From: Rathayibacter agropyri
GTDB lineage: Bacteria > Actinomycetota > Actinomycetes > Actinomycetales > Microbacteriaceae
Assembly (NCBI RefSeq): GCF_013249015.1
Contig: NZ_JABRPL010000002.1
Span: 434,001 to 498,000, forward strand
Length of the DNA: 64,000 nucleotides
Direction of reading: 5' to 3'
Positions 1 through 64,000 of the stretch are shown here, piece after piece. Position 1 is the stretch's first letter. Every line of letters begins with the position of its first letter. The position numbers and the translations under genes are program-made. The notes beneath the pieces were generated by a model. That model was not told where the DNA came from and made no database searches. It was given only the letters and a program-made list of their open reading frames with translations.

Positions 1-2
1 GC

Positions 3-341
3 GAGCAGGTAGCGCGGCGGCTCCGGAGCGCTCGGCTGGCGCTGGTGCCGTCGGCGGCCGAGACGTTCGGGCTGATCGCGTTAGAGGCGGCGGCGAGCGG
101 CACGCCAGTGCTGGCGCGGCGGACGACCGGTCTGGTGGATGCGGTGCGCGACGACACGAGCGGGATGCTGCTCGACTCCGACGACCCTGCCGTGTGGGCG
201 GAGGCGATGCTTGCGCTGCTGGCTGACGGCGGCGAGCTCGCCCGGCTCGGCCGCGGCGGTGTGGAGTGGGCGTCGCTGCACTCCTGGGGCGCGGCGGCAG
301 CTCGCCTCGACGGCGTCTACCGGCGGCTGCTGGCGCGCTGA
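3..341 (+). CDS. Glycosyltransferase family 4, C-terminal part
   Basis: The gene runs in from the left edge; the frame is open from base 3 and ends at TGA 339-341. The visible 112 residues carry the GT-B C-terminal signature LVPSAAETFGLIALEAAASG (sugar-nucleotide-binding E-x7-E region), followed by PVLARRTTGLVDAV and a helical tail, which is how GT4 (glycosyl transferases group 1) proteins end. Family members transfer a sugar from a nucleotide donor in glycolipid, polysaccharide or mycothiol synthesis. The acceptor-binding N-terminal domain lies outside the window, so the substrate cannot be named. Confidence 0.85.
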   Translation, partial: EQVARRLRSARLALVPSAAETFGLIALEAAASGTPVLARRTTGLVDAVRDDTSGMLLDSDDPAVWAEAMLALLADGGELARLGRGGVEWASLHSWGAAAARLDGVYRRLLAR

Positions 342-357
342 CCGCGCGCGGCCTGTG

Positions 358-416
358 CCGAGGGAACCCCGGATGCTCGAGGGAGCCCGGGTCTCGACGG
401 TCCGGGGTTCCCTCGG
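358..416. terminator. Perfect 16-bp inverted repeat between convergent genes
   Basis: Arm 358-373 (CCGAGGGAACCCCGGA) is perfectly complementary to 401-416, with a 27-nt loop. It sits between the glycosyltransferase (plus) and ppgK (minus) and could end transcription from both sides. No T-run follows on either strand. The GGGAACCCC core recurs at 14913-14980 and 23204-23273. Confidence 0.7.
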
Positions 417-436
417 TGGAGGAGGACGGAGGGGGG

Positions 437-1279
437 TCAGTCGGCTATGGCGGGGGTGTTGGGGTCGAGGCGGGCGCCGCGGGTGGAGCGGTACCAGGGG
501 GCGAGGCGATCCGGGGAGACCGCGACCATCGCGGCACCGGTGAAGCCCGCGTCATTGCCGAAGCGGGCGGGCACGATGTCGGTACCGATGTCGAGGAAGC
601 CGGCGAACTCGTCGAAAACGTGCGCGGCCGCGCCTCCGATCACGAAGAGCTGGGGCGAGAGCAGCATCTCGAGGTGGCGGTAGTAGACCGTGAGGCGGGC
701 AGCCCACTCCTCGAGCGTGATCCCCTCACGGCGCACCGCGGAGAAGCCGACGCGCGGCTCGAAGTCGGGGCCGTCGATGTGCACGTGGCCGAGTTCGGAG
801 TTGGGGATGACGACGCCCTCGTGCACCAGCGCTGTACCGATTCCCGTCCCGAGGGTGGTCAGCAGCAGCAGGCCCTCGCGCCCGCGCATGGCGCCGAACT
901 CGCGCTCGGCGACCCCGGCCGCATCCGCGTCGTTGACGACCACGACATCGACCCCGGTGGCCTCCGACAGCAGGGCTTGAGCATCGAGGCCGACCCAGCG
1001 CTGCGAGACGTGCGTGGTCTGGCGCACGACGCCTCCGCGCACGATGCCCGGGAAGCCGACACCGACGGGTGTGCCTGCGATCGGCGAGACGTCGCGGACG
1101 ATGCCCGCGATCGCGGTCGCGAAGTCCTCCGGCTCCTTGCCGAATGGGTTCGCCACTGCGAAGCGGCGGGCCGCGCGCTCGCCGGTGGTGACGTCGACCA
1201 GGGAAGCCTTGATCGAGGTCCCTCCAATGTCGACGCCGACAGCGAAGCGCGGGAGGAGGCCGTCCTGGGGCTGGGTCAC
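437..1279 (-). CDS. ppgK: Polyphosphate glucokinase (ROK family)
   Basis: Predicted cytoplasmic polyphosphate/ATP-glucomannokinase phosphorylating glucose to glucose 6-phosphate, the actinobacterial counterpart of glucokinase. The 280-residue protein has the phosphate-binding loop VGVDIGGTSIKASLVD near residue 14, the catalytic-Asp region VVVNDADAAGVAE and the adenosine-loop region LTTLGTGIGTALVHEGVVIP followed by NSELGH, typical of PPGKs (usually 250-280 aa). The zinc-binding ROK cysteines are absent, as expected for PPGK. The GTG start at 1279 has GGAG a few bases upstream. The gene is monocistronic and convergent with the glycosyltransferase. Confidence 0.9.
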   Translation of the reverse strand: MTQPQDGLLPRFAVGVDIGGTSIKASLVDVTTGERAARRFAVANPFGKEPEDFATAIAGIVRDVSPIAGTPVGVGFPGIVRGGVVRQTTHVSQRWVGLDAQALLSEATGVDVVVVNDADAAGVAEREFGAMRGREGLLLLTTLGTGIGTALVHEGVVIPNSELGHVHIDGPDFEPRVGFSAVRREGITLEEWAARLTVYYRHLEMLLSPQLFVIGGAAAHVFDEFAGFLDIGTDIVPARFGNDAGFTGAAMVAVSPDRLAPWYRSTRGARLDPNTPAIAD

Positions 1280-1378
1280 GGATGCTCCGTCTGCAGTGGT
1301 GGCGAGTCGGGGATTCGGGCTCGCGGGAACGCGGTCGGCTCGTCGGATCCTCAGGATCGCGACGAGCCGAGTGCGATT

Positions 1379-2197
1379 CTACGAGCCGGAAATGCGGGCG
1401 GGCTCCGCAACTCCGGCCAGGACGTAGTCGATCACCGGTTCATAGAGGTGCACGGCGAGCCCATCATCGATGGGGACGACCACCTCGATCGAGCCTTGCG
1501 CCTCCGCCACGAAGACGGCCGGGTCATTGCAATCGGCCAGTGCGAGGACGGGGAGCCCCCGACGGCCGGCCGCGCCCGCCCAGCCGTGGTCGGCGATGAC
1601 CAGATCCGGGCGGATGCCGAGCTCGTCGAGGCGGTCGAGCAGCGCGTCCATCGGCTCGGGCGAGTGGGTGTGCATCAGGCTCCCACCGCGGTAGACACAG
1701 GTCACGCCGCCCGTGCACCACAGCGCCTGGTGTTCGTCGGCGAGCGGCACGCGGATGCCATCCGGCGAGGCGAAGGGCAACGCGTTGACGTCCAGCACGC
1801 GGGCGCCCGCCGCCGCCGCAACCGAGGCGAGACGGCGGTAGACGTCCATCAGTGTCGCCGGGTGGGCCGTGGCGAACAGGAGCAGCGCGCCCTGCCGCAC
1901 AGCGGAGGCAAAGCGGTCGCGGTAGCGGGCGAGGCGCTGGACGGTGAGGCGCGCGTCGATCTGGTCCTGGCCGCTCTCGAACGAGAGGTCGGTGCTGATC
2001 CCCACGCGCTCCCCCATCAGGGCGAGCAGGCTCTCGAGCGTCCAGTGCTCGGCGACGTCGACGCCGTAGAGGTGCGCGGGCTCGCGGGCGGCGAGGCGGC
2101 GGAGGTTGCCGAGGTTGCTCGCGCGGTCGGTGAGGACGGCGCCGGTGAGGAGCGTCGAGTTGAGGACGACCTCGAGGTCGGAGTCGGACAGCGTCAT
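1379..2197 (-). CDS. Probable phosphatase (actinobacterial PF15698-like)
   Basis: A 272-residue soluble protein. Visible conserved-looking blocks are LTDRASNLGNLRRL near residue 22, GISTDLSFESGQDQIDARLT near 66, LLFATAHPATLMDVYRRLA near 105 and the C-terminal DHGWAGAAGRRGLPVLALAD followed by CNDP. This pattern is one I associate with the actinobacterial 'Phosphatase' family; the assignment is from memory of the family, not a search. Substrate unknown. The ATG at 2197 follows a GGAAGG ribosome-binding site. It shares a divergent intergenic region with the PadR gene, so the operator at 2256-2302 may also affect it. Confidence 0.5.
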   Translation of the reverse strand: MTLSDSDLEVVLNSTLLTGAVLTDRASNLGNLRRLAAREPAHLYGVDVAEHWTLESLLALMGERVGISTDLSFESGQDQIDARLTVQRLARYRDRFASAVRQGALLLFATAHPATLMDVYRRLASVAAAAGARVLDVNALPFASPDGIRVPLADEHQALWCTGGVTCVYRGGSLMHTHSPEPMDALLDRLDELGIRPDLVIADHGWAGAAGRRGLPVLALADCNDPAVFVAEAQGSIEVVVPIDDGLAVHLYEPVIDYVLAGVAEPARISGS

Positions 2198-2255
2198 GGG
2201 GAGGGGCCTTCCGGAGGAGAAGTTCCCAGGCTAGCGAGTGGGACCGGAGTTGACT

Positions 2256-2302
2256 CGCGATCTGTCGGCGATATATCGTTACTACATCGCCGACAGATCG
2301 CG
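2256..2302. promoter_or_regulatory. Probable PadR operator: 17-bp perfect inverted repeat
   Basis: CGCGATCTGTCGGCGAT (2256-2272) is exactly complementary to 2286-2302 across a 13-bp spacer. The left arm overlaps a second palindrome, CGATATATCG (2269-2278). ATATCG-containing palindromes upstream of PadR genes are typical autoregulatory sites. It lies 70 bp before the padR start and 59 bp before the divergent phosphatase gene, well placed to control both. Confidence 0.65.
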
Positions 2303-2371
2303 GGCACTCGCTCGAGACGGGCGACCGGATCAGATCGACAGGATCCTCGAACGACAGAAAGCAGTGCACCC

Positions 2372-3004
2372 ATGAACCCCAGGACCTTCTTCACCGACGA
2401 CCGCCGCGACTCCTGCGACGGCGACCACTCCACCCGCCATGAGCACCCCGGGCAGCGACGCGGACCCGGCGGCCACGGTCGCGGCTTCGGGCCCGGCTTC
2501 GGCTTCGGGCCCGGTTTCGGACCGGGCTTTGGCGCCGGCTTCGGCGGCCCCTTCGGCCGCGGCGGCGGGCGCGCACGACGCGGCGATGTCCGCGCGGCGC
2601 TCCTCTCCCTCCTGGCCGAGGCGTCCTCGAACGGCTACGGCCTCATCAAGGCCATCGCCGAGAAGACGAACGGCTCGTGGCGCCCCAGCCCCGGCTCCGT
2701 CTACCCCACCCTCCAGCAGCTCGTCGACGAGGGCCTTATCACGGCCGTCGGCGAGGGCCGCGGGACCGAATACCAGCTCACGGATGCGGGCGGCACCTAT
2801 GTGCGCGAGCACGCCGACGAACTCGCCGCCGCCTGGGAGGCCACTCCCGGCGCCAGCGACGCCGACCGCGCGTTCATGGAGAACGTCGGCAAGCTGATGG
2901 GCGTCGTGCAGCAGTTCCGCGGGGCGACCGAGGCGCAGCGCGCCGCCGCCTCCGCAAAGCTCGACGAGACCCGTCGCGCGCTGTACCTCATCCTCGCCGA
3001 CTGA
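2372..3004 (+). CDS. PadR-family transcriptional regulator with Gly/Phe-rich N-terminus
   Basis: A 210-residue protein. Residues about 1-65 form a low-complexity leader (repeated GFGPGFG units, then RGGGRARRGD). Residues about 70-140 are a PadR winged helix: DVRAALLSLLAEASSNGYGL, IAEKTNGSWRPSPGSVYPTL, LVDEGLIT and EYQLTDAG. The C-terminal helix (to 210) is the usual PadR dimerisation arm. PadR proteins repress detoxification or transporter genes; no obvious target besides itself is adjacent. The start at 2372 is chosen because a much longer in-frame opening upstream runs antisense through ppgK and the phosphatase gene, and the operator sits just before this ATG. Confidence 0.85.
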   Translation: MNPRTFFTDDRRDSCDGDHSTRHEHPGQRRGPGGHGRGFGPGFGFGPGFGPGFGAGFGGPFGRGGGRARRGDVRAALLSLLAEASSNGYGLIKAIAEKTNGSWRPSPGSVYPTLQQLVDEGLITAVGEGRGTEYQLTDAGGTYVREHADELAAAWEATPGASDADRAFMENVGKLMGVVQQFRGATEAQRAAASAKLDETRRALYLILAD

Positions 3005-3021
3005 TCCCTGCCCTCTTTCCT

Positions 3022-3214
3022 CGCGAAATGTCGCGAGATGTCCCGGAACGGACGAGATGCCCTGCCTCGGCGGCGTATCTCGTCCGTTTCGACGTCTTTC
3101 GTCACCGTCGGCGAGTCGCGGCACGCGCTCGCCGCGAGATCCCTCCGGACGGACGAGATGGGCCTAAACGGACCGGTGTCTCGTCCGTGTCACCCGATCT
3201 CGCGACATTTCGCG
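3022..3214. repeat. Nested multi-palindrome intergenic element (193 bp)
   Basis: The outer arms CGCGAAATGTCGCGAGAT (3022-3039) and 3197-3214 are perfect 18-bp complements. Inside are two smaller hairpins built on one motif: AACGGACGAGAT (3047-3058) with its complement at 3077-3088, and ACGGACGAGA (3149-3158) with its complement at 3179-3188. The motif therefore occurs four times in alternating orientation. It fills the space between the convergent padR and oleD genes. Confidence 0.75.
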
Positions 3215-3228
3215 CAACGGTGGAGGGG

Positions 3229-4191
3229 TTAGCGGGCGGCGGCGAGGCGGCGGAGGCCCTCATCGAGGGGGACGGCGGGGGTCCAGTGCAGGTCGGCGCG
3301 GGTGCGGCGCTGGTCGAACCAGTGTGCGGTCGAGAGCTGCTCGGCCAGGAAGCGCGTCATCGGCGGCTCATCGGTGCCGGGGCGGACGGCCCAGACACGC
3401 TCGACCAGCGAGCCGGCGGCTCGGGCGACGGCGGCAGGCACCGACCAGCGCGGCGGCTCGACTCCGGACGCGCGGCAGATCCCGGCAAGCAGCTCGGCGA
3501 CGGGCCGCGGCTCACCGTTAGTGACGACGTAGGAGCGCCCGTGCACCTCCTCGGCTCGCCCGAGAGCGGCGACGATCGCCGAGGCGGCGTTGTCGATGTA
3601 GGTCGAGTCGATGAGCGCCTGGCCGTGGCCGAGCAGCGGCAGCCGGCCGGCGCGGGCGCGCTCGACGATGCGGGCGACCAGCTGCGTATCCCCCGGTCCC
3701 CAGACCAGGTGCGGACGTACGGCCACGACCGCGAAATCCGGCGCGTCGGCCGCGAGGGCCAGCAGCTCGGCCTGCGCCTTCGTGCGCGCGTACTCGCCAC
3801 GAGCGCGCTCGGGATCCGCGGGCTCGGCGTCGTCGCCGATGATCGAGGATCCGGCGTGCGCAACCGAGGGGGACGAGATCTGCACGAAGCGGCGTACCCC
3901 GGCCCGGGATGCTGCGGCGAGGAGCCGGCGCGTCCCGTCGATGTTGACGCGGTCGAAGTCGCCCGGGTCACCCGCCAGCGAGACCTTGGCGGCGAGGTGC
4001 ACGACGGCCTCGAAGTCGGCGACCGCCTCCTCCACCGCTCGCGGGTCGGTTAGCGAGCCGCGCGTCTCCTCGACGCCCACCACCCCGGAGGCGCGGCGCT
4101 GGAAGGTGCGCACGTCGTGACCCTGCGCGACGAGTCCGGCCGCGACCGCTCCGCCGAGCAGCCCGCTCGCCCCGGTGACCAGGACCTTCAC
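3229..4191 (-). CDS. oleD: NAD(P)-dependent 2-alkyl-3-oxoalkanoate reductase (OleD)
   Basis: Extended short-chain dehydrogenase/3beta-HSD-type enzyme of 320 residues. It has the Rossmann motif VTGASGLLGGAVAAGL at residues 5-20, the active-site YxxxK in GEYARTKAQAE near 137-147, and a serine in RFVQISSPSV near 107. In the Ole pathway OleD reduces the beta-keto acid made by OleA to a beta-hydroxy acid. The GTG start (4191) overlaps the oleBC stop by 4 nt, so it is the last gene of a translationally coupled oleA-oleBC-oleD operon. Without the context it would be called only an NAD-dependent epimerase/dehydratase. Confidence 0.85.
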   Translation of the reverse strand: MKVLVTGASGLLGGAVAAGLVAQGHDVRTFQRRASGVVGVEETRGSLTDPRAVEEAVADFEAVVHLAAKVSLAGDPGDFDRVNIDGTRRLLAAASRAGVRRFVQISSPSVAHAGSSIIGDDAEPADPERARGEYARTKAQAELLALAADAPDFAVVAVRPHLVWGPGDTQLVARIVERARAGRLPLLGHGQALIDSTYIDNAASAIVAALGRAEEVHGRSYVVTNGEPRPVAELLAGICRASGVEPPRWSVPAAVARAAGSLVERVWAVRPGTDEPPMTRFLAEQLSTAHWFDQRRTRADLHWTPAVPLDEGLRRLAAAR

Positions 4192-6890
4192 GGCGCGACC
4201 AGTCGCCCGCCGGCCAGGACGCCCTCGGCCCAGCGGGAGAGTGCGGTCCGGTCGATCTTCGAGTTGTGCCGGATATCGGTCGGCAGCGCTGGGACGACGA
4301 GCACAGCGGCCACGGAGGCGCCCACGGCAGCGCGCACGGCGGCGGCGAGACCGGCGTCGGCCAACGCCACGCGGCGCGCGCCCGACCGCAGCTCAACCAC
4401 AGCGGCGAGTTGCGAAACGCCGCGCGGCCCGACCGCCACGACGGCGGCGCGGGCGACGGCAGGGACCCCCGCCTCGATCCGCTGCTCGGGACCGACCGGA
4501 GTGACCACTCCCTCCGCAGTGACGATCACGTGCGGCAGCCGCCCTTCGACCCAGAGCCGGCCCTCAGAGTCGATCCGGCCGACGTCGCCGGTGCGATGCC
4601 AGCGCTCGCCCGCGGCAGCGCCGATCCGAGCGGAGCGGTCGGTCAGCCAGAGCCGCTCGTAGTGGTCCTCGACGTGGCCGGCCGAGACGACGATCTCGCC
4701 GGTGACCCCGGTCGTCTCGACGGGTTTGTCGAGCGGGCGGCCGGCGGAGTCGAGCGGCGCGATCCGCAGCCGCACTCCCGCGGCAGGCACGCCGACACAG
4801 ACACCTCCGCGCGGGTCCTCGTCGGAGGCGGCAGCGCGGATGCCCTCGAGCGAGGCGTCGGTGAGCAGCAGCGCCTCCGTCATGCCGTAGGGGGTGTGGG
4901 CGGAGGCGTTCGGCATCAGCGCCTGCGCCTCGCCGAGCAGCCCCGCCGAGATGGGGGCGCCGGCGGAGAGGAAGGTGCGGACGCCCGCGAGCGCGCGGTG
5001 GTCGTCGGCGTCGAGCGCGTCGGCGGTGGCGACCACGTTGGCCAGGGCGGCGGGAGAGAGAAAGAGCACGGTCGCGTCGACCCGCGCGGCGGCGGCAGCG
5101 ACGGCCGCGGCGGTCAGGGTGCGCGGCGCCGTCACGTTCATGTCGGGAGTCGCCGAGCGCGTGCCGAGCGCGGGGCCGAGCAGCGCGAACGGTGCGAAGC
5201 CGGCGACGAGCCCGGTGCCCGGGCCCACCCCGTATTGGCGGGCGAGCGCATCGCGGACCCCGGCGAGCTGACGGTGGGTGTACGCGACTCCCTTGGCCGG
5301 CCCGGTCGAGCCGGAGGTGAAGAGGATCGCGGCGACGGAGTCGGCGGCAGGCGGCTCGCCCAGCGCCTCCGGATCGGCGGCCAGCTCGGCGCGGCCGATG
5401 TCGATCAACTGCCCGAGCGAGGTGTCGACGCCCAGGGCGGCGGCACAGGCGCGCGGCAGCGTCTGCGTCGACACCCGGGCTCCGGGCCAGCGCAACGCGC
5501 GAGCGACACTCAGACCAGGCAGAGCACCGACCACGAGGTCGGGCCAGGCGCCGCGGACCGCGCGGGTCAGGCCGCGCAGACCCAGGCCGGCGTCGGCAAC
5601 CACCACGACGGCTCCGATGCGCAGGCACGCGTAGAGCGCAGCGGTGAGATCGGCACCGGGCGGCACAAGCAGCGAGACCCGGTCGCCAGGTCCGACACCG
5701 GAGGCACGAAGCCCCGCGGCCAGTTCGCGGACCCGGCGCGAGAGCAGTCGCCACGAGATCGAGCGCGGCCCGCCGCCGCCGGGAGGTGCCATCTCGACCA
5801 GGGCGAGCGAATCGTCCGCTGCGTTGCGCTCGAGGTGCGCCCACAGCGGCTCGACGGGCGCCGTTGGCTGGCGGACGTCCGGAGCGGGATCACCGCCGAA
5901 GGGGTCATCACCCGCAGCGAGGTCGCCCAGCCAGGTGAGCACCGCCGAGGCGTAGTCGACGTCCTCCACGAGCAGGTGGCCCGCGCCCTCGAAGCGGTGC
6001 ACCTGCGCGTGCGGCAGGCGGTCGAGGAGGTCATCGAGGTAGCGGTCCGAGAAGATCGGATCGAGCGGGCCCCAGAGCATCAGGGCGGGAGTGGCGAGAG
6101 CACATACTCCGTCGGCGATGCGCTGGAGCTCTGGGTCGCTCGGGTGCGCGGAGTCGACCGGGATGTCGGCGACGAACCCGCCCACTCCCCCGCGGCGCGA
6201 GGCCGAGCGGTACGGGGCGCGGTACCCCTCCTTGACGGCCGCCGGCAGCGCCGGGTGCCCGAGCGCGAGCGTCGTCTCGAGGAACGCGGGAGTGCCGACG
6301 GTGGATGGACCCAGCACGCCCGAGGCGAGCGCGAGCCGCAGCGGCGCGGGAATCGGCGCGTCGGCGCTCTGGTGGACCGCGGTGTTCAGGAGCATCGTGC
6401 CGCGCAACTGCTTCGGATGATCCACGGCCCAGCCCAGCGACACGACTCCGCCCCAGTCGTGTCCGAGGGTGACGACGTTGTCGAGCCCGAGCACGGTTGT
6501 CAGGTTCGAGAGCTCGCGCACGCGGTCAGCGAGCGGATGCAGTGCTCCCGTGCGCTCGGAGAAGCCCATCTCGAGCTGGTCGACCGCGACCACGCGCCAC
6601 GCCGGACCACCGCGGCGGGCGGACTCGAGTGTGGCCGCCGCGAGGTCGCGCCAGAGGTACGACCAGGTCGGGTTGCCGTGGACACAGAGGATCGTGCCGA
6701 CCGGCCGGGCGCCAAGCTCGTCACCCGTGTCCAGCAGGTGCCAGCGGCGCGTCACACCCTGCGCGTCTGGCGCATCGACAAGGCGGGACCAGGCCGGGTC
6801 GAGCCCGTCGAGCCCGGCCGGGGGCAGGCGGGCGTCGTCGGTCGCACCGAGCGCGCCGCGAAGCCGCGCGGCCGGGTGGGGCGCGGTCAC
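4188..6890 (-). CDS. oleBC: OleBC fusion: beta-lactone decarboxylase plus beta-lactone synthetase
   Basis: A 900-residue bifunctional protein. The N-terminal part (about 1-330) is an alpha/beta hydrolase of the haloalkane-dehalogenase type: oxyanion motif HGNPTWSYLW at 71-80, nucleophile Asp145 in GHDWGG, and catalytic His in EGAGHLLVED. This is OleB, which decarboxylates the cis-beta-lactone to the olefin. The C-terminal part is an acyl-AMP-ligase-like OleC with AILFTSGSTGPAKGVAYTH and HRTGDVGRID; OleC forms the beta-lactone. The GTG start at 6890 overlaps the oleA stop (GTGA). A longer opening upstream is antisense-like sequence inside oleA. OleB-OleC fusion is the known actinobacterial arrangement (for example in Micrococcus). 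Confidence 0.88.
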   Translation of the reverse strand: MTAPHPAARLRGALGATDDARLPPAGLDGLDPAWSRLVDAPDAQGVTRRWHLLDTGDELGARPVGTILCVHGNPTWSYLWRDLAAATLESARRGGPAWRVVAVDQLEMGFSERTGALHPLADRVRELSNLTTVLGLDNVVTLGHDWGGVVSLGWAVDHPKQLRGTMLLNTAVHQSADAPIPAPLRLALASGVLGPSTVGTPAFLETTLALGHPALPAAVKEGYRAPYRSASRRGGVGGFVADIPVDSAHPSDPELQRIADGVCALATPALMLWGPLDPIFSDRYLDDLLDRLPHAQVHRFEGAGHLLVEDVDYASAVLTWLGDLAAGDDPFGGDPAPDVRQPTAPVEPLWAHLERNAADDSLALVEMAPPGGGGPRSISWRLLSRRVRELAAGLRASGVGPGDRVSLLVPPGADLTAALYACLRIGAVVVVADAGLGLRGLTRAVRGAWPDLVVGALPGLSVARALRWPGARVSTQTLPRACAAALGVDTSLGQLIDIGRAELAADPEALGEPPAADSVAAILFTSGSTGPAKGVAYTHRQLAGVRDALARQYGVGPGTGLVAGFAPFALLGPALGTRSATPDMNVTAPRTLTAAAVAAAAARVDATVLFLSPAALANVVATADALDADDHRALAGVRTFLSAGAPISAGLLGEAQALMPNASAHTPYGMTEALLLTDASLEGIRAAASDEDPRGGVCVGVPAAGVRLRIAPLDSAGRPLDKPVETTGVTGEIVVSAGHVEDHYERLWLTDRSARIGAAAGERWHRTGDVGRIDSEGRLWVEGRLPHVIVTAEGVVTPVGPEQRIEAGVPAVARAAVVAVGPRGVSQLAAVVELRSGARRVALADAGLAAAVRAAVGASVAAVLVVPALPTDIRHNSKIDRTALSRWAEGVLAGGRLVAP

Positions 6891-7909
6891 CAGGCGATCT
6901 CGAGCATCGCGGTGTTGATCCCCGAGCCCACTCCCATGAGCAGCACGCGGTTGCCGGGCTGCAGGGTTTCGGCCTCGTTCGCCAGGGTGATCGGGATCGA
7001 CGCGGGGCCAACGTTGCCGAGCGTCGGGTACGTCGTGGGGACGCGGCTGCGGTCGAGGCCGACCGCCTTCACCAGGGCGTTGGTGTGCACATCCGATACC
7101 TGGTGCATGATGTAGCGGTCCATCCCACCCCAGTTCCAGTCGCGGGTGGCCTCTCTCCACGCGGAGACCACGAGTTCCATCCCGCCCTTGAGCAGGGCTT
7201 TCGCGTCGGTGAACATGCCGTCGACGCTGCCGACGCAGAGTTCGTTGAACTGCGTGGCCGCTCGCGTGATTCCGCCGAGGATGCGGTGCCCCTTGGGGTG
7301 CTCATCGGCCGGGCCGAGGATCGCGGCGGCGGCGCCCGAGCCGAGGGTGAGGCTGGCGAATTCGCTCATGAAGTCTTTACGTTTGACGCCATCGCGGCTG
7401 AGACGGTCGATGGTGTTGGTCTGGATCTCGTCGGCGTCCTCGCCGTCGATGATCATCGCGTAGCGGATCTGTCCGGAGTCGATGAGTTGCGCGGCGAGTG
7501 TCATGCCGTTGACGAAGCCGAGGCAGGCGTTGGCGATGTCGAAGTTGATGGCCGACGACGGCAGGCCGAGGCCGTGGTGGAGGCGCACGGCGACCGAGGG
7601 CTCGAGGTGCTTGCGGGTGACCGAGGTGTTGATGATCAGCCCGATCTGGTCGGGGCGGATGCCTGCCTCGGCAAGGGCGCGCTTGCCCGCGTCGATCGCA
7701 GCGCCGTCGAAACCCTGCTCGGCTCCCCAGTTGCGGCGCTCGTGCACGCCGGCGACGCGCTGGAGAAGGCCGGTAGGGAGTCGGAGACGCTTGAGCGCCG
7801 GGGCCAGTCGCGCATCGATCTCGGCCGACGTCGTCACTCGCGGAGCCATCGTGGTCGCGACGGAGAGCAATGCGACGTTGCGGTGCGTGGTCGTTGCGTT
7901 TCCGTCCAA
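6887..7909 (-). CDS. oleA: Acyl-CoA condensing thiolase OleA
   Basis: A 340-residue thiolase-superfamily enzyme performing head-to-head Claisen condensation of two fatty acyl-CoAs into a 2-alkyl-3-ketoacid, the first step of long-chain olefin synthesis. The catalytic set is visible: Glu103 in KHLEPSVA (the OleA-specific base), Cys129 in NACLGF, His269 in YIMHQVSD and Asn299 in LGNVGPAS. The start is TTG at 7909, backed by AGGGAG 5 nt upstream and an N-terminus (GNATTTHRNVALLSV) like other actinobacterial OleA proteins; the ATG 20 codons later is less likely. It heads the ole operon. The 251 bp upstream (7910-8160) hold its promoter, which I could not resolve. Confidence 0.88.
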   Translation of the reverse strand: MDGNATTTHRNVALLSVATTMAPRVTTSAEIDARLAPALKRLRLPTGLLQRVAGVHERRNWGAEQGFDGAAIDAGKRALAEAGIRPDQIGLIINTSVTRKHLEPSVAVRLHHGLGLPSSAINFDIANACLGFVNGMTLAAQLIDSGQIRYAMIIDGEDADEIQTNTIDRLSRDGVKRKDFMSEFASLTLGSGAAAAILGPADEHPKGHRILGGITRAATQFNELCVGSVDGMFTDAKALLKGGMELVVSAWREATRDWNWGGMDRYIMHQVSDVHTNALVKAVGLDRSRVPTTYPTLGNVGPASIPITLANEAETLQPGNRVLLMGVGSGINTAMLEIAW

Positions 7910-8160
7910 CGGAACTCCCTATCGAGTTGTCGATCCTGGCATGTGCCTCCGTGATTTTACGCTGTCGTTCAGGTAACGCTTCCTGGATGGCTGCTGGGCG
8001 AAATCGGAACGCGGCCTCAGTGACGGCGGAAGCCCTTCTGGCCCGTGATCGCGGTCAAGCAGAGGGAGGGCCACACGGTACGCGCCGTGTCAACCCACCC
8101 CCGGCGAGGACTCCATCGGAGGCTGTGCCTGGCGCGCGGCAGGGGGGTCTCGGCCGGCGG

Positions 8161-9795
8161 CTACGTGCCCATCGCCCAGGGCTCGCGGTCGCCGCGGAGT
8201 CGGGCGGCGAGCGCCATCGCCTGCTCGTCGGTGAGCGTCGCAACGTAGTCGACGACTCCGCGACCCCGCCCGAGCCGATGCAGCACCGCCGGATCGGACG
8301 TCGGGCGCCCGCGGTCATCGGCGGGCAGCCACTCCGGGTGGTCGGCGCGCAGCCGGAAGTAGCCGTCGGTCGCGAGCTCGATCAGATCGAGCAGCTTCTG
8401 CGGCGCGCGGGAGCCGTCGCGCGGATCCGCCAGCCACGCGTCGAGATGGGTGACCAGCGTCTCCAGCACCTGAGACTGCCCGCGCTGGTAGGTGGCGAAA
8501 TCGGGCCGGTCGATAACGAAGCGCGTGTGCACGAACTTCAGGACCGTCACGTCGTGCCACGCGTCGGGGAGGAGCGAGAGGTGGCCGGAGCGGACGTTCG
8601 GCTTGGCAAGCACCACCACCGAGCGCTGCAATCGGCCGATCCAGGAGGAGACGAACGCCTCAATCGCCCGTTCGGTCCGGGTCGAGCCGTCGAACGGGAC
8701 CGCGAGTAGACCCTCCACCAGTTCGGCCGAGACCCGCTCGACGGAGGCGCGGAAATGCTCGTCGCTCGCGATCCACGGGTCCCGCGCGACCATCCTCCGC
8801 CGCAGCATTTCGAGCGAGTGACCAGGCGCCCGCGCCCACAGCTCCGCCGTGTCGAGAGCGGCCAGCGCATTCTGCTCGCGGAGGAACGCCCGGAACTCCA
8901 CCGCGACCGCCGCCTGCTGGAGTACGCCCGCGCGGTAGAAGTCGTCCAAATCGTGCAGGGAGTAGGCGATGTCGTCGGCAACATCCATCACCGCGCACTC
9001 GAGGGTCTGCTGCCAGGGAGCGATCGCCGCGAAGCCGGAGCGAGCGTCGAGCATGTCGTCGAGGTCGAGCGTGTACGCCGAGAACTTCGGAGGCGCCGTC
9101 TCCCAGCGGCTGGCGGTGGAGCCGCGCGGCAGTTCCGTCGGGTCGGCGGAGTCGATCTCGGGCCGGCACACGGTCCGCCCCCACGGGTACTTGAGGACGG
9201 CGGCCCGGGAGGCGGCGGTGAGGTTCAGGCCCGCCTCCACTGTCTCGCAGACATCGAGCTCCGAGAGGATCCGGAACGACTGCGCGTTGCCCTCGAAGCC
9301 CTCGGCGAGGCCGAGCCGGTCGCGGGCGAGGCTGTCGAGCGCCTGCTCTCCGAGGTGCCCGAACGGAGGGTGGCCGAGGTCGTGGGCGCTCGCGGCGGCC
9401 TGCACGACGACCGGGTCGCAGCCGCCGAGGTGCTCGACGAGCTCGCGCTGCTCGGGGTCGGTGGTGGTCAGCTGCATCGCGATGGCGCGGGCCACCGCGG
9501 TCACCTTGATCGAGTGGGTCAGCCGATTGTGCACAACCTGGCCGACGCCGGAGGGGGAAATGACCTGAGTCACCGCGGAAAGGCGGGCGAAGTAGGGCGA
9601 GAACCGGATGCGCTCGAGGTCGACGCGGTACTCCGGATACTCCTCTCCCGTCGCGAAGCGGTCGACAGGTTCGGGGATACGCCGGTGCCGCCGGTGGTCG
9701 TGCCTGTCGACGGCGAGCGGGAGTCCGTGCGCCTCGGCGCCTCCGCTCCGCTCGCCTGCGAGTGCTTCCGCGCCGAGGGAAACCACCTCATCCAT
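8161..9795 (-). CDS. dgt: dGTPase / HD-domain dNTP triphosphohydrolase
   Basis: A 544-residue enzyme of the dGTPase type, hydrolysing dNTPs (classically dGTP) to deoxynucleoside and triphosphate. HD-domain metal ligands are visible in RLTHSIKVTAVARAIAMQL (first His) and ASAHDLGHPPFGHLGEQALD (the HD pair and downstream His), with a later ligand Asp in CAVMDVADDIAYSLHDLDDF. The N-terminus RFSPYFARLSAVTQVI resembles the substrate-binding strand of long dGTPases. The ATG at 9795 follows AGGG. The upstream HXXEE-type membrane gene ends 9 nt before it, so the two are probably co-transcribed. Confidence 0.9.
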   Translation of the reverse strand: MDEVVSLGAEALAGERSGGAEAHGLPLAVDRHDHRRHRRIPEPVDRFATGEEYPEYRVDLERIRFSPYFARLSAVTQVISPSGVGQVVHNRLTHSIKVTAVARAIAMQLTTTDPEQRELVEHLGGCDPVVVQAAASAHDLGHPPFGHLGEQALDSLARDRLGLAEGFEGNAQSFRILSELDVCETVEAGLNLTAASRAAVLKYPWGRTVCRPEIDSADPTELPRGSTASRWETAPPKFSAYTLDLDDMLDARSGFAAIAPWQQTLECAVMDVADDIAYSLHDLDDFYRAGVLQQAAVAVEFRAFLREQNALAALDTAELWARAPGHSLEMLRRRMVARDPWIASDEHFRASVERVSAELVEGLLAVPFDGSTRTERAIEAFVSSWIGRLQRSVVVLAKPNVRSGHLSLLPDAWHDVTVLKFVHTRFVIDRPDFATYQRGQSQVLETLVTHLDAWLADPRDGSRAPQKLLDLIELATDGYFRLRADHPEWLPADDRGRPTSDPAVLHRLGRGRGVVDYVATLTDEQAMALAARLRGDREPWAMGT

Positions 9796-9804
9796 GGAAC
9801 AACC

Positions 9805-10359
9805 CTACGATCGCGACAGCGCTGCCCGCGGCGAACGATGCAGCGGCAACATGCGGACGAGAAGAGCAGGAGCGGGCGACAGGACGCGAGCCACACGCAG
9901 CGACGCTGCGATCGCAGGAACGGAAAGCATCGCGCCAGCCCCGACGGCGAACCCCATCCGCGCCAGAGGGAGCGAGGACGCCGCGCGCAGGGCGCGGAGA
10001 ACGGCAGTCGACGTCGCCAGGAGGAGAGGCGCTGTCGCGAGACCGGGGTTGCACTGTCGGCGCGAAACGGCCAACACGAGGTGCCCGACGGCATTGACTG
10101 CGAGGGCGCCGGATGCGGTCATCCCGGCCATCGTCGAACTCGGCTGGCGGAGCACGGCTCCTGGGCAGGTCGCGACTGTCACCGCGGCCGTGAGGATCAC
10201 CATGGCGATGCTCATCCGCTCGGGTCGATAGTCGTCCTCGGTCAAGCGGAGGCGTGCGACGAAGCGGGCGTCGGGGCGGGCGCCTCGATCAGCGAACGCG
10301 ATCCCCTCGGCATTGTGCAGCGCGAAGGCGACGAGCATCGCTGTGCGGCGGCGCTCCAC
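9805..10359 (-). CDS. HXXEE-type membrane protein
   Basis: A 184-residue hydrophobic protein with about five predicted membrane segments. It shows the elements of the HXXEE family (PF13787-like): HNAEGI near residue 15 (here H-x-x-E-G rather than HxxEE), an N-x-x-x-H block in VNAVGHLVLAV and CNPG shortly after. No biochemical role is known for the family. The GTG at 10359 is preferred for its GGAGG about 10 nt upstream; ATG at 10338 is an alternative. It lies between the DUF2809 gene and dgt on the same strand. Confidence 0.6.
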   Translation of the reverse strand: MERRRTAMLVAFALHNAEGIAFADRGARPDARFVARLRLTEDDYRPERMSIAMVILTAAVTVATCPGAVLRQPSSTMAGMTASGALAVNAVGHLVLAVSRRQCNPGLATAPLLLATSTAVLRALRAASSLPLARMGFAVGAGAMLSVPAIAASLRVARVLSPAPALLVRMLPLHRSPRAALSRS

Positions 10360-10436
10360 AGAGACACGTCCTCCCCCACCGGGACGCCGGGCGCGAGGCG
10401 GTGTCACGGCAAGAGCGGGTCGTTTCGACACCCGGA

Positions 10437-10817
10437 TCACTGAGGGGCCTCGCGGGGAGCGACCGCGGTAACGGCGGCGGCGGCAAGGACGGCGCCCAGG
10501 ACGTAGGCGGCGAGGTCGAGCCACGAGAACGTGGTGCCGACGACAAGGGCGAGCGGCGCCCACAGCTCGACGAGCCGCGAGGCGACTCCGATCGCCTGCA
10601 ACTGCTCCATCGCGATGGACCAGGCCAGGGCGATCCCCGCGGCCGTCACCGCCGGAATCCTCGGCAGCAGCACGGCGACCAGCAGCGCCACCAGCACGAC
10701 GTACGCCACTCCCCCGGCGATGTCGGCGAGCAGCCCCGTCAGCACGAAGCGCAGGGCGAGACCGAGACCCAGCACGGCGAGAGCGGCGAGGGCGAAGCGC
10801 AGGCGCGCCCGCATCAC
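10437..10817 (-). CDS. DUF2809-like four-helix membrane protein
   Basis: A 126-residue protein with four hydrophobic segments (about 8-28, 30-50, 53-70, 92-117). The block LADIAGGVAYVVLVALLVAV resembles the G-x-x-x-Y-x-x-L motif of DUF2809 family membrane proteins; function unknown. The start GTG at 10817 (followed directly by ATG) overlaps the stop of the upstream gene as GTGA, indicating translational coupling. Confidence 0.6.
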   Translation of the reverse strand: MMRARLRFALAALAVLGLGLALRFVLTGLLADIAGGVAYVVLVALLVAVLLPRIPAVTAAGIALAWSIAMEQLQAIGVASRLVELWAPLALVVGTTFSWLDLAAYVLGAVLAAAAVTAVAPREAPQ

Positions 10818-11461
10818 GCGCGCTCCCCGAGAGCCCGCCGCAACCGGTCGAGCGCGAGGAGGAAGGTGCGGTCATCGGCGACACGCCAGCCCAGCGGAGC
10901 CGGCGAAGCAACGACGAGCGGGATCAGGACCGTGCGCGGGCGGCGACGCGCGGCGAGCGCCTCCGCCACGGCGCGGGCGGCGGCAGACCCGGCTGGCACC
11001 CTTCGCGGAGCGAGCACGGTGAGGACGACGGCGCGGACCCGGTGCGCGCCCGCGGGCGTAGTCCCCACTCCCACCGAAACGATCCGCTCCCACTCGGCAA
11101 TACGGAGTGCGTCGGCACGCTCGGCGGCGAGTTCGACGCCGTCACGGTCGACCGCCAGCACGGAGGCGACATCACCCGGGGCCGCGGCGGCGGGAGCAGC
11201 GATCCGGCGCAGTGCCCGCGTGAACTCGCATGTGTGCAGCACGGCGAAGCCCTCGGTCACGTCGGCGAGCGCGAGGAGGCGGCGCTGCCGCTCCGGAGCC
11301 GCCTGCCGCATGCGGGCGCGGAGGCTGGCCGGGAGCGCGCCGACCCGCAGCGTAGAGCCGAGCAGGGCGGTCGGCTCCAACCGGACGCGCGCGGGGAGAG
11401 GGACGGACGGCGGCGTGCGGCTCGAAGGAGCACCCCAGTGCGGCGTCGATGCGGGGTCCAT
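10814..11461 (-). CDS. Hypothetical soluble protein
   Basis: A 215-residue protein with no recognised domain. It is Ala/Arg-rich, with alternating hydrophobic strands in the second half (RAVVLTVLAPRRV, PRTVLIPLVVASPA), no signal peptide and no membrane segment. The ATG at 11461 has a strong GAGAGGAGAGG site. It is divergent from copZ and leads a four-gene minus-strand run ending with dgt, so it may share the copper-responsive intergenic region, though nothing in the protein suggests copper binding. Confidence 0.55.
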   Translation of the reverse strand: MDPASTPHWGAPSSRTPPSVPLPARVRLEPTALLGSTLRVGALPASLRARMRQAAPERQRRLLALADVTEGFAVLHTCEFTRALRRIAAPAAAAPGDVASVLAVDRDGVELAAERADALRIAEWERIVSVGVGTTPAGAHRVRAVVLTVLAPRRVPAGSAAARAVAEALAARRRPRTVLIPLVVASPAPLGWRVADDRTFLLALDRLRRALGERA

Positions 11462-11531
11462 ACCTCTCCTCTCTTTGCTCGTGTGGCGGTTCCTCCCGCC
11501 CGGACGATTCTCGCCCCTGCGCTCTCCCGCC

Positions 11532-11560
11532 TTGTCGGGAAGTCCGGAGCGGCCTATCAT
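11532..11560 (+). promoter_or_regulatory. Sigma70-type promoter of copZ-copA
   Basis: TTGTCG (11532-11537), a 17-bp spacer and TATCAT (11555-11560) form a good housekeeping promoter. Its expected start point falls in or next to the CsoR-type operator at 11566-11580, so repressor binding would block initiation. Confidence 0.7.
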
Positions 11561-11565
11561 GGTGG

Positions 11566-11580
11566 TACCCCCGGGGGGTA
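11566..11580. promoter_or_regulatory. CsoR-type copper operator
   Basis: TACCCCCGGGGGGTA is a near-perfect G/C-tract palindrome flanked by TA, the established form of CsoR/RcnR-family operators at copper efflux genes. It lies immediately after the -10 of the copZA promoter. No csoR gene is visible in the window, so the repressor must be encoded elsewhere. Confidence 0.75.
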
Positions 11581-11615
11581 TTCGAGCCACCCGACGCACG
11601 ATGCAGGAGGACTTC

Positions 11616-11960
11616 ATGAGCACCAGGATCGACCTCGGCCTGACCGCGAGCGGCACGACGGGCGGCTGCGCCTGCGGAGGCGGTGAGGCGTGCGCCTGCG
11701 GGAGCCACGGAAGCCACGGGCACTCCACGACCACCGGCACCTCCGTGCAGAGCATCGGAGTCGTCGGCATGACCTGCGAGCACTGCGTCCGCAGCGTCAC
11801 GGAGGAGCTCGCTGCCTATCCCGACGTCTCTGGCGTCGATGTCTCGCTCGTGCCCGACGGAGTCTCGACCGTCACCGTCAATTCCTCCCGTCCGCTCGGC
11901 CGCGAGGAGATCGCCGCCGCCGTCGCCGACGCGGGCTACCGGCTCGCGCCCCTGAGCTGA
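11616..11960 (+). CDS. copZ: Copper chaperone CopZ with Cys/His-rich leader
   Basis: A 114-residue protein. Residues about 47-114 are a heavy-metal-associated (HMA) domain with the copper motif GMTCEHC and a terminal GYRLAPL. It is longer than usual CopZ (about 70 aa). Residues 1-45 add a Gly/Cys/His-rich stretch (CACGGGEACACGSHGSHGHS) that may bind additional Cu(I). Proposed role: buffering Cu(I) in the cytoplasm and handing it to CopA, whose gene begins 1 nt after the copZ stop. ATG 11616 has AGGAGG upstream and follows the CsoR-type site. Confidence 0.85.
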   Translation: MSTRIDLGLTASGTTGGCACGGGEACACGSHGSHGHSTTTGTSVQSIGVVGMTCEHCVRSVTEELAAYPDVSGVDVSLVPDGVSTVTVNSSRPLGREEIAAAVADAGYRLAPLS

Positions 11961-11961
11961 G

Positions 11962-14172
11962 GTGGCCGAGACGGCCGGCACTCCGCTCGAACTCGCCATC
12001 GGAGGCATGACCTGCGCCTCCTGCGTCGCCCGGGTGGAGCGGCGCCTCGACGCCCTGCCCGGCGTGCACGCCACGGTGAACCTCGCGCTTGAACGGGCGA
12101 CGCTCACCCTGCCAGAGGGCACGAGCCCCGCCGACGCGATCGCCGCCGTCGAGGCCGCGGGGTACAGCGCGACGATCCCCTCCGCTCCGATCGACACCGC
12201 CCCCGCCGACGACACCGCCCCCGATGACACCGAGCGCCGCGCCCTGCGCACCCGTCTGGGCGTCTCGGCACTGCTGGCCGTGCCGGTCGTCGTGCTCTCG
12301 ATGGTCCCCCCGCTGCAGTTCCCGAACTGGCAGTGGCTGTGCCTCGCGCTCGCCTCGCCGGTCGCCGTGTGGGGCGCGCTGCCCTTCCATCGCACCGCCT
12401 GGCGGGCGCTGCGGCACGGCTCCACCACGATGGATACCCTGATCAGCCTCGGCGTCAGCGCCGCGTTCCTCTGGTCGGTGTGGGCGCTCTTCTTCGGCGA
12501 CGCCGGCCGACCCGGGATGAGCATGCCGTTCGAGCTGCTCGGCAGCCGCTCCGGGCACGACGAGATCTACCTCGAGGTCGCCGCCGCTGTGCCCGTACTG
12601 GTACTCGCCGGTCGGTACCTGGAGGCGCGCTCCAAGCGCGACGCCGGTGCGGCCTTACGGGCGCTGCTCCGCCTCGGCGCGAAGGATGCCGTGCGCATCA
12701 CCGCCGACGGGCAGGAGGAGCGGGTGCCCGCGTCCGCGCTGGCCGTCGGCGACCGCCTCCGCGTGCGCCCCGGCGAGACCGTAGCCGCCGACGGCACCGT
12801 GCTCGAGGGCTCCAGCGCCGTCGACGCGAGCATGCTGACCGGCGAGAGCGTGCCCGTCGAGGTGGGACCTGGCTCCTCCGTCACCGGCGGCGTGCTCAAC
12901 GCGCACGGGCTGCTGAGCGTCCGCGTCGACCGCGTCGGCTCCGAAACCACGCTCGCCCGGATAGGCCGGCTCGTCTCGGACGCACAGGCGGGCAAGGCGC
13001 GCGTGCAGCGGCTTGCTGACCGCGTCTCCTCCGTCTTCGTTCCGGTCGTGGTGGTGCTCGCACTCGCGACCCTCGTCGGCTGGCTGATCGCCGGCGCCGG
13101 GATCGCCGCCGCCGTCTCGCCGGCCGTGGCGGTGCTCGTCGTCGCCTGCCCGTGCGCGCTGGGCCTGGCCACTCCGACCGCCGTGCTCGTGGGTACCGGC
13201 CGCGGCTCGCAGCTCGGGATCCTCCTGCGCGGCCCCGAGGTGCTCGAGGCGAGCCGCAGGATCGACACCGTCGTGCTCGATAAGACCGGCACTCTCACCA
13301 CCGGCACCTTCCAGGTGGTCGAGTCGAGCGACGACGAGAGCCTGCGGATGCTCGCCGCTGTCGAGCGCGGGTCCGAGCATCCGCTGGCCGCCGCGATTGT
13401 GGCCGGAGCCGCGCACCTGGACGTCCCCGAGGCGGCCGGGTTCCGCGCCAGCGCCGGCTTGGGCGTGCGCGCCCGGGTCGAGGGTCGGCTGGTCGTCGCC
13501 GGCCGGCTGCGCTGGCTAGAGGAGCAGTGGGGATTCGCACCCGGCGACCTCGCCGAGCGCGCGGAGCGGGCGACCGCAGAGGGGGGCACTGTGGTCGGTG
13601 TCGGCTGGGACGGCGCGCTGCGTGGCTTCGCGGTGCTGCGCGATGAGGCGCGGCCCGAAGCCTCCCGCACCGTGCGGGCGCTCCGCGCGCGTGGACTGCG
13701 GGTGCTGGTGCTCACGGGCGATAATCCCCGGACCGCGCGGGCCGTCGCCTCGGCCGTGGGGATCGACGACGTGATCGCCGAGGTGCTGCCGGAGGAGAAG
13801 CTGGCCGTCATCTCGCGGTTGCGTGCCGAAGGCCGCCGAGTCGCATTCGTCGGCGACGGCGTGAACGATGCGGCGGCGCTCGCGGCTGCCGACGTCGGCA
13901 TCGCGATGGGCACCGGCTCGGACGCCGCGATCGAGGCCAGCGACATCACTCTCGTCGGCGACGACCTCGGTCGAGTGCCCGACGCCCTGCGCCTTGGCCG
14001 CCGCACCCTCGGCATCATCCGCGGCAACCTCTTCTGGGCCTTTGCCTACAACGTCGCCGCGATTCCGCTGGCGATGGCCGGGCTGCTCGGCCCGCTGGTG
14101 GCTGGAGCCGCAATGGCCTTCTCGAGCGTCTTCGTAGTGCTGAACAGCCTGCGCCTGCGGTCGTTCCGCTGA
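11962..14172 (+). CDS. copA: Cu(I)-exporting P1B-type ATPase CopA
   Basis: A 736-residue inner-membrane copper exporter. It has one N-terminal HMA domain (GGMTCASC at 14-21) and eight predicted helices with the ion-binding CPCALGLATP on helix 6. The phosphorylation motif is DKTGTLTTG, the P1B signature HP is in GSEHPLAAAI, and the hinge is VAFVGDGVNDAAAL. C-terminal helices carry the NxxxxP-type AFAYNVAAIPLAMAGL and MAFSSVFVVLNSLRLRSF, diagnostic of Cu(I) ATPases. The GTG start at 11962 follows the copZ stop directly. Regulation is expected through the CsoR-type operator. Confidence 0.93.
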   Translation: MAETAGTPLELAIGGMTCASCVARVERRLDALPGVHATVNLALERATLTLPEGTSPADAIAAVEAAGYSATIPSAPIDTAPADDTAPDDTERRALRTRLGVSALLAVPVVVLSMVPPLQFPNWQWLCLALASPVAVWGALPFHRTAWRALRHGSTTMDTLISLGVSAAFLWSVWALFFGDAGRPGMSMPFELLGSRSGHDEIYLEVAAAVPVLVLAGRYLEARSKRDAGAALRALLRLGAKDAVRITADGQEERVPASALAVGDRLRVRPGETVAADGTVLEGSSAVDASMLTGESVPVEVGPGSSVTGGVLNAHGLLSVRVDRVGSETTLARIGRLVSDAQAGKARVQRLADRVSSVFVPVVVVLALATLVGWLIAGAGIAAAVSPAVAVLVVACPCALGLATPTAVLVGTGRGSQLGILLRGPEVLEASRRIDTVVLDKTGTLTTGTFQVVESSDDESLRMLAAVERGSEHPLAAAIVAGAAHLDVPEAAGFRASAGLGVRARVEGRLVVAGRLRWLEEQWGFAPGDLAERAERATAEGGTVVGVGWDGALRGFAVLRDEARPEASRTVRALRARGLRVLVLTGDNPRTARAVASAVGIDDVIAEVLPEEKLAVISRLRAEGRRVAFVGDGVNDAAALAAADVGIAMGTGSDAAIEASDITLVGDDLGRVPDALRLGRRTLGIIRGNLFWAFAYNVAAIPLAMAGLLGPLVAGAAMAFSSVFVVLNSLRLRSFR

Positions 14173-14203
14173 CGTCCGCGCCACGGAACCCCTTGACGGC
14201 CTG

Positions 14204-14218
14204 CTTGCTTTTAGCAAG
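14204..14218. promoter_or_regulatory. Inverted repeat, candidate HxlR operator
   Basis: CTTGCT-TTT-AGCAAG is a perfect 6-bp inverted repeat 10 bp before the VOC gene, just downstream of a TTGACG (14193-14198) that may be the -35. HxlR regulators commonly bind such TTGC...GCAA sites, and the second gene of this operon encodes an HxlR protein, so autoregulation is likely. Confidence 0.5.
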
Positions 14219-14227
14219 TGTGGCCGC

Positions 14228-14632
14228 ATGAGCCTTTTCATTACCTGCCCGGTCGACAGCGTCGAGCGCGCGACCGCTTTTTACACAGCCCTCGGCTGGA
14301 CCCTCAACGCCGAGATGTCCGACGACAACGTGTCCTGCTTCGCGATCGCGCCCGAGCAGTACGTCATGCTCGGCAGCCGCGAGATGTACGCGAGCGTCGG
14401 CGCCACCGAAGAGCTGATCGGCGCACCCGGCACGCCCTCGAAGGTCACCGTGTCGTTCGACCTCGGCAGCCGCGAGGCGGTCGACGAACTCACCGAGCGC
14501 GCCGGAGCAGCGGGCGGGCGGATCGGCGACACCGACGACTACCCCTTCATGTACCAGCGCCAGTTTGACGACCCCGACGGATACCATTACTCGCCGTTCT
14601 GGATGAAGCCGGACGTCGATCCGACGGCGTGA
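14228..14632 (+). CDS. VOC-superfamily (glyoxalase/bleomycin-resistance-like) protein
   Basis: A 134-residue protein with the paired beta-alpha-beta-beta-beta modules of the vicinal oxygen chelate fold: MSLFITCPVDSVERATAFYT with ALGW at the start and RQFDDPDGYHYSPFWM at the end (the D-P-D-G-x-x element of the family). VOC proteins are metal-dependent lyases or isomerases, or binding proteins; substrate unknown. Its stop overlaps the start of the HxlR gene, a frequent pairing in which a redox- or electrophile-sensing regulator controls a detoxification enzyme. Confidence 0.8.
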   Translation: MSLFITCPVDSVERATAFYTALGWTLNAEMSDDNVSCFAIAPEQYVMLGSREMYASVGATEELIGAPGTPSKVTVSFDLGSREAVDELTERAGAAGGRIGDTDDYPFMYQRQFDDPDGYHYSPFWMKPDVDPTA

Positions 14633-14934
14633 GCGGCCTCGCCGCAGCGCTCGACGTCGTCGGAGCACGGTGGGCGCTGCTCATCGTGGAGCGGCTGCTC
14701 GACGGTCCGCAGCGCTACGGAGACCTGCAGCGCGACCTCGGCGCGCCGACCAACATCCTCGCGACCCGCCTGCGCGAACTTGAGGCAGCCGGCGTCCTCT
14801 CCCGCCTGCCCCTCCGACACAACACCCGCGCCTACGTGCTGACCCACCGCGGGCTCGCCCTGCGCGAGGCAATCCTCCCCCTCGCTCAGTGGGGCCAGGC
14901 GCTAGGCCCCACCGGGGGAACCCCCGCCAGTTGA
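14629..14934 (+). CDS. HxlR-family winged-helix regulator
   Basis: A 101-residue protein matching the HxlR helix-turn-helix: LDVVGARWALLIVERLLDGP, QRYGDLQRDLGAPTNILATR, LRELEAAGVLSRLP and YVLTHRGLALREAILPLAQW. The usual N-terminal extension with a redox-active cysteine is missing, so this member is unlikely to sense oxidants through that residue. The GTG start overlaps the VOC stop (GTGA). The last codons overlap the left arm of a palindrome at 14913-14980. It probably represses its own operon through 14204-14218. Confidence 0.8.
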   Translation: MSGLAAALDVVGARWALLIVERLLDGPQRYGDLQRDLGAPTNILATRLRELEAAGVLSRLPLRHNTRAYVLTHRGLALREAILPLAQWGQALGPTGGTPAS

Positions 14935-14980
14935 GGGAACCTGCTACTCGGGATTCCCTCGATGGTCCGGGGTTCCCCCG
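14913..14980. repeat. Nested palindrome with GGGAACCCC core
   Basis: Outer arms CGGGGGAACCCC (14913-14924) and 14969-14980 are complementary, and an inner GAGGGAA/TTCCCTC pair lies at 14933-14939 and 14954-14960. The left arm is inside the last codons of the HxlR gene. Probable terminator; the same core occurs at 358-416 and 23204-23273. Confidence 0.6.
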
Positions 14981-15092
14981 CGAGGGCAAGGAGCCACGAC
15001 TGCAGGGGTGCGGGGTTGTGGGTCTCCTCAATGGGTGTCGTTGTGGGGCGTTGCTAGCGTCGAGAGGAGTGGTAACTGGGCTCGAGGAGAAG

Positions 15093-15106
15093 CATGAGTA
15101 CTCATG
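15093..15106. promoter_or_regulatory. 14-bp perfect palindrome upstream of bioB
   Basis: CATGAGTACTCATG is a perfect 14-bp palindrome 44 bp before the bioB start, in a 215-bp leader that also has GTTGCTAGCGT-like promoter sequence near 15050. It does not match the BioQ or BirA sites I know; a regulator-binding role is inferred only from position and symmetry. Confidence 0.4.
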
Positions 15107-15149
15107 GTGTCGGTAGCCGCGGCCAGGGTGCCAGTGGAGGTGACAGCCG

Positions 15150-16208
15150 GTGAACGACTACCAGGAACTCGTGGAGGACGTCCTCGACGGCACTCCCCTC
15201 TCTCACGCCGACGCTCTGCGCATTCTCCAAGCGCCGGACTCCGATCTGCTCACGCTCGTCGCCGCAGTGAGCCGACTCCGTCGCGAATACTTCGGTGATC
15301 GGATCAAACTCAACTACCTCGTCAATCTGAAGTCGGGGCTGTGCCAGGAGGATTGCGGCTACTGTTCTCAGGCGCTCGGATCGACCGCTGCAATCGTGAC
15401 GTATTCCTGGCTGACCCCGGACGACGCGGTCGCTCAAGCCTCCGCGGGGATCGCCGGCGGTGCAGCTCGGGTCTGCCTGGTCGCGAGTGGCCGCGGGCCA
15501 CTCCATCGAGACATCGAGCGCGTGTGTACGATCACGTCGCAACTCAAGCATCTGCATCCGGATATCGAAGTCTGCGCCTGTCTCGGTCTGCTCAAAAACG
15601 GCCAGGCCGACCGGCTTGCCGCCGCCGGGGTGGATGCGTACAACCACAACATCAACACCGCCGAGACCTTCCACGAGGAGATCGTTCGCACCCACACTTA
15701 CGCGGACCGGGTCGAGACCATCACGAAGGCGCATCGAGCGGGCCTCTCCCCCTGCAGCGGCCTCATTGTCGGGATGGGTGAGTCTGACGAACAGATCGTG
15801 GAGGCGCTCGTCGCCCTCCGCGAGCTGAAGGCCGAGTCGGTTCCGATTAACTTCCTGGTGCCCTTCGACGGCACCCCGATGGCGGGCCGGTGGACGCTCA
15901 CTCCCGCACAGTGCATCCGCATCATCGCGCTGGCACGGCTGATCCATCCCGACGCCGAGATCCGTCTCGCCGGCGGACGGGAACTTCACCTGAGGAGCTT
16001 GCAGCCTCTCGCGCTCCACCTCGCGAACTCGATCTTCCTCGGGGATTACCTCACCGCGGAAGGTCAAGCGGCCGCCGCTGACCTCGAACTCGTGCGCGAC
16101 AACGGCTTCACCATCATGAGCACCGAGACCGTTGCTGCCACTCCTGCGCCCCGGACGCCTCGAACCCGCCAGCGTGGTGCCGGTACCGAAGTTCCGCCCA
16201 ATGCCTGA
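15150..16208 (+). CDS. bioB: Biotin synthase
   Basis: A 352-residue radical-SAM enzyme that inserts sulfur into dethiobiotin. The [4Fe-4S] motif C-x3-C-x2-C is seen as [10 protein letters not shown] near residue 67. Other BioB blocks are [55 protein letters not shown] and RLAGGREL, the last including the arginine that binds the [2Fe-2S] cluster. The GTG start at 15150 has GGAGG about 11 nt upstream. No bioA, bioD or bioF is adjacent, so bioB stands alone here. The C-terminal 30 residues ([13 protein letters not shown]...) are a non-conserved tail. Confidence 0.9.
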
Positions 16209-16258
16209 GACGTCCCACTCCCCTCGCCGCGCCCGCACCGACGTGATTGGCTGAGGAG

Positions 16259-16681
16259 ATGAGAACCGAGACCCGCCAAGGCGTCCCCGTCCTACTCGCC
16301 GACGACGAGGGGCCGGCGCTGTCTACTCCTGAGGACGCGCTCGCCCTCATTGGCGAGACCTACGGCGGCGAGGTCGAGACGATCGTCGTGCCGGTCGGCC
16401 GACTCGATCCTGAGTTCTTCCGCCTCCGCTCCGGCATCGCAGGCGAGTTCGTGCAGAAGTTCGTCAACTACGGCAAGCGCCTCGTGATTCTCGGTGACGT
16501 GAGCGAGCCGGTGTCCGCGTCGAGCGCGCTGCACGCCTTCGTGGTCGAGTCGAACCGCGGGGATCATCTCTGGTTCGTACCGAACCTCGACGCACTCGAT
16601 GCCTGCCTCCGCGCCTCGACCACCGCGACCGACCCGGGAGCCGACGGCCAGGTGGAACCCACCCCCGGCCCCGCTCGCTGA
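16259..16681 (+). CDS. DUF4180-like protein
   Basis: About 140 residues. The core (residues 15-115) fits DUF4180: DALALIGETYGGEVETIVVP, RLDPEFFRLRSGIAGEFVQK, FVNYGKRLVILGDVSE and SNRGDHLWFV. Function unknown; the family is small, cytoplasmic and widespread. The start is ambiguous: ATG 16259 has GAGG too close, while TTG 16247 adds four residues. The stop overlaps the next gene's ATG by one base (TGATG), so the two are probably co-translated. Confidence 0.75.
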   Translation: MRTETRQGVPVLLADDEGPALSTPEDALALIGETYGGEVETIVVPVGRLDPEFFRLRSGIAGEFVQKFVNYGKRLVILGDVSEPVSASSALHAFVVESNRGDHLWFVPNLDALDACLRASTTATDPGADGQVEPTPGPAR

Positions 16682-17280
16682 TGTCGCTGCTCCACCCCGG
16701 GCCCGACGGCGCTCTGCCTCAGCTCGACGGGCCGGTCCGCCTCCTGCTGCTCGCCGACACACATCTGCCGAAGCGGGCGAAGGCTCTGCCCGACGATGTG
16801 TGGCGGGCCGTCGACGAGGCAGATCTCGTCGTGCACGCGGGCGACTGGGTCGACGAGGCGACGCTGGATGCGCTGGACGACCGCGCGGCGCGGCTTGTGG
16901 CGGTGTGGGGCAACAACGATCCGGAGGCTCTGCGAGCGCGACTGCCCGAGGTCGCGCGGGCTCGCGTCGCCGGCCTCGACATTCGAGTCGTGCACGAGAC
17001 CGGGCCAGCGACAGGTCGGGAGGGGCGCGCCGACGCTCGCTTTCCGGGCGCCGACGTGCTGGTGTTCGGGCACAGCCACATCCCCTGGGACACCATTTCC
17101 CCGGGCGGGCTGCGCCTGCTGAACCCGGGCTCGCCGACGGATCGACGACGCCAACCGGTCTGCACGTTTCTGACGGCGGTGGCCGACGCCGGAGCGCTGC
17201 ACGACGTACGGCTGATGCCTCTTGCGCCTCCGGCGCGAACCATTCCCCGCGGCGGCGCAAGGGGGTCACAGGGGTTTTAG
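16681..17280 (+). CDS. YfcE/MJ0936-type metallophosphoesterase
   Basis: A 199-residue calcineurin-like phosphoesterase. Metal-binding motifs are present in order: LLLADTHLP (D-x-H), VVHAGDW (GD), AVWGNND (GNxD), a histidine in RVVHETG and VFGHSHIP (GHxH), then LLNPGSPTDRR. This is the short YfcE class, phosphodiesterases of broad specificity; the natural substrate is unknown. The gene is coupled to the DUF4180 gene by a one-base overlap. Confidence 0.88.
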   Translation: MSLLHPGPDGALPQLDGPVRLLLLADTHLPKRAKALPDDVWRAVDEADLVVHAGDWVDEATLDALDDRAARLVAVWGNNDPEALRARLPEVARARVAGLDIRVVHETGPATGREGRADARFPGADVLVFGHSHIPWDTISPGGLRLLNPGSPTDRRRQPVCTFLTAVADAGALHDVRLMPLAPPARTIPRGGARGSQGF

Positions 17281-17300
17281 GTCGGCCTAAGCTCCCTGAG

Positions 17301-17747
17301 ATGAGCAGCTCACATGACCACCCCGACTCCGCGCACCTGCGTCCGGAGGGTCTATACGACGCCACCGTGGCTGCGCTCGGGAAGCTTTCGGAGGCGCTCG
17401 AAACGGTCGAGCACGCCCGAGGTCTGCTCTACGGCTTCCACCGGCTCACCGGAAAGGCCGATCTGGCCCTCGGTGAGGCCGTCGAGGCCTTCCGTGAGGC
17501 TGGACACCACGCGATTGCCGACCGGCTCGACTCGGAGCTCGTCGGGCGCAACGTCATCGAGGGTCGCTGGACGTTCCAGATCGTGGAGGACTACGACGAC
17601 TCCTACTACAGCTCCTTCCGAGAAAACGAGCGCGCCGCCCGCGAAGCCCTCGCCGGCGGGCGACGCCACTTGCTCGAGTCCGAGATGAAAGAGGACCGCC
17701 GTTCGCGGGGCCGCCGTCACCACGAGTCCCGGCCGGAGCCGGCATGA
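17301..17747 (+). CDS. Hypothetical actinobacterial protein
   Basis: A 148-residue soluble protein, mostly helical. Visible blocks are LYDATVAALGKLSEALETVE and GLLYGFHRLTGKADLALGEA, then FQIVEDYDDSYYSSFRENER and a basic tail RRSRGRRHHESRP. No domain recognised. The ATG at 17301 follows a short intergenic segment after the phosphoesterase gene; longer in-frame openings upstream overlap that gene out of frame. It is coupled to the next small gene near 17744. Confidence 0.6.
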   Translation: MSSSHDHPDSAHLRPEGLYDATVAALGKLSEALETVEHARGLLYGFHRLTGKADLALGEAVEAFREAGHHAIADRLDSELVGRNVIEGRWTFQIVEDYDDSYYSSFRENERAAREALAGGRRHLLESEMKEDRRSRGRRHHESRPEPA

Positions 17748-17839
17748 ACGCCGTGATCCGAATGCACTCCTCGGCGCTGCGAGTCAGGGCGGCCGCCGCC
17801 GGACGCGGTGGGCGGGGCAATACTCCCGAGTCTGGAGCG

Positions 17840-18106
17840 ATGATGCGACGCACCACCCTGAGCATCGACGGCCGCCGCTTCTTGCTGGCCGTCTCGCTCG
17901 ACACGAAGGCGCTCGAGCAGCGCCTTGTCGAGGCGGTGCGCAACCGCGGCGACATGGTGAGCTTCACGGTCGCTGGCGAGCGCGAGGTGTGCGTGCTGGT
18001 CTCCCCCGGAGTGGCGGTCATTCTCGAGCACGAGGACGTGCCGATCGAGGACCCAGACGCGGAGGATGCACCGATCCTGTACGACGACGTCGAGTACTTG
18101 ACCTAG
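17840..18106 (+). CDS. Small hypothetical protein
   Basis: About 88 residues from ATG 17840 (GGAGCG just upstream): MMRRTTLSIDGRRFLLAVSL with DTKALEQRLVEAVRNRGDMV after it, and an acidic tail (EDVPIEDPDAEDAPILYDDV). An alternative ATG at 17744 overlaps the previous gene as ATGA and adds a basic 32-residue leader. The acidic tail and small beta-rich core are typical of uncharacterised actinobacterial proteins. No function assigned. Confidence 0.5.
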   Translation: MMRRTTLSIDGRRFLLAVSLDTKALEQRLVEAVRNRGDMVSFTVAGEREVCVLVSPGVAVILEHEDVPIEDPDAEDAPILYDDVEYLT

Positions 18107-18426
18107 CCCTCCGCTACAGCGCCCGTGCTCGCCCAGAGGTGGAACGCCGCGAGCGCGCGGTGGGGTCGCCATGCCCGCGAAGCCGCCGCCGCGACCGTGC
18201 GCTCCGCCTCCCGTTCCCGGCGCCACTGCGCGCCCGAGCGAGACGCTAGCAGCCGCGCGCAGCCGCAGTCCCGGTCTGATCTGCAGGCACCCCGCGCGAT
18301 AGACCGGAGGTGACCTCGGCATCGCGAATTTCGACGCGCCAAGACCCGTGCTCCGGCTCATATCCCCTGCATATCGCACAGCCCCGCCCCGAGAACGCAC
18401 GTTCCCGCAGCGCTTACCATGGGGGA
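18107..18426. other. 320-bp intergenic region, no gene supported
   Basis: Frames on both strands are open because of high GC, but none has a convincing start or domain. The last 20 bases hold TACCAT (18415-18420), a possible -10 for the TetR gene 7 bp later, which would give a very short leader. Confidence 0.4.
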
Positions 18427-19008
18427 ATGTCCGTGACTACGCTCGTCGAGCACCCGCCCCGCGAGGCGATCCTCGCGGCCGCCGACCGCCTCTACTATGA
18501 GCGCGGCATCCAGTCGGTGGGCATGGACGAGCTGCGGACGGCGGCCGGCGTCTCACTCAAGCGGCTCTACTCGGAGTTCCCGAGCAAGGAGTCCGTCATC
18601 GTCGCCGTACTGCACGGCCGTCACGAGCAGTGGACGATTGGCGTCAGCGCTCGGGTTGCGGCGGCCACAGGTCCGCGCGGCAAACTGCTCGCCATCTACG
18701 ACTTCCTCTTTGACTGGTTCTCGGAGGACTCCTTCCGCGGCTGCGGCTTCATCAACGCCTTTGGCGAACTCGGCTCATCGAACCCCGGAGTGGCCCTGCT
18801 CGCCCGCGAGCACAAGGACTCCTTCCAGAGATTCCTCGCCCGCCTGGCGGAAGAAGCGGGAGGCGGCTCCGAGCTCGCCGCGCAGCTCGCCATCTTGGCC
18901 GAGGGCGCCCAGACGACGGCGGCCATCTCCGGGACACCGGAGGCCGCACTCCACGCCCGACGCGCGGCCGAGATCCTGATTGATGCCGAGACGCGGCTCG
19001 TTACCTGA
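18427..19008 (+). CDS. TetR/AcrR-family regulator
   Basis: A 193-residue protein. The N-terminal helix-turn-helix is clear: REAILAAADRLYYERGIQSV, GMDELRTAAGVSLKRLYSEF and PSKESVIVAVLHGRHEQW. The C-terminal ligand domain (LLAIYDFLFDWFSEDSFRGC and GFINAFGELG) resembles the TetR_C group near YxaF/LmrA-type regulators. The target is unknown. The neighbouring inverted repeat at 19657-19671 has TetR-like form but lies 650 bp downstream. The ATG is 18427 with GGGGGA before it. Confidence 0.85.
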   Translation: MSVTTLVEHPPREAILAAADRLYYERGIQSVGMDELRTAAGVSLKRLYSEFPSKESVIVAVLHGRHEQWTIGVSARVAAATGPRGKLLAIYDFLFDWFSEDSFRGCGFINAFGELGSSNPGVALLAREHKDSFQRFLARLAEEAGGGSELAAQLAILAEGAQTTAAISGTPEAALHARRAAEILIDAETRLVT

Positions 19009-19307
19009 TGACGGGTTGTGGCACGTTCTCGAGCTTCACGCCTCGGTGCAGGAGGCTCATCTCACTAGATGAGTCATAAATAGTGGTTATCAGGTCGGAC
19101 TAGCAAGGGTCTCGACCCCGGTTGGCTCAACTCGATCTTCTTGATACTTGCCTGTCACGACTGTTCGATGAACGACATCACGCTGAGCGACCCGGGTCCT
19201 TCTGGTACTCGGGCGAGCTGGTACTCGGGCGAGATGACCGAGCCGGGAGCCGTCGAGGTGCTCACCGCGAGGCGCACGTTCCGCACAGCACAAGGGTGTT
19301 CCCGTGA

Positions 19308-19580
19308 GTGCGAAGGCGACGGGCCATCCGTATTGTTGCGACCGCCGCCTCCCACCGAGAGGTACGCGAGACTCTCAACGAGATTCACCTCCGGATGCTG
19401 GAGGCAGCCGAGACACTGAATCCCTCCACGGCTGGCACCGTCATCCGCTCCCTGCAGACCATGCGCGACATCGTCGAGCGTCCGGCGGCGATCGGGTCAG
19501 GCGCCCGCTCGTCTGAGCTGCCGGGTGAGCCGGTCGGCGAGTACGATGCGGACGATGCTGTGGAGCAGCGTCGCGCCTGA
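19308..19580 (+). CDS. Possible small protein or gene remnant
   Basis: A 90-codon opening from GTG 19308. Its middle looks genuinely coding (ATAASHREVRETLNEIHLRM, then TAGTVIRSLQTMRDIVERPA), forming amphipathic helices, but the start RRRRAIRIV is poor and no good ribosome-binding site is seen. An upstream frame (19168 onward) could be its displaced N-terminus. No family recognised. Confidence 0.3.
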   Translation: MRRRRAIRIVATAASHREVRETLNEIHLRMLEAAETLNPSTAGTVIRSLQTMRDIVERPAAIGSGARSSELPGEPVGEYDADDAVEQRRA

Positions 19581-19656
19581 GGACGACCACCTCGGCGCGT
19601 GGTCGAGTAGCTGGACAGAAAGCGCACTCATGATGGTGCCTAGCTAGCTCAACTAG

Positions 19657-19671
19657 TAGACAGGTTGTCTA
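19657..19671. promoter_or_regulatory. Inverted repeat TAGACA-N3-TGTCTA
   Basis: A perfect 6-bp inverted repeat with a 3-bp spacer, embedded in CTAG-rich sequence (19641-19675) 52 bp before the DUF7882-like gene. The form is typical of TetR-family operators; it may be bound by the TetR protein encoded at 18427-19008. Confidence 0.45.
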
Positions 19672-19723
19672 GCGATATAGCCTGATTCTTGTCAGCCACT
19701 CGCTCGCTAGATCGGAGAAAACC

Positions 19724-20062
19724 ATGGGAAACATCCTGTACGGCACACCTCCCGCCGCCCTCGAGGTCGAAGATCGCGCCCTCGCTCACCTCCAGATCGT
19801 CATCATTAACAAGTTCCGCCGCGACGAGCGATTCCTGCTCACCCTCGACGCCAGCCCGCAGGCCGGGACGGGCCGCCGAGGCGTGTGGATGCACCCCACC
19901 ATCCCGATCCAGTTCGAGTTCAAGGGCAGCCGTCAGCCCACGATCAATCCCGAATGGGTCGAGGCGCTGATGGAACGCGCCAACAGCGGCGCCGGTCTCC
20001 GCATCGTCCCCGAGCCGGCGAACAACGCTGTACCACTGCGACGCGCCGAGCCCGCGGCCTGA
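19724..20062 (+). CDS. DUF7882-like small protein
   Basis: A 112-residue protein of a family common in Microbacteriaceae (often mislabelled 'ATP-dependent DNA ligase'). Recognisable blocks are MGNILYGTPPAALEVEDRAL, AHLQIVIINKFRRDERFLLT, GVWMHPTIPIQFEFKGSRQP and PEWVEALMERANSGAGLRIV. Function unknown. The ATG at 19724 is preceded by GGAGAAAACC. It is followed by a strong hairpin terminator at 20108-20140 and preceded by an operator-like repeat, so it is a single-gene unit. Confidence 0.75.
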   Translation: MGNILYGTPPAALEVEDRALAHLQIVIINKFRRDERFLLTLDASPQAGTGRRGVWMHPTIPIQFEFKGSRQPTINPEWVEALMERANSGAGLRIVPEPANNAVPLRRAEPAA

Positions 20063-20107
20063 CTATCCGCGCCGGAGCGCGCACCCGATCAGCCTCCGAC
20101 ACCTTCC

Positions 20108-20140
20108 ACGACCCGCTTCCCCTCACGGGAAGCGGGTCGT
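20108..20140 (+). terminator. Rho-independent-type hairpin
   Basis: ACGACCCGCTTCCC (20108-20121) pairs perfectly with 20127-20140 across a 5-nt loop, 46 bp after the DUF7882-like stop. A 14-bp GC-rich stem without a T-run, a common actinobacterial terminator form. Confidence 0.75.
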
Positions 20141-20385
20141 GCCGTTCCCGCCACTGCTGAAAGGTTTGGCATGTGCTGCGCAAGTGGTTGACACTACGCG
20201 CCACTGTCAGGAACACCCCCCTACACTTCCAATGCGGCGCAGGGTCGGTTCGGCGGGCTCGATCCTCCTGTCGCACGCAGAACCGGACGCCGGACGCACA
20301 GGCCCCCCTCCCATGCGTCCGGCGTCCGGCTGCGCGGCGCACGTTTCGCGTCAGCCCGAGGTCCGCCTTTTCAGGAGTCGACCTC

Positions 20386-20709
20386 ATGAGCCAGGACGCG
20401 AGCAGCCCTGCACCTATGGACAACGCGCCCCTGCGCCCCGGGGACAAGTTCTGCGCCGTCATCGGCGATGAAACCGCGCAGTGGCGGATCGTCGCTGTCC
20501 TCGGTGTGCGCGTCCTCGCAGAGCGGATCGACGGCATCGGCCGCCGCAGCTTCACTCTTCGCTTCGTTCGGCACCAGATGTCGCCCGAGGCACACGTGCC
20601 GGTACCGCCCGCGAAGACGGACGCCGACGGGGAGACGGATCAGCCCGTTGACGCGGAGAAGACGGACGCTGCCGAGCAGGCCCGCGACGCCGACGTGTCC
20701 TCCAACTGA
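20386..20709 (+). CDS. Small hypothetical protein with acidic tail
   Basis: A 107-residue protein. A compact core (LRPGDKFCAVIGDETAQWRI, VLGVRVLAERIDGIGRRSFT) is followed by a disordered, strongly acidic tail (PAKTDADGETDQPVDAEKTD). No domain recognised. The ATG at 20386 has CAGGAG upstream. The preceding 323 bp (20063-20385) hold the terminator of the previous gene and a TTGACA at about 20187. Confidence 0.5.
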   Translation: MSQDASSPAPMDNAPLRPGDKFCAVIGDETAQWRIVAVLGVRVLAERIDGIGRRSFTLRFVRHQMSPEAHVPVPPAKTDADGETDQPVDAEKTDAAEQARDADVSSN

Positions 20710-20731
20710 ACCGACGGGTGTGAGTCGGCCG

Positions 20732-21832
20732 CTACGGGATCAGGCGCTCCGCGCGGTAGCGCTCGAACAGCGCGATGAAGGAGTCGACCGTGCGGTGGTA
20801 ACTGTCAAAACCTGCCAGGCGCGACTTGCCGATGTCGGTGACGACCTCGATCCGCCGCCCAAGGTCGGCGTCGGTGTGCCACCAGGAGGCGACGCGCGCA
20901 AGGTCGGGCTCAATCAGGCCGTGCTCTCGCACGAGACGCTGCCAGGTGGCGCCCGCCTCGGCCATCTGCTGCTCAAGCGGCTGCGGCTCCTCGCCGGGGC
21001 CGATCGGCTCAACATCGAAGTACTCGGCGATCCGCGCCCACATCCAGCGCCAGCGGAACACGTCGCCGTTGACCACGTTGAACGGCTCGTCGCGGCCCGC
21101 CTCAGACGTTGCCGCCCAGAGCATCTGCTCGGCAAGGATCGTCGCGTCGGTCACGTCGGTCAGGCCGTTCCACTGTGCGAGCGAGCCGGGGAAGACGAAG
21201 GGAGTGCCCTCGGCGCGGTGGATAGACGCCGCGACCGCGAGGGTGAGTCCCATGTTCATCGCGTTGCCTACCGCGTGGCCAATCATTGTGTGCGAGCGGT
21301 GCACCGACCAGGTGAAGCCCGCCCGCTCCGCCGCCGCAAAGAGCTCGTCCTCCTGCGCGTAGTAGAAGTTCGGGGCATCGAGGCGCTCCTCCTCCTCGTG
21401 GAACGGAGTATCAGGCATCGCACCCTGACCGTAGGTCTCGAACGGGCCAAGGTAGTGCTTGAGGCCGGTTACCAGCGCGACGTGCTCAACCGGGGCGTGG
21501 GCGAGCGCGGCGAGGAGGTCACGAACCATGCCGCCGTTGACCGCGATGTTCTCCTCCTCCGTGGCCTGCCGCGACCACGCGGTGAAAAAGACGTGACTGG
21601 GCCGCTCATCAGCGAGGACCCGCGCGAGGTCCGCGTCCGAGCGGAGGTCAGCGGCGAGCGGAGTGACGCCGGTTCGCTCGGCGATCGGGCGGCGCGAGAG
21701 GGCGGTCACCGGCCAGCCGTGCTCCGTCAGCAGGTCAACGAGTGCAGAGCCGCCGATGCCGGTGGCGCCGACGACGAGGGCGCTGTGGGAGTCGGACGGC
21801 GAGACGAGAGTGGAGGACATTCCTAGGACCAA
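20732..21832 (-). CDS. PRISE-type short-chain dehydrogenase/reductase
   Basis: A 366-residue extended SDR. The Rossmann motif ALVVGATGIGGSALVDLL is at about 18-35. The signature VTGLKHYLGPFETYG (TGxKHYxGPF) identifies the PRISE group (progesterone 5beta-reductase/iridoid-synthase-like enone reductases), with the catalytic Lys in KHY and a later Tyr in PNFYYAQED. Family members reduce C=C bonds of enones with NADPH; the bacterial substrate is unknown. The start is TTG 21832 or ATG 21820; neither has an ideal ribosome-binding site. It is divergent from the flavin monooxygenase-like gene. Confidence 0.8.
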   Translation of the reverse strand: MVLGMSSTLVSPSDSHSALVVGATGIGGSALVDLLTEHGWPVTALSRRPIAERTGVTPLAADLRSDADLARVLADERPSHVFFTAWSRQATEEENIAVNGGMVRDLLAALAHAPVEHVALVTGLKHYLGPFETYGQGAMPDTPFHEEEERLDAPNFYYAQEDELFAAAERAGFTWSVHRSHTMIGHAVGNAMNMGLTLAVAASIHRAEGTPFVFPGSLAQWNGLTDVTDATILAEQMLWAATSEAGRDEPFNVVNGDVFRWRWMWARIAEYFDVEPIGPGEEPQPLEQQMAEAGATWQRLVREHGLIEPDLARVASWWHTDADLGRRIEVVTDIGKSRLAGFDSYHRTVDSFIALFERYRAERLIP

Positions 21833-21971
21833 CGCCCGGCAGCGTCTGGCATTCCCGGGGCGGGCAGAGCGCCGCGGGCGTCACAGAGGGACACAGACCG
21901 CCGCCAGCCCGGGCCGCTCCCCTACCGTCAAGCGCGAGCCGCCCGAGTGGGCGCAACGGAAGGAGCCGACG

Positions 21972-23207
21972 ATGACCGTCACCGAGGTGCGGGCGACGCC
22001 CGACGTGGACTACGAGGAACTGGCGGGGCGGTTCCGGCCGCTGTTCGCGGAGATCGCGGCGGGAGCTGCGGCACGCGAGAGCGCACGGGAACTGCCTGTC
22101 GAACAGATCCGCGCACTGGCGCAAGCGGGGTTCGGCGCGGTGCGGGTGCCCGTGGCGGCGGGCGGGGCCGGGGCGAGCCTCCCGCAGTTGTTCCGGCTGC
22201 TGTCCGAACTCGCCGCGGCCGACTCGAACATCCCGCAGGCGCTGCGCGGGCACTTCGCTCTCGTCGAGGACAGGCTGCTCGCGACCGACGGGACACGGGA
22301 CCGCTGGCTCCGCCGGTTCGCCGACGGGCAGCTCGGCGGCAACGCGTGGACCGAGGTCGGCGCGGTCGCGATCGGCGACGTTCTGACAAAGGTGACGCCG
22401 ATCGAGGGCGACCCGACGCGCTTCTCGGTGAGCGGCACCAAGTACTACTCCACCGGCAGCATCTTCGCCGACTGGATCGACACCTTCGCGCAACGCACCG
22501 ACACCGGCCAGAAAGTTATCGCGATCGTGAAGGCGCGGCAGCCGGGCGTCGAGCACACCGACGACTGGGACGGCTTCGGCCAGCGCACGACGGGCTCGGG
22601 CACGAGCACGTTCACGGAGGCGGTGGTCGCGGCCGAGGACGTCATCGACTTCGAGACCCGGTTCCGCTACCAGACCGCGTTTTACCAGGCGGTACTGCTC
22701 GCGGTGCTCGCCGGCTCCATCGCGGGCGCGGAGCGCGAGATCGCCGCGGAAGTTCGGGCGCGCAGGCGGATCTTCTCGCACGGCAACGCCGACTCCTTCG
22801 CCGCGGATCCGCAGATCCTGCAGGTGGTGGGGCAGGTGTCGGCGGCGGCGTATGCAGGTGCGGCGATCGTGGAGCGGGCAGCGCGGGCGCTGCAGCGCGC
22901 GCACGACGCGGCCCTCGACGGCGACCCGGTCGAGGACGAGCGGCAGAACGACCTCGCGGAGTTGGAGTCGGCGCAGGCCCAGATCGTGCTGACGCAGCTG
23001 GCCACCCGAGCGACCTCCGACATCTTCGACGCGCTGGGCGCCTCCGGAGTGAGCACCCGCAAGAATCTCGACCGACACTGGCGCAACGCCCGCACGGCCG
23101 CGAGCCACAACCCGTGGGTCTTCAAGGCGAGGATCGTCGGCGACCACGCGGTCACCGGCACCGTGCCTCCGCGGGTCTGGGCGGTCGGCGCCCCGCACCC
23201 CCGCTGA
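21972..23207 (+). CDS. Acyl-CoA-dehydrogenase-fold flavin monooxygenase (SfnB/DszC-like)
   Basis: A 411-residue protein of the acyl-CoA dehydrogenase superfamily, closest in pattern to the FMNH2-dependent DszC/SfnB branch (sulfone or dibenzothiophene monooxygenases) rather than true dehydrogenases. Blocks: FGAVRVPVAAGGAGASLPQL near 60, NAWTEVGAVAIGDVLTKVTP near 120, SGTKYYSTGSIFADWIDTFA near 158, and ALGASGVSTRKNLDRHWRNA near 356 with RTAASHNP after it. The catalytic Glu of dehydrogenases is not apparent. A sulfur-scavenging role is inferred. The ATG has AGGAG upstream. Confidence 0.75.
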   Translation: MTVTEVRATPDVDYEELAGRFRPLFAEIAAGAAARESARELPVEQIRALAQAGFGAVRVPVAAGGAGASLPQLFRLLSELAAADSNIPQALRGHFALVEDRLLATDGTRDRWLRRFADGQLGGNAWTEVGAVAIGDVLTKVTPIEGDPTRFSVSGTKYYSTGSIFADWIDTFAQRTDTGQKVIAIVKARQPGVEHTDDWDGFGQRTTGSGTSTFTEAVVAAEDVIDFETRFRYQTAFYQAVLLAVLAGSIAGAEREIAAEVRARRRIFSHGNADSFAADPQILQVVGQVSAAAYAGAAIVERAARALQRAHDAALDGDPVEDERQNDLAELESAQAQIVLTQLATRATSDIFDALGASGVSTRKNLDRHWRNARTAASHNPWVFKARIVGDHAVTGTVPPRVWAVGAPHPR

Positions 23208-23273
23208 GGGAGCCCCACACCGTCCAGGGAGCCCTGAATCCGGGGTTCCCTGGACGGTTCAGGGCTCCCTGAG
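23204..23273. repeat. Overlapping palindromes with alternative pairings
   Basis: CAGGGAGCCCTGAA (23225-23238) pairs perfectly with 23258-23271, while CGTCCAGGGA (23221-23230) pairs with 23247-23256; the two stems share bases and exclude each other. A third near-complementary arm starts at 23204. The element lies between convergent genes and shares the GGGAACCC/GGGAGCCC core of 358-416 and 14913-14980. It overlaps both flanking gene ends. Confidence 0.65.
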
Positions 23274-23648
23274 CACGGCGAGCGGCTCGCCGCGGTGGTG
23301 AAGGGTCAGGGGGCGGCCGGCGTCGGTGCACTCGCGGTCGATCAGGTCGAGGGCGTTCCAGAAGGACCCGACCGCGCGGCGCTCGCCGGAGAGCGCGTCG
23401 AGGAGGTTCACTGTCGCCAGCCGAGCGGCATCGGTCGCGGTCGAACTCGAGGAGCTGTACTCGAAACCGTCGAGAGCCTCGCGGAGTGACACACGGTGCT
23501 CGGAGTCCGGCTCCGCCGCGTACGCGTTCCACGCCTCCTCGCGCACGGCGCACGGCGCCGCCTCCTGCGCGTCTCCCGGCAGCGCGCACCCGGCGAGCAG
23601 CAGTGGGACAGCCAGCACCGGGAGCGCGGCCGACCTCGCTCGCGTCAC
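23259..23648 (-). CDS. Putative lipoprotein
   Basis: A 129-residue exported protein. N-terminal MTRARSAALPVLAVPLLLAG followed by Cys21 is a lipoprotein signal (lipobox LLAGC); the mature part is small and acidic with two further cysteines (CAVREEAW, DRECTDAG). No domain recognised. The GTG start at 23648 lies 7 nt after the stop of the small secreted protein gene, so expression is probably coupled. Its last codons run into the palindrome at 23204-23273. Confidence 0.6.
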   Translation of the reverse strand: MTRARSAALPVLAVPLLLAGCALPGDAQEAAPCAVREEAWNAYAAEPDSEHRVSLREALDGFEYSSSSSTATDAARLATVNLLDALSGERRAVGSFWNALDLIDRECTDAGRPLTLHHRGEPLAVLREP

Positions 23649-23655
23649 CGGCGGG

Positions 23656-23913
23656 CTACCGCTCGATGTACATCTTCCCGGTCGACACCCAGATCGTGCA
23701 TGCCTTCTTCCGATACTCCGGAGCACTGGTCTCGTAGATGTGATCGCAGGTCGAATCACCGGTGTACCAGTGCGCGCACCCACCTTGATACTCGTCTTCG
23801 CAGATTCTGTCGATGTGGTTCGGTGCCGCCGAGGCGGCCGGTGCGACGAAAACCAGGGACAGAGCGATGCCGGCGGTGCCAAGCACGGGACGAGTGCGAA
23901 AAAAACGATGCAC
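23656..23913 (-). CDS. Small secreted four-cysteine protein
   Basis: An 85-residue protein. MHRFFRTRPVLGTAGIALSL then VFVAPAASA forms a Sec signal peptide with predicted cleavage after ASA (residue 29). The mature 56 residues (ICEDEYQGGCAHWYTGDSTC, then ACTIWVSTGKMYIER) contain four Cys, allowing two disulfides. No known family; possibly a secreted peptide or inhibitor, but nothing proves it. It heads a two-gene unit with the lipoprotein gene. The 298 bp upstream (23914-24211) hold its leader; TAATAC-like sequence near 23955 could be part of the promoter. Confidence 0.6.
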   Translation of the reverse strand: MHRFFRTRPVLGTAGIALSLVFVAPAASAAPNHIDRICEDEYQGGCAHWYTGDSTCDHIYETSAPEYRKKACTIWVSTGKMYIER

Positions 23914-24211
23914 GGTGACTCCTTAATAGCCGATGATCTGTCGCGTGTGGACGCTAATACGCGTGCTGCTCATGACACGAGAGCGGCGCGAATCGCCCGC
24001 TAAGGGGCACCCGCATCTCCCCTCGACGGAGGGCAGCGTCGACGGGTAGGACATGGAGGCGACGGGCGGCTTCCACGTGACGTACTCGCGCTGGGGTCGT
24101 CGCGTTTCCGTGGTGCTCGGGTTCGGGGTCGTCCGGTCATGCTGCTCTGCGTTGGAGACGCCGCTGGTGACCGCGGTAGCTGGCCTGCGGCATCCCGGCC
24201 AGGAGCGCCGT

Positions 24212-25303
24212 TTAGCTGTTGCGGCCGCGGGCGTCGACCGGCCAGGAGGCCGTACCGCCGCCGCGCAGGAGCACCCGATACTCCTCCGCGAGGTTCACCG
24301 CCATGCAGACGTGGTTCGGCGCGATCCGCACTCGGGTGCCGAGGGGAAGGTCGATCCCGGTGATCGTGGCGTGGTGCTCCGAGAGCACCGGAATCCTCGC
24401 CGCCGGATGCGCGGGAATCCGACCGAAGCCGCTCGATGCGGCGCCTTTGTCGGAGGAGAGCACTTTGCTCCCCGCGTCAGCGATGAGATGGTCCCTCCGG
24501 CGCGAGACGATGGTGGCGAGCACGGTGACGGCGATCGCATCCACTCCGATCGTGCCCATCTCCCACTGTTGAGCGTCGCCGAGCGCCGAGACGCCGGGGC
24601 GCAACTCTGTCAGCACGCCGGAGTCGGCGAACGCTGCCGATGGAGTGGAGCCGCCGCTGACCACGCGCGCGTCGACTCCGGCCGCCGCGAGCGATGCGAC
24701 CGCGGCGGTCAGGGCCTCCGCCTCGTCGCGGGCTGCCGCGGCACGGTTGTCCGCTGCGTAACTGTGACCGGGGAAGGTGAAGACGCCGGCGACGTCGAGC
24801 CCTGCGGAGGCGGCGGCCGCGGCCACCGCTCCGGCCTCGGCGGGCAGAACGCCGCTGCGGTGGTGGCCAGAGTCGATCTCGACGACGACCTCGAGGCCTC
24901 CGCGGTTCGGGACTGCCGCGGCCAGGCGCTCGACCGACTCCGCGGAGTCGATGCCCACGCGGACACGGGCGTGCGCGAGCACCTGACGGAGCCGCTGGGC
25001 GCGCTCGTCGTCGAGCCAGAGCGGGTAGGCGATGAAGAGATCGCGCACGCCCCCTGCGGCGAACACCTCCGCCTCGGAGACGGTGGCGACCGTGATGCCG
25101 ACAGCCCCGGCGGCGATCTGGCGATGGGCGATCTCGAGCGACTTGTGCGTCTTGGCGTGCGGTCGCAGGGCGAACCCGCGCTCGCGCGCCGATGCTGCAA
25201 CCACCGCGATGGTGCGCTCCAGCACCGCCTCGTCGAGCACCAGCGCGGGAGTCGCGACCGCGTCGAGTTCGGCGGCGCGGTCGGGAAGGGGATCGGCGGT
25301 CAC
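24212..25303 (-). CDS. D-threonine aldolase / D-serine dehydratase-like PLP enzyme
   Basis: A 363-residue fold-type III PLP enzyme (alanine racemase N-terminal barrel plus D-serine-dehydratase-like C-terminal domain). TPALVLDEAVLERTI starts the barrel. RPHAKTHKSLEIA (about 48-60) carries the PLP-binding lysine. SGHHRSGV and VSGGSTPS bind phosphate. The C-terminal SEHHATITG and APNHVCMAVN contain the His and Cys metal ligands of D-threonine aldolases and DSD1-type dehydratases. Likely role: catabolism of D-beta-hydroxy amino acids. It is divergent from the aldo/keto reductase gene across 161 bp. Confidence 0.82.
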   Translation of the reverse strand: MTADPLPDRAAELDAVATPALVLDEAVLERTIAVVAASARERGFALRPHAKTHKSLEIAHRQIAAGAVGITVATVSEAEVFAAGGVRDLFIAYPLWLDDERAQRLRQVLAHARVRVGIDSAESVERLAAAVPNRGGLEVVVEIDSGHHRSGVLPAEAGAVAAAAASAGLDVAGVFTFPGHSYAADNRAAAARDEAEALTAAVASLAAAGVDARVVSGGSTPSAAFADSGVLTELRPGVSALGDAQQWEMGTIGVDAIAVTVLATIVSRRRDHLIADAGSKVLSSDKGAASSGFGRIPAHPAARIPVLSEHHATITGIDLPLGTRVRIAPNHVCMAVNLAEEYRVLLRGGGTASWPVDARGRNS

Positions 25304-25464
25304 GCGCTGAGCCTAGGGGTGCCGCCGACGCGAACGCCACCCAAAAGGGGGTGTGGGCGGGATGCTGCCCCTGTCGTCCGCGCGGAGCCAAGCACGCAAC
25401 ATGCACCGAGCGTTCATCCCGCGACAGGCTGCGGCGACGACTCCCCCACTGCCAGGCTGGGCGC

Positions 25465-26436
25465 ATGACTGCGCAGACCGCCGCACTCCGACCGTTCGGC
25501 CCCTCAGGCGCTCAGGTGACCCGCCTCACGCTGGGCACGTCCTGGCGGCCCGAGCGCGTGGCCGACCTCGACCGGGTGCCGGCGCTCGATTGCGTGCTCG
25601 ACTCCGACGCCGCCTCGCGCCCCGTCTCGGTGATCGACACCTCCAACGAGTACGCACAGGGCCACAGCGAGCGCCTCATCGGCGAGGCGCTGCTCTCCCG
25701 CGGCAGCGTGCCCGAGGGGATCACCGTAGTCACCAAGCTCGACCGCGACCCCGCCACCGGCAGTTACTCGGCCGAGCGGATGCGGCGCAGCCTCGACGAG
25801 AGCCGCGAGCGCCTCGGGATGGACGTCCTGCCCCTGCTCTACCTTCACGATCCGGAGCGGATTTCGTACGACGCAGCGTTCGCCGCGGACGGCCCCGTAC
25901 GCGCGCTCGTGGCGATGAAGGAGGCGGGCGTCGCCCTGTCGATCGGCATCTCCGGCGGGCCGGCGCCGATGCTGCGCCACTACGTCGAGACCGGGCTCTT
26001 CGACGCAGTCATCACGCACAATCGCTTCACTCTGGTCGACCACTCGGCTGAGGAGCTGATCGACGTCTCCGTCGCGCGCGGGGTCGTCGTGGTGAATGCG
26101 GCCGTGTACGGCGGAGGGGCACTCGCCCGCTGGCCCGAGCCGGTCGCCTCCTACGCCTACCAGCCGGCGCCAACCGCGATTGTCGACGCGGTCGCGGCAA
26201 TGGGGGCGGCGTGCGAGCGCGCGGGCGTGCCGCTGGCCGCCGCGGCGCTCCAGTTCTCGACCCGCGACCGGCGCGTGACGACCACGGTGGTGGGCGCCAC
26301 GTCTGCAGAGCACTACGACGCATTCGTCGCCGATGATGCGCTCGAGATCCCGGACGAGCTGTTCGAGGAGTTGGAGTCACTCGCTCCCCCGAGCAGCGTC
26401 TGGCAGGACACGCCCGGCTCGCCCTGGCCGCGCTGA
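25465..26436 (+). CDS. Aldo/keto reductase (aldose dehydrogenase-like)
   Basis: A 323-residue (beta/alpha)8 oxidoreductase. The catalytic tetrad is recognisable: Asp in VIDTSNEYAQGHSERLIGEA (D and Y), Lys in TVVTKLDRD and His in LLYLHDPE. The insertion-rich pattern and C-terminal TTVVGATSAEHYDAFV resemble the D-threo-aldose 1-dehydrogenase/L-fucose dehydrogenase subgroup. Substrate unproven. ATG 25465 was chosen; the longer opening upstream overlaps the divergent gene. Confidence 0.8.
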   Translation: MTAQTAALRPFGPSGAQVTRLTLGTSWRPERVADLDRVPALDCVLDSDAASRPVSVIDTSNEYAQGHSERLIGEALLSRGSVPEGITVVTKLDRDPATGSYSAERMRRSLDESRERLGMDVLPLLYLHDPERISYDAAFAADGPVRALVAMKEAGVALSIGISGGPAPMLRHYVETGLFDAVITHNRFTLVDHSAEELIDVSVARGVVVVNAAVYGGGALARWPEPVASYAYQPAPTAIVDAVAAMGAACERAGVPLAAAALQFSTRDRRVTTTVVGATSAEHYDAFVADDALEIPDELFEELESLAPPSSVWQDTPGSPWPR

Positions 26437-26520
26437 TCCGGCATACCCGCCCTCTGCATCCGGTTGCAGCCTGTGCCCTGCCCCCCAGCTGGCAGTACGA
26501 AGAGAGACGAACGGAGAGAC

Positions 26521-27591
26521 GTGAACGACACCGCACTGTTCCAAGCGCTGAGCCTACGGTCGAGGACCGCACGCAACCGGCTCTGGGCCGCGCCCATGTG
26601 CCAGTACTCGGTCGAAGCGCAGGACGGGGTGCCCACCCCGTGGCACCTCGTGCACCTCGGCGGGCTCGCACGCGGCGGGGTCGGAGTGGTGATCGCGGAG
26701 GCGACCGCCGTCGAGCCGGTCGGGCGGATCAGCCCCTGGGACACCGGGCTCTGGAGCGACGCACAGCGCGACGCGTGGGCGCCGATCGTTGACTTCGTGC
26801 ACGGGCAGGGAGCGCTCGCGGGCATTCAACTCGCGCACGCCGGGCGGAAGGCTTCGACCTACCGTGAGTGGAGTGGACGCGGCTCGGTGCCGCGTGAGGA
26901 AGGCGGCTGGGAAACGGTCGCCCCGTCTGCCGTCGCCTTCGACGGCTACGCGGAGCCGCGCGAGTTGGGCGCCGAGGAGCTGCCGGGCCTCGTTGAGGCG
27001 TTCCGTTCCTCCGCTCGTCGCGCCGTCGAGGCCGGCTTCGACGTGATCGAACTGCACGCGGCGCACGGCTACCTGCTGCACCAGTTCCTCTCACCGCTTG
27101 CGAACCGACGCGACGACTCGTACGGCGGCTCGCTCGAGAACCGCGCCCGGCTGCTGCTCGAGATCGTCCGGACCGTGCGCGCCGAGATCGGCGAGCTGGT
27201 GCTGCTGGTGCGCTTCTCAGCCACTGACTGGGCCGAGGGCGGCTGGACGCTGGAGGAGACCATCCGCGTGTCGGAGTGGGCACGGGACGAAGGCGTCGAT
27301 CTGTTCGACGTGTCCACCGGCGGGCTCGTCGGGGGCACAGACATCCCGGTCGCCCCGCTCTACCAGGTTCCGTTCGCCCGGGATCTGCGGAGGGCGACGG
27401 GCGCGCCGGTGGGTGCTGTGGGACTCATCACCACCGCTGAGCAGGCGGAGGGCGTCGTTGCGGCCGGGGATGCTGACGTCGTGCTGCTGGCGAGGGAACT
27501 CCTCCGCGACCCTCATGCGCCGATCCGCATGGCCCGCGAACTCGGCGCGCCGCTCCCCGCGCCCCCGCAGTACGCCCGCGCCTGGCGCTGA
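26521..27591 (+). CDS. Old-yellow-enzyme flavin oxidoreductase (YqjM-like)
   Basis: A 356-residue FMN enzyme reducing activated C=C bonds with NAD(P)H. YqjM-class marks: the redox-tuning Cys in WAAPMCQYS near 26, GIQLAHAGRKAS near 100, the substrate-binding/active-site block ELHAAHGYLLHQFLSPLANR near 180 and SYGGSLENR, and VLLARELLRDPHAPIRMA at the end. Likely role: detoxification of electrophilic enones. The GTG start at 26521 follows GGAGAG. It lies 84 bp after the aldo/keto reductase gene, so the two may be co-transcribed. Confidence 0.9.
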   Translation: MNDTALFQALSLRSRTARNRLWAAPMCQYSVEAQDGVPTPWHLVHLGGLARGGVGVVIAEATAVEPVGRISPWDTGLWSDAQRDAWAPIVDFVHGQGALAGIQLAHAGRKASTYREWSGRGSVPREEGGWETVAPSAVAFDGYAEPRELGAEELPGLVEAFRSSARRAVEAGFDVIELHAAHGYLLHQFLSPLANRRDDSYGGSLENRARLLLEIVRTVRAEIGELVLLVRFSATDWAEGGWTLEETIRVSEWARDEGVDLFDVSTGGLVGGTDIPVAPLYQVPFARDLRRATGAPVGAVGLITTAEQAEGVVAAGDADVVLLARELLRDPHAPIRMARELGAPLPAPPQYARAWR

Positions 27592-27644
27592 CCCGCTCCC
27601 TCGCCTCTGCGCGCTCCGCCTCTGCGCGCTCGAGGCGCAGACGT

Positions 27645-27696
27645 GCGAGATGCCACTTGAGTATTCGGTGTGTCGCGTACTCAAGTGGCATCTCGC
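27645..27696. terminator. Perfect 19-bp inverted repeat
   Basis: GCGAGATGCCACTTGAGTA (27645-27663) is perfectly complementary to 27678-27696, with a 14-nt loop. It separates the OYE gene from the convergent acidic-protein gene and can act as a bidirectional terminator. Unlike normal terminators the stem is not GC-only and no T-run follows. Confidence 0.7.
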
Positions 27697-27723
27697 GGCA
27701 GGGAACGAGGGGCGGGGGAGGTG

Positions 27724-27897
27724 TCAGCTTTCGGAGTCCTCGGAATCGGCGGGGGCGTCCTCTTCGGGGTTGAAGTGGGAGTCGCCGGAGACGCCGACCG
27801 CCAGGCCGTCGTCGGACGCGGGGATGGTGCCGTCGGTGCCGACGCCGCCGTCCTTCTCCTCACCCTCGGAGTCCGTCGAGGTGCTGCTGTCCGACAC
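27724..27897 (-). CDS. Small acidic Asp/Glu/Ser-rich protein (57 aa)
   Basis: GTG 27897 to TGA 27724 encodes MSDSSTSTDSEGEEKDGGVG and then TDGTIPASDDGLAVGVSGDS, ending EEDAPADSEDSES. It is almost devoid of hydrophobic residues except one short GLAVGV patch, so probably disordered. The start is 3 nt after the SRPBCC stop on the same strand, suggesting co-translation. Codon third positions are G/C-rich as in neighbours. Similar short acidic proteins follow stress genes in related bacteria; function unknown. Confidence 0.5.
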   Translation of the reverse strand: MSDSSTSTDSEGEEKDGGVGTDGTIPASDDGLAVGVSGDSHFNPEEDAPADSEDSES

Positions 27898-27900
27898 GGC

Positions 27901-28356
27901 TCAGGCCTCGACGTCGCCGCGCCAGGCGCCGTCCGGGGAACCCTGCTTCTCGATGTACTCCTTAAAGTTCTTCAGGTCCTTTTTCACGGCGTGGCCGCCG
28001 GCGCCCACGAGCGAGCCGACCGTCTCGAGGAAGCCCTTCGGCTCCCAGTCGAGCTGCACGGTGACGCGGGTCTCGGCGTCCGAGAGCTTGTGGAAGGTGA
28101 CGACTCCGGCGTGGTCGGTTTCGCCGCCGGTGCTGTTCCACGCGACGCGCTCGTCGGGGTGCTGCTCGGTGATGTTGGCCTCGAACTCGCGCTCGACGGG
28201 CCCGACCTTCACCTTCCAGACGGTGAGCGTGTCGGTCACCTGCTGGATCGACTGGACCTCGTCGAGAAAGCGCGGGAACTCTTCGAACTGGGTCCACTGG
28301 TTGTAGGCGACGGAGACGGGGACGTTGACGTCGACGGTCTCGATGATCTGCGGCAC
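27901..28356 (-). CDS. SRPBCC-fold (polyketide cyclase/START-like) protein
   Basis: A 151-residue protein starting PQIIETVDVNVPVSVAYNQW, with FEEFPRFLDEVQSIQQV, the strand KVGPVEREFEANITEQHPDE and ending in helix VGSLVGAGGHAVKKDLKNFK: the order and spacing of the 'polyketide cyclase 2' SRPBCC family. These bind hydrophobic ligands; in actinobacteria this subgroup is often linked to stress or membrane functions. GTG 28356 has AGGAG 8 nt upstream. The longer opening upstream crosses the permease gene and is spurious. Confidence 0.82.
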   Translation of the reverse strand: MPQIIETVDVNVPVSVAYNQWTQFEEFPRFLDEVQSIQQVTDTLTVWKVKVGPVEREFEANITEQHPDERVAWNSTGGETDHAGVVTFHKLSDAETRVTVQLDWEPKGFLETVGSLVGAGGHAVKKDLKNFKEYIEKQGSPDGAWRGDVEA

Positions 28357-28507
28357 GGTGGCGCTCCTTGCTGTCTCACTCGGTGTGCGGCGGTCCGCTG
28401 CTGCGGTCGTCATCCTCGACGCTAGGCGGGAGTCGCCTGGGAGCGCACCGGGTTGCGGACTTCCCCGAACGTGGTAGATGCCCCTCCGCCTGCCACCGAG
28501 ACGTCGG

Positions 28508-28554
28508 GTCCCTCGCCGAGACGCCGCGCCAACCGTGGTGTCTCGCCGAGGGAC
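28508..28554 (-). terminator. Hairpin downstream of the uracil permease gene
   Basis: Arms 28508-28522 and 28540-28554 are complementary over 14 of 15 positions, 40-85 bp past the permease stop on the minus strand. It probably ends that transcript before the SRPBCC gene. Confidence 0.55.
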
Positions 28555-28592
28555 GGGTGTGTCGGCGGGAGGGAGCGACGGTAAGCCGCGCG

Positions 28593-29918
28593 TCAGCCGT
28601 CCTGGGGGTCGCCGCCCAGTTGGCCGATGGCGGGGAGGGGCCCGCCGTCGTCCGCGCCCGTGCGGCGCCAGCGGGCGACCGCATTGCCGAGGTGGTAGAT
28701 CACCAGAGCGGCGCCCGCACCGAGCACGATGCCGCCCAGCTGGAAACCTCCGGACGTGAACGAGAAGCCGGCGATCGCGATCACCAGGGACACCGCGGCC
28801 GTGTACTGGTTGACCGGACGGGTGAAGTCGACCCGATTGTCGATCCAAATCTTGATGCCGATGATGCCGATCAAGCCGTACAGGGCGGTGGTTGCGCCGC
28901 CGAGCACCCCCGCGGGAATGGAGTTGAACACCGCGCCGACCTTGGGCGAGAGACTCAGCAGGACCGCCGCTACTCCGGCGACCCAGTAAGCGGCTGTGGA
29001 GTAGACGCGGGTCGCAGCCATGACTCCGATGTTCTCGCCGTAGGTCGTGGTGCCGGAACCGCCGAACGCGCCGGAGATGGTGGTCGCCACGCCGTCGGCG
29101 ATCAGGGCGCGGCCGGTGCTCGCGTTGGCCGAGGCGTCGGTCATCGACGCGACACCGCGCACGTGCCCGACGTTCTCGGCGATCAGCACGAGCACGACAG
29201 GGAGGAACATCGCGATGCCCGACCACGTCGATCCGGACGCGAAGTCGGGGAAGGTGAAGGGCGGCAGCCCGAACCAGTCGGCCGCGGCGACCGAGGAGTA
29301 GTCGATCTCGTTGGACAGCAGCGCGGCCACGTAACCGATCACCACGCCGAGGAAGATCGAGACGCGGCCGAGGAAGCCGCGCAAGAACACGCTCGACAGG
29401 ATGATCGCGGCGAGCGTGATCGTGCCCGTGACGGGCGCCTGCTTGAAACTCACGTAGGCGGTCGGAGCCAGGTTGAAGCCGATCAGCGCCACGATCGCGC
29501 CGGCGACGACCGGCGGCATGAGGCGGTCGATCCAGCCGAGGCCGACAACCTGCACCACGACACCGACCGCGGCGAGCAGGAGCCCGACGGCCACCACTCC
29601 GGCGAGCGCAGACCCCGTGCCGCCCACAGTGGTCGCGGCCGTGACCGGTGCGATGAACGCGAAGCTCGAGCCGAGATAGCTGGGAAGCCGGTTGCGCGTA
29701 ATGAGGAGGAACAGGAGCGTGCCAACTCCCGAGAACAGCAGCGTTGTGGCGACCGGGAAGCCGGTCAGCACAGGCACCAGGAACGTGGCGCCGAACATCG
29801 CGACGACGTGCTGGATGCCGATCGCTACCGTCGCGGGCCAACCGAGCCGTTCGCTGGGGGCGACGACAGCGCCGGGCTCGACGGTGCGGCCGTCTCCGTG
29901 CAAAGTCCAGATGGGCAT
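28593..29918 (-). CDS. uraA: Uracil/xanthine permease (NCS2 family)
   Basis: A 441-residue, about 14-helix transporter. The NCS2 layout is plain: a two-helix start GIQHVVAMFGATFLVPVLTG with the conserved QH, then half-helix SSFAFIAPV. The transport-domain blocks are VLVLIAENVGHVRGVASMT (with the conserved Glu of UraA) and GAFGGSGTTTYGENIGVMAA followed by TRVYS. The E-N-x-G and T-x-Y-x-E-N elements favour proton-coupled uracil uptake over xanthine. It is a single gene with no pyrimidine-salvage neighbour, divergent from the sigma-like gene. Confidence 0.9.
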   Translation of the reverse strand: MPIWTLHGDGRTVEPGAVVAPSERLGWPATVAIGIQHVVAMFGATFLVPVLTGFPVATTLLFSGVGTLLFLLITRNRLPSYLGSSFAFIAPVTAATTVGGTGSALAGVVAVGLLLAAVGVVVQVVGLGWIDRLMPPVVAGAIVALIGFNLAPTAYVSFKQAPVTGTITLAAIILSSVFLRGFLGRVSIFLGVVIGYVAALLSNEIDYSSVAAADWFGLPPFTFPDFASGSTWSGIAMFLPVVLVLIAENVGHVRGVASMTDASANASTGRALIADGVATTISGAFGGSGTTTYGENIGVMAATRVYSTAAYWVAGVAAVLLSLSPKVGAVFNSIPAGVLGGATTALYGLIGIIGIKIWIDNRVDFTRPVNQYTAAVSLVIAIAGFSFTSGGFQLGGIVLGAGAALVIYHLGNAVARWRRTGADDGGPLPAIGQLGGDPQDG

Positions 29919-30025
29919 GGGGCTCCTCGACGGGGAAAGGGAGGCGGGGGTTGACGCTTAGGCTAGCGAGCGCTTGCGCGTGGCGGGCAGTTCACCCGTC
30001 AGTCGGAGGAGGGAGCATAGGAGGC

Positions 30026-31111
30026 ATGCCAGACCCTCTCGCGGACCCGGAGCGGTTCGCTGCTCTCGCCGCCGCGGTCGCCGATCCTGTCCGCCGCTAC
30101 CTCTGGCGCCGTACCGACGACGCGCAGGCCGACGATGTGCTCGCCGCCACACTCGACGTGCTGCACCGTCGCGCAGACGACCTGCCCGACGTCGACCCCG
30201 TCGCCTGGGCGATTGGCGTCGCCCGACTGCAGCTCCAGTCCGCGCGCCGACACCAGCGCCGGCAGGTCCTCCTCGCCCAGCGGATCGGGGTCGCCGAGCC
30301 GCCGCTGCAACACTCCGACGAGCACTCCGACGCGGAGGCGGCGGTGCGCCTCGCGCTGGCACGGGTCCGCGAGAGTGACGCCGAACTGCTCCGGCTGTGG
30401 TCGTGGGAAGGGCTCGATGTCCCCGGCATCGGAGTCGTCCAGGCCGAGCCGGCGGAGGCCCTCGCGCTGCGCCTCGATCGCGCGCGCCGCGAGTTCACCG
30501 AGCTGCATACAGCCGCCCCGGGTCGCGGAGGTGGGGACGATCCCCGCGCACTGCTGCGGAGCGTCGATCCCGCCGGCTCCCTGCCTCCGCTCGCGCCGGT
30601 GGAACTCGCCGCTCACATTGCCGCGGCCACCGGAGGACCCGGCACCGAGCGACCTCCCGCGACCGCCCGCCGCCGCTCACCGTGGCTCATCGCAGGAGTC
30701 GGGGCGCTCAGCGCCGGCGCCGCCGCCTCCCTGCTGCTCCCCTTCGCCCTCGGCGTCGGCGGCGGATCGAGTTCGTCGTTCCAGCTGTACGCCACCGGCG
30801 GCCCGGGCGCGGTGTGCTCGCCGGTCACGGAGGCGGCCCTCGCCCCGGCGCAGGTTGCCTTCCGCGCCGAGGTCAGCGGCATCGACGCAGCGGTCGTTAC
30901 TTTGCGCGTCCTCGACCGCTACGCCGGGGATGTCGGCGACTCGGTCACGGTGACGCACTCCACCGAGTCGGCCGTCGCCCCGATCACGTTCGAGAAGGGC
31001 GTTGACTACCTGCTCGCAGCCGACGGCGACACGATCCTCACCTGCGGCCTGAGCGGACCCAGCTCGCCCGAACTGACCAGGCTCTACCGGGAGGCGTTCG
31101 CGACGCGGTAA
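30026..31111 (+). CDS. ECF-sigma-like protein fused to membrane anchor and ectodomain
   Basis: A 361-residue fusion. Residues 20-80 resemble ECF sigma region 2 (VRRYLWRRTDDAQADDVLAA, VAWAIGVARLQLQSARRHQR). Residues 101-160 resemble region 4 (LARVRESDAELLRLWSWEGL, ALALRLDRARREF), with a degenerate recognition helix. A linker with DPAGSLPP leads to one membrane helix (218-243) and an outer domain (250-361). That domain carries two Cys and a beta-rich pattern similar to TIMP/NTR-like domains (VTLRVLDRYAGDVGDSVTVT, KGVDYLLAADGD). It may be a membrane-tethered transcription factor or a DNA-non-binding sensor. ATG 30026 has AGGAGG. Confidence 0.65.
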   Translation: MPDPLADPERFAALAAAVADPVRRYLWRRTDDAQADDVLAATLDVLHRRADDLPDVDPVAWAIGVARLQLQSARRHQRRQVLLAQRIGVAEPPLQHSDEHSDAEAAVRLALARVRESDAELLRLWSWEGLDVPGIGVVQAEPAEALALRLDRARREFTELHTAAPGRGGGDDPRALLRSVDPAGSLPPLAPVELAAHIAAATGGPGTERPPATARRRSPWLIAGVGALSAGAAASLLLPFALGVGGGSSSSFQLYATGGPGAVCSPVTEAALAPAQVAFRAEVSGIDAAVVTLRVLDRYAGDVGDSVTVTHSTESAVAPITFEKGVDYLLAADGDTILTCGLSGPSSPELTRLYREAFATR

Positions 31112-31209
31112 GCCGATTTGCACAGCCGCATGCTCCTGGCAAGGGGGCTCCTTGGAGCGGGAGCGCGACGCAGTCTGGGGGAAACGTTCGACGACTTCCG
31201 GAGGCAATC

Positions 31210-32163
31210 ATGTTCTTCCACGTGCAACGGCTGATCAACGACATCGAGCAGGACGAGCCGGATCCGGCCGCCGCGAATGCGCTCCAGGAGGGGCTCGGCG
31301 GCCAGTTCGGCGAGATGCGCACCATGATGCAGTATCTCTTCCAAGCCATGAACTTCCGCGGCGCCGACGCAAAGCCGTACCGCGACCTCATCCAGGGCAT
31401 CGGTACGGAGGAGATCAGCCACGTCGAGCTGATCGGCACGACCATCTCGCGCCTGCTCGACGGGTCGCCGCGCTACCAGGGCAAGCCCACGGATCCGCTC
31501 GACACTCCGGGTGCCGGGGGCGCGACTCCGCTGAGCATCGCCCTCGACACGAGCAACATCCACCACTACCTCGTGGGCGCCCAGGGCGCGCTGCCCGTGG
31601 ACGCCGCGGGCAACCCGTGGAGCGGCAGTTATGTCTACAACTCGGGCAATCTTGTGCTCGACCTGCTCTACAACCTCATGCTCGAGTCGACCGGGCGCCT
31701 ACAGAAGTGCCGCATCTACGAGATGACGGACAACAAGACGGCGCGCTCGACCATCGCCTACCTGATCGTGCGCGACCAGGCGCACGAGAACGGCTACGCC
31801 AAGGCGCTCGAGACGCTCGGCATTGACTGGAAGAAAACCCTCCCGATCCCGAAGACCAACGCCGAGAAGTTCCCCGAGGTGAAGAAACTCGTCGACCTCG
31901 GCCTTCAGAGCAAGCAGTACACGTTCGACCTCGAGGGCGCGTCGGAGGCGGGGAAGATTTACCGCGGCGCCTCGCCCTCGCAGGACGGCACGGACCTGGA
32001 GTCGAAGGAGCAGGCGCCCGAGGGGGTCCCCTCGGTGATCGCGCCGGAGCGCTTCGAGGAGTTCTCCCCGGGTCTGGACCCCGAGCTGCTCACGCTCATC
32101 CAGACGACCGCCGAGATGGAGCTTGACGAGATCAGCTCCTTCTATGGTCCGACTTCGGCGTGA
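31210..32163 (+). CDS. Manganese catalase
   Basis: A 317-residue dimanganese catalase dismutating H2O2. Four-helix-bundle ligands are seen: Glu35 in GGQFGEMRTMMQYLFQAMNF, Glu68 and His71 in GTEEISHVELIG, Glu159 in LMLESTGRLQKCRIYEMTD and His192 in VRDQAHENGYAKAL. Length and C-terminal extension match KatN-type enzymes. It is heme-free, so active under iron limitation. The leader (31112-31209) holds a CAAGG-N5-CCTTG repeat (31139-31153) that may terminate the upstream gene; GGAGG lies before the ATG. Confidence 0.93.
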   Translation: MFFHVQRLINDIEQDEPDPAAANALQEGLGGQFGEMRTMMQYLFQAMNFRGADAKPYRDLIQGIGTEEISHVELIGTTISRLLDGSPRYQGKPTDPLDTPGAGGATPLSIALDTSNIHHYLVGAQGALPVDAAGNPWSGSYVYNSGNLVLDLLYNLMLESTGRLQKCRIYEMTDNKTARSTIAYLIVRDQAHENGYAKALETLGIDWKKTLPIPKTNAEKFPEVKKLVDLGLQSKQYTFDLEGASEAGKIYRGASPSQDGTDLESKEQAPEGVPSVIAPERFEEFSPGLDPELLTLIQTTAEMELDEISSFYGPTSA

Positions 32164-32673
32164 TCGCCCGGGTCCCGCGCGTGCATGCCGCGGCGACGTC
32201 GATTTCTGCGGCGTCTGGGGTAGGGCGCCTGGGGTAGATGGGGCTCTGTGCGTTCATAACTCAGGATGGATGCTCAGCGGGTGACGGGAACATGCGGAAT
32301 TCCGAGGCCCTCCCGGACATCCTTCCTGAGTTGTGAACGCCACCACCTCCTCGCGCCGGTCTGGGAGAGGCCGAGGGTGTAAGGGCCGTTCCCGGCAAAC
32401 TCGGCCAGCCCCAGAACCGAGCCTCGCTTCCGTCGTTTCAGCTCCGTCTTCGCTGGCCGCCGCCTCGAAAACCGCTCGCACCCTCACACACCCGCACCGC
32501 GGGAACGACAGGTCCGGCGGCGCTGACCGTTGCTCTAGCGCCCGGCGGCGCTGATCTGGCACTGACCACCCGGTACGAGCGTCGGCCTCCGGCGCCTCCG
32601 CACAGCGCAACGTCGGCTGAGAGTGCTCCTCCACAGTGGTGGACGAGCACTCTCAGCCGACGTTGTCGTGCCT
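32164..32673. other. 510-bp intergenic region with two long palindromes
   Basis: No supported gene. Palindrome 1: 23-nt arms 32250-32272 and 32318-32340, 21 of 23 paired, around a 45-nt centre. Palindrome 2: perfect 21-bp arms 32608-32628 and 32645-32665 with a 16-nt loop that itself contains CCAC/GTGG. Both lie between the convergent catalase and DUF-type membrane gene. Each arm includes a CTCAG-type segment, but the two palindromes are not otherwise related. Confidence 0.65.
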
Positions 32674-33228
32674 CTAGTGGCGGAACATTCGCGCGGTCGT
32701 CTCGAACAGGCCCTTCACCGGGCGCTGCTGCTCGCCCTGCTGGGCGCCGAGGATGATGATCACGGATGTCAGCACCGGGATTGCCCACTGAGTGACCTTT
32801 TGTACACGGAGCGCAGCGGTCAACTCCTCCGAGTTCTGCGCCGAGGCCTCGGTGACGCCCGGAGCGCCCTCGTCCGCGTGCTTCGCCTGAGTCGCGCCCG
32901 CGATCGCGGCGATGACCGACGCGGCACCGGCTAGGCCCGTCACGACCGTTTTCACCGCCGTGTTCGTGCGGCTCTCCTGCTGGTTGGCCAGACGCGTCTT
33001 GTTGGCGAGGATCAGTCCGATGCCGCCGACGCCGTGCGCGGCGATCGCGGCGAGCTGAACCGGAGTCCAGCGCGCCCAGCCGTCCGAGGCGAGGCGGAGG
33101 CGCTCAGCGGGGTCGGAGGAGGTGGACGCAGCGCCATTCAGGCCGACGGCGCCCATGAGAGATCCGCCGAACCAGGCGGCGGCTCCGAGGTCATGAAGGC
33201 TGCGGACGAGCGTGTTGCGTGAGGGCAT
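32674..33228 (-). CDS. Hypothetical membrane protein
   Basis: A 184-residue protein with about four hydrophobic helices: AAAWFGGSLMGAVGLNGAA, VQLAAIAAHGVGGIGLILA, TVVTGLAGAASVIAAIAGAT and QWAIPVLTSVIIILGAQQ. The N-terminus MPSRNTLVRSLHDLGAAAWF resembles a conserved actinobacterial membrane family found near stress genes. No function known. It is convergent with the catalase gene across two palindromes. Confidence 0.65.
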   Translation of the reverse strand: MPSRNTLVRSLHDLGAAAWFGGSLMGAVGLNGAASTSSDPAERLRLASDGWARWTPVQLAAIAAHGVGGIGLILANKTRLANQQESRTNTAVKTVVTGLAGAASVIAAIAGATQAKHADEGAPGVTEASAQNSEELTAALRVQKVTQWAIPVLTSVIIILGAQQGEQQRPVKGLFETTARMFRH

Positions 33229-33388
33229 TGAGGGCCTCTTCTCTGGTGGAAGTCCGGGCGCGAGCGGCTCGGGACGGTACGGACTCCTTCGACGCTACGC
33301 GCGCCTCGGAAGAGCGCACGGGGCTTGACGTCTCACCCTCCGGCACGCTGCTCTGGTGTCGAACTCACGAGGCAGAGGAGCATCCGCG

Positions 33389-33739
33389 ATGACCACCGAC
33401 GAGATCACCGACGACGAGAAGCGGACGATCCGCGATCGGTTTCACGATGCTGTGAACATGACCGCGAAAGAGCTCGAGCACTGGCTCGGCACTGACGAGT
33501 CGAAGGAGGTCGGCCACAAGCCCGAGGGCGGTGGCGAGTCGGTGGGGCATGAGAGCGGCCGCCGCATTATAGACCTCCTCGGCACCACACAGTCCGACCT
33601 CGACGACGATGACTACGCCCACATGAAAAAAGTTACGGGGTACGTGCACCGGCATTCGAAGCAGCGCCCCTCGGGCGATGTCACGGAGACGAAGTGGCGC
33701 TACTCGCTGATGAACTGGGGCAACGACCCGCTGAAGTGA
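33389..33739 (+). CDS. DUF3140 protein
   Basis: A 116-residue protein matching DUF3140 nearly end to end: FHDAVNMTAKELEHWLGTDE, then SVGHESGRRIIDLL, HMKKVTGYVHRHSKQRPSGD and KWRYSLMNWGNDPLK. The family is usually encoded beside DUF2945 or stress genes in actinobacteria and has been proposed to bind DNA, without proof that I know. ATG 33389 has AGAGGAG 8 nt upstream, which decides it over an earlier in-frame start. Confidence 0.85.
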   Translation: MTTDEITDDEKRTIRDRFHDAVNMTAKELEHWLGTDESKEVGHKPEGGGESVGHESGRRIIDLLGTTQSDLDDDDYAHMKKVTGYVHRHSKQRPSGDVTETKWRYSLMNWGNDPLK

Positions 33740-33922
33740 CGCGGCCGACGGGCGTCTGCCACTGCCGTCCGCGCTGATCGTTCCAGCGTGTCTCGTCCCA
33801 CCCGTTTCCTCCGCCGCAGGCCGCGACGGACCGCACAGGGATCGACGAAGAAGGCGTAGCCGCGCGTTATGGCCTGTGCCGCAGTTGAACCCCTCTCACC
33901 ACCTTCTCGCCAAGATGGGGGA

Positions 33923-34318
33923 ATGCAGATCCTCAGTGTCGCGGCCGCGGTCATCACCGATAACGGCCGCATTCTCGCCTGCAGACGTCGCGCCAAGAGG
34001 ATATCCGGCGGCCTGTGGGAATTCCCCGGCGGCAAGATCGAGCCGGAGGAAACACCTCAGGCCGCAGTGTGGCGCGAGATCCACGAGGAGCTCGGGATTC
34101 AGATAGCGGTCGGCAACCTTCTGACCGTCGACGAGACGGCCACCGCCGCCCTCACGATCCGACTGCACTGCTATCACGCGACTCTCATGGACGAACGGCC
34201 CACGGTAAGCAGCGATCACGACCGTCTCCTGTGGCTCAGTCCGGAGGAACTCGCCGCGCTGGAGTGGGCTGCGCCGGACCTCCCCGCCGTCCGCCTCCTG
34301 TCCTCAATGAATGGCTGA
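33923..34318 (+). CDS. Nudix hydrolase, MutT-like
   Basis: A 131-residue Nudix protein. The box G-x5-E-x7-REUxEExGU is complete: GGKIEPEETPQAAVWREIHE followed by ELGI. MQILSVAAAVITDNGRILAC, RRAKRISGGLWEFPGG and SDHDRLLWLSPEEL fit the MutT/8-oxo-dGTP diphosphatase subgroup (about 130 aa). Likely role: cleaning the nucleotide pool of oxidised dNTPs. ATG 33923 is preceded by GGGGGA. Confidence 0.88.
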   Translation: MQILSVAAAVITDNGRILACRRRAKRISGGLWEFPGGKIEPEETPQAAVWREIHEELGIQIAVGNLLTVDETATAALTIRLHCYHATLMDERPTVSSDHDRLLWLSPEELAALEWAAPDLPAVRLLSSMNG

Positions 34319-34486
34319 GGCAGGGATCTTCTCAGGGCGGACAGGCTGGGAATTGGCTCGAGCATGGGCCCCCCGACTCTCGGCTCAAGCGCACAGGCAG
34401 CTTCGATGTCACGCGCGTCGTCCCTCTCGGCCAGAGATCGAGGGAGGGAGACAGGCGCCTGAGCAACGCCTGCTTGACTGGCAGCT

Positions 34487-35503
34487 ATGGAGATCTTCGT
34501 CGGAGTCGTCGGCCTGCTCGGTGGACTGGTCATTGCGGGGCTGGCGATCGTCGCGGTCGTGCTCGGGAGGCGGCACGCACTCCCCGCCTCTCTGGTCGAC
34601 GTCGAGGTGCGCCTCGTGCACGCGGGCGACGACTGGTGGCGGGTCGGCGTGAGGGTACGCAACTCCGGTCGCTCGCTTGTCCCCGAGACGAGCTACGTCG
34701 GTGGACGCCCGATCGCGGTCGGCCTCGGCGGCGGCGCTTCCGCGGAGTGGTATGGCTCGGCCCCGCGCTCCGACGCCTGGCGGATCGACCCGGCCAGAGG
34801 CCTTGTCCTCGGACCCCTCGCCCTTGATCGCGGCGCCGACCTCGGTGCGACGATCGTCGTTCGCGGCCGACCGCACGTGCGCATCGACGCTCCTCTGCGC
34901 TACGTGCCAGTGCGCGAGAACGTCATCGAGTCGCAGACGCCCGGCGCAGTGTGGGGCGTGTCGGAGCCTGCCAGGAGGGACGCGTCTCCCGCTGAGCCGC
35001 AGCAACGCCCGTTCGACGTCGATTCCGCCCGCGCCGAGCGCGAGACCGTGCTGCGCGGCGGGTTCGGCGTCTGGGCGGCGATGATCGCGGGCGTCGTCGG
35101 AGCGGTGACGGTCGCGACCGGGATCGCCTTCGAGCTGGCCGGTATCAACGCTTCGGGCCTCGGCGGCGTCGGCATCATCCTGATCGCGGCCGGCTTCCTC
35201 GGCCTCGTAGGCACGCTCGGCGTGCGGCTGCTCCGACGCTGGCTCGAACCACCTGTGCTGTGGCGGACGCCGGCGCAGCGCCTCCGCCGGCCGGGCACGA
35301 TCGTCGTTCTTCTGCTGGCCTACGCGGGCCTCGCGATGGTGTGCGTCGAGTTCGCGCTGCAATCGGTGAAGGGCGAGACGACCTGGGTGGCGGGAGTCGG
35401 CCTGCTCCTGCTCCTCGGGGGCCTGCTCAGCACAGGGCTCGTCGGCTTCCTCCGCCTCGTGGTGCTGCTCGGCGTGCGGCGCGCCTCGCGGGGAGCGGCT
35501 TGA
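34487..35503 (+). CDS. Hypothetical membrane protein
   Basis: A 338-residue protein: one N-terminal helix (1-27), a beta-rich soluble domain (about 35-165, VRLVHAGDDWWRVGVRVRNS, GATIVVRGRPHVRIDAPLRY), then four helices between 195 and 335. The soluble part could face the outside. No domain recognised. The ATG follows a 168-bp gap after the Nudix gene. It is convergent with a pair of minus-strand membrane genes. Confidence 0.55.
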   Translation: MEIFVGVVGLLGGLVIAGLAIVAVVLGRRHALPASLVDVEVRLVHAGDDWWRVGVRVRNSGRSLVPETSYVGGRPIAVGLGGGASAEWYGSAPRSDAWRIDPARGLVLGPLALDRGADLGATIVVRGRPHVRIDAPLRYVPVRENVIESQTPGAVWGVSEPARRDASPAEPQQRPFDVDSARAERETVLRGGFGVWAAMIAGVVGAVTVATGIAFELAGINASGLGGVGIILIAAGFLGLVGTLGVRLLRRWLEPPVLWRTPAQRLRRPGTIVVLLLAYAGLAMVCVEFALQSVKGETTWVAGVGLLLLLGGLLSTGLVGFLRLVVLLGVRRASRGAA

Positions 35504-35517
35504 CTCGCTCCGTCGGA

Positions 35518-35841
35518 TCAGCGGGCCGACGTCGGGTCGAGCAGCACGGCGTCGTCCCAGCCGTCCTCGGGATCCCGGACCTCGGGGTGGCCCTCGGCGG
35601 GCCGACGACCCGCGACCGCGACGACCACCAGCGATCCCAGCATCACCAGCGCGGCGGTCTGCAACGGCGAGGAGACGCTGACGAGCGCTTGGCGCACAAA
35701 GACCTCCGGCGGGACGGTAACGGAGTCGCCCTGCCACTGGTCGGGCAGCAGCAGGATGACCGCCGGCACAGCGAGGACCGCCGCCCAAAGCACCGCGGTG
35801 AGCAGGATTGCCACGGTCCACAGGAGTCGGATGCGGGTCAT
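35518..35841 (-). CDS. Small two-helix membrane protein
   Basis: A 107-residue protein with helices at about 8-32 (WTVAILLTAVLWAAVLAVPA) and 57-78 (LQTAALVMLGSLVVVAVAG), followed by an acidic tail EGHPEVRDPEDGWDDAVLLD. No family recognised. The ATG overlaps the stop of the upstream gene (ATGA), so the two products are probably partners in the membrane. Confidence 0.55.
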   Translation of the reverse strand: MTRIRLLWTVAILLTAVLWAAVLAVPAVILLLPDQWQGDSVTVPPEVFVRQALVSVSSPLQTAALVMLGSLVVVAVAGRRPAEGHPEVRDPEDGWDDAVLLDPTSAR

Positions 35842-36455
35842 CGGCGCACCGCGGTCAGCAGCGGCACGATGACAGCGAGGCCGAGCGCGACCAGGCCGAC
35901 GGTGAGGCAAGGTCCGATTGCGTTGTCGCTGAGCACGCGGAGGTACTGCTCGGGGCCGAAGACCCCCTGCGATGGCGAGTAGTCGTACCAGCTCTGCGAG
36001 CTGCGCCACAGCGCGAGGAGCCCGAGGACCGTGAAGGCGGCGCCGACGCCCGCGAGCGCGCCCGCGATGCGGCGAGAAGCGCGAGGGGGCGCGGCGGGAG
36101 AGGCATCGGCTGCGGGGTCGGGCGCGGCGGGGTTGGGCGCGGCGGGCTCGGCCGCAGGGGCTGCGGCGGGATTCGCGGGCGCGGCATTCGCGAGGCGTGC
36201 AGAGGGGAAACGGCCGGGAACTTCGGCGGCCGGACGGTCGGCGGCAGAACTCCGGTGCGCTGACGAATCGCTCGTGGCACCGGAAGGCGCCCCCGTCGAT
36301 CCTGTTTCCCTCGGCCGCCGGGACTGCTCGACGCTCCCGGTCGGGCGCTCTGAGTCGCGCGCACTGTAGCCACGCTGGAACGCAGGGTGGTACCGCAGGT
36401 CCGTCCGACCCTCGTTGTTGCTCGGGGACCCTTCGGCTCCGGTGCTCTCGGCCAT
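35838..36455 (-). CDS. Pro/Ala-rich membrane protein
   Basis: A 205-residue protein. The first 125 residues are disordered, rich in Ser then Pro/Ala (AAPAAEPAAPNPAAPDPAAD). Two membrane helices follow (about 133-152 and 183-203) with a short exposed loop SSQSWYDYSPSQGVFGPEQY. No domain recognised. It is coupled to the 107-residue membrane protein gene by an ATGA overlap. The long tail suggests a cytoplasmic tether, but this is inference. Confidence 0.55.
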   Translation of the reverse strand: MAESTGAEGSPSNNEGRTDLRYHPAFQRGYSARDSERPTGSVEQSRRPRETGSTGAPSGATSDSSAHRSSAADRPAAEVPGRFPSARLANAAPANPAAAPAAEPAAPNPAAPDPAADASPAAPPRASRRIAGALAGVGAAFTVLGLLALWRSSQSWYDYSPSQGVFGPEQYLRVLSDNAIGPCLTVGLVALGLAVIVPLLTAVRR

Positions 36456-36567
36456 GCGCTCCCCCAGACTCCTGTCGTCGAGCCATCATGACGCACTACA
36501 GCGGCCTCCAGCGAGAACGCTCCGAGGCGGAGGGTCGCCTTCCCCGCTCGGTCACCACCGCGAGCGG

Positions 36568-37779
36568 TCAGCGCACCGCCGCCACGCTCGCCCTCGACGG
36601 CAGACTGACGACCCCCGCACCCACGAGAAGCACCGCGACAGTCACGACCGTAAGCGCCAGCCATCCTCCGGCGCCTACCGCCAGGCCCAGCAGCCAGCCT
36701 CCCACCGCGGACCCCGCGTAGAACGCGATCGTGTATACCGCCCCCGCGTGCCCGCGCAGCGCCGGAGCCGCACGGGCCCCGGTCCAGGCTGCGCCCATCG
36801 CGTGCAGGGCGAAGAAGCCCGCGGTGAAGACGAGCAGTCCGACGATCACCACCGCGACGACATCGGCGAGCATCACCAGGAGGCCGACGATCATCAGCGC
36901 CACCCCGATCCGCATCGCGCCGCGCGGGCCGAAGCGCGGGCCCCAGATGCCTGCGAGCCGGGACGAAACGGTTCCCGCGAGGTAGGCGGCGAACAGCAGC
37001 GACACGAGAGCAGGCGGCAGCGCAAACGGGGCACCCTCGAGGCGGAACGCGAGGTAGTTGTAGACGGCGACGAACACTCCGATCGCGAGGAAGGTCTGCG
37101 TTGCCACTGCGACGAGCACCGGGTCGCGCAGCACCTCCGCGGTTTTCGCCCGCCAGCCACCGGCAGCGAATTTCCGCCCCGGGCCGTCGCGAGGGGCGAG
37201 CACGGCGAACAGGATCGCCGCGGCGGCGCAGACTCCTGTCACGATCACAAGCGCGCCGCGCCAGCCGAGCGCCGATGCAAGAGGACCGGCGAGAAGGCGC
37301 CCGGCAGCTCCGCCGATGGTTGTCCCAGAGACGTAGGCGGTCGCCGCGGCCGTCGCACCGGAGCCGTCGATCCGGTCGTGGATCGCCGCCACGGCGAGCG
37401 CCGGCACCGCTCCCAGAGCCGCTCCTCCGACGAAGCGCAGGACGAGCAGGAGCTCGAAGCTTGGAGCGACGCAGGCCAGCAGTGCCACGACCACGGAGGT
37501 CAGCACGGCGATCCGCATCGACCTGAGGCGGCCAATCCGTTCGGCGACGCCTGCCCACGGCAGCACCGAGAGCGCCAACCCGAGTGTCGCTGCCGAGACT
37601 GCAAGGGCTGCGTCGGAGGGAGCGAGCGCCCACTCTCGCGCGAGCTGAGGCAGCACACTCTGCACCGCGTAGAGCTCCGCGAACGTGGCGACGCCTGCCG
37701 CAAGGAGCGCGGCTGACAGGCGGCGATGCGAGGAGGGAGCCGCCGGCCGCGTCGATCGCGGACGTGCGGCGGTGCTCAT
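36568..37779 (-). CDS. MFS transporter (YnfM/CmlA-like)
   Basis: A 403-residue, 12-helix major facilitator. It starts LLAAGVATFAELYAVQSVLP, has the loop 2-3 motif GVAERIGRLRSMRIAVLTS (a GxxxDRxGR-like motif A) and a P-x-x-x-G in helix 5 (AYVSGTTIGGAAGRLLAGPL). The pattern is that of YnfM-type drug/proton antiporters. Substrate unknown. It is a single gene with no regulator nearby. Confidence 0.85.
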   Translation of the reverse strand: MSTAARPRSTRPAAPSSHRRLSAALLAAGVATFAELYAVQSVLPQLAREWALAPSDAALAVSAATLGLALSVLPWAGVAERIGRLRSMRIAVLTSVVVALLACVAPSFELLLVLRFVGGAALGAVPALAVAAIHDRIDGSGATAAATAYVSGTTIGGAAGRLLAGPLASALGWRGALVIVTGVCAAAAILFAVLAPRDGPGRKFAAGGWRAKTAEVLRDPVLVAVATQTFLAIGVFVAVYNYLAFRLEGAPFALPPALVSLLFAAYLAGTVSSRLAGIWGPRFGPRGAMRIGVALMIVGLLVMLADVVAVVIVGLLVFTAGFFALHAMGAAWTGARAAPALRGHAGAVYTIAFYAGSAVGGWLLGLAVGAGGWLALTVVTVAVLLVGAGVVSLPSRASVAAVR

Positions 37780-37952
37780 GGGAGCGACCGTATCCCGATC
37801 GACGGCCCGAGGGCGAGCCGGGAAATCGGAGTGCGCGTCCGCGGCACCGGTGGTCCGGTGACGCCTGCGAGCATCGCGGCACGCTCAAGGCCGGTGTCCC
37901 CCTCCCAACTTCGACCCCCCTTCAGAGAGCGGGCTTGGCTCGTCATGTGCGC

Positions 37953-38354
37953 TCACTCCTTGTCTCCGACACGCCAGCACGGCTCGACCCAGCGGGAGAC
38001 GTTCGCCGGTGCTTGCGTGGTCGGGACGTCCTTCGGGCCGATGATCCGACGGAGCCAGTCAGGCCGGCGAGAGCGCAGGAGCGCAATCCGCCAGCGTGCG
38101 TCGGTCCGCGCGAGGAGATGCGGGTCGATGGGCCGGAGCACGCCCTCCACCCGCTCCTCGACGAGGACCGTGTGCGGCCGAGAGCGATGCAGACGTCGGG
38201 CGGGTTCCCGCTCGGGGTGAGCCTGGCCGAACCGGGTGCGTAGCTGCTGCTCAAGCTGCTCAGGGTCGCGCGCCGACCAGGCGGTAACGCCATTTCGCCC
38301 GTCGGGCAGTGGGAAGCACTCGGTGATGCGGAACGGGAGGTCATCGGGGGTCAT
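37953..38354 (-). CDS. Hypothetical protein
   Basis: A 133-residue soluble protein starting MTPDDLPFRITECFPLPDGR, with EQLEQQLRTRFGQAHPERE and a basic middle. No domain recognised. This frame is preferred over an overlapping one (37943-38344) because of its balanced composition and GAAAGG upstream of the ATG. The 173 bp on its 3' side up to the MFS gene start hold only that gene's leader. Confidence 0.45.
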   Translation of the reverse strand: MTPDDLPFRITECFPLPDGRNGVTAWSARDPEQLEQQLRTRFGQAHPEREPARRLHRSRPHTVLVEERVEGVLRPIDPHLLARTDARWRIALLRSRRPDWLRRIIGPKDVPTTQAPANVSRWVEPCWRVGDKE

Positions 38355-38383
38355 GCGGTGGTGCCTTTCGGAGAGCCGGTCAG

Positions 38384-38414
38384 GGCCCCGGGTCGCGCTG
38401 GGCGACCCGGGGCC
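38384..38414 (-). terminator. GC-rich hairpin after the surface-protein gene
   Basis: GGCCCCGGGTCGC (38384-38396) pairs perfectly with 38402-38414 across 5 nt, 12 bp past the TAA of the DUF11 gene (minus strand). Confidence 0.75.
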
Positions 38415-38426
38415 GAGGTGGGATGG

Positions 38427-41312
38427 TTAGTGGGTCTGGGTCGAGCGCGAACGGCGGCGGACTGCCGTCAGGGCCCCACCGGCAAGGAGGAGCGCTGCCG
38501 CACCGCCTGCGAGGGGTCCGACCGGCACCCCAGTTGAGGCCAACGCCGCCGTCGAGGCGAGCACGGTCGGCACAACTCCGATCGGAGGCACCGCGACCCG
38601 TGCGCAGCTGGCGGAGGCGTCGTCGTTGCAGGGGTGGGCGACCGACGTCGGCTCGAAGCCGTCGGGTACGCCGTCGAGGCGCACGCGATTCGGGATCGTC
38701 CACGCGTCCACTCCCTCGGTGACGCGGCCGGTCACCGTGAAAGTGGTCGACGCTCCGGGCGCCAGGGACAGGTTCTCGACGGAGAGGTCGGAGGACGCGG
38801 GACCGCCGTCCTGCGAGATCGTCACTTCCGTGAGGTGCTCCAGCTCAGGGACGTCCGTCAGAGTGACGCCCTCAGCGGGGCGTGCTCCCTCATTGGCGAC
38901 CACGACGTGGAAGCCGGCTCGCTCGCCGTGGTCGACGGTCTCCTCGACGGCGGTCTTGTCGATAGAGAGGCGTCCCTGCACGGCTGGTACGGGAATCTCC
39001 GCGCAGGAAAAGCCGGCGTCGTCGGCGCAGGCATTCTCGACCGTCGGTGGGTCAAAGCCCTCCGGCTGCTGCGTGATCGCGACGCGGTTCGGCACAGTCA
39101 TCGCGTCGAACCCGTCGGCGACTCTCCCGCTCACGTGCAGCGAGACCTGCCCACCAGCCGGGATATTAAGACCGCCAACGGGTTCCGTGGCGGGCTGCGT
39201 ACCTCCTGCGCCGTTGTCGATGGTCGGCTCGAGGAGGTGGTCGAGCGTCGGCACGTCGGTGATCGCGACATTGACGGCGTCGATCGAGCCCGTGTTCGCC
39301 ACAACGATGTCAAAGCCCGCGGTGCCACCGTGCTCGGCGCTCTCCTGAGAGGCGGTCTTGCGCAGCAGAAGCCCGCCGCTACCGACGATGTGCGAGACGG
39401 TGGCGCAGGGGTTCGCGTCGGTCCCGGTGCCCGATTCAGCGGGTTTGAACGGGGCTCCGGCAAGGCAAGCCGTGTTGGTCAGCGCATCATCGCCCGAGCC
39501 GGTCACGACCACGTCGAACGCGAGTTCCGCGGTCGTTCCGACCGGCAGCGTCCCGGCGGACCAGGCGATGCGGCCCGTCGATTCGTCCACCGCCGCCGAA
39601 CCGTGGGAGGTGCGGATCGAGGCCGGATCAAGGTCGGCGTCGTCGAGCACTCCTTCGTCCAGGTAATCGATCACGGACGCATCGGCGTCATCTCCGGAGC
39701 CGTCCGAGGTGAGCGCGACCCGGTAGGGGACCCGCGCACCGGGCAGGAGCGGAGTGGCGGAGTCGACCGACGAGGTCTTCGCAATCCTCACGTGCGGAGC
39801 GAGCGGGTCGAGGCTAGCGACGGCGACCGCGCCGTCGGATCCGAAGGACCAATCATCGATAGCGCGCAGGTCGCCGTAGGAGCCGTGCACCGAGTCGTTC
39901 TCGTTAGGTGTGCGACCCTTGCCCGAGTCATCCCTCTCCCAGCGGTGAATCCCGCTGGTCGAGTCGCTACCGGCCTCGCCGGAGGTCTCCGCTGAGGTGC
40001 TGGAGTAGCGGTCTGAGCCCGACTCAACGAAGAGGGAGTCGTCCCAGTGGATCGTCGACCCGCTGCCGTCGCCTCCGGTCGATCGCAGGATCGAGACGCC
40101 GCCACTGGAGGACTCTGCATCCACGCGAGTGAAGTGGAACTCGTTCGTGCGACGGACAGCCGCGCGGAAGGTGACATCGCGAGCCGCGATGTCGATAGCT
40201 CCGCCCTTCGCGTCGAAACCGTCCCACTCCAGCGAGAAGGGCCCCGTGCTCCCCGAGATCCGGGTGAGGTGGACGTCCCGCTCACCGTCGTACGCTCCGT
40301 CGCCGTCCGCGTCGATGTCGACAACGACGGTTCCCGGCTGCGTGCCGAGACTCCCCGTCACTGTCCCTGCGTTCGAACCCGTCGAGGAGCGCGTGTACGC
40401 GAGCCCGTCGATGGTCGGGGCACGGTACTCCGGGGCGATCGATGCCGGCAGATCGGCCGATGGCGGATCGAGGAAGAGCTTGTAGGTCTGGAGACCGTCG
40501 ATCCCCGAGCGGCCGGACGCCTGCACATACTGCGCTCCGATTCCTCCTGCCTCGGAGGACTGCGGCATGGGTACCGAGAGATAGGAAGGATCGGAGGAAC
40601 CGACCCGCACGTTCCCCTTGTTAGTAGCCTGCAGGGTCGAGGCGACTCCGTCGTACCCGCGAAGACCGAGTTCGTAGCGGGCGCCCGTCTCTGTCACCGC
40701 ATACAGGGTGAAGGAGGATTGGCGCTCCTCCAGAGCGGAGTAAGACTCGCGAGCCCCCGATTGGATGCCGTACGAGGTGGACCACACTCTGCCCGCAAGC
40801 GCGGTACCACTGCCGTCCTCAACGCCAACGTTCCAGACGAGGTTGACCGGAACGGTCACGTCGTCGTCCGCCACCTCAATCTGGTAGACGCCCGACTCGG
40901 ATGCAGTAAAGGTACCGCCGGCGGTCGTGGTCGGTGGAGCGCCCCGCGGAAAGACTTGCTTATCGAAGACCGTGCCGTCAGGAGCGGTCACCGCCGCCGT
41001 GCCGCCGCCGCTCTCCCCCTCTTCCGAGCCTGAGCCGCCCTTCAGCGGATGCAGATCGACGCGGAGTATCTCACCCTTGCGCACGTACGCCGAAATCGTT
41101 GTCACTCCCGCATTCGTGGCGCCGCCGTGCAGCAGCGTGTTCTCGATGGTCGTGTGCGGAGCGTCGGCCGCCATCGCAGGAGAGGGAACCAGCCCGCCTC
41201 CGAGGAGGCCCCCGATGAGCGCACAGCCCATCGTCGTTCCTACAAGAGCGCGTGCCGTCCACGCTCGAGATCGTCCGCGCTCGTCCCGCCCCGACTGTTT
41301 CGTTCGACTCAT
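38427..41312 (-). CDS. Large DUF11-repeat surface protein with LAxTG sorting signal
   Basis: A 961-residue secreted protein. Signal peptide: basic start, hydrophobic LVGTTMGCALIGGLLGGGLV, cleavage near AMA/AD (about residue 50). The N-terminal half is a unique beta-rich adhesin-like region containing an Asp-rich VVVDIDADGDGAYDGERDVH (EF-hand/calcium-type). The C-terminal half holds about three DUF11 Ig-like repeats (HVRIAKTSSVDSATPLLPGA, LLLRKTASQESAEHGGTAGF, LSIDKTAVEETVDHGERAGF). The end has LASTG, a membrane helix (GPLAGGAAALLLAGGALTAV) and RRRSRS, the sorting signal of class E sortases. ATG 41312 follows GAGGAGAGG. Confidence 0.8.
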   Translation of the reverse strand: MSRTKQSGRDERGRSRAWTARALVGTTMGCALIGGLLGGGLVPSPAMAADAPHTTIENTLLHGGATNAGVTTISAYVRKGEILRVDLHPLKGGSGSEEGESGGGTAAVTAPDGTVFDKQVFPRGAPPTTTAGGTFTASESGVYQIEVADDDVTVPVNLVWNVGVEDGSGTALAGRVWSTSYGIQSGARESYSALEERQSSFTLYAVTETGARYELGLRGYDGVASTLQATNKGNVRVGSSDPSYLSVPMPQSSEAGGIGAQYVQASGRSGIDGLQTYKLFLDPPSADLPASIAPEYRAPTIDGLAYTRSSTGSNAGTVTGSLGTQPGTVVVDIDADGDGAYDGERDVHLTRISGSTGPFSLEWDGFDAKGGAIDIAARDVTFRAAVRRTNEFHFTRVDAESSSGGVSILRSTGGDGSGSTIHWDDSLFVESGSDRYSSTSAETSGEAGSDSTSGIHRWERDDSGKGRTPNENDSVHGSYGDLRAIDDWSFGSDGAVAVASLDPLAPHVRIAKTSSVDSATPLLPGARVPYRVALTSDGSGDDADASVIDYLDEGVLDDADLDPASIRTSHGSAAVDESTGRIAWSAGTLPVGTTAELAFDVVVTGSGDDALTNTACLAGAPFKPAESGTGTDANPCATVSHIVGSGGLLLRKTASQESAEHGGTAGFDIVVANTGSIDAVNVAITDVPTLDHLLEPTIDNGAGGTQPATEPVGGLNIPAGGQVSLHVSGRVADGFDAMTVPNRVAITQQPEGFDPPTVENACADDAGFSCAEIPVPAVQGRLSIDKTAVEETVDHGERAGFHVVVANEGARPAEGVTLTDVPELEHLTEVTISQDGGPASSDLSVENLSLAPGASTTFTVTGRVTEGVDAWTIPNRVRLDGVPDGFEPTSVAHPCNDDASASCARVAVPPIGVVPTVLASTAALASTGVPVGPLAGGAAALLLAGGALTAVRRRSRSTQTH

Positions 41313-41553
41313 CCGATGTCCTCTCCTCTGCCGCCCGAACGCACTGCGCCGGTGACGATCGTTCAGCCCCCACGAGAGGAGGCTATTGACGGCCGGGGGC
41401 GTGCCGCGGCGAGAGGTAGCACTTCTGGGGAGAACGGCGCGAGATAACGCCTGGGGAGGGATGGCGCAGCCGTCATCGAAGGGAATGCGCCCCCATTCGG
41501 GCAAGTAACTCCGGAGCGGCACCTCCGGACACGAAAGAAAGGGGCGCCTCAGG
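41313..41553. other. Divergent intergenic region
   Basis: It separates the surface-protein gene (minus) from the toxin-antitoxin genes (plus). Reading frames here are extensions of flanking openings without good starts. TTGACG (41385-41390) is the only clear promoter-like hexamer, without a convincing partner. Confidence 0.35.
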
Positions 41554-41679
41554 ATGCACAACTCGACCTCGGTCTCGACGACGTCGGATCTGTGCATATT
41601 GAGTGCCGAAACGTCCACAGAGGACATGTCGACCATCAGCCCTTGGGCTCAGGCCAAGGCAGACCTCGGTTGGGAATGA
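41554..41679 (+). CDS. Candidate antitoxin, 41 aa
   Basis: ATG 41554 to TGA 41677-41679 encodes MHNSTSVSTTSDLCILSAET, then STEDMSTISPWAQAKADLGW and a final Glu. The stop overlaps the toxin ATG (ATGA), the usual antitoxin-first arrangement. It is about half the length of RelB/Phd antitoxins and lacks a visible DNA-binding domain. It may be a minimal toxin-wrapping peptide, a truncated antitoxin or a leader peptide. AAAGGGG lies upstream. Confidence 0.45.
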   Translation: MHNSTSVSTTSDLCILSAETSTEDMSTISPWAQAKADLGWE

Positions 41680-41933
41680 GTCGCTACCGAATCGACCTGC
41701 GGCCAGCCGCCCTCACGGCACTGCGGAACAGTGACCCGCAGGACCGGAGGCGCATCCAAGGTGTCATCGCCCTCCTCGGTGAAGACCCGCGGCCACCAGG
41801 AGCGAAGGCACTCCAGAGTCGACCGGGCATTCGCGTGCGCGTGGGCAACTACCGGATCGTCTGCGCCATCGACGACGGACCGCTCCTCGTCGTCGTAACC
41901 CTCGGCCATCGGCGCGACATCTACGACCGGTGA
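41676..41933 (+). CDS. RelE/ParE-family toxin
   Basis: An 85-residue protein, MSRYRIDLRPAALTALRNSD with DPRPPGAKALQSRPGIRVRV and NYRIVCAIDDGPLLVVVTLG, ending HRRDIYDR. This is the RelE fold order (beta1-alpha1-alpha2-beta2-4) with the typical YRI-x-Y/C and H-R-x-x-x-Y C-terminus of RelE-type mRNA interferases. It is downstream of, and overlaps, a tiny candidate antitoxin. It lies just outside the integrated element. Confidence 0.8.
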   Translation: MSRYRIDLRPAALTALRNSDPQDRRRIQGVIALLGEDPRPPGAKALQSRPGIRVRVGNYRIVCAIDDGPLLVVVTLGHRRDIYDR

Positions 41934-41967
41934 CCCTGGAACTCCGGAGAGAATCGGCAGGCGAACT

Positions 41968-42094
41968 TGCCCACACGCGTGGATCGGCGGGTCCTGATGT
42001 TCAACCTATGAGCTGGTCGCGGCCACACCCACCGAGGACCGCCCGGATCTCAGCAGAGCGAGGGCCTCAGCAGAGCGAGGGCCGGACGCACCGC
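41968..42094. repeat. Imperfect direct repeat, copy A
   Basis: It begins CCCACACGCGTGGATCGGCG near 41970 and ends GCGAGGGCCGGACGCACCGC. Copy B (43103-43218) has the same order: CCCACATACGTGGATCGGCG, a divergent middle, then GCGAGGACCGGACGCACCGC. Copies A and B lie after the RelE gene and after the HNH gene respectively. Confidence 0.6.
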
Positions 42095-42170
42095 AGTGTG
42101 TCGCCGTTGCCGTCACGACCGCAGCACCGGGCGCCGCGAAGCCCACAACCCGATCGACCGAGAAGAAGAC

Positions 42171-42311
42171 GATTCACCCATGAAAAGGAGAAACCCCAGA
42201 TGAGCCACAGGAAAAACGAGAACGGCCCGCCGAAGCGGGCCGTTCTGCTCTGTCTCAACCAGAGTGCGCCCGGAGGGATTCGAACCCCCAACCTTCTGAT
42301 CCGTAGTCAGA
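42171..42311. repeat. Distal attachment-site repeat with tRNA-Arg 3' fragment
   Basis: Identical to 53235-53375 apart from one base in the compared stretch (GAGCCAC versus GAGCAAC). It includes the 47 nt of tRNA-Arg from the 3' end to the anticodon stem (42265-42311) and the tRNA terminator hairpin (42219-42246). Beyond 42311 the tRNA sequence stops, so this copy is not a functional tRNA. Confidence 0.85.
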
Positions 42312-42441
42312 ATCGCGGAGTCCACGGAGGTCCGCCGCTCCCGGCGACGCCGGCCTCGGTGTTCCACGCGCACCGGCCCGACGTCCACGCATTCACTCGC
42401 GTTGCTGTCACGGTTGCTGTCTTCGGAGAGGTGGTGACCCG

Positions 42442-43068
42442 ATGACCGATCAGGACTGGACCGACCTGTTCCTGCCCACGCTGATGCCCGACGCGCCCGC
42501 CGGCCATGTGCGGATGCGCGCCGACGTCCTGCCTCCGAGCGTATTCGGGTCGAACGTGCGCGGCATCGCCCGTGAGTCGGAGTGGGATCGGATTCGGCTA
42601 GGCATCTCCGCCCGTGCGGGCAAGCTCTGCGAGATCTGCCGTGGCGAGTCCTACGGGCCTCATCGCAAGGTGCAGCATCCCGACTGTCACGAGATTTGGC
42701 GCTTCGATATCTGTGACGGCGTCGTAACTCAGGTGCTCGCCGACCTCATCGCGCTCTGCAAGAGGTGCCACAACACGCAGCACGTCGGCCGAGCGCTCGA
42801 TCTCGAAGACGTCAACGAGGTTCTGCAGTCGGTGAACGGGTGGAGCCATGCCGAGGCGCACGAGGATATCCGGCGCGCCTTCCGCCGCCTCAAGCTGCTC
42901 GAAGGAGCCGAGGTGGATCTCGACCTGTCGGTGCTCGTCGGCCAGATCATCGTTCCGGGCGCACCCGGGCTGCGCTTCACGTCCGCGCAGCGGTCGCTCT
43001 TCGGCAACTCATGGAACCGGTCGAAGCCAGCACCGCAGCTCGCACAGCTCGACCTAGGGCTCGGGTAG
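42442..43068 (+). CDS. HNH-endonuclease-like protein
   Basis: A 208-residue protein. A zinc-type HNH module spans about 55-115: CEICRGESYGPHRKVQHPDC, then HEIWRFDICDGVV, LADLIALCKRCHNTQHVGRA (CxxC, W-R-F-D, CxxCH). The C-terminal half is helical without a known domain. Standalone HNH proteins of this type occur on actinobacterial mobile elements; they may nick DNA or act in defence. ATG 42442 has GAGAGGTGG upstream. It is the first gene of the element and is followed by repeat B. Confidence 0.7.
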   Translation: MTDQDWTDLFLPTLMPDAPAGHVRMRADVLPPSVFGSNVRGIARESEWDRIRLGISARAGKLCEICRGESYGPHRKVQHPDCHEIWRFDICDGVVTQVLADLIALCKRCHNTQHVGRALDLEDVNEVLQSVNGWSHAEAHEDIRRAFRRLKLLEGAEVDLDLSVLVGQIIVPGAPGLRFTSAQRSLFGNSWNRSKPAPQLAQLDLGLG

Positions 43069-43433
43069 CTCGAGCAACAGCCGTAAGCTCAAGCAGCGGA
43101 CTCGCCCCACATACGTGGATCGGCGGGTCTTGCTGTTTAACGGTTCGACCGGGTCACCTCCCGGACCTGCCGAGGAGCGCCCGGACCGCAGCGGAGCGAG
43201 GACCGGACGCACCGCAGGTGGGTCCGCTGGGCGGAGCCCGGCGCTTGAACGAGTAGAGAAAGTTCTCACGCCGCAGCAACGATCGCCGGCCGGGCCTGAC
43301 GGCTCGCCGTTGCATCAGAGCGCTAACATGGTGTAGTGCACACCGTCGAGATGTTCGGCACCCGACCCAAATGTCTGAGGTCTGCTATAGGGTGCACACA
43401 ACTGACTGGGAACGTGAAGGACGGAAGAGTGCC
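43069..43433. promoter_or_regulatory. Repeat B and ietA leader region
   Basis: 43103-43218 is imperfect repeat B. Further on, GTGCACAC occurs twice (43335-43342 and 43392-43399), the second directly after an extended -10-like TGCTATAGG (43382-43390). The repeated octamer around the promoter could be an operator for the ATPase/subtilase pair. Confidence 0.45.
43103..43218. repeat. Imperfect direct repeat, copy B
   Basis: Counterpart of copy A (41968-42094), about three-quarters identical, with both ends best conserved. The spacing between copies (about 1.13 kb) encloses the distal att repeat and the HNH gene. Confidence 0.55.
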
Positions 43434-44393
43434 GTGGCGACTGGAGAGCTACTCACCGAGCTAGTTCGGGCGCACTACAACGATGAGTCGGCCCGTTTCG
43501 GCACGATCCTGGGCCAAGTTATCGCAGCCGAGTCACGCGCGGGGCATACCCAGGTCGCACGCAGGCTTCGAGAACTGAGGCTGACGAGTGAGGACCGAAC
43601 ACCCAAAAAAGCCGTTCCGCTAGCTCGGACCGCGAAGAACCTTTCAGATCTGATCGATATCGGATATAGCGATTCTCGTCTTTCGGACCTCATCTTGAGG
43701 ACAGAGACGATGTCGCGCATTGAGCGGATCGTGGTGGAGCAGAGAAAGAAGGGCCTACTTGAGGAGCATGGTCTGCGTCCAAGGCGGAAGGTACTACTGC
43801 ATGGCCCTCCTGGCACAGGGAAAACCCTCACTGCAGCTGCATTAGCGGGGGAACTCAAGTTACCTTTCGCTCGCGTGCGCCTCGAAGTGCTCTTCAGCCG
43901 GTACCTCGGAGAAACGGCCTCGACACTAAACGACATCTTCAGCGAGGCCAGTCGAGTAAAAGGGGTTTACCTGTTCGATGAATTTGATGCGCTCGGAAGC
44001 CAGCGCCTTGATTCGAGCGATATTGGCGAGATGCGCCGCATCGTCGGCACGTTCTTGCAGCTTCTCGATTCGGACGGTAGTGAAAGCATTTTCGTCGCCG
44101 CAACGAATATACCAGCGAACATAGACGGCGCCCTGTTCCGACGGTTCGACGACATCATTGAGTATCAGGGCCCCGACCATGACGCGCGCGTCCAGCTCAT
44201 TCGTCGAATGACGAGATCCGAGAAGCTTCCCATTTCCGCTCTCAAAGAACTTGCTGCCACAGCTAAATTATCCTCCCTGGCGGATTTGACGGCCGCGGTC
44301 AACGAGGCCCGAAAAACAGCCTTACTCGCTGGACGGACGGAAGTCACAGCAAACGAGATAGCCGATGCAATTGCAGAACGTATGAACCGATAG
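43434..44393 (+). CDS. ietA: AAA ATPase of an IetAS-like system
   Basis: A 319-residue AAA+ ATPase. A short helical N-domain (about 1-85) precedes the ATPase core: Walker A HGPPGTGKT at 123-131, Walker B VYLFDEFDALG with D182/E183, sensor region SIFVAATNIP and arginine-finger region GALFRRFDDIIEY, then a helical lid. GTG 43434 is chosen because AAGGACGGAAGAG lies upstream and ATGELLTELVRAHYNDESAR matches the usual IetA N-terminus. It is followed after 39 nt by the subtilase gene. In known IetAS systems the ATPase-protease pair stabilises plasmids and protects against phage; the ATPase probably controls or delivers substrate to the protease. Lower GC than flanking genes. Confidence 0.8.
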   Translation: MATGELLTELVRAHYNDESARFGTILGQVIAAESRAGHTQVARRLRELRLTSEDRTPKKAVPLARTAKNLSDLIDIGYSDSRLSDLILRTETMSRIERIVVEQRKKGLLEEHGLRPRRKVLLHGPPGTGKTLTAAALAGELKLPFARVRLEVLFSRYLGETASTLNDIFSEASRVKGVYLFDEFDALGSQRLDSSDIGEMRRIVGTFLQLLDSDGSESIFVAATNIPANIDGALFRRFDDIIEYQGPDHDARVQLIRRMTRSEKLPISALKELAATAKLSSLADLTAAVNEARKTALLAGRTEVTANEIADAIAERMNR

Positions 44394-44432
44394 CCCTTTT
44401 CGCCGACAGAGCTCAAATTTCAAGGGAGAAAT

Positions 44433-46790
44433 ATGGCCGACCTGCCGCACATTCGAATCAGTGCGTCCCGATCAGATAGCTACAGCTCACCGCGCAGAGG
44501 GAACACTGCTCCAGCTCCGGCGCGGGACCGACAGACGCAGGCGAACCACGTCAGTGGCTTGCTGCAGAGTATTGAGGGCGAGATTCGCGACCGCAAACTG
44601 AATAGCGGCTTGGTTCTCGCATTCAATGGTCCTGGACTGGAGGACGAAGCATCTCGACTCGGGGACAAACGAACAGGTAATGAGGTTCTTGCGGTCTCAC
44701 CGCTCGAAACGGTTCTGGTTGGAAGCCGCGGCGACCTGTCCGCTCTTCGGAAAAAGGTATCCGAGTATCGAACAGAAGAAACACCGAAGGGACGGCCGAA
44801 GCACGAGCAGTTAGTTGCGCGCATCGAGTCCGCCAGAATCGCCAGGATTCAGGATCTTTCATTTGGGGAGATCGACGATTCGGCGATCGATAAGGATACC
44901 GTCTACTTCGTGGAGATATGGCTCGGCTTCGAGGTGGAAGGAAGCAGTGACCAAGCTAGGTTCGAAGCATTCATAGAGTCGGCCGAAGCCGATCAGGATG
45001 TGCGTCACATTTCCACATACAAGGGCACGGATCGCGATGTTCATCTAGTAGCGATACGCGGCAGTGTTCTACTCGGACTTCCTGAGCACATGCCGTACCT
45101 CGCTGAGGTACATTTTCCGCCCGCAGTGAGGCTCCGTGAAGTGGCCGGAGGAATCGAATTCTCTAAAGGTCTGCCGCCGGTGCTAGTTCCGACTCCGCTT
45201 CAGGTGGCGGTGGCGGTGCACGACACTGGACTGGACCACCTTCACCCGCTCCTGGCTCCCGTCGTCCTGGGCACTGACTCGGCTGTACCCGACGGCTCGG
45301 CGCTCGACTGGAACGGCCACGGAACCCGGATGGCCGGTTTGGCGGTCTATGGAGACCTGACGAATCAAGTCCTGGATTCCTCACTAATTCCAGCAGCGGC
45401 GCTGATCGCGGTGGAGTACCTCGAGCCAGGGGAGCGCGGTGACGTTCTTTGGGCCGAGAGAACTCAACTCTCAATTGAGATCGCCGAGGACCTCGGACGG
45501 AACCATAGAGTCGTACACAGCATCAGCATGGGTGCGTCCAACCCGAGAGAACACGAAGCCACTAGCTGGTCGACCGCGATTGATCGCGCCGCTTGGAATA
45601 ACGGTGAAGGCCGGCTTATCGTCGTCGCCGCAGGCAACGTACCTCCTGCCTCGGACCCATCACAGTATCCGTCGGAGAACCTTGCTTCGACGCTCTCGCA
45701 ACCAGCTCAGGCATGGAATGCAGTAACCGTCGGAGGCGTAACGGAGTTAGCTACCCTTTCCCCCCGTGACGTCCGGCTTGGCGCAAGCGCACCCGTGGCC
45801 ACACATGGTCAATTGAGCCCATTCACCTCAGTCGGTCCAGCGAAAATGTGGCCTAGCAAGCCTGACGTTGTTGCCGAAGCAGGAAACACCGCGCCGGACG
45901 GTTCAAACCCAAATCAAGGACTGATCGGCCTCTCCGTCCTAACCACGGCCGCACGGACGATCGGTTCTGATCTAACTCGAGCAAACGCGACGAGCGCAGC
46001 GACCGCAATAACCGCGAACGCGCTGGCACGAATATGGGCAACCTACCCAGATTTCAGGCCGGCCACCATTCGAGCTCTTCTAATTCACGCCAGCCGCCCA
46101 ACGCATTCAATCGTCGATCAGCTTGATCCTGCGGACCTGCGGCGATCCATCGGTCACGGCTCCTTTGACTGGTCACGAGCCGCCCTTAGCTCAGAGAGCA
46201 GACCGGTCATGGTTTATGAAGGGTCGCTTCAGCCGAAGGTCATCAATATCGACAAGAGCATTACCCGGCAGGTTGTGCTCATTCAACTGCCCTTCCCCTC
46301 GACTATCTTGCGTGATCTCGGGCCGGAACCGGCGGAATTGCACGTTACATTGTCCTACTTCGTCGAGCCCTCCGAATCAGAAAGGCGATCAAAGTATGCC
46401 GGGGTCCGATTGAGGTGGGACATGCAAGGCCCAAACGAAACACCGGAAGAATTTGCGGCGAGAATCAATGCCCTCGCGAGGGAAGAGGATCACGTTACGC
46501 ACACATCCAGCTACAAGTGGGATCTCGGCGCTGACGAACGTTCTCGAAGCTCTGTGCAACACGATTGGCTAGAAGGCCCTGCAGCATCCTTCGCTGGCGA
46601 CCGACTTATTGCGGTCTACCCCGTCCTGGGATGGTGGGACCGCCGAAAAGGGTTTGAGCAGAGGACAATTGACTTCTCGCTAGTTGCTTCACTCGAGGTT
46701 TTCTCGGACGTGGACATTTACGCCCCGATTTCTGCCGCTCTGGAGATTGATCTCGATGTCGACACCGAGGTCGAGATTGAGACAGCGTAG
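44433..46790 (+). CDS. ietS: S8 subtilase of an IetAS-like system
   Basis: A 785-residue cytoplasmic subtilisin-like protease without signal peptide. The N-terminal 250 residues form a pro-/regulatory domain. The catalytic triad is intact: Asp264 in AVHDTGLDHLHPLL, His296 in DWNGHGTRMAGLAVYGD and Ser521 in RANATSAATAITANALARIW, with oxyanion Asn402 in VVAAGNVPP. A 200-residue beta-rich C-terminal domain follows and ends in an acidic tail. ATG 44433 follows AAGGGAGAAAT. Pairing with the upstream AAA ATPase is the IetAS signature. GC is visibly below that of neighbours, indicating recent acquisition. Confidence 0.82.
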   Translation: MADLPHIRISASRSDSYSSPRRGNTAPAPARDRQTQANHVSGLLQSIEGEIRDRKLNSGLVLAFNGPGLEDEASRLGDKRTGNEVLAVSPLETVLVGSRGDLSALRKKVSEYRTEETPKGRPKHEQLVARIESARIARIQDLSFGEIDDSAIDKDTVYFVEIWLGFEVEGSSDQARFEAFIESAEADQDVRHISTYKGTDRDVHLVAIRGSVLLGLPEHMPYLAEVHFPPAVRLREVAGGIEFSKGLPPVLVPTPLQVAVAVHDTGLDHLHPLLAPVVLGTDSAVPDGSALDWNGHGTRMAGLAVYGDLTNQVLDSSLIPAAALIAVEYLEPGERGDVLWAERTQLSIEIAEDLGRNHRVVHSISMGASNPREHEATSWSTAIDRAAWNNGEGRLIVVAAGNVPPASDPSQYPSENLASTLSQPAQAWNAVTVGGVTELATLSPRDVRLGASAPVATHGQLSPFTSVGPAKMWPSKPDVVAEAGNTAPDGSNPNQGLIGLSVLTTAARTIGSDLTRANATSAATAITANALARIWATYPDFRPATIRALLIHASRPTHSIVDQLDPADLRRSIGHGSFDWSRAALSSESRPVMVYEGSLQPKVINIDKSITRQVVLIQLPFPSTILRDLGPEPAELHVTLSYFVEPSESERRSKYAGVRLRWDMQGPNETPEEFAARINALAREEDHVTHTSSYKWDLGADERSRSSVQHDWLEGPAASFAGDRLIAVYPVLGWWDRRKGFEQRTIDFSLVASLEVFSDVDIYAPISAALEIDLDVDTEVEIETA

Positions 46791-47062
46791 CGGCACACTG
46801 GAACCTTCATCTGATCGTGCCGGTGGGGCGGGCCTGCCGACATGAATCATACGGGTCGACTGTAGGCCAGGCACGGAACCCACGGAAGCCCTCTCCGATG
46901 CCTCGGCCGCCTTCTGCGCCGTCCTCAGCACTTTCCCCGAGGAAGGGAAGACGGTCAGCAAAGATGACCGGCGCTATAAGACCTGACGGGTTTCAACCCA
47001 CATGATTCCTGAGTCAATTGGTGGCCGCTAGCCATTCGCCCGGCGACACATCGGATCGCGGG
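46791..47062. other. Intergenic region between convergent genes
   Basis: Openings here lack credible starts. The region keeps the lower GC of the subtilase gene until about 46990 and returns to high GC at 47060, marking the probable right edge of the cargo insertion. I see no clear terminator hairpin. Confidence 0.35.
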
Positions 47063-47671
47063 TTAATTTTGAGAAGGCGAGTTCGAATTCGACTCTTGCC
47101 TGATCGGAGTGAGCGTCGCGGCGATCCCCTCCAGCGTTCTCTTGCCTTGCTCGCGGCGGTGGTCAGCTCGGACTTGCTCGACGCTACGAGGCCGCGTCCC
47201 ACTGTCACGCATGGACCGAGCGGCCTCCCCGATCGGTCCGTCGAATTCCGCGAGATCTGATAACGCGAGCGACGTGAAGCCGGCCAGGATCGCATCTACG
47301 TCGGGCTGTTCGGAGAGAAGAGCCGCAAGGCCCTCAACTGCGGCCTGGCCGTAGCGACGGGGGATGCCCTGCGGCGAGGCGTCCTGTGCGCGCGCCAAGT
47401 CCGCCATCACAGGACGTGGTTGGTGGAAGCGATGCGCGTAGGCCGTGAGCAGGGCTCGTAGGTCGGTGCTTGCGCGCGCGACCTTGTGCGCGTCCGACAC
47501 GGACATCCGCAGGAGATCTTGAACGTCGCGGGGCTTGTCAGGCCAGACGATGCCGTCGAGGTGCCGCCCGCTGCGCAGGATCTTCTTGTTGAGCGCATGT
47601 ACAGCCTCCACCACTGGCTTGGGGACGAGGCCCCACCCCTCCAGCGCGCTCGCTTCGTCGTTCTCGCTCAT
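47063..47671 (-). CDS. Hypothetical element-encoded protein
   Basis: A 202-residue soluble, helical protein: VPKPVVEAVHALNKKILRSG, LLRMSVSDAHKVARASTDLR and a basic C-terminus EQVRADHRREQGKRTLEGIA. No helix-turn-helix is certain. It is the only minus-strand gene in the element and faces the transfer operon across a 242-bp divergent region with palindromes, the place where AICEs often keep a regulator; that role is a guess. Confidence 0.55.
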   Translation of the reverse strand: MSENDEASALEGWGLVPKPVVEAVHALNKKILRSGRHLDGIVWPDKPRDVQDLLRMSVSDAHKVARASTDLRALLTAYAHRFHQPRPVMADLARAQDASPQGIPRRYGQAAVEGLAALLSEQPDVDAILAGFTSLALSDLAEFDGPIGEAARSMRDSGTRPRSVEQVRADHRREQGKRTLEGIAATLTPIRQESNSNSPSQN

Positions 47672-47680
47672 CTCTCAAGT

Positions 47681-47695
47681 GTCGCGCATTGCGAC
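47681..47695. promoter_or_regulatory. Palindrome in the divergent control region
   Basis: GTCGC-GCATT-GCGAC, 9 bp upstream of the minus-strand gene; CATTGCG recurs at 47708-47714. Together they look like regulator sites controlling the minus-strand gene and the transfer/replication operon that starts at 47914. Confidence 0.45.
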
Positions 47696-47913
47696 GCCGT
47701 ACGCACACATTGCGGACGTTCACGCTTGCGTTGGTCATACACAAATGTTTATGCTTGGTTCGTCGCGAACGAGCCCGGACTGTCCACCGTCCGAGACGGT
47801 GCGGATCGTGCTCGCCGCGATTCAAACAGGCAATCAAGCAAGGAGGGCTGAGGACCATCAGTCCTGACGCGAGGGCTCCTCGCGACCTACAAGCCGATGC
47901 ATGGAGGAACAAG

Positions 47914-48315
47914 ATGCCAGTGAAGAAAACCGGGCTACCCGTCAACAGTGAGAGCTACTTCGGAGGGCCGGCCTACGCCGTCGGTGACGCCGAACCCCTC
48001 ATCGAGTTCGTTGACGGGAAGCCCGCGGGGCAGCAGCACGACCGCGACACCGGGAAGCCGCTCTGGACGGTTCGCGTGTTCGACGCCGACCCTGACGCGC
48101 CGAAGGGACAGGGCGAGGTAACCGTCAAGGTCGTCGCGGTCAGCCCGCCCACGCTTCCCGCCGAGCTGCCAGGCCTGCCGTTCCGCCCGGTGATCTTCGA
48201 CGATCTCGTCGTCGTGCCGTACGTGAAGGAAGGCAACGGTCGTCCCCGTGTGGCCTACTCACTCCGAGCAGGCGGTATCCGCCCCGCTCCCGCACGCAAA
48301 TCCGGCGACTCGTGA
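47914..48315 (+). CDS. Hypothetical protein, first gene of the transfer/replication operon
   Basis: A 133-residue protein MPVKKTGLPVNSESYFGGPA then LWTVRVFDADPDAPKGQGEV, VKVVAVSPPTLPAELPGLPF and VAYSLRAGGIRPAPARKSGD. The strand pattern suggests a small beta-barrel, perhaps OB-fold, and similar proteins precede the translocase gene in related elements. GGAGG lies 6 nt before the ATG. Its stop overlaps the translocase start (GTGA). Confidence 0.55.
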   Translation: MPVKKTGLPVNSESYFGGPAYAVGDAEPLIEFVDGKPAGQQHDRDTGKPLWTVRVFDADPDAPKGQGEVTVKVVAVSPPTLPAELPGLPFRPVIFDDLVVVPYVKEGNGRPRVAYSLRAGGIRPAPARKSGDS

Positions 48316-49715
48316 TCGTCGCAGAGCTTCGCAACTACGGCAGCGGTCTGCGTGAGGTGCTGAGGCGACACAAGGTGCTCCCGCCGGTCTACGTCGTGGC
48401 GATCATCGTCCTCGGACAGTGGCGGCCCGCTCAGATCGCGCTGTGGCTGATCACAGCCGCGCTGATCCTCGGCGCGCTCATCTGGCGCTACCGGGATGGT
48501 GCGAATCTCAGCACTCACCAGTTCCGGGTGTGGCAGCGACGTCAGTACGCCCACGTCGCTGCCGTCTGGCCGGAGCTGATGCTCCGTCTCGGCCTTGCCA
48601 TCCGTCTGGCCCCGGCCGCGCCGGAGGTCCCACGTATCAGCACAGCGCGGTGGCACGGTCACTCGCTGGTACTCGTCACCCATCTTCCGCTCGGGATGGA
48701 GCGAGACCGACTCGTGCTGTCCGCCTCCGCGATCGCCGAGTCACTTGGAGCCGTTGCGGTGACCGTCGAAGCTGCTCCTGGCGGGGCCGAAGTTGCCATC
48801 CGCTTCGCCGACCCGCTCACTCAGCCGGTGATGGTTCCGGACCCGGGCGACCATGTTGACCTTCGCGCGGTTCCGATGGGCGTTCAAGCCTCAGGAGCAC
48901 CCTGGACGTTCCGCGTCGGGCCCCACACCCTCGTGGCTGGGTCGTCTGGCTCGGGCAAGGCGTCGATGATCTGGAGCCTCCTCATCGGTCTCAGCCCCGC
49001 CATTCGCGAGGGGAAGATCGAGGTCTATGGCGTCGATCTCAAGGGCGGCATGGAGCTGACGATGGGGCGCGGGCTGCTCACTCAGTACGCCACCGAGTCG
49101 GAGGCTGCGGTCATCCTGCTCGAGCGTGCCGTCGTCCGAATGCAAGAGCGTGCCGCCCGGTTGGCTGGCAACGCACGCGCACACACAGCGACTGTCGAGA
49201 GTCCGCACGTCCTCGTGGTCATCGACGAGCTGGCCGCTCTCACCGCGTACCAGACGGATCGCGACCTGCTGCGCCGAGCGAACAACGCTCTCGCGCTGCT
49301 CTGCTCGCAGGGTCGAGCGCCCGGGTTCACGGTCTTCGCGTGTCTCCAAGATCCGCGCAAGGAGACCCTGCCCGTCCGGGGCCTGTTCACGCAGACCATC
49401 GGGCTTCGTCTCCGCGATGCAATGGAGACCTCGATGGTGCTCGGTGAAGGCATGCGGGAGAAGGGCGCTCTCTGCCACCAGATCCCGACGACGCTCCCCG
49501 GTGTCGCCTACGTGGCTCCCGACAACGGTGGAGACCCCATCCGGGTGCGCGCCGGCTACGCGTCAGACGACATCATCCGCTACACCGCGGAACGCTACCC
49601 CGCACCGCGCGTCGAGGCGATCGTCGAGCCCGACGCCGCCTCGACAGATCCCAAAGCAAGTTCACCAAGCCCGCGACGCCCTCGCCGCAGCCGCAAGACA
49701 GGAGAAGAAGCATGA
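48312..49715 (+). CDS. FtsK/SpoIIIE-type DNA translocase (TraB-like)
   Basis: A 467-residue protein: two N-terminal membrane helices (about 24-58), then a RecA-like motor with Walker A GSSGSGKAS at 210-218, Walker B HVLVVIDELAAL and RAPGFTVFACLQDPRKETLP. This is the single-protein conjugation motor of AICEs, moving double-stranded DNA between mycelia or cells. The Walker A has Ala before the final Ser, where Ser/Thr is more common. No separate wHTH gamma domain is obvious at the C-terminus. Coupled by overlap to genes on both sides. Confidence 0.85.
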   Translation: MIVAELRNYGSGLREVLRRHKVLPPVYVVAIIVLGQWRPAQIALWLITAALILGALIWRYRDGANLSTHQFRVWQRRQYAHVAAVWPELMLRLGLAIRLAPAAPEVPRISTARWHGHSLVLVTHLPLGMERDRLVLSASAIAESLGAVAVTVEAAPGGAEVAIRFADPLTQPVMVPDPGDHVDLRAVPMGVQASGAPWTFRVGPHTLVAGSSGSGKASMIWSLLIGLSPAIREGKIEVYGVDLKGGMELTMGRGLLTQYATESEAAVILLERAVVRMQERAARLAGNARAHTATVESPHVLVVIDELAALTAYQTDRDLLRRANNALALLCSQGRAPGFTVFACLQDPRKETLPVRGLFTQTIGLRLRDAMETSMVLGEGMREKGALCHQIPTTLPGVAYVAPDNGGDPIRVRAGYASDDIIRYTAERYPAPRVEAIVEPDAASTDPKASSPSPRRPRRSRKTGEEA

Positions 49716-50107
49716 CCACCAAGACCCGCACTCGCTGGATCGTCGGCCTGACCCTCGGAGTCTCTGTGCTCGCGGGAACAGCGATGGCCGGCTACGCCAT
49801 CGGTACCGCCTCCAACCTCCAAGCACAGAGGGGTTACGCGACCGGCGTCGAGACGGCTCGATGGGACTACTGCAACCTGCAATTCGATGCGGACCACAAG
49901 CCGGTCGCCGATGATCCGCGCACCTACGCCGGCCTACCCGAATCGGCCATCGTGGCGGACGCGTCGTGCAGCCCAGAGCTGGTCACCTCCTGGAACAACG
50001 CTCAACAGGACGCGGGCGCTGAGAAGAGAGGATGTGTGATCGACGAGGACCTCACAGCGATCGTCGGCGCGTACGTCTGCACCGCCCCCACGAGCACCAC
50101 CTACTGA
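49712..50107 (+). CDS. Small membrane-anchored or secreted element protein
   Basis: A 131-residue protein with an N-terminal hydrophobic segment WIVGLTLGVSVLAGTAMAGY (about 9-28, signal anchor or signal peptide) and an outer domain with four Cys (DYCNLQF, DASCSPELV, KRGCVIDED, YVCTAPTS). It is positioned between translocase and initiator genes and overlaps both, so probably a transfer accessory (spread-type) protein. Function inferred from position only. Confidence 0.55.
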   Translation: MTTKTRTRWIVGLTLGVSVLAGTAMAGYAIGTASNLQAQRGYATGVETARWDYCNLQFDADHKPVADDPRTYAGLPESAIVADASCSPELVTSWNNAQQDAGAEKRGCVIDEDLTAIVGAYVCTAPTSTTY

Positions 50108-51552
50108 TGCCGACGCTCGCCGATTCGGTCGCCGACCGCGTGCGGCGTGCCGACTTCGATGACTGGATGAGAGGTGCAGCCGCCACGGGCTATTGCGCCA
50201 ACCCCGTCCGTCTCGTTGGGTCGTCGCACGTCGTCGACGCGGTCTCCGGCGAAGTCGTGTCGTCCTACGAGTCGGCGCAGCAACCAGACGGCGTCACCTA
50301 CGTGCGCTGCGGCAACCGTCGCGCGGTTCGTTGCCCCTCGTGCAGCCATGAGTACAAGGGCGACATGTGGCACCTCGTCGTGGCCGGCGCTGCGGGCGGG
50401 ACGAAGGACGTACCGGAATCCGTCGGCAGCCACCCGCTCGTCTTCCTCACGCTCACTGCGCCGTCATTCGGAGCCGTTCACTCGGCCAAGAAGTCCGGCC
50501 GTTCGGGCTCGGCCCGCTGCCGTCCGCGGTCGAAGAAGGAGCTGTGCCCGCACGGCCGCCCGACATGGTGCATGGGCATGCACGACCCCGACTCTCCGAT
50601 CGCCGGAGAACCGCTCTGCCGAGACTGCTACGACTACCTCGGACACATCGTCTGGCAGTGGCACGCACCCGAACTCTGGCGGCGCTTCACCATCGCTCTC
50701 CGCCGCAAGATCGCTCAGTCCCTCGAACTCACCGAGGCCTCGACGCGAAAGCTCGTGCGGGTGCAGTTCGCCAAGGTCGCCGAGTTTCAAAAACGCGGCC
50801 TGGTGCACTTCCACGCTCTCATCCGCCTGGACGGTGACGCTCGCGAGGGAGATCCTTATCCCGCGCCATCTGTGCCGATCGCTTCTGCGCACCTCGCGAC
50901 GATGGCGGTCGAGAGCGCGGCCTCTGTCTCCGTCGTCGCAACTCCCATCGCGCCCGACGATGCCGCTCGGGTTCTCCGCTTCGGTCGCCAGGTAGATGCA
51001 CGCGGTGTGGTCCGTCACGAGACCGACAGCGACGACGAGCTGACCGATCGTGCCGTCGCGGCCTACATCGCGAAGTACGCGACGAAGGCGACAGAAGAGG
51101 TCGACCCGTCGGCTGCCGCTAACGGTCCGAGACCACACGTCGCCCAGCTCAAGCAAACCATCGAGGATCTCGCGCGAATCTCTCGCCTCGGCTCCACAGA
51201 CGACACCTACGACCTCCTCGGCAAGTGGGTCGGCATGCTCGGCTTCCGCGGCCACTTCGCCACGAAGTCCCGCCGCTACTCCACGACCCTCGGAAAGCTC
51301 CGCTCCGCCCGTCAGCTCTGGCAGAAGCGAATTGCCGCCAAACGATCCAACTCGTTCGGCGTCGAATCCCAGGCAGAGGACGACGACCTCGACGACGACA
51401 CCACGCTCGTCATCGGTCAATGGAGCTTCGCGGGGATGGGCTGGCTGACCAATGGAGATGCTGCCCTCGCTGCCGAGGCAGCCGCTCATGCACGTGAGTG
51501 GGCCGACAACCGACGCCAGCAGAAGAAGACCAACGAGAACAAGGAGAGGTGA
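50107..51552 (+). CDS. repSA: RepSA-type HUH replication initiator
   Basis: A 481-residue rolling-circle initiator as in pSAM2. The N-terminal zinc-binding Cys pairs are CGNRRAVRCPSC and CRDC. The HUH metal motif is GLVHFHALIRL (H234, H236). The catalytic tyrosine region AAYIAKYATKATEE has Tyr320 and Tyr324. C-terminal helices GFRGHFATKSRRYSTTLGKL are the conserved RepSA end. It nicks the excised circle at its double-strand origin to start replication. Its ATG overlaps the previous stop by one base. The origin itself could not be located. Confidence 0.88.
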   Translation: MPTLADSVADRVRRADFDDWMRGAAATGYCANPVRLVGSSHVVDAVSGEVVSSYESAQQPDGVTYVRCGNRRAVRCPSCSHEYKGDMWHLVVAGAAGGTKDVPESVGSHPLVFLTLTAPSFGAVHSAKKSGRSGSARCRPRSKKELCPHGRPTWCMGMHDPDSPIAGEPLCRDCYDYLGHIVWQWHAPELWRRFTIALRRKIAQSLELTEASTRKLVRVQFAKVAEFQKRGLVHFHALIRLDGDAREGDPYPAPSVPIASAHLATMAVESAASVSVVATPIAPDDAARVLRFGRQVDARGVVRHETDSDDELTDRAVAAYIAKYATKATEEVDPSAAANGPRPHVAQLKQTIEDLARISRLGSTDDTYDLLGKWVGMLGFRGHFATKSRRYSTTLGKLRSARQLWQKRIAAKRSNSFGVESQAEDDDLDDDTTLVIGQWSFAGMGWLTNGDAALAAEAAAHAREWADNRRQQKKTNENKER

Positions 51553-51557
51553 TTGCC

Positions 51558-51743
51558 ATGGAGAAGCTCATGCTGACTCCCGAAGAGGTAGCTGATGCGC
51601 TCGGTGTCGGACGATCCACCGTCTACGACCTGCTGCGGCTCAAGGTGCTGCCGAGCGTTCGGATCGGGCGTTCCCGTCGCGTCCGGGTCGAGGATCTGCG
51701 CGGCTACGTGGACACCCTGATAGAAGCCCCGGTGCCGCAGTGA
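51558..51743 (+). CDS. xis: Excisionase/MerR-like helix-turn-helix protein (Xis)
   Basis: A 61-residue protein MEKLMLTPEEVADALGVGRS then TVYDLLRLKVLPSVRIGRSR, RVRVEDLRGYV: the standard excisionase-type winged helix (PF12728-like). It directs the integrase towards excision. ATG 51558 with AAGGAGAGG upstream. Its stop overlaps the integrase GTG, so Xis and Int are made together. Confidence 0.88.
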   Translation: MEKLMLTPEEVADALGVGRSTVYDLLRLKVLPSVRIGRSRRVRVEDLRGYVDTLIEAPVPQ

Positions 51744-52885
51744 GCAAGCGCGCGAACGGAGAAGGTTCCGTCTACCAGCGGAAAGATGGTCGTTGGAGTG
51801 GGGCAACCTACGTCCTCCAACCGGATGGTGGTCGCCGACGCCGACAGGTCTATGGGGCAACTCGCACTGAGGTCTCCCGGCAACTCGCCGACCTCAAGGC
51901 GAAGACCGACCGCGGAATCCCGGCGTCGATCAGCACGTGGACCGTCGAGTCTTACGCCGCGCACTGGCTCGCCCACACAGCTCATGGCTCGCTCAAGCCT
52001 TCGACCGTCTCGAACTACTCCTGGATGATGCGGAAGCACATCGTGCCCGCGATAGGGCGGATTCGACTCGACAACCTGACGCCAGCGCACGTGCGCGAGC
52101 TTCATACCAAGGTCGCCGCAGCGGGTGTCTCCTCCCGGACCGTCCAGCTCGCACACGCCGTTCTCCGGACCATGCTGTCCGAGGCGATGCGAGAACAGCT
52201 TGTCGCTCGCAACATCGCGACGCTCGTCCGAACGCCCCGAGTCGAGCGCACTGACGTGTCGCCGTGGACACCGGATGAGGCGGCAGTATTTCTCGAGGCC
52301 AACCGCTCCGACTCCTACGTCCACCTGTACTCCGCCGCACTCTCCCTGGGGATGAGGAAAGGCGAACTGCTCGCCCTCCGCTGGACGGACATCGATCTCA
52401 ACTCGCGGGAGTTGCGGATACGCCAGACGGTGCAACGCCTCGGTGCCGGGCAGGGAATGGTGATCGGAACACCCAAGACCAACCGCTCCCGCCGTACGAT
52501 TCCACTCCCCCAGATCGCCATCGATGCGCTCATGGCTCGCCGTCGAGCGCAGCTCGTCGATCAGCAGCTCGCGGGTGGCCGGTGGAACGAAAGCGACCTC
52601 GTGTTCACGACGTCGATCGGCACGATCATCGAGCCGACAAATCTGCGCCGCAGCTTCAATGCCGCGATCGAGCGGGCCGGAGTCCGACGCATCCGCTTTC
52701 ACGACCTCCGGCACACATGCGCTTCACTCCTGCTCGCGGAGGGCGTGCCCATGCGCGTTGTGATGGAGATCCTGGGGCACTCGGCGATGGCGATCACATC
52801 GGACATCTACGCCCATGTGATGCCCTCGGCTCTCACGAACGCGGCGACCGCGATCGACGCTGCACTTCAGAGAAGGGACATTTGA
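51740..52885 (+). CDS. int: Tyrosine-family integrase
   Basis: A 381-residue site-specific recombinase. An arm-binding start (GEGSVYQRKDGRWSGATYVL), a SAM-like core-binding domain (about 65-165) and the catalytic domain with R206 (GMRKGELLALRW), K246 (TPKTNRSRRT), H321-x-x-R324 (HDLRHTCAS), H347 (LGHSAM) and nucleophile Y357 (SDIYAH). All residues are present, so it should be active. It lies next to the tRNA-Arg attachment site it presumably uses. Its GTG start overlaps the xis stop. Confidence 0.92.
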   Translation: MSKRANGEGSVYQRKDGRWSGATYVLQPDGGRRRRQVYGATRTEVSRQLADLKAKTDRGIPASISTWTVESYAAHWLAHTAHGSLKPSTVSNYSWMMRKHIVPAIGRIRLDNLTPAHVRELHTKVAAAGVSSRTVQLAHAVLRTMLSEAMREQLVARNIATLVRTPRVERTDVSPWTPDEAAVFLEANRSDSYVHLYSAALSLGMRKGELLALRWTDIDLNSRELRIRQTVQRLGAGQGMVIGTPKTNRSRRTIPLPQIAIDALMARRRAQLVDQQLAGGRWNESDLVFTTSIGTIIEPTNLRRSFNAAIERAGVRRIRFHDLRHTCASLLLAEGVPMRVVMEILGHSAMAITSDIYAHVMPSALTNAATAIDAALQRRDI

Positions 52886-53145
52886 TGCCAGGCCAAGCCC
52901 CGTACGAATCGGCTGAGAGCTATGCACGCGGTGAGATCTCGCGCGACGACCTGATCCATCTGCTGACGACCTGGCGCTATCTCCCGAGCGAGACGCGCAC
53001 GACCGGGCTGCACGATGACCTGCTCAACACTGTCTCCGGGTCGTTCGACGACGTCGAGGCGGCCATCACCGACGGGCTCATCGACGACGAGATCTACTCC
53101 CGCGCCCATGAGGCGTTTCTGACTCAGATGAGGGAGCGCGGTTGA
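52885..53145 (+). CDS. Small element protein downstream of integrase
   Basis: An 86-residue acidic, helical protein: AESYARGEISRDDLIHLLTT, WRYLPSETRTTGLHDDLLNT, GSFDDVEAAITDGLIDDEIY. Its ATG overlaps the integrase stop (TGATG). No domain known; similar short acidic proteins follow int or precede toxins in related elements, so an antitoxin-like or regulatory role is possible but unproven. Confidence 0.5.
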   Translation: MPGQAPYESAESYARGEISRDDLIHLLTTWRYLPSETRTTGLHDDLLNTVSGSFDDVEAAITDGLIDDEIYSRAHEAFLTQMRERG

Positions 53146-53234
53146 GCAGGACGAGCCGGTTGCTGTCGCGGTTGCTGTCACGACCGCAGGCCGGGCACAG
53201 CGAAGCCGACAACCCGATCGAGTGCGAACCAGGC

Positions 53235-53375
53235 GATTCACCCATGAAAAGGAGAAACCCCAGATGAGCAACAGGAAAAACGAGAACGGCCCGCCGAAGC
53301 GGGCCGTTCTGCTCTGTCTCAACCAGAGTGCGCCCGGAGGGATTCGAACCCCCAACCTTCTGATCCGTAGTCAGA
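53235..53375. repeat. tRNA-proximal attachment-site repeat
   Basis: 141-bp direct repeat of 42171-42311 with one difference. Similarity continues more weakly about 50 bp to the left of both copies. It covers the 3' 47 nt of the intact tRNA-Arg, its terminator and 3' flank. After crossover in this identity block the element supplied the present tRNA 3' half. Confidence 0.85.
53283..53310 (-). terminator. tRNA-Arg terminator
   Basis: AGAACGGCCCGC (53283-53294) pairs with 53299-53310 around CGAA, followed on the minus strand by five T (A5 at 53276-53280): a classical intrinsic terminator, duplicated at 42219-42246. Confidence 0.85.
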
Positions 53376-53401
53376 TGCTCTATCCGTTGAGCTACGGGCG
53401 C
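53329..53401 (-). tRNA. tRNA-Arg (anticodon ACG)
   Basis: 73 nt on the minus strand. Acceptor GCGCCCG pairs with CGGGCGC (discriminator A). The D arm is GCTC/GAGC. Anticodon arm TCTGA-CTACGGA-TCAGA gives anticodon ACG (A34 read as inosine). The T arm contains TTCGAAT. CCA is not encoded. On the minus strand ACTATA at 53442-53447 reads as TATAGT, a -10 about 40 bp upstream. Its 3' half is the integration site of the adjacent element. Confidence 0.95.
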
Positions 53402-53631
53402 AGTCCATTGCGTGGCCCGGAGGCGCACGCAACGAGCTACGACTATACATGCCGCGAGCCCCCATCCCCTAATCCACGAGGAGCGCCGTTCGAGGGGTCC
53501 AGGAGGTGCCGAGAGACCATCCCTGACGCGGTGCCTCGCCGCGCACCGGGACATCTCGCAGCAGCGGCGCCCCTCCGCGCACCAGGTTACCTCCCCGAAC
53601 CGGACCCTCCTGCGCAGGTAGCGTGGCAGCT

Positions 53632-54159
53632 ATGGAGGCCGCCGCAATCGAGCTTGTGCGCTTCGTCGTCTCCCCGTTGCACCGCTTCGAGGGCCGCCCC
53701 TCCGACGGGCCGATCCCGTCTGAGGGCAACGAACAACCCGAGCAGATCCGGATCCGCGCCGGCCTCGGCATTGTCGGCGACCGCTTCTTCGCGCAGCGGG
53801 CTCATCGCACCGCGGCAATCACCCTTTTCGCCATCGAGACCCTCGAGCGCATCGCCGCCGAACTCGGCACCGGACCCTTCGACCCCTCCGACGCGCGGCG
53901 CAACATCGTGGTCCGCGGCGCCGACATCGACGCCCTCGCGGGGCGCACGTTCGCCGTTGAACAGGGCGACGAGCGGATCGAGTTCCAGGGCGGTCGCCCG
54001 GCCAGCCCCTGCGCGTGGATGGACGTCTCCCTCGCCCCCGGCGCCTTCCGCGCAATGCGCAGGCACGGCGGAGTCCGCACGACACCACTGACCAACGGCT
54101 CCCTCCACATCGGCCCGGCGCGGCTGGTCCTCCACAGATCAGAAGGCATGCTGATCTGA
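53632..54159 (+). CDS. MOSC-domain protein
   Basis: A 175-residue protein with the MOSC pattern: GIVGDRFFAQRAHRTAAITL (conserved GDR), DARRNIVVRGADIDALAGRT (R-R-N-hydrophobic) and RPASPCAWMDV with the conserved Cys that carries sulfur or molybdopterin. The MOSC domain is known from Moco sulfurase C-termini and YiiM/YuaD-type proteins. Likely a small molybdenum-cofactor-dependent enzyme; substrate unknown. ATG 53632 or GTG 53623 are alternative starts. Confidence 0.8.
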   Translation: MEAAAIELVRFVVSPLHRFEGRPSDGPIPSEGNEQPEQIRIRAGLGIVGDRFFAQRAHRTAAITLFAIETLERIAAELGTGPFDPSDARRNIVVRGADIDALAGRTFAVEQGDERIEFQGGRPASPCAWMDVSLAPGAFRAMRRHGGVRTTPLTNGSLHIGPARLVLHRSEGMLI

Positions 54160-54216
54160 GCCCGGCGGTGACCGCCTAAGCTCGCAGCCATCTCTCCCCG
54201 ACTGAAGGAGGCACCT

Positions 54217-55341
54217 GTGCTCCGTCCGAGCGACCTCCTCCCCACCCTCGCCTCGACTCTGCGCCGCGGACTCCGCGACATCTTCGCTACGGCGCTCTCC
54301 CGACGTCGAGAACCCCGCCGCCGCTACCGCAGCACCGACGTCTCGGTTCAGCGCGTGCACCGCGGCGATGTCTGGGCGCGAGTCAGCACCGTCGGGCGAG
54401 ACGGCGAGCGGACCTTCGTCCTCGTCCCCGGCATTGGGGTCGCAGCCACCTACTTCGAGCGGCTGGCACCCGCGCTCAACGAGTTCGGCCCTGTGCACGC
54501 CCTCGATCTGCCGGGCTTCGGTGGCGTGCCGCACCCGGTCGATGCACGTCGGATGGATATCGGCGACTACGCAGAACTGGTCGGAGCGGTGATCGACGAG
54601 CTCGGCCTCGAGGATCCCGTGGTCCTCGGCCACTCGATGGGTACCCAGGTCGTCGCCGAGCTCGCGGCGCGGCGGCCCGAGCTGACGACCATCGTCTTGC
54701 TCGGGCCGGTAATGAACCGTCACGAGCGCAGTATCCCAACCGCCGCCCTGCGCTTTGCACAGTCCAGCGTGAAGGAGCCGCTGCAGGTGGCCCTGCTCGC
54801 GGCCGGCGCCTACCTGCTCTGCGGTCCGCGCTGGTTCTCCCGCGTGCTGCCCGAAATGATGCACTACCGGATTGAGGACACGGTGCCCCACATCCGCGCC
54901 TCAACGCTCGTCATCCGCGGCGAATTCGACCGCCTCGTGCCTCGGGAGTGGGCCGAGGAGATCGCCGCGGCCATCCCGCACGCACGCGCCTGGGAAATCC
55001 CCGACGCCTCCCACTCAGTGATGCACGCTCACGCCGAGGAGGTGGCGCGGCTCTGCGTCGAGCACGCCCGCGCTCCGCAGCCCGATCGCGAGGAGGCGGC
55101 CCTGCGGCGCTACCCCGACTCCGAAGTCGACCACTCCGAGGAGGATGCGCGCATCGGCGATCCGCTCGGCGCTCTCCGGGGCCGAATCACCGAACTCGCG
55201 GGCATCCTCGTCGATGACGACTCGCTCATTGCCGAGGGCAAGACGCAGCATGCGGAGGCGAGCGATCCGGCGGCACTACACAAAGCGGCACCCGACCCTG
55301 GCGACGACGAACTGATCGACGGCGACGCACATGCGCACTGA
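54217..55341 (+). CDS. Alpha/beta hydrolase
   Basis: A 374-residue hydrolase. Residues about 60-290 form the fold: oxyanion strand FVLVPGIGVAATYFERLA, nucleophile Ser in VVLGHSMGTQVVAELA, acid Asp in IRGEFDRLVPREWA and His in IPDASHSVMHAHA. A basic N-terminal leader and an 80-residue acidic, disordered C-terminal tail (DSEVDHSEEDARIG, DDELIDGDAHAH) are unusual. Substrate unknown. GTG 54217 has GAAGGAGG upstream. The tail end is convergent with the FUSC gene. Confidence 0.82.
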   Translation: MLRPSDLLPTLASTLRRGLRDIFATALSRRREPRRRYRSTDVSVQRVHRGDVWARVSTVGRDGERTFVLVPGIGVAATYFERLAPALNEFGPVHALDLPGFGGVPHPVDARRMDIGDYAELVGAVIDELGLEDPVVLGHSMGTQVVAELAARRPELTTIVLLGPVMNRHERSIPTAALRFAQSSVKEPLQVALLAAGAYLLCGPRWFSRVLPEMMHYRIEDTVPHIRASTLVIRGEFDRLVPREWAEEIAAAIPHARAWEIPDASHSVMHAHAEEVARLCVEHARAPQPDREEAALRRYPDSEVDHSEEDARIGDPLGALRGRITELAGILVDDDSLIAEGKTQHAEASDPAALHKAAPDPGDDELIDGDAHAH

Positions 55342-55356
55342 CCGGGAGCTCTGCGC

Positions 55357-56397
55357 TCAGGACTCCCTACCCACGATTTCCTCGCGGATGCGGCGAAGGT
55401 CTTCTGCCAGTGCACCCAGCAGGATCCAGTGTTGCGGATGCGGCGTCGCAATCACCAGTGGAGCTGTGAGGGCGGGCAGCTCATCGGTGATCGCCTCCGG
55501 CTCCGGTAGGTCGACCGCGGACTGCACGAGCAGCCGTAAATCGTGTGCGGCCCGGTGCAGCTGCACGGCGCTGGCCGAGATCGTCGGCTCGCCGACCAGG
55601 TCCTCGTCGTAGAGGTCGTGCACAGTGCGGGTCATCCCGCGCACGCGGGTCACGATGCGTCCGAGCCGCGGCATGATCGAGTCAAGGGCGAGCAGCCGGT
55701 CGCGGTGCGCTGAGCGTCGCGGATTCAATCGCAGCGATTCCTCGCCTGTCGCGATCGCCTCCTCCGCCCTGTGCTGCATGGTCTGCAGGAGTCGCGCGGT
55801 GATCAGCAGTTCGTCGAGGCGCCGGCCGGGCACTGGCTCCTGCAGGGCGTCGGCGAGGTCATCGAGGCCCGCCGCGAGCTGCGCGGTCAGGTCGCCGACC
55901 GCCCGCTCGGCCGGAGCGAGCGCGACCGGGGGCACGATCAGAACGTTGACCACGACTCCGACCGCCGCACCCACGAGCGTCTCGAGAATCCGGTCGAGCG
56001 CGTAGTTCGGAGTCACCGCGCCAACCGAGAGCACCAGCATCGCGCTGATCGGGATCTGGACAGCGGACGCCGGCGTCAGGCGCACCACCCAGCCCACGAC
56101 GATAGCGGCAACGATCGCGACGAGCACGATGATGCTGTCGCCACCGAGCACGGTGCCGATGACCGAACCGACGACCACGCCGATGATGACACCAACGGAG
56201 CGCTCGAGTGCCTTCGAGAACGACTGGTTGATGCTCGGCGCGACGACCAACAGCGCAGCAATCGCCCCGAAGACGGGCAACGTCCCCGGGAAGATCAGTG
56301 CGGCGAGCATCCATGTGACGGCCGTGGCCACCGCCGTCTTCACCAGCTGCAGCACCGGTGGCCGGGTTGCCACGGTGAAGCTCGAGGTCAGGCGCAT
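55357..56397 (-). CDS. FUSC-family membrane protein (ArAE-like exporter)
   Basis: A 346-residue protein with about six N-terminal helices (ATAVTWMLAALIFPGTLPVF, AAIVVGWVVRLTPASAVQIP, ILETLVGAAVGVVVNVLIVP) and a long helical cytoplasmic half (165-346). This is the half-size FUSC/aromatic acid exporter arrangement (R-x-x-E-T-L-x-G-x-x-x-G). It may export aromatic or other weak acids. It lies 28 bp past the MarR stop on the same strand, so probably a MarR-controlled operon. Confidence 0.8.
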   Translation of the reverse strand: MRLTSSFTVATRPPVLQLVKTAVATAVTWMLAALIFPGTLPVFGAIAALLVVAPSINQSFSKALERSVGVIIGVVVGSVIGTVLGGDSIIVLVAIVAAIVVGWVVRLTPASAVQIPISAMLVLSVGAVTPNYALDRILETLVGAAVGVVVNVLIVPPVALAPAERAVGDLTAQLAAGLDDLADALQEPVPGRRLDELLITARLLQTMQHRAEEAIATGEESLRLNPRRSAHRDRLLALDSIMPRLGRIVTRVRGMTRTVHDLYDEDLVGEPTISASAVQLHRAAHDLRLLVQSAVDLPEPEAITDELPALTAPLVIATPHPQHWILLGALAEDLRRIREEIVGRES

Positions 56398-56425
56398 GGG
56401 TCCACGGTAGTGAGCGCTACCGACA

Positions 56426-56941
56426 TCATCGGTGCGCACTGGCCTCGACGCTCGCGAGCACGGCGCGCAGGGAGCGGGAAGCCTCTTCCCGCACGGCACC
56501 GGGTACGCCCGCGAGCAGTTCGCGTTCGGCCGCGAGGACCTCGGGGAAGGCTTGGTCTACCAGTGCCTCCCCCGCTTTCGTCAGAGTGATGAGCGCACCG
56601 CGACCATCTGCCGGGTTGGCCGAACGCCTCACCAGACCACGCCGATCCAGCGCAGTGACCCGCTTCGTGATCGCCGCAGCGGAGGCGAGCGCGATCGTCC
56701 GGAGCGTCGTGGGCGATTGCGGGGAGCAGGCCCGGCGTAGCGCCGACAGGACGTCGAATTCGCCGCGAGTGAGCCCGTGCGCGGCCAGCCGCTCCTCCGT
56801 CGTCCGCACAATCAGAGCGGACGCGCGAATCAGCCGCCCGACGATGTCGGCGACAGAGGTGTCGAGTTCGGGCTGAAGCGCCGACCATCCGGCCCGGATC
56901 TCGTCGATTGCATCCTGCGGTCGACCTTCAGAGTATTTCAC
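56426..56941 (-). CDS. MarR-family regulator
   Basis: A 171-residue winged-helix protein: ERLAAHGLTRGEFDVLSALR, TTLRTIALASAAAITKRVTA, LDRRGLVRRSANPADGRGAL with the D-x-R wing motif, ITLTKAGEALVD. MarR proteins respond to aromatic or phenolic ligands and repress efflux genes. The GTG start at 56941 lies 7 nt after the -10 TATACT (56953-56948), so the mRNA is probably leaderless. Two operators flank this promoter; FUSC genes lie on both sides. Confidence 0.88.
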   Translation of the reverse strand: MKYSEGRPQDAIDEIRAGWSALQPELDTSVADIVGRLIRASALIVRTTEERLAAHGLTRGEFDVLSALRRACSPQSPTTLRTIALASAAAITKRVTALDRRGLVRRSANPADGRGALITLTKAGEALVDQAFPEVLAAERELLAGVPGAVREEASRSLRAVLASVEASAHR

Positions 56942-56972
56942 GCGTAAAGTATATCTGCTTCACGCGTGAAGC
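56935..56972. promoter_or_regulatory. Twin MarR operators over the marR promoter
   Basis: Site 2 GCTTCACGCGTGAAGC (56957-56972) is a perfect 16-bp palindrome. Site 1 ATTTCACGCGTAAAGT (56935-56950) is an imperfect copy. Centres are 22 bp apart, two helical turns, so dimers would bind on one face. Between them lies TATACT (minus strand, 56948-56953). Site 1 covers the probable transcription/translation start of marR, site 2 the -10/-35 spacer, and both are close to the divergent FUSC gene. Confidence 0.8.
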
Positions 56973-57021
56973 ATTTCTCCGGCCAGTGCCGCTCGGACCC
57001 GCTCGCTCACTCAAAGTCCTG

Positions 57022-58110
57022 ATGCCCGCCACCGCTCTCCCCCACCCTCGCGAACTCGTCCTCCTCGGCCCGCACGCGGGTGCCCACCGCGTCGCCCTCC
57101 GCGCCGGCGTCTCAATCGCCGTCCCCCTGCTCGCCCTCTGGGCCATCGGACGCACCGACCTCTCCCTGTACGCGACCTTCGGCGCCTTCACCGCTCTATA
57201 CGGGCGCCAGCACACGCACCGGCCGCGCCTGCGGATGCAGCTCTCGGCCGCCGCTTTCCTCGTCGCGACCGTCACGATCGGCACCGCCGTCGCGCTGTCA
57301 CCGCAGCGAGAATGGCTGATCATCCCGGTCGTCACCGTCGTGACGATCGCCGCAACTTACCTCAGCGACGCGCTGCACTGGCATCCGCCCGGACCGCTGT
57401 TCCCCGTCTTCGCTGTCACGGCCTGCGCCTCCGTCCCGACCGAGCCCTCACGCATCCCGGTCGCCTTCGCTCTCGCCGCAGGCTCCGCCGCCTTCTCACT
57501 ACTGATCGGCGCGAGTGGCCTGGCCCTCCCCCGTGCGCGTCGGCTCGAAGCTACTCCGTGGCGCGCCTCCTTCCGTGCCGCCGCCCGTCCCGCCACCCGC
57601 GCCGCGATGCTCCGTTTCGGCGCCGTGGTCCTCGTCGCTGGGACGATCCCCACAGCAACGGGCCTCGGCCATCCCTACCGGGCGATCGTCTCCGCGGTAG
57701 CGGCAGTCTCCGGAGTGGACGCGGGAGCCCGGCTCGTGCGCGCCGGCCACAGGATGCTCGGCACCATCGTCGGCGTGCTGATCGCCGCCGCGCTTCTGGC
57801 CGCGCCTGTGCCGCCGCTCGCCGTGATAGCGGTCGTGGTGCTCCTTCAGATGTCGGCCGAACTCGTCGTCGGCCGCAACTACGGAATCACGCTCGCCTTC
57901 GTCACCCCGCTCGCGATCCTGATGGTCGAACTCGCCCACCGCACCAACGAACTGGCGCTGCTGCGCGACCGTGCCCTCGAAACGGCGCTGGGCGTGCTGG
58001 TCGGAGTCGCAGCGACGCTGATCGCACAGGTGGCGTCGCTGGATACTCAGCGCCACCGTCAACCTCGAGTCCGAACCGGCACGAGTACCGCCCGGTACTG
58101 CTCGCCGTGA
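57022..58110 (+). CDS. FUSC-family membrane protein
   Basis: A 362-residue, about ten-helix membrane protein. First half: ALRAGVSIAVPLLALWAIGR, LYATFGAFTALYGRQHTHRP, RLRMQLSAAAFLVATVTIGT. Second half is a similar set of helices: IVSAVAAVSGVDAGARLVRA, GHRMLGTIVGVLIAAALLAA, ETALGVLVGVAATLIAQVAS. The G-R-x-x-x-x-x-R-x-x-x-Q and H-R-x-x-G-T-x-x-G blocks are FUSC signatures. It is divergent from marR and probably repressed from the shared operators. No cytoplasmic long tail, unlike the other FUSC gene. Exporter function inferred. Confidence 0.8.
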   Translation: MPATALPHPRELVLLGPHAGAHRVALRAGVSIAVPLLALWAIGRTDLSLYATFGAFTALYGRQHTHRPRLRMQLSAAAFLVATVTIGTAVALSPQREWLIIPVVTVVTIAATYLSDALHWHPPGPLFPVFAVTACASVPTEPSRIPVAFALAAGSAAFSLLIGASGLALPRARRLEATPWRASFRAAARPATRAAMLRFGAVVLVAGTIPTATGLGHPYRAIVSAVAAVSGVDAGARLVRAGHRMLGTIVGVLIAAALLAAPVPPLAVIAVVVLLQMSAELVVGRNYGITLAFVTPLAILMVELAHRTNELALLRDRALETALGVLVGVAATLIAQVASLDTQRHRQPRVRTGTSTARYCSP

Positions 58111-58179
58111 CGAAGACCACTCCGCGGTGGACACGAATGGCGCGCGCCGCGGCGGAACCACAGCTTCTAGACTTCCCGC

Positions 58180-58476
58180 ATGGCGCGGACGACGACAGCG
58201 GTGATGGCCGAGATCGCTGCGGCGATCGATGAGTTCCGCGAGATGGCTCGCGTGCAGGACGACGGCGCAAGGACGAACGCCGCCGTCTGGCTCGACCAGC
58301 TGTTCGCTGAGGTCACTAGCCGAAGTGACCTGCGCCGAGCCGCCACCGAGGCACTGCACCTCTGGGTCGGTATGGGCTCCTTCTCCGACGTCTGCTGCAC
58401 CCGAGTTGACCACGCAGTCGAGCGTCTGCGCCGGGCACTGCGGGCAGCGCAGTCATGGCTGCTCCGCGAGGGCTGA
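58180..58476 (+). CDS. Small hypothetical helical protein
   Basis: A 98-residue protein: TAVMAEIAAAIDEFREMARV, TNAAVWLDQLFAEVTSRSDL, ATEALHLWVGMGSFSDVCCT, AVERLRRALRAAQSWLLREG. Amphipathic helices, two adjacent Cys, no known domain. A decayed copy of its last 38 codons lies at 60031-60144 within the island. It lies just left of the tRNA-Ser-type fragment at 58556. Confidence 0.5.
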   Translation: MARTTTAVMAEIAAAIDEFREMARVQDDGARTNAAVWLDQLFAEVTSRSDLRRAATEALHLWVGMGSFSDVCCTRVDHAVERLRRALRAAQSWLLREG

Positions 58477-58517
58477 CCGGCGCGACGGGACAGGAGCCGA
58501 CGAGTCTGCGCAACGAC

Positions 58518-58551
58518 GAAGGCCACTGCTTTGGCGGAAGCGGGGGCCTTC
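58518..58551 (-). terminator. Hairpin next to tRNA-Ser remnant
   Basis: GAAGGCC (58518-58524) pairs with 58545-58551; inner CTGCTT and AAGCGG extend the stem. Its position, just 3' of the tRNA-like fragment on the minus strand, copies the terminator-tRNA layout at 62297-62347. Confidence 0.5.
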
Positions 58552-58555
58552 TTGG

Positions 58556-58581
58556 TGGCGGTATCGGTGGGATGCGAACCC
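58556..58581 (-). repeat. Degenerate tRNA-Ser 3' end (possible attachment remnant)
   Basis: The 26 bases from 58556 match the 3' end of tRNA-Ser(CGA) at 62345-62370 in 23 positions, covering CCA, acceptor stem and half of the T arm. The match stops beyond, and the T loop carries a substitution, so it is not a tRNA. Read as the displaced 3' end from an old integration. Confidence 0.55.
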
Positions 58582-58721
58582 GATCGTCCTACCTGCCTCA
58601 TCAGGCTGATCGACACTGCGACGGGAGCGCTGGCACTCCCACTGAGGAAAGTCCGGCTTAATCCCGTCGATCGCAGCGGAAGCGTTGCCATTTTGTTGCC
58701 GCCGACCAGCCCGACGGCCGA

Positions 58722-59108
58722 CTAGAGCAGCCGGCCGTTTTTTGGGTCCAGTGCTGCGAACCAGAATGCGGTGTCCTCCTCCGTATGCACATGCATCGCC
58801 ACCTCGACCATGTAGTCCGACCAGTAGGTCGGATCAAGGTCGTTGATCCTTACTCCGTTGAGTTCGAGGAAGGTTATGGTCGCGACCCACGCCGTGCGCT
58901 TGTTGGCGTCTGCGAATGCATAAGCCTGCGTGATGCCGTGGAGCATGACGCTCGCCTGCTCATAGATTGTCGGATGGAGGAACACCGCACCAAACGATGA
59001 TTGAGGGCGCAGCACCGCCCCCTCAAGCTTGCCCCGGTCTAGCAATGCGGCGCCGTCCATGAGGTCGTGCAGATTGATGACTTCCTCGACGGTAAGGAAG
59101 CGGGTCAC
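58722..59108 (-). CDS. Doc-type toxin (Fic fold) with substituted catalytic His
   Basis: A 128-residue Fic/Doc protein: MTRFLTVEEVINLHDLMDGA, GAVFLHPTIYEQASVMLHGI, TQAYAFADANKRTAWVATIT. The Doc motif H-x-F-x-D-A-N-K-R appears as Y63-AFADANKR, with Tyr in place of the catalytic His; Asp67, Asn69, Lys70 and Arg71 are kept. Doc toxins phosphorylate EF-Tu, for which the His is needed. This copy may be inactivated or work differently. The GTG start overlaps the Panacea stop (GTGA), so the pair is one operon. Confidence 0.82.
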   Translation of the reverse strand: MTRFLTVEEVINLHDLMDGAALLDRGKLEGAVLRPQSSFGAVFLHPTIYEQASVMLHGITQAYAFADANKRTAWVATITFLELNGVRINDLDPTYWSDYMVEVAMHVHTEEDTAFWFAALDPKNGRLL

Positions 59109-59650
59109 TTGGTTGCGAGGAGGACGAGACCCTCTTTCCAGCGAGCGATTACGCTCCGAGCAACGGAGCTTGCCTCATCGGCGTCGGCGCTCGTCAGATG
59201 GACGCGGCGTTGAGGCACGTCCCCACCCTCGATTGCCCTGCAGGAGTAAAAGTCGAGCATGGTGTCACGCCGGACGACGCGCTGCGACGGCTCGTCTGGT
59301 CCGAGCCCTCTGCGAGCATCCATCCACGGCGCGTCGCGATGGGTACGTTCGACGAGCTCTTTGAATCCGCGGTGACCGTAGAACTCGAGTACAGAGTCGA
59401 GGGTCCCGCGAATCTCCTCCGTCAGGTTCGCCCTGGCGGACAACGAACCGTAGCGGTTCTCGCGGTAGACGGAGCGAACCACCGGGCCCTTCGGCCAGGC
59501 CTCGAAGTCCTCCTCGAAAATCGGCCTTCCCGTCCAGGCCAGGTGCCAGGCCTGCGCGAAGTAGACCAGCTTCTGAAGCCTCACGCTGTCCCCGCTGGGG
59601 ACTCTCGCCGCGGTCGCAACGTAGGCGGCAACGTCGAGTGCGGTGGTCAT
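59105..59650 (-). CDS. Panacea-domain antitoxin (PanA, DUF4065)
   Basis: A 181-residue protein with the Panacea/SocA/GepA core: ALDVAAYVATAARVPSGDSV, RLQKLVYFAQAWHLAWTGRP, FEEDFEAWPKGPVVRSVYRE, then ELVERTHRDAPWMDAR. Panacea domains are versatile antitoxins that neutralise unrelated toxins encoded next to them (PanAT systems); Fic/Doc partners are known. ATG 59650 is chosen for GGAGGGG upstream. A C-terminal extension (VVRRDTMLDFYSCRAIEGGD onward, about 50 aa) may give toxin specificity. Confidence 0.85.
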   Translation of the reverse strand: MTTALDVAAYVATAARVPSGDSVRLQKLVYFAQAWHLAWTGRPIFEEDFEAWPKGPVVRSVYRENRYGSLSARANLTEEIRGTLDSVLEFYGHRGFKELVERTHRDAPWMDARRGLGPDEPSQRVVRRDTMLDFYSCRAIEGGDVPQRRVHLTSADADEASSVARSVIARWKEGLVLLATK

Positions 59651-60470
59651 GATCGCCCCTCCATCTCCTCCACAGGCAATTTCAGCGTCCCGGTACATAA
59701 GAATCTCGCGCAATGCGCGGGCGGCTAACGGAGCCGTACGCTTACGGTACAGGTGTCCCGGTGTGGTCGTATTTCATCCCGCGGCGATTGACAGATTGCT
59801 CAGCCACGTCCCTGACGTGCCACGGCGCTCGACTGCAGAGCAGCGATTCGACGGCCGTCGACGGCCAGGCAGCGTTCAGCGAACAGCTCTGCTCCTCTCT
59901 CGCGCAACAGCCCCTCCTGGCGGCCGGGCGTGCCTCGAAGGGCCTTGCCGGATCAAGGCGGCGCCGCTGTCGGTAGTCACGCGTACGGTCAGGCGCACGC
60001 CGAGCGAACTGGTTGAGACCCAGTGGGTAGCTCTGGGGCGGTATGGGTTCACTCTCCGACGTGTGCTGCAACCGAGTGGACCGTGCGGTCGAGCGCCCGC
60101 GCCGCGCGCTGCGAGCAGCGCAGTCATGGCTGCTCCGCGAGGGCTCGACAGCGCCTGTCTCTTCCTCTGGTTTCGCATCGACGCTCGATTCGAGGTGAGG
60201 CGCAAGCCGCACTCGCCGCCTCCTGGTCGACGTCTCTGCGAGATGGCGAGAAGCGCGCTGCCCACGGCGTAGAAAGGCCTGGGGAGAAGCTTGGTACATG
60301 TCATCGGAGACCCCAGACGGAAGCGTGCGTTTGTCACGACGCGCTTCTACCGGTGACCAACGCCCGAAAGAGCTCCCGGATGCGACAGTCCCATGTTCGG
60401 CCTTATAGGCTTGCGCCGACAGCACGATCTCCTCTGACTGGAGTCTGCGCAAGGGACTGCGGGGGGATGA
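59651..60470. other. 820-bp stretch without an intact gene
   Basis: Long openings exist in several frames, but none has a credible start or domain. The only recognisable content is the pseudogene fragment at 60031-60144. The rest reads as decayed island DNA. The panA promoter must lie near 59660-59720 (minus strand). Confidence 0.45.
60031..60144 (+). pseudogene. Truncated copy of the gene at 58180-58476
   Basis: 114 bp aligned without gaps to 58360-58473, with the great majority of bases identical. It translates as LWGGMGSLSDVCCNRVDRAV then ERPRRALRAAQSWLLREG, against LWVGMGSFSDVCC... in the intact gene. A TAG precedes it in frame and the first 60 codons are missing. The final 30 bases are identical in both copies. 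Confidence 0.75.
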
Positions 60471-60950
60471 GACCGAACGGCAGCCAACCCCCTTCGGCGC
60501 GACAGGGTTGAGTTCGTCGACGTCGGCTGGCAGACCAGACTCGCTGTACTGGGCAATTGTGTTGCGCTGGCTGGCTCCCACTACGAGGTGGTCAACTACA
60601 CGGTCACGTACACCGGCGAGAAGTCTGCTTACGCCGCCGAGGTCAGGGCGGACGTAGTCACGACCGCAGGCAACGTTGTCAACAGTTTTGACACGATCGT
60701 CCTGCTCGAGGACAGCATCGGAATGGACGAACTCTTCAACGGTGCTTCAGCGACGGATTCTGCAGCCTTCGTTATCCCGGACCGCGAGTCAGCGCTGATT
60801 CGCGTTCGGCCAGCGAGAACAAATTCCCTCCGGAACGAATCCGGTGAGCGCCGACTAAGAGTGCTCGAGCAGAGAAGAAGGAGCACGACTGGCAGACGTG
60901 CTTCGTTGGCGAGCACCTGGATCACCACAGTTGCTGCTAGACATCCCTAA
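60471..60950 (+). pseudogene. Remnant of an exported-protein-like gene
   Basis: Open from after TGA 60468 to TAA at 60948, but with no plausible start before GTG 60588. The translation VEFVDVGWQTRLAVLGNCVA, YTVTYTGEKSAYAAEVRADV, NSFDTIVLLEDSIGMDELFN looks like the C-terminal beta-sandwich of an actinobacterial surface or lipoprotein. The part after about 60830 turns basic and non-protein-like, suggesting a frameshift. GTG 60588 could yield a 120-residue product. Confidence 0.35.
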
Positions 60951-62097
60951 CCCCGCTGGGCGCAAAAGGATCTTCATCATTGCGCTTGCGACGACTCTCG
61001 AAAATTTCGCGGCGAAGTGCAACTAGAGACTCGCCGGCAGAATAATACCTGCCTCGCGCTTTACCATTAGCAACGAGGAGACCGGCGTCTACCAGTCGAG
61101 CAAGATCGCGCATAGCGGTCTGGTCGCTTACCTCCTCATCTGCCTGCACGAGAGCAGCCTTGTAAGTCGAGTTCCTGAGCCTGTACCCGTATGCGGCGTC
61201 AAACATCGCATAGATCAACCGCTCATGGAGATTCAGACCAACACGGATTCGCTCGAGTTCTTCCCAAAGTCGCTCGCCTTCCCTGACCCGCCGCTGAAGG
61301 GTCTGTGCTTGACGAAGGTGGGCAGTAAGCATAAAGCGGACCCACGGGCGAGCGTCCCGCGCCGGGTCCCAGTTTCCGCCTCCAACCTCAGCGAGCACAT
61401 CGTAATAACTACGGGTGTTTCGCCCGAGATATTCCTCCACACTCATGAACACGGGAGAAAGCACGCCCTCACCCGCGAGAGTAAGGCTTTGAAGGCAGCG
61501 AGCCATCCGACCGTTTCCATCTCGGAACGGATGAATCATCACAAGGTTCAAGTGAGCCATCGCTGCCCGCACAATCGGCGGACCGTCCGCATGTTCATTC
61601 ACGCGGACCACCAGTTCAGCCATCAGACTTGAAACGTCATCAACATCAGCGCCGGAATGGACTATCTCGCCGGTTTCATCGTCTCGTACAAAAATCGACC
61701 CTGGGCGCCATCGACCCGGATGGTTCTTGAGGTCATAGTTGGTCATCATGAAATGGAGACTCTTGATCAGAGTCTCATTCACATCGATCGACGCTTCCTG
61801 CGCGAGCTGCAGGACGTACGTCATCGCGTTTCTGTAGCCCTCAAGAGCGAGACGCGTCTCAGTCGAGGCGTCGAGAGGCTCCTCTCCGAGCGCAACAGCT
61901 GCCGCGTCGTCAAGTGCAGCATCGTAGCCTTCGATGCTGTTCGAACCTCGGATGTTGCGAGCGAAGGACATGCGGCGGAGCGAGCCCGCCCACCGACGCG
62001 GCTCAGCGAGTTGGAAGCGCAGCGTGTTCTTGAGATCCTCGATCTCGGCGAGCACCTCGCGCTCACGGGCGTCGAGCGTTGGGGTTTCGAACAGCAT
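60937..62097 (-). CDS. Fic-domain AMPylase (class II) with C-terminal winged helix
   Basis: A 386-residue Fic protein. The N-terminal inhibitory helix motif S-x-x-x-E-G is SNSIEG (52-57). The catalytic loop is canonical, HPFRDGNGRMAR (189-200), so it should AMPylate target proteins once the inhibitory Glu56 is displaced. A linker helix and a C-terminal winged helix (SDQTAMRDLARLVDAGLLVA) follow, the layout of Fic/DUF4172-type regulators. Lower GC than flanks. ATG 62097 has GAAGGAAG upstream. Confidence 0.88.
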   Translation of the reverse strand: MLFETPTLDAREREVLAEIEDLKNTLRFQLAEPRRWAGSLRRMSFARNIRGSNSIEGYDAALDDAAAVALGEEPLDASTETRLALEGYRNAMTYVLQLAQEASIDVNETLIKSLHFMMTNYDLKNHPGRWRPGSIFVRDDETGEIVHSGADVDDVSSLMAELVVRVNEHADGPPIVRAAMAHLNLVMIHPFRDGNGRMARCLQSLTLAGEGVLSPVFMSVEEYLGRNTRSYYDVLAEVGGGNWDPARDARPWVRFMLTAHLRQAQTLQRRVREGERLWEELERIRVGLNLHERLIYAMFDAAYGYRLRNSTYKAALVQADEEVSDQTAMRDLARLVDAGLLVANGKARGRYYSAGESLVALRREIFESRRKRNDEDPFAPSGVRDV

Positions 62098-62126
62098 GAG
62101 TGATAGTAGCTTCCTTCGATCGGGAT

Positions 62127-62139
62127 GATTGATTCAATC
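62127..62139. promoter_or_regulatory. Palindrome upstream of fic
   Basis: GATTGA-T-TCAATC, 30 bp before the fic start, in an AT-rich leader. It is the most likely operator for the winged-helix part of the Fic protein itself; inference from position and symmetry. Confidence 0.45.
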
Positions 62140-62296
62140 CCTCATCCTGGAAGTATGAAGGCATGAACCCCTCATCGCAACCGCTCCGAGAACGGAGCCG
62201 TAGACCCGCGACTCTCGGCAGCACAGCTGGTTCAGCTGGATACGCCTTGTGCGGTTGTTGCCACGGCGTTGCCACCCTCGTCCTCAGGAACCGACT

Positions 62297-62340
62297 GAGG
62301 CCCCCTACTTCCGCATCATTCCGAGAAAGTAGAGGGCCTC
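62297..62340 (-). terminator. tRNA-Ser terminator
   Basis: Arms 62297-62312 and 62325-62340 pair over 16 positions with two G-U wobbles, directly 3' of tRNA-Ser on the minus strand. Confidence 0.7.
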
Positions 62341-62344
62341 AAAG

Positions 62345-62434
62345 TGGCGGTACCGGTGGGATTTGAACCCACGGTGGACGCAAGCCCACACATGTTTTCG
62401 AGACATGCTCCTTCGGCCGCTCGGACACGGTACC
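62345..62434 (-). tRNA. tRNA-Ser (anticodon CGA)
   Basis: Class II tRNA of 87 nt plus encoded CCA (62345-62347). Acceptor GGTACCG pairs with CGGTACC. The anticodon arm CATGT-CTCGAAA-ACATG gives CGA. The long variable arm GTGGGCTTGCGTCCAC and T arm GTGGG-TTCAAAT-CCCAC are complete. Reads the UCG codon. It is the intact copy of the sequence truncated at 58556. Confidence 0.95.
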
Positions 62435-62498
62435 GAGATGGAGTGTACGCGTCGGCCGGAATCCGCGCCAATCGGGTAGATCGCAGCGACCGGCGCGC

Positions 62499-63389
62499 TC
62501 AGGCAGGAAGGAGGAACGTGAGCACGCGCTCCCACTCCGGTATCGCGAGTAGATGGCCTCGGCCTGGGACGAACTCAAGACGCGAGTCGGGCAGGCGCGT
62601 GGCGTACCACTCGGCGTGACGGCGGCCGACGACTGCGTCCTCCGCGCCGTAGAGCAGCAGTGTCGGCGACACAACATCCTCCACCGCGAAGCCCCACTCC
62701 TGCACGCCGTACCCGATGAGGTCGGCCGCCATGCCGAGGGTGCCCTGAGCAACTGCGCGCTCAAGCATGCGGTCAAGGCGCCCGCGTACGCCGGGGGCGT
62801 CGAGAATCGAAGTGTTCGCCTCGGCGGCGCCGAGCATCCCGAGGAGCGCGTCGGGGTTGGGGGCAGCGCCGAGGGCCGCCTCGAGGGAGGTGCTCAGCGA
62901 ACGGACGGCCTCCGCGAGCGGGAGCGCGGCGAGCGCCTCCAACGCAGCGCGGTTCTCGTCGCCGACCCACGGGACGGCGTCGTCGGGCGCGGGCGTCGCG
63001 ATCACGGCGACGCGCTCGACAAGCCCCGGGTAGTTGGCGGAGAGTGCCAGGGCGACGCGGCCGCCTGCCGACCAGCCTGCGGCGCAGACGGAGGCGATGC
63101 CTACGGCCGCGAGATACTCGGCGATGTCGGCGGCGGCCTGCTCGGGGCTCGCGCCAGCACCCTCGCCGGCTGCGTCGAGGTCGGTCAGGAGCGCGGAGGC
63201 GCCGTAGCCTGGGCGGTCGAAGGAGAGCAGGCGCACTCCGTGGCCCGCGGTCGCGTCGGGGTCGGGATCGAAGTCGGACGACCCGGGTGCCGGGTGCGCC
63301 AGCACGAGAACCTGCTCCGCGCCCTCGGGCCCCGACGAGGTGACTCCAAGCGGGCGACCTGACTTGAGAACGTGCACTGTCGACGGCAT
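62499..63389 (-). CDS. Alpha/beta hydrolase
   Basis: A 296-residue hydrolase: QVLVLAHPAPGSSDFDPDPD (oxyanion strand), LLSFDRPGYGASALL, nucleophile Ser in VCAAGWSAGGRVALALSA, acid Asp in LLLYGAEDAVVGRRHAEW and His in EFVPGRGHLLAIPEWE. Resembles haloperoxidase/esterase-type enzymes; substrate unknown. ATG 63389 gives the natural N-terminus MPSTVHVLKSGRPLGVTSSG; the longer upstream opening is repeat-derived and rejected. Confidence 0.85.
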   Translation of the reverse strand: MPSTVHVLKSGRPLGVTSSGPEGAEQVLVLAHPAPGSSDFDPDPDATAGHGVRLLSFDRPGYGASALLTDLDAAGEGAGASPEQAAADIAEYLAAVGIASVCAAGWSAGGRVALALSANYPGLVERVAVIATPAPDDAVPWVGDENRAALEALAALPLAEAVRSLSTSLEAALGAAPNPDALLGMLGAAEANTSILDAPGVRGRLDRMLERAVAQGTLGMAADLIGYGVQEWGFAVEDVVSPTLLLYGAEDAVVGRRHAEWYATRLPDSRLEFVPGRGHLLAIPEWERVLTFLLPA

Positions 63390-63583
63390 GTCCCTAGTCT
63401 CGCGCAGACCTCCGACATTCTCTGGGCAGCGATCAAGCGAAAGCCTCCTCCACAGCGCGATTTCTGCTGCTGCATCCCCAGGGATGGCGTGGCCCGGCTC
63501 CCGCGTCGGTGGTCGAGGGTACTGTCGAATACACGTTCGAGAGAGCGGCGCTCGACGCCGCTGCAGCCGCCGCGGCACCCGAC

Positions 63584-63658
63584 GCAACAACACCGGAGGC
63601 AACGACACCGGCGGCAACGACACCGGCGGCAACGACACCGGACGCAACGACATTGTCG
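63584..63658. repeat. 15-bp tandem repeat, five units
   Basis: Units based on GCAACGACACCGGCG start at 63584, 63599, 63614, 63629 and 63644; the middle two are identical, the outer ones diverge. It lies in the 321-bp gap (63390-63710) between the divergent hydrolase gene and radA. In one plus-strand frame it would encode ATTPx repeats, but no start supports a gene. Confidence 0.75.
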
Positions 63659-63710
63659 GTGGTCCCCCGTAGCGTCGCGCGCGTTTCCTTCTTCACCCCG
63701 AAAGGACCTC

Positions 63711-64000
63711 ATGGCTTCCTCGAAGACACGCACCGCCGCGTATCGCTGCTCAGAATGCGGCTGGACGACCGCGAAGTGGGTCGGCCGCTGCGGAGAGTGC
63801 CACCAGTGGGGCTCCGTGGTCGAGAGCACGGAGCGCACAGGCATCCTGCGCGCTGTCGCCGCCGTCGCTCCGGCGGCCGGTCGTATCGCTCGGCCGATCA
63901 CGCAGATCGAGACGACGTCGGCCGCCCACCGTCCTACAGGCGTGGGCGAACTCGACCGGGTGCTCGGAGGGGGCATCGTCGCCGGCGCGGTTGTGTTGCT
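63711..64000 (+). CDS. radA: DNA repair protein RadA, N-terminal part
   Basis: The first 96 residues of RadA/Sms, a RecA-like branch-migration helicase in recombinational repair. The N-terminal zinc finger YRCSECGWTTAKWVGRCGEC with HQWGSVVE is complete, then TTSAAHRPTGVGELDRVLGG and GIVAGAVVLL, which leads into the Walker A beyond the window edge. ATG 63711 has GAAAGGACC upstream. The gene runs off the right end. Confidence 0.93.
   Translation, partial: MASSKTRTAAYRCSECGWTTAKWVGRCGECHQWGSVVESTERTGILRAVAAVAPAAGRIARPITQIETTSAAHRPTGVGELDRVLGGGIVAGAVVL

Follow-up and report, generated by a model that had tools for sequence, protein, structure and literature searches.

The founding IetAS pair, that of pTiC58, consists of an AAA ATPase gene followed by a co-oriented S8 protease gene and was described as a stability system (title of the founding paper, as given in papers that cite it). 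Its homologue sgiAT of Salmonella genomic island 1 (SGI1) acts as a toxin-antitoxin pair and was likewise described as a stability system; when driven by its own promoter, it is reported to cause no post-segregational killing, from which the authors infer that activation is needed (PMC5006074). The T133/A132 pair of Mycoplasma mycoides subsp. capri comprises a subtilase toxin and an AAA antitoxin (PMC8562856). For these relatives, the protease is reported to be toxic and the ATPase to neutralise it (PMC8562856, PMC5006074).

IetAS has also been connected to phage defence. PADLOC lists it as an anti-phage system, and on Pf phage it is reported to correlate with phage resistance, as a correlation only, the lysogenisation test having given no lysogens (PMC11878078). 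Likewise, a review table places ietAS among the systems with a link to altered phage proteins, namely DNA polymerase, SSB, helicase and the like (PMC10286901). In S. Typhimurium, an ICE integrase is reported to accompany 91% of the ietAS positives (PMC9958689). Papers on IetAS describe its mechanism as unknown.

AICEs carrying R-M, Abi and TA genes have been published (PMC9513070), as has an AICE/defence association of another gene (PMC11706625), and within the open-licence literature we found no report of IetAS on an AICE. In the following, we describe such a pair from Rathayibacter agropyri, together with its carrier element and its relatives. The analysed stretch of 64,000 nucleotides is referred to as the window.

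The ietA-ietS pair

The original prediction had read two adjacent, co-oriented genes of the window (Table 1) as an IetAS module, and both the arrangement and the identity are borne out. The genes share the forward strand and are separated by 39 nt. In Pfam, the ATPase matches AAA (2.1e-29) and the protease Peptidase_S8 (3.2e-47). Searched against the IetA and IetS families, both proteins have the respective PADLOC model as their best match (3e-64 for IetA and 4.6e-29 for IetS); the tool gives no cut-offs, and the founding pTiC58 pair obtains similar scores. Against the NCBIfam IteA/IteS equivalogs (NF042959, NF042956), window IetA scores 177.6 bits where the curated cut-off is 510, and window IetS 72.9 bits where it is 900; the pTiC58 pair falls under these cut-offs as well (198.8 bits, with no IetS match at 1e-15). 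In tblastn comparisons, window IetA is 43.3% identical to pTiC58 IetA over residues 1-316 of 319, and window IetS is 31.3% identical to its counterpart over residues 107-784 of 785.

Gene order and orientation are those of pTiC58, whereas the host phylum and the vehicle differ. Furthermore, a DUF6088 gene lies directly upstream of ietA in pTiC58, with none seen at the window pair, and IetS measures 785 aa in the window versus 836 aa in pTiC58, and the linker leading up to its catalytic domain has diverged. Like the window pair, sgiAT is homologous to IetAS and is carried by an element that integrates and can be transferred, but SGI1 is mobilised by IncA/C plasmids, whereas the AICE of the window has replication and transfer genes of its own. 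T133/A132 is chromosomal, and its likeness to the window pair is one of description. Judged by profiles, homology to the pTiC58 pair and synteny, the window pair is IetAS, a further member of an already described module that was known before on SGI1 and in mycoplasmas.

For ietA, an alternative in-frame ATG at 43371 lies upstream of the GTG at 43434. Residue 1 of the GTG form coincides with the alignment start in most of the listed plasmid homologues, and the annotated pTiC58 IetA begins at the matching position, so that the GTG is the likelier start. The translation of IetA contains HGPPGTGKT at residues 123-131, including K130, as well as D182/E183, N225 and R236/R237, and that of IetS contains D264, H296, S521 and N402. 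We take these to carry the roles familiar from the two families (Walker motifs, catalytic triad, N402 as oxyanion residue and so on). The Walker A stretch, D182/E183 and the triad thus stand at the positions foreseen for them, and the catalytic residues are complete in both proteins, as is characteristic of IetAS. Across the 69 aligned IetS proteins, D264, H296, N402 and S521 are invariant.

The pair might nevertheless be decaying cargo, intact in frame but silent or non-functional. AICE cargo is reported to decay frequently (PMC9513070), and a scan of 43000-47100, blind to other promoter types, revealed no sigma-70-like promoter. However, both frames are open, the four IetS residues are kept and identical in all 69 proteins, and a purine-rich, ribosome-binding-like stretch precedes ietS, and we regard decay as highly improbable.

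A dedicated control of the pair by the repeat GTGCACAC around its promoter had also been proposed. The repeat is real, but its frequency is at chance level: the window holds four copies versus 1.9 expected, and 11 of 100 shuffles reach four. The 365-nt intergenic stretch contains three different repeated 8-mers, and among 2000 shuffles of it, 1401 have at least one and 492 at least three. Upstream of the four relatives checked, GTGCACAC occurs once in L006 and is absent from L007, L008 and L001. On the strength of the shuffles we therefore reject it as a dedicated operator, and its absence upstream of three of the four relatives does not support such a role either.

The carrier element

By its gene content and ends, the carrier, which spans about 11 kb, belongs to the pSAM2 type of AICE. 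As in other AICEs of this type, we find RepSA, an FtsK-type translocase, an excisionase-like protein and an integrase at a tRNA gene, with the RepSA, excisionase-like and integrase genes in a row after the FtsK-type gene; the difference lies in the cargo, which is IetAS here. RepSA scores 362.1 of 700 bits against its NCBIfam equivalog, under the cut-off. The two attachment-site repeats agree at 160 of 170 positions (94%), and identity falls off on both sides. The RepSA, FtsK-type and integrase genes and the repeats at tRNA-Arg bear out the expectation that the pair is cargo of an actinobacterial AICE.

Table 1. Positions of the pair and of the other features of its carrier element in the window.
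Feature	Position	Strand	Remark
Left attachment-site repeat	42144-42313		direct repeat; includes copy of tRNA-Arg 3' end
208-aa ORF, left element end, unknown family	42442..43068	+	no Pfam match at 0.01
Conserved non-coding element of the AICE family, candidate rolling-circle (double-strand) origin	43160..43275	+	core 43244-43269
ietA, AAA ATPase, 319 aa, predicted antitoxin	43434..44393	+	start GTG 43434
ietS, S8 subtilase, 785 aa, predicted protease toxin	44433..46790	+	start ATG 44433
202-aa ORF, unknown function	47063..47671	-	BLAST match in 5/20 related AICE loci; no Pfam match
Small conserved AICE backbone ORF	47689..48315	+	BLAST match in 17/20 related AICE loci
FtsK/SpoIIIE-type DNA translocase, presumed transfer protein	48312..49715	+	PF01580 6e-10
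RepSA replication initiator	50032..51552	+	PF20199 RepSA 2.6e-153
Excisionase-like HTH_17 protein	51498..51743	+	PF12728 1.8e-13
Tyrosine integrase	51740..52885	+	PF00589 9.8e-26
Right attachment-site repeat	53208-53377		direct repeat; over 3' half of tRNA-Arg (acg)
tRNA-Arg (acg)	53328-53401	-	3' half inside right repeat

GntR and XRE regulators as well as NUDIX and Spd proteins have been named as typical of AICEs (PMC11706625). Among the scanned element ORFs, none has a Pfam match to GntR, XRE, NUDIX or Spd, and four match no Pfam family. Rfam, at gathering cut-offs, yields only the tRNA within 42000-53600. For both the RepSA and the small backbone ORF, the true start is probably downstream of the one listed. 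By eye only, the Cys/His spacing of the 208-aa ORF appears HNH-like. Relatives of the 202-aa ORF adjoin transfer genes in some related AICEs. Parts of a 4-kb segment of the right flank have matches in 34 of 396 genomes of the order, at 65-72% identity, and a close genome of the host was not among them.

As predicted, the pair has a lower GC content than the rest of the element: 0.564 for ietA and 0.579 for ietS versus 0.64-0.67 in six other element genes. Window positions 1-42000 have a GC content of 0.703. At 0.573, the cargo stretch falls short of every one of 230 equally long segments taken outside the element, the lowest of which reaches 0.609.

Relatives of the pair and cargo of related AICEs

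A genome collection was scanned with a six-sequence IetS alignment, yielding at least 594 candidate stretches, at least 545 of which encode relatives; the best 80 of the latter were compared. In 73 of these 80, ietA lies upstream and is co-oriented. As for the other seven, ietA is upstream with overlapping ORF calls in L071, four loci are cut by the contig end, and L006 and L007 combine a divergent ietA with a small gene ahead of ietS that codes for an HTH protein, a domain confirmed by Pfam for L006 alone. With a threshold of E 1e-20, IetS occurs in at least 14 of 396 genomes of one order and at least 6 of 394 genomes of one class, both lower bounds because no more than two initial candidates were scored in any one genome. 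Phage records contain an IetS match in 2 of 50,697 cases, and a single-protein query of viral contigs found no relative.

Among the matches listed, the closest come from Mycobacterium montefiorense (L006), Occultella gossypii (L007) and Pseudonocardia eucalypti (L008), with 52-55% identity to the window protein for IetA and 39-42% for IetS. In the tree of IetS (104 rows) as in that of IetA (93 rows), the window is united with these three (SH-aLRT 100; 100/100), in a clade apart from the main actinobacterial group. Unlike the window pair, the three have no RepSA match within 22 kb; L006 has an integrase match beside a tRNA-Leu.

RepSA relatives were found in at least 39 of the 396 genomes of the order, at no fewer than 51 places, in a survey limited to four scored candidates per genome. 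Window IetA has a match at 1e-25 in 8 of these 39 genomes, and near RepSA only in G292 (locus L145), although draft contigs may conceal further such neighbours. Across 19 other actinobacterial IetAS regions, there was no RepSA match, with an integrase match in four and an FtsK match in one. On these two counts we reject the idea that IetAS is a standard AICE part; with IetA near RepSA in just one of 39 RepSA genomes, it is rare on these elements and not a regular component.

The best 20 of the at least 51 RepSA places (L143-L162) were taken, and 17 of them have both the small backbone ORF and the gene for the FtsK-type protein. From the stretch upstream of this gene pair, 33 cargo ORFs were picked by hand, with size and low GC content as the criteria. 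The PADLOC scan covered 28 of them and two more, hence 30 ORFs from 16 loci; L158, L160-L162 and one or more listed ORFs in L143, L145, L153, L154 and L156 (five ORFs) fell outside it. Among these hand-picked ORFs, matches at E 1e-15 or better occur in 10 of the 16 loci: DNA methyltransferases (L143), IetAS (L145; IetA 1.2e-88, IetS 1e-63), RmrA, HEC-05 and RT_UG17 (L146), CARF6, PRTase_III-A and a methyltransferase (L147), HEC-05 (L149), Shedu and a restriction enzyme (L151), NsnA (L153), NsnA and a methyltransferase (L154), PDC-M04A (L156) and PDC-M68B (L157). L159 gave a weak match (1.4e-7), and the hand-picked ORFs of L144, L148, L150, L152 and L155 gave none at 1e-5. Of ten chromosomal window proteins used as controls, one matched a defence candidate family. 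This contrast is suggestive rather than a measured enrichment, since the picks are biased towards foreign-looking genes of a certain size and low GC content. Related AICEs thus appear, suggestively, to fill this region often with predicted defence genes. What is new here is this presence of defence-family matches in hand-picked cargo ORFs of 10 of 16 related AICEs, including a distant second IetAS.

This second pair, in L145, sits upstream of the same AICE backbone as the window pair. Its IetA is 34% identical to that of the window (108 of 320 aligned positions) and its IetS 27% (117 of 432). L145 is joined to L106 in both trees and is remote from the window there, although the long branches make its placement unsure. 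Given this distance, the trees suggest that these AICEs acquired IetAS twice separately. Furthermore, L143 and L145 share backbones that are 88% identical but differ in cargo, which indicates cargo exchange.

Beside ietA, whose start follows 165 nt downstream of its core, lies the conserved non-coding element of Table 1. The 26-nt core is nearly invariant across the aligned occurrences; in the window it occurs once, and allowing three mismatches it is met in none of 100 shuffles. Among the 20 RepSA regions, 12 contain the element, and the remaining 161 of the 181 loci compared, which are mostly AICE-free, lack it; shorter RepSA loci may stop before it. RepSA replicons have been placed in the pC194 family, partly by their nick site (PMC3218068), and the pC194-type nick site is given as CTTGATA (PMC10378824). 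As the core opens with CTTGA, we consider 43160-43275 a candidate rolling-circle origin. Its predicted RNA fold is unremarkable (z -1.72; 11 of 200 shuffles equally stable). Listed cargo lies across the element from the window-type side in L143-L145, L147-L150, L152, L153 and L157, on both sides in L156 and on the same side as in the window in L154.

Predicted architecture and function

The structural model of IetS (pLDDT 89.1, pTM 0.92) comprises an N-terminal part, a propeptide-like domain (~155-230), a catalytic domain (~245-585) and a C-terminal beta domain (~590-770). Structural matches came from VIA-align and say little about the first 150 residues of IetS or the first 60 of IetA. As modelled, the architecture is pro-subtilisin-like, which suggests an autoinhibited cytosolic toxin. 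At a mean identity of 0.20, however, the propeptide-like domain shows little conservation, which speaks against this reading. By eye only, the secondary structure of residues 58-136 resembles a second beta-alpha-beta-beta-alpha-beta unit.

We consider it probable that the pair is a toxin-antitoxin/defence module serving as swappable AICE cargo, in which a protease toxin is held by an ATPase. The basis for this is gene identity and order, the catalytic residues, the element structure, the phylogeny, the cargo neighbourhood and the predicted architecture; the toxicity of the protease and its neutralisation by the ATPase are carried over from relatives and would apply here by analogy. We infer that the window copy is active and that IetA, made from the gene directly upstream, binds IetS, a cytosolic subtilase toxin whose propeptide-like domain would contribute to inhibition, and keeps it harmless. 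Loss of the element, or a phage that disturbs IetA or the complex, would then free IetS, which would digest host proteins and cause growth arrest or death. In this way, cells that keep the element would be favoured and the spread of phage limited.

If IetA instead unfolded substrates and fed them to IetS, in the manner of PAN or FtsH and with no toxin or antitoxin involved, the protease should be harmless without its ATPase. The relatives are reported to behave in the opposite way, with a protease that is toxic alone and neutralised by its partner, and such an ATP-dependent protease is very unlikely.

Two narrower versions of the toxin-antitoxin reading keep one of its roles each. IetAS might only stabilise the element, by post-segregational killing or exclusion of competitors, with no effect on phage. 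The module of pTiC58 and sgiAT are both described as stability systems, an addiction function has been ascribed to TA genes of AICEs (PMC9513070), and an excising, replicating 11-kb element would benefit from such a module. Against this, R-M enzymes, Shedu, RT_UG17 and NsnA in related AICE cargo are more typical of defence, IetAS counts as anti-phage in PADLOC and correlates with resistance on Pf phage, and post-segregational killing is reported to be absent for sgiAT when its own promoter drives it. A purely stabilising role appears unlikely to us. Conversely, IetAS might act only during infection and add nothing to element stability, in line with its defence-like company in related cargo, the phage replication-protein changes of the review table and the activation that the sgiAT authors invoke; the stability phenotypes published for relatives speak against it, and we hold this to be rather unlikely.

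A dual role in maintenance and defence is plausible from the published relatives and from the company kept in related elements. In a more far-reaching version, an exchangeable defence region by a rolling-circle origin would have taken up IetAS two or more times, from lineages very far apart, and IetS would be a propeptide-capped cytosolic zymogen. The dosage of ietA, whose start lies 165 nt from the origin, would for that reason track element excision and replication, so that one module would enforce retention and kill infected cells. As a whole, this version is quite improbable.

The window pair is in itself an ordinary but clean example of IetAS, on an AICE. IetAS is catalogued both as a stability module and as an anti-phage system, and a small element of 11 kb with a simple gene set, which carries the pair in a region that related AICEs appear often to fill with predicted defence genes, makes a compact system in which to tell these roles apart. 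Likewise, the predicted pro-subtilisin architecture yields a hypothesis, amenable to testing, on how the toxin may be restrained.

Features at the left end of the element

The conserved non-coding element near ietA (core CTTGANNGAGTRNNGAAAGTNYTCAC), which belongs to the AICE family of the window, is a candidate double-strand origin for the replication initiator RepSA. The neighbouring 208-aa open reading frame has no match in Pfam, and its product shows a 30% match across 90 residues to L154, a related RepSA-bearing AICE locus. Immediately beyond the left attachment repeat, a ParE-type toxin is encoded at 41592-41933 (+).

Coordinates of the features described (window positions unless a locus is named)
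Feature	Position	Strand	Remarks
208-aa ORF	42442-43068	+	Cys/His spacing HNH-like, judged by eye
Conserved non-coding element	43160-43275	+	
Fic/Doc-family protein and adjoining SocA/Panacea-type antitoxin protein	58722-59713	-	genes overlap
Second Fic-domain protein	60937-62097	-	low GC (0.58); adjoins tRNA-Ser (62345-62434)
609-aa cargo-region protein	L148:6820-8646	-	second copy in L150
609-aa cargo-region protein	L150:6817-8643	-	second copy in L148
Small gene directly upstream of ietS, ietA divergent	L006:9615-9950		helix-turn-helix, Pfam-confirmed
Small gene directly upstream of ietS, ietA divergent	L007:9675-9968		resembles L006 gene by eye

Genes on either side of the AICE

To the right of the AICE, the Fic/Doc and SocA/Panacea-type neighbours likely constitute a further toxin-antitoxin pair. 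The second Fic-domain gene, by tRNA-Ser, is perhaps a remnant of another island. Elsewhere, a chromosomal protein (33869-34318, +), nudix-like as judged by eye, matches the PADLOC candidate defence family PDC-S07 (4.7e-41), and a manganese catalase is encoded at 31210-32163 (+).

Related elements and IetAS loci

The 609-aa protein of the related AICEs L148 and L150 is a candidate for an unknown cargo system; neither copy matched a PADLOC profile, and the L148 copy had no Pfam match. Among the closest relatives found for the window pair, the arrangement in Mycobacterium montefiorense (L006) and Occultella gossypii (L007) represents an alternative IetAS layout with a likely helix-turn-helix regulator.
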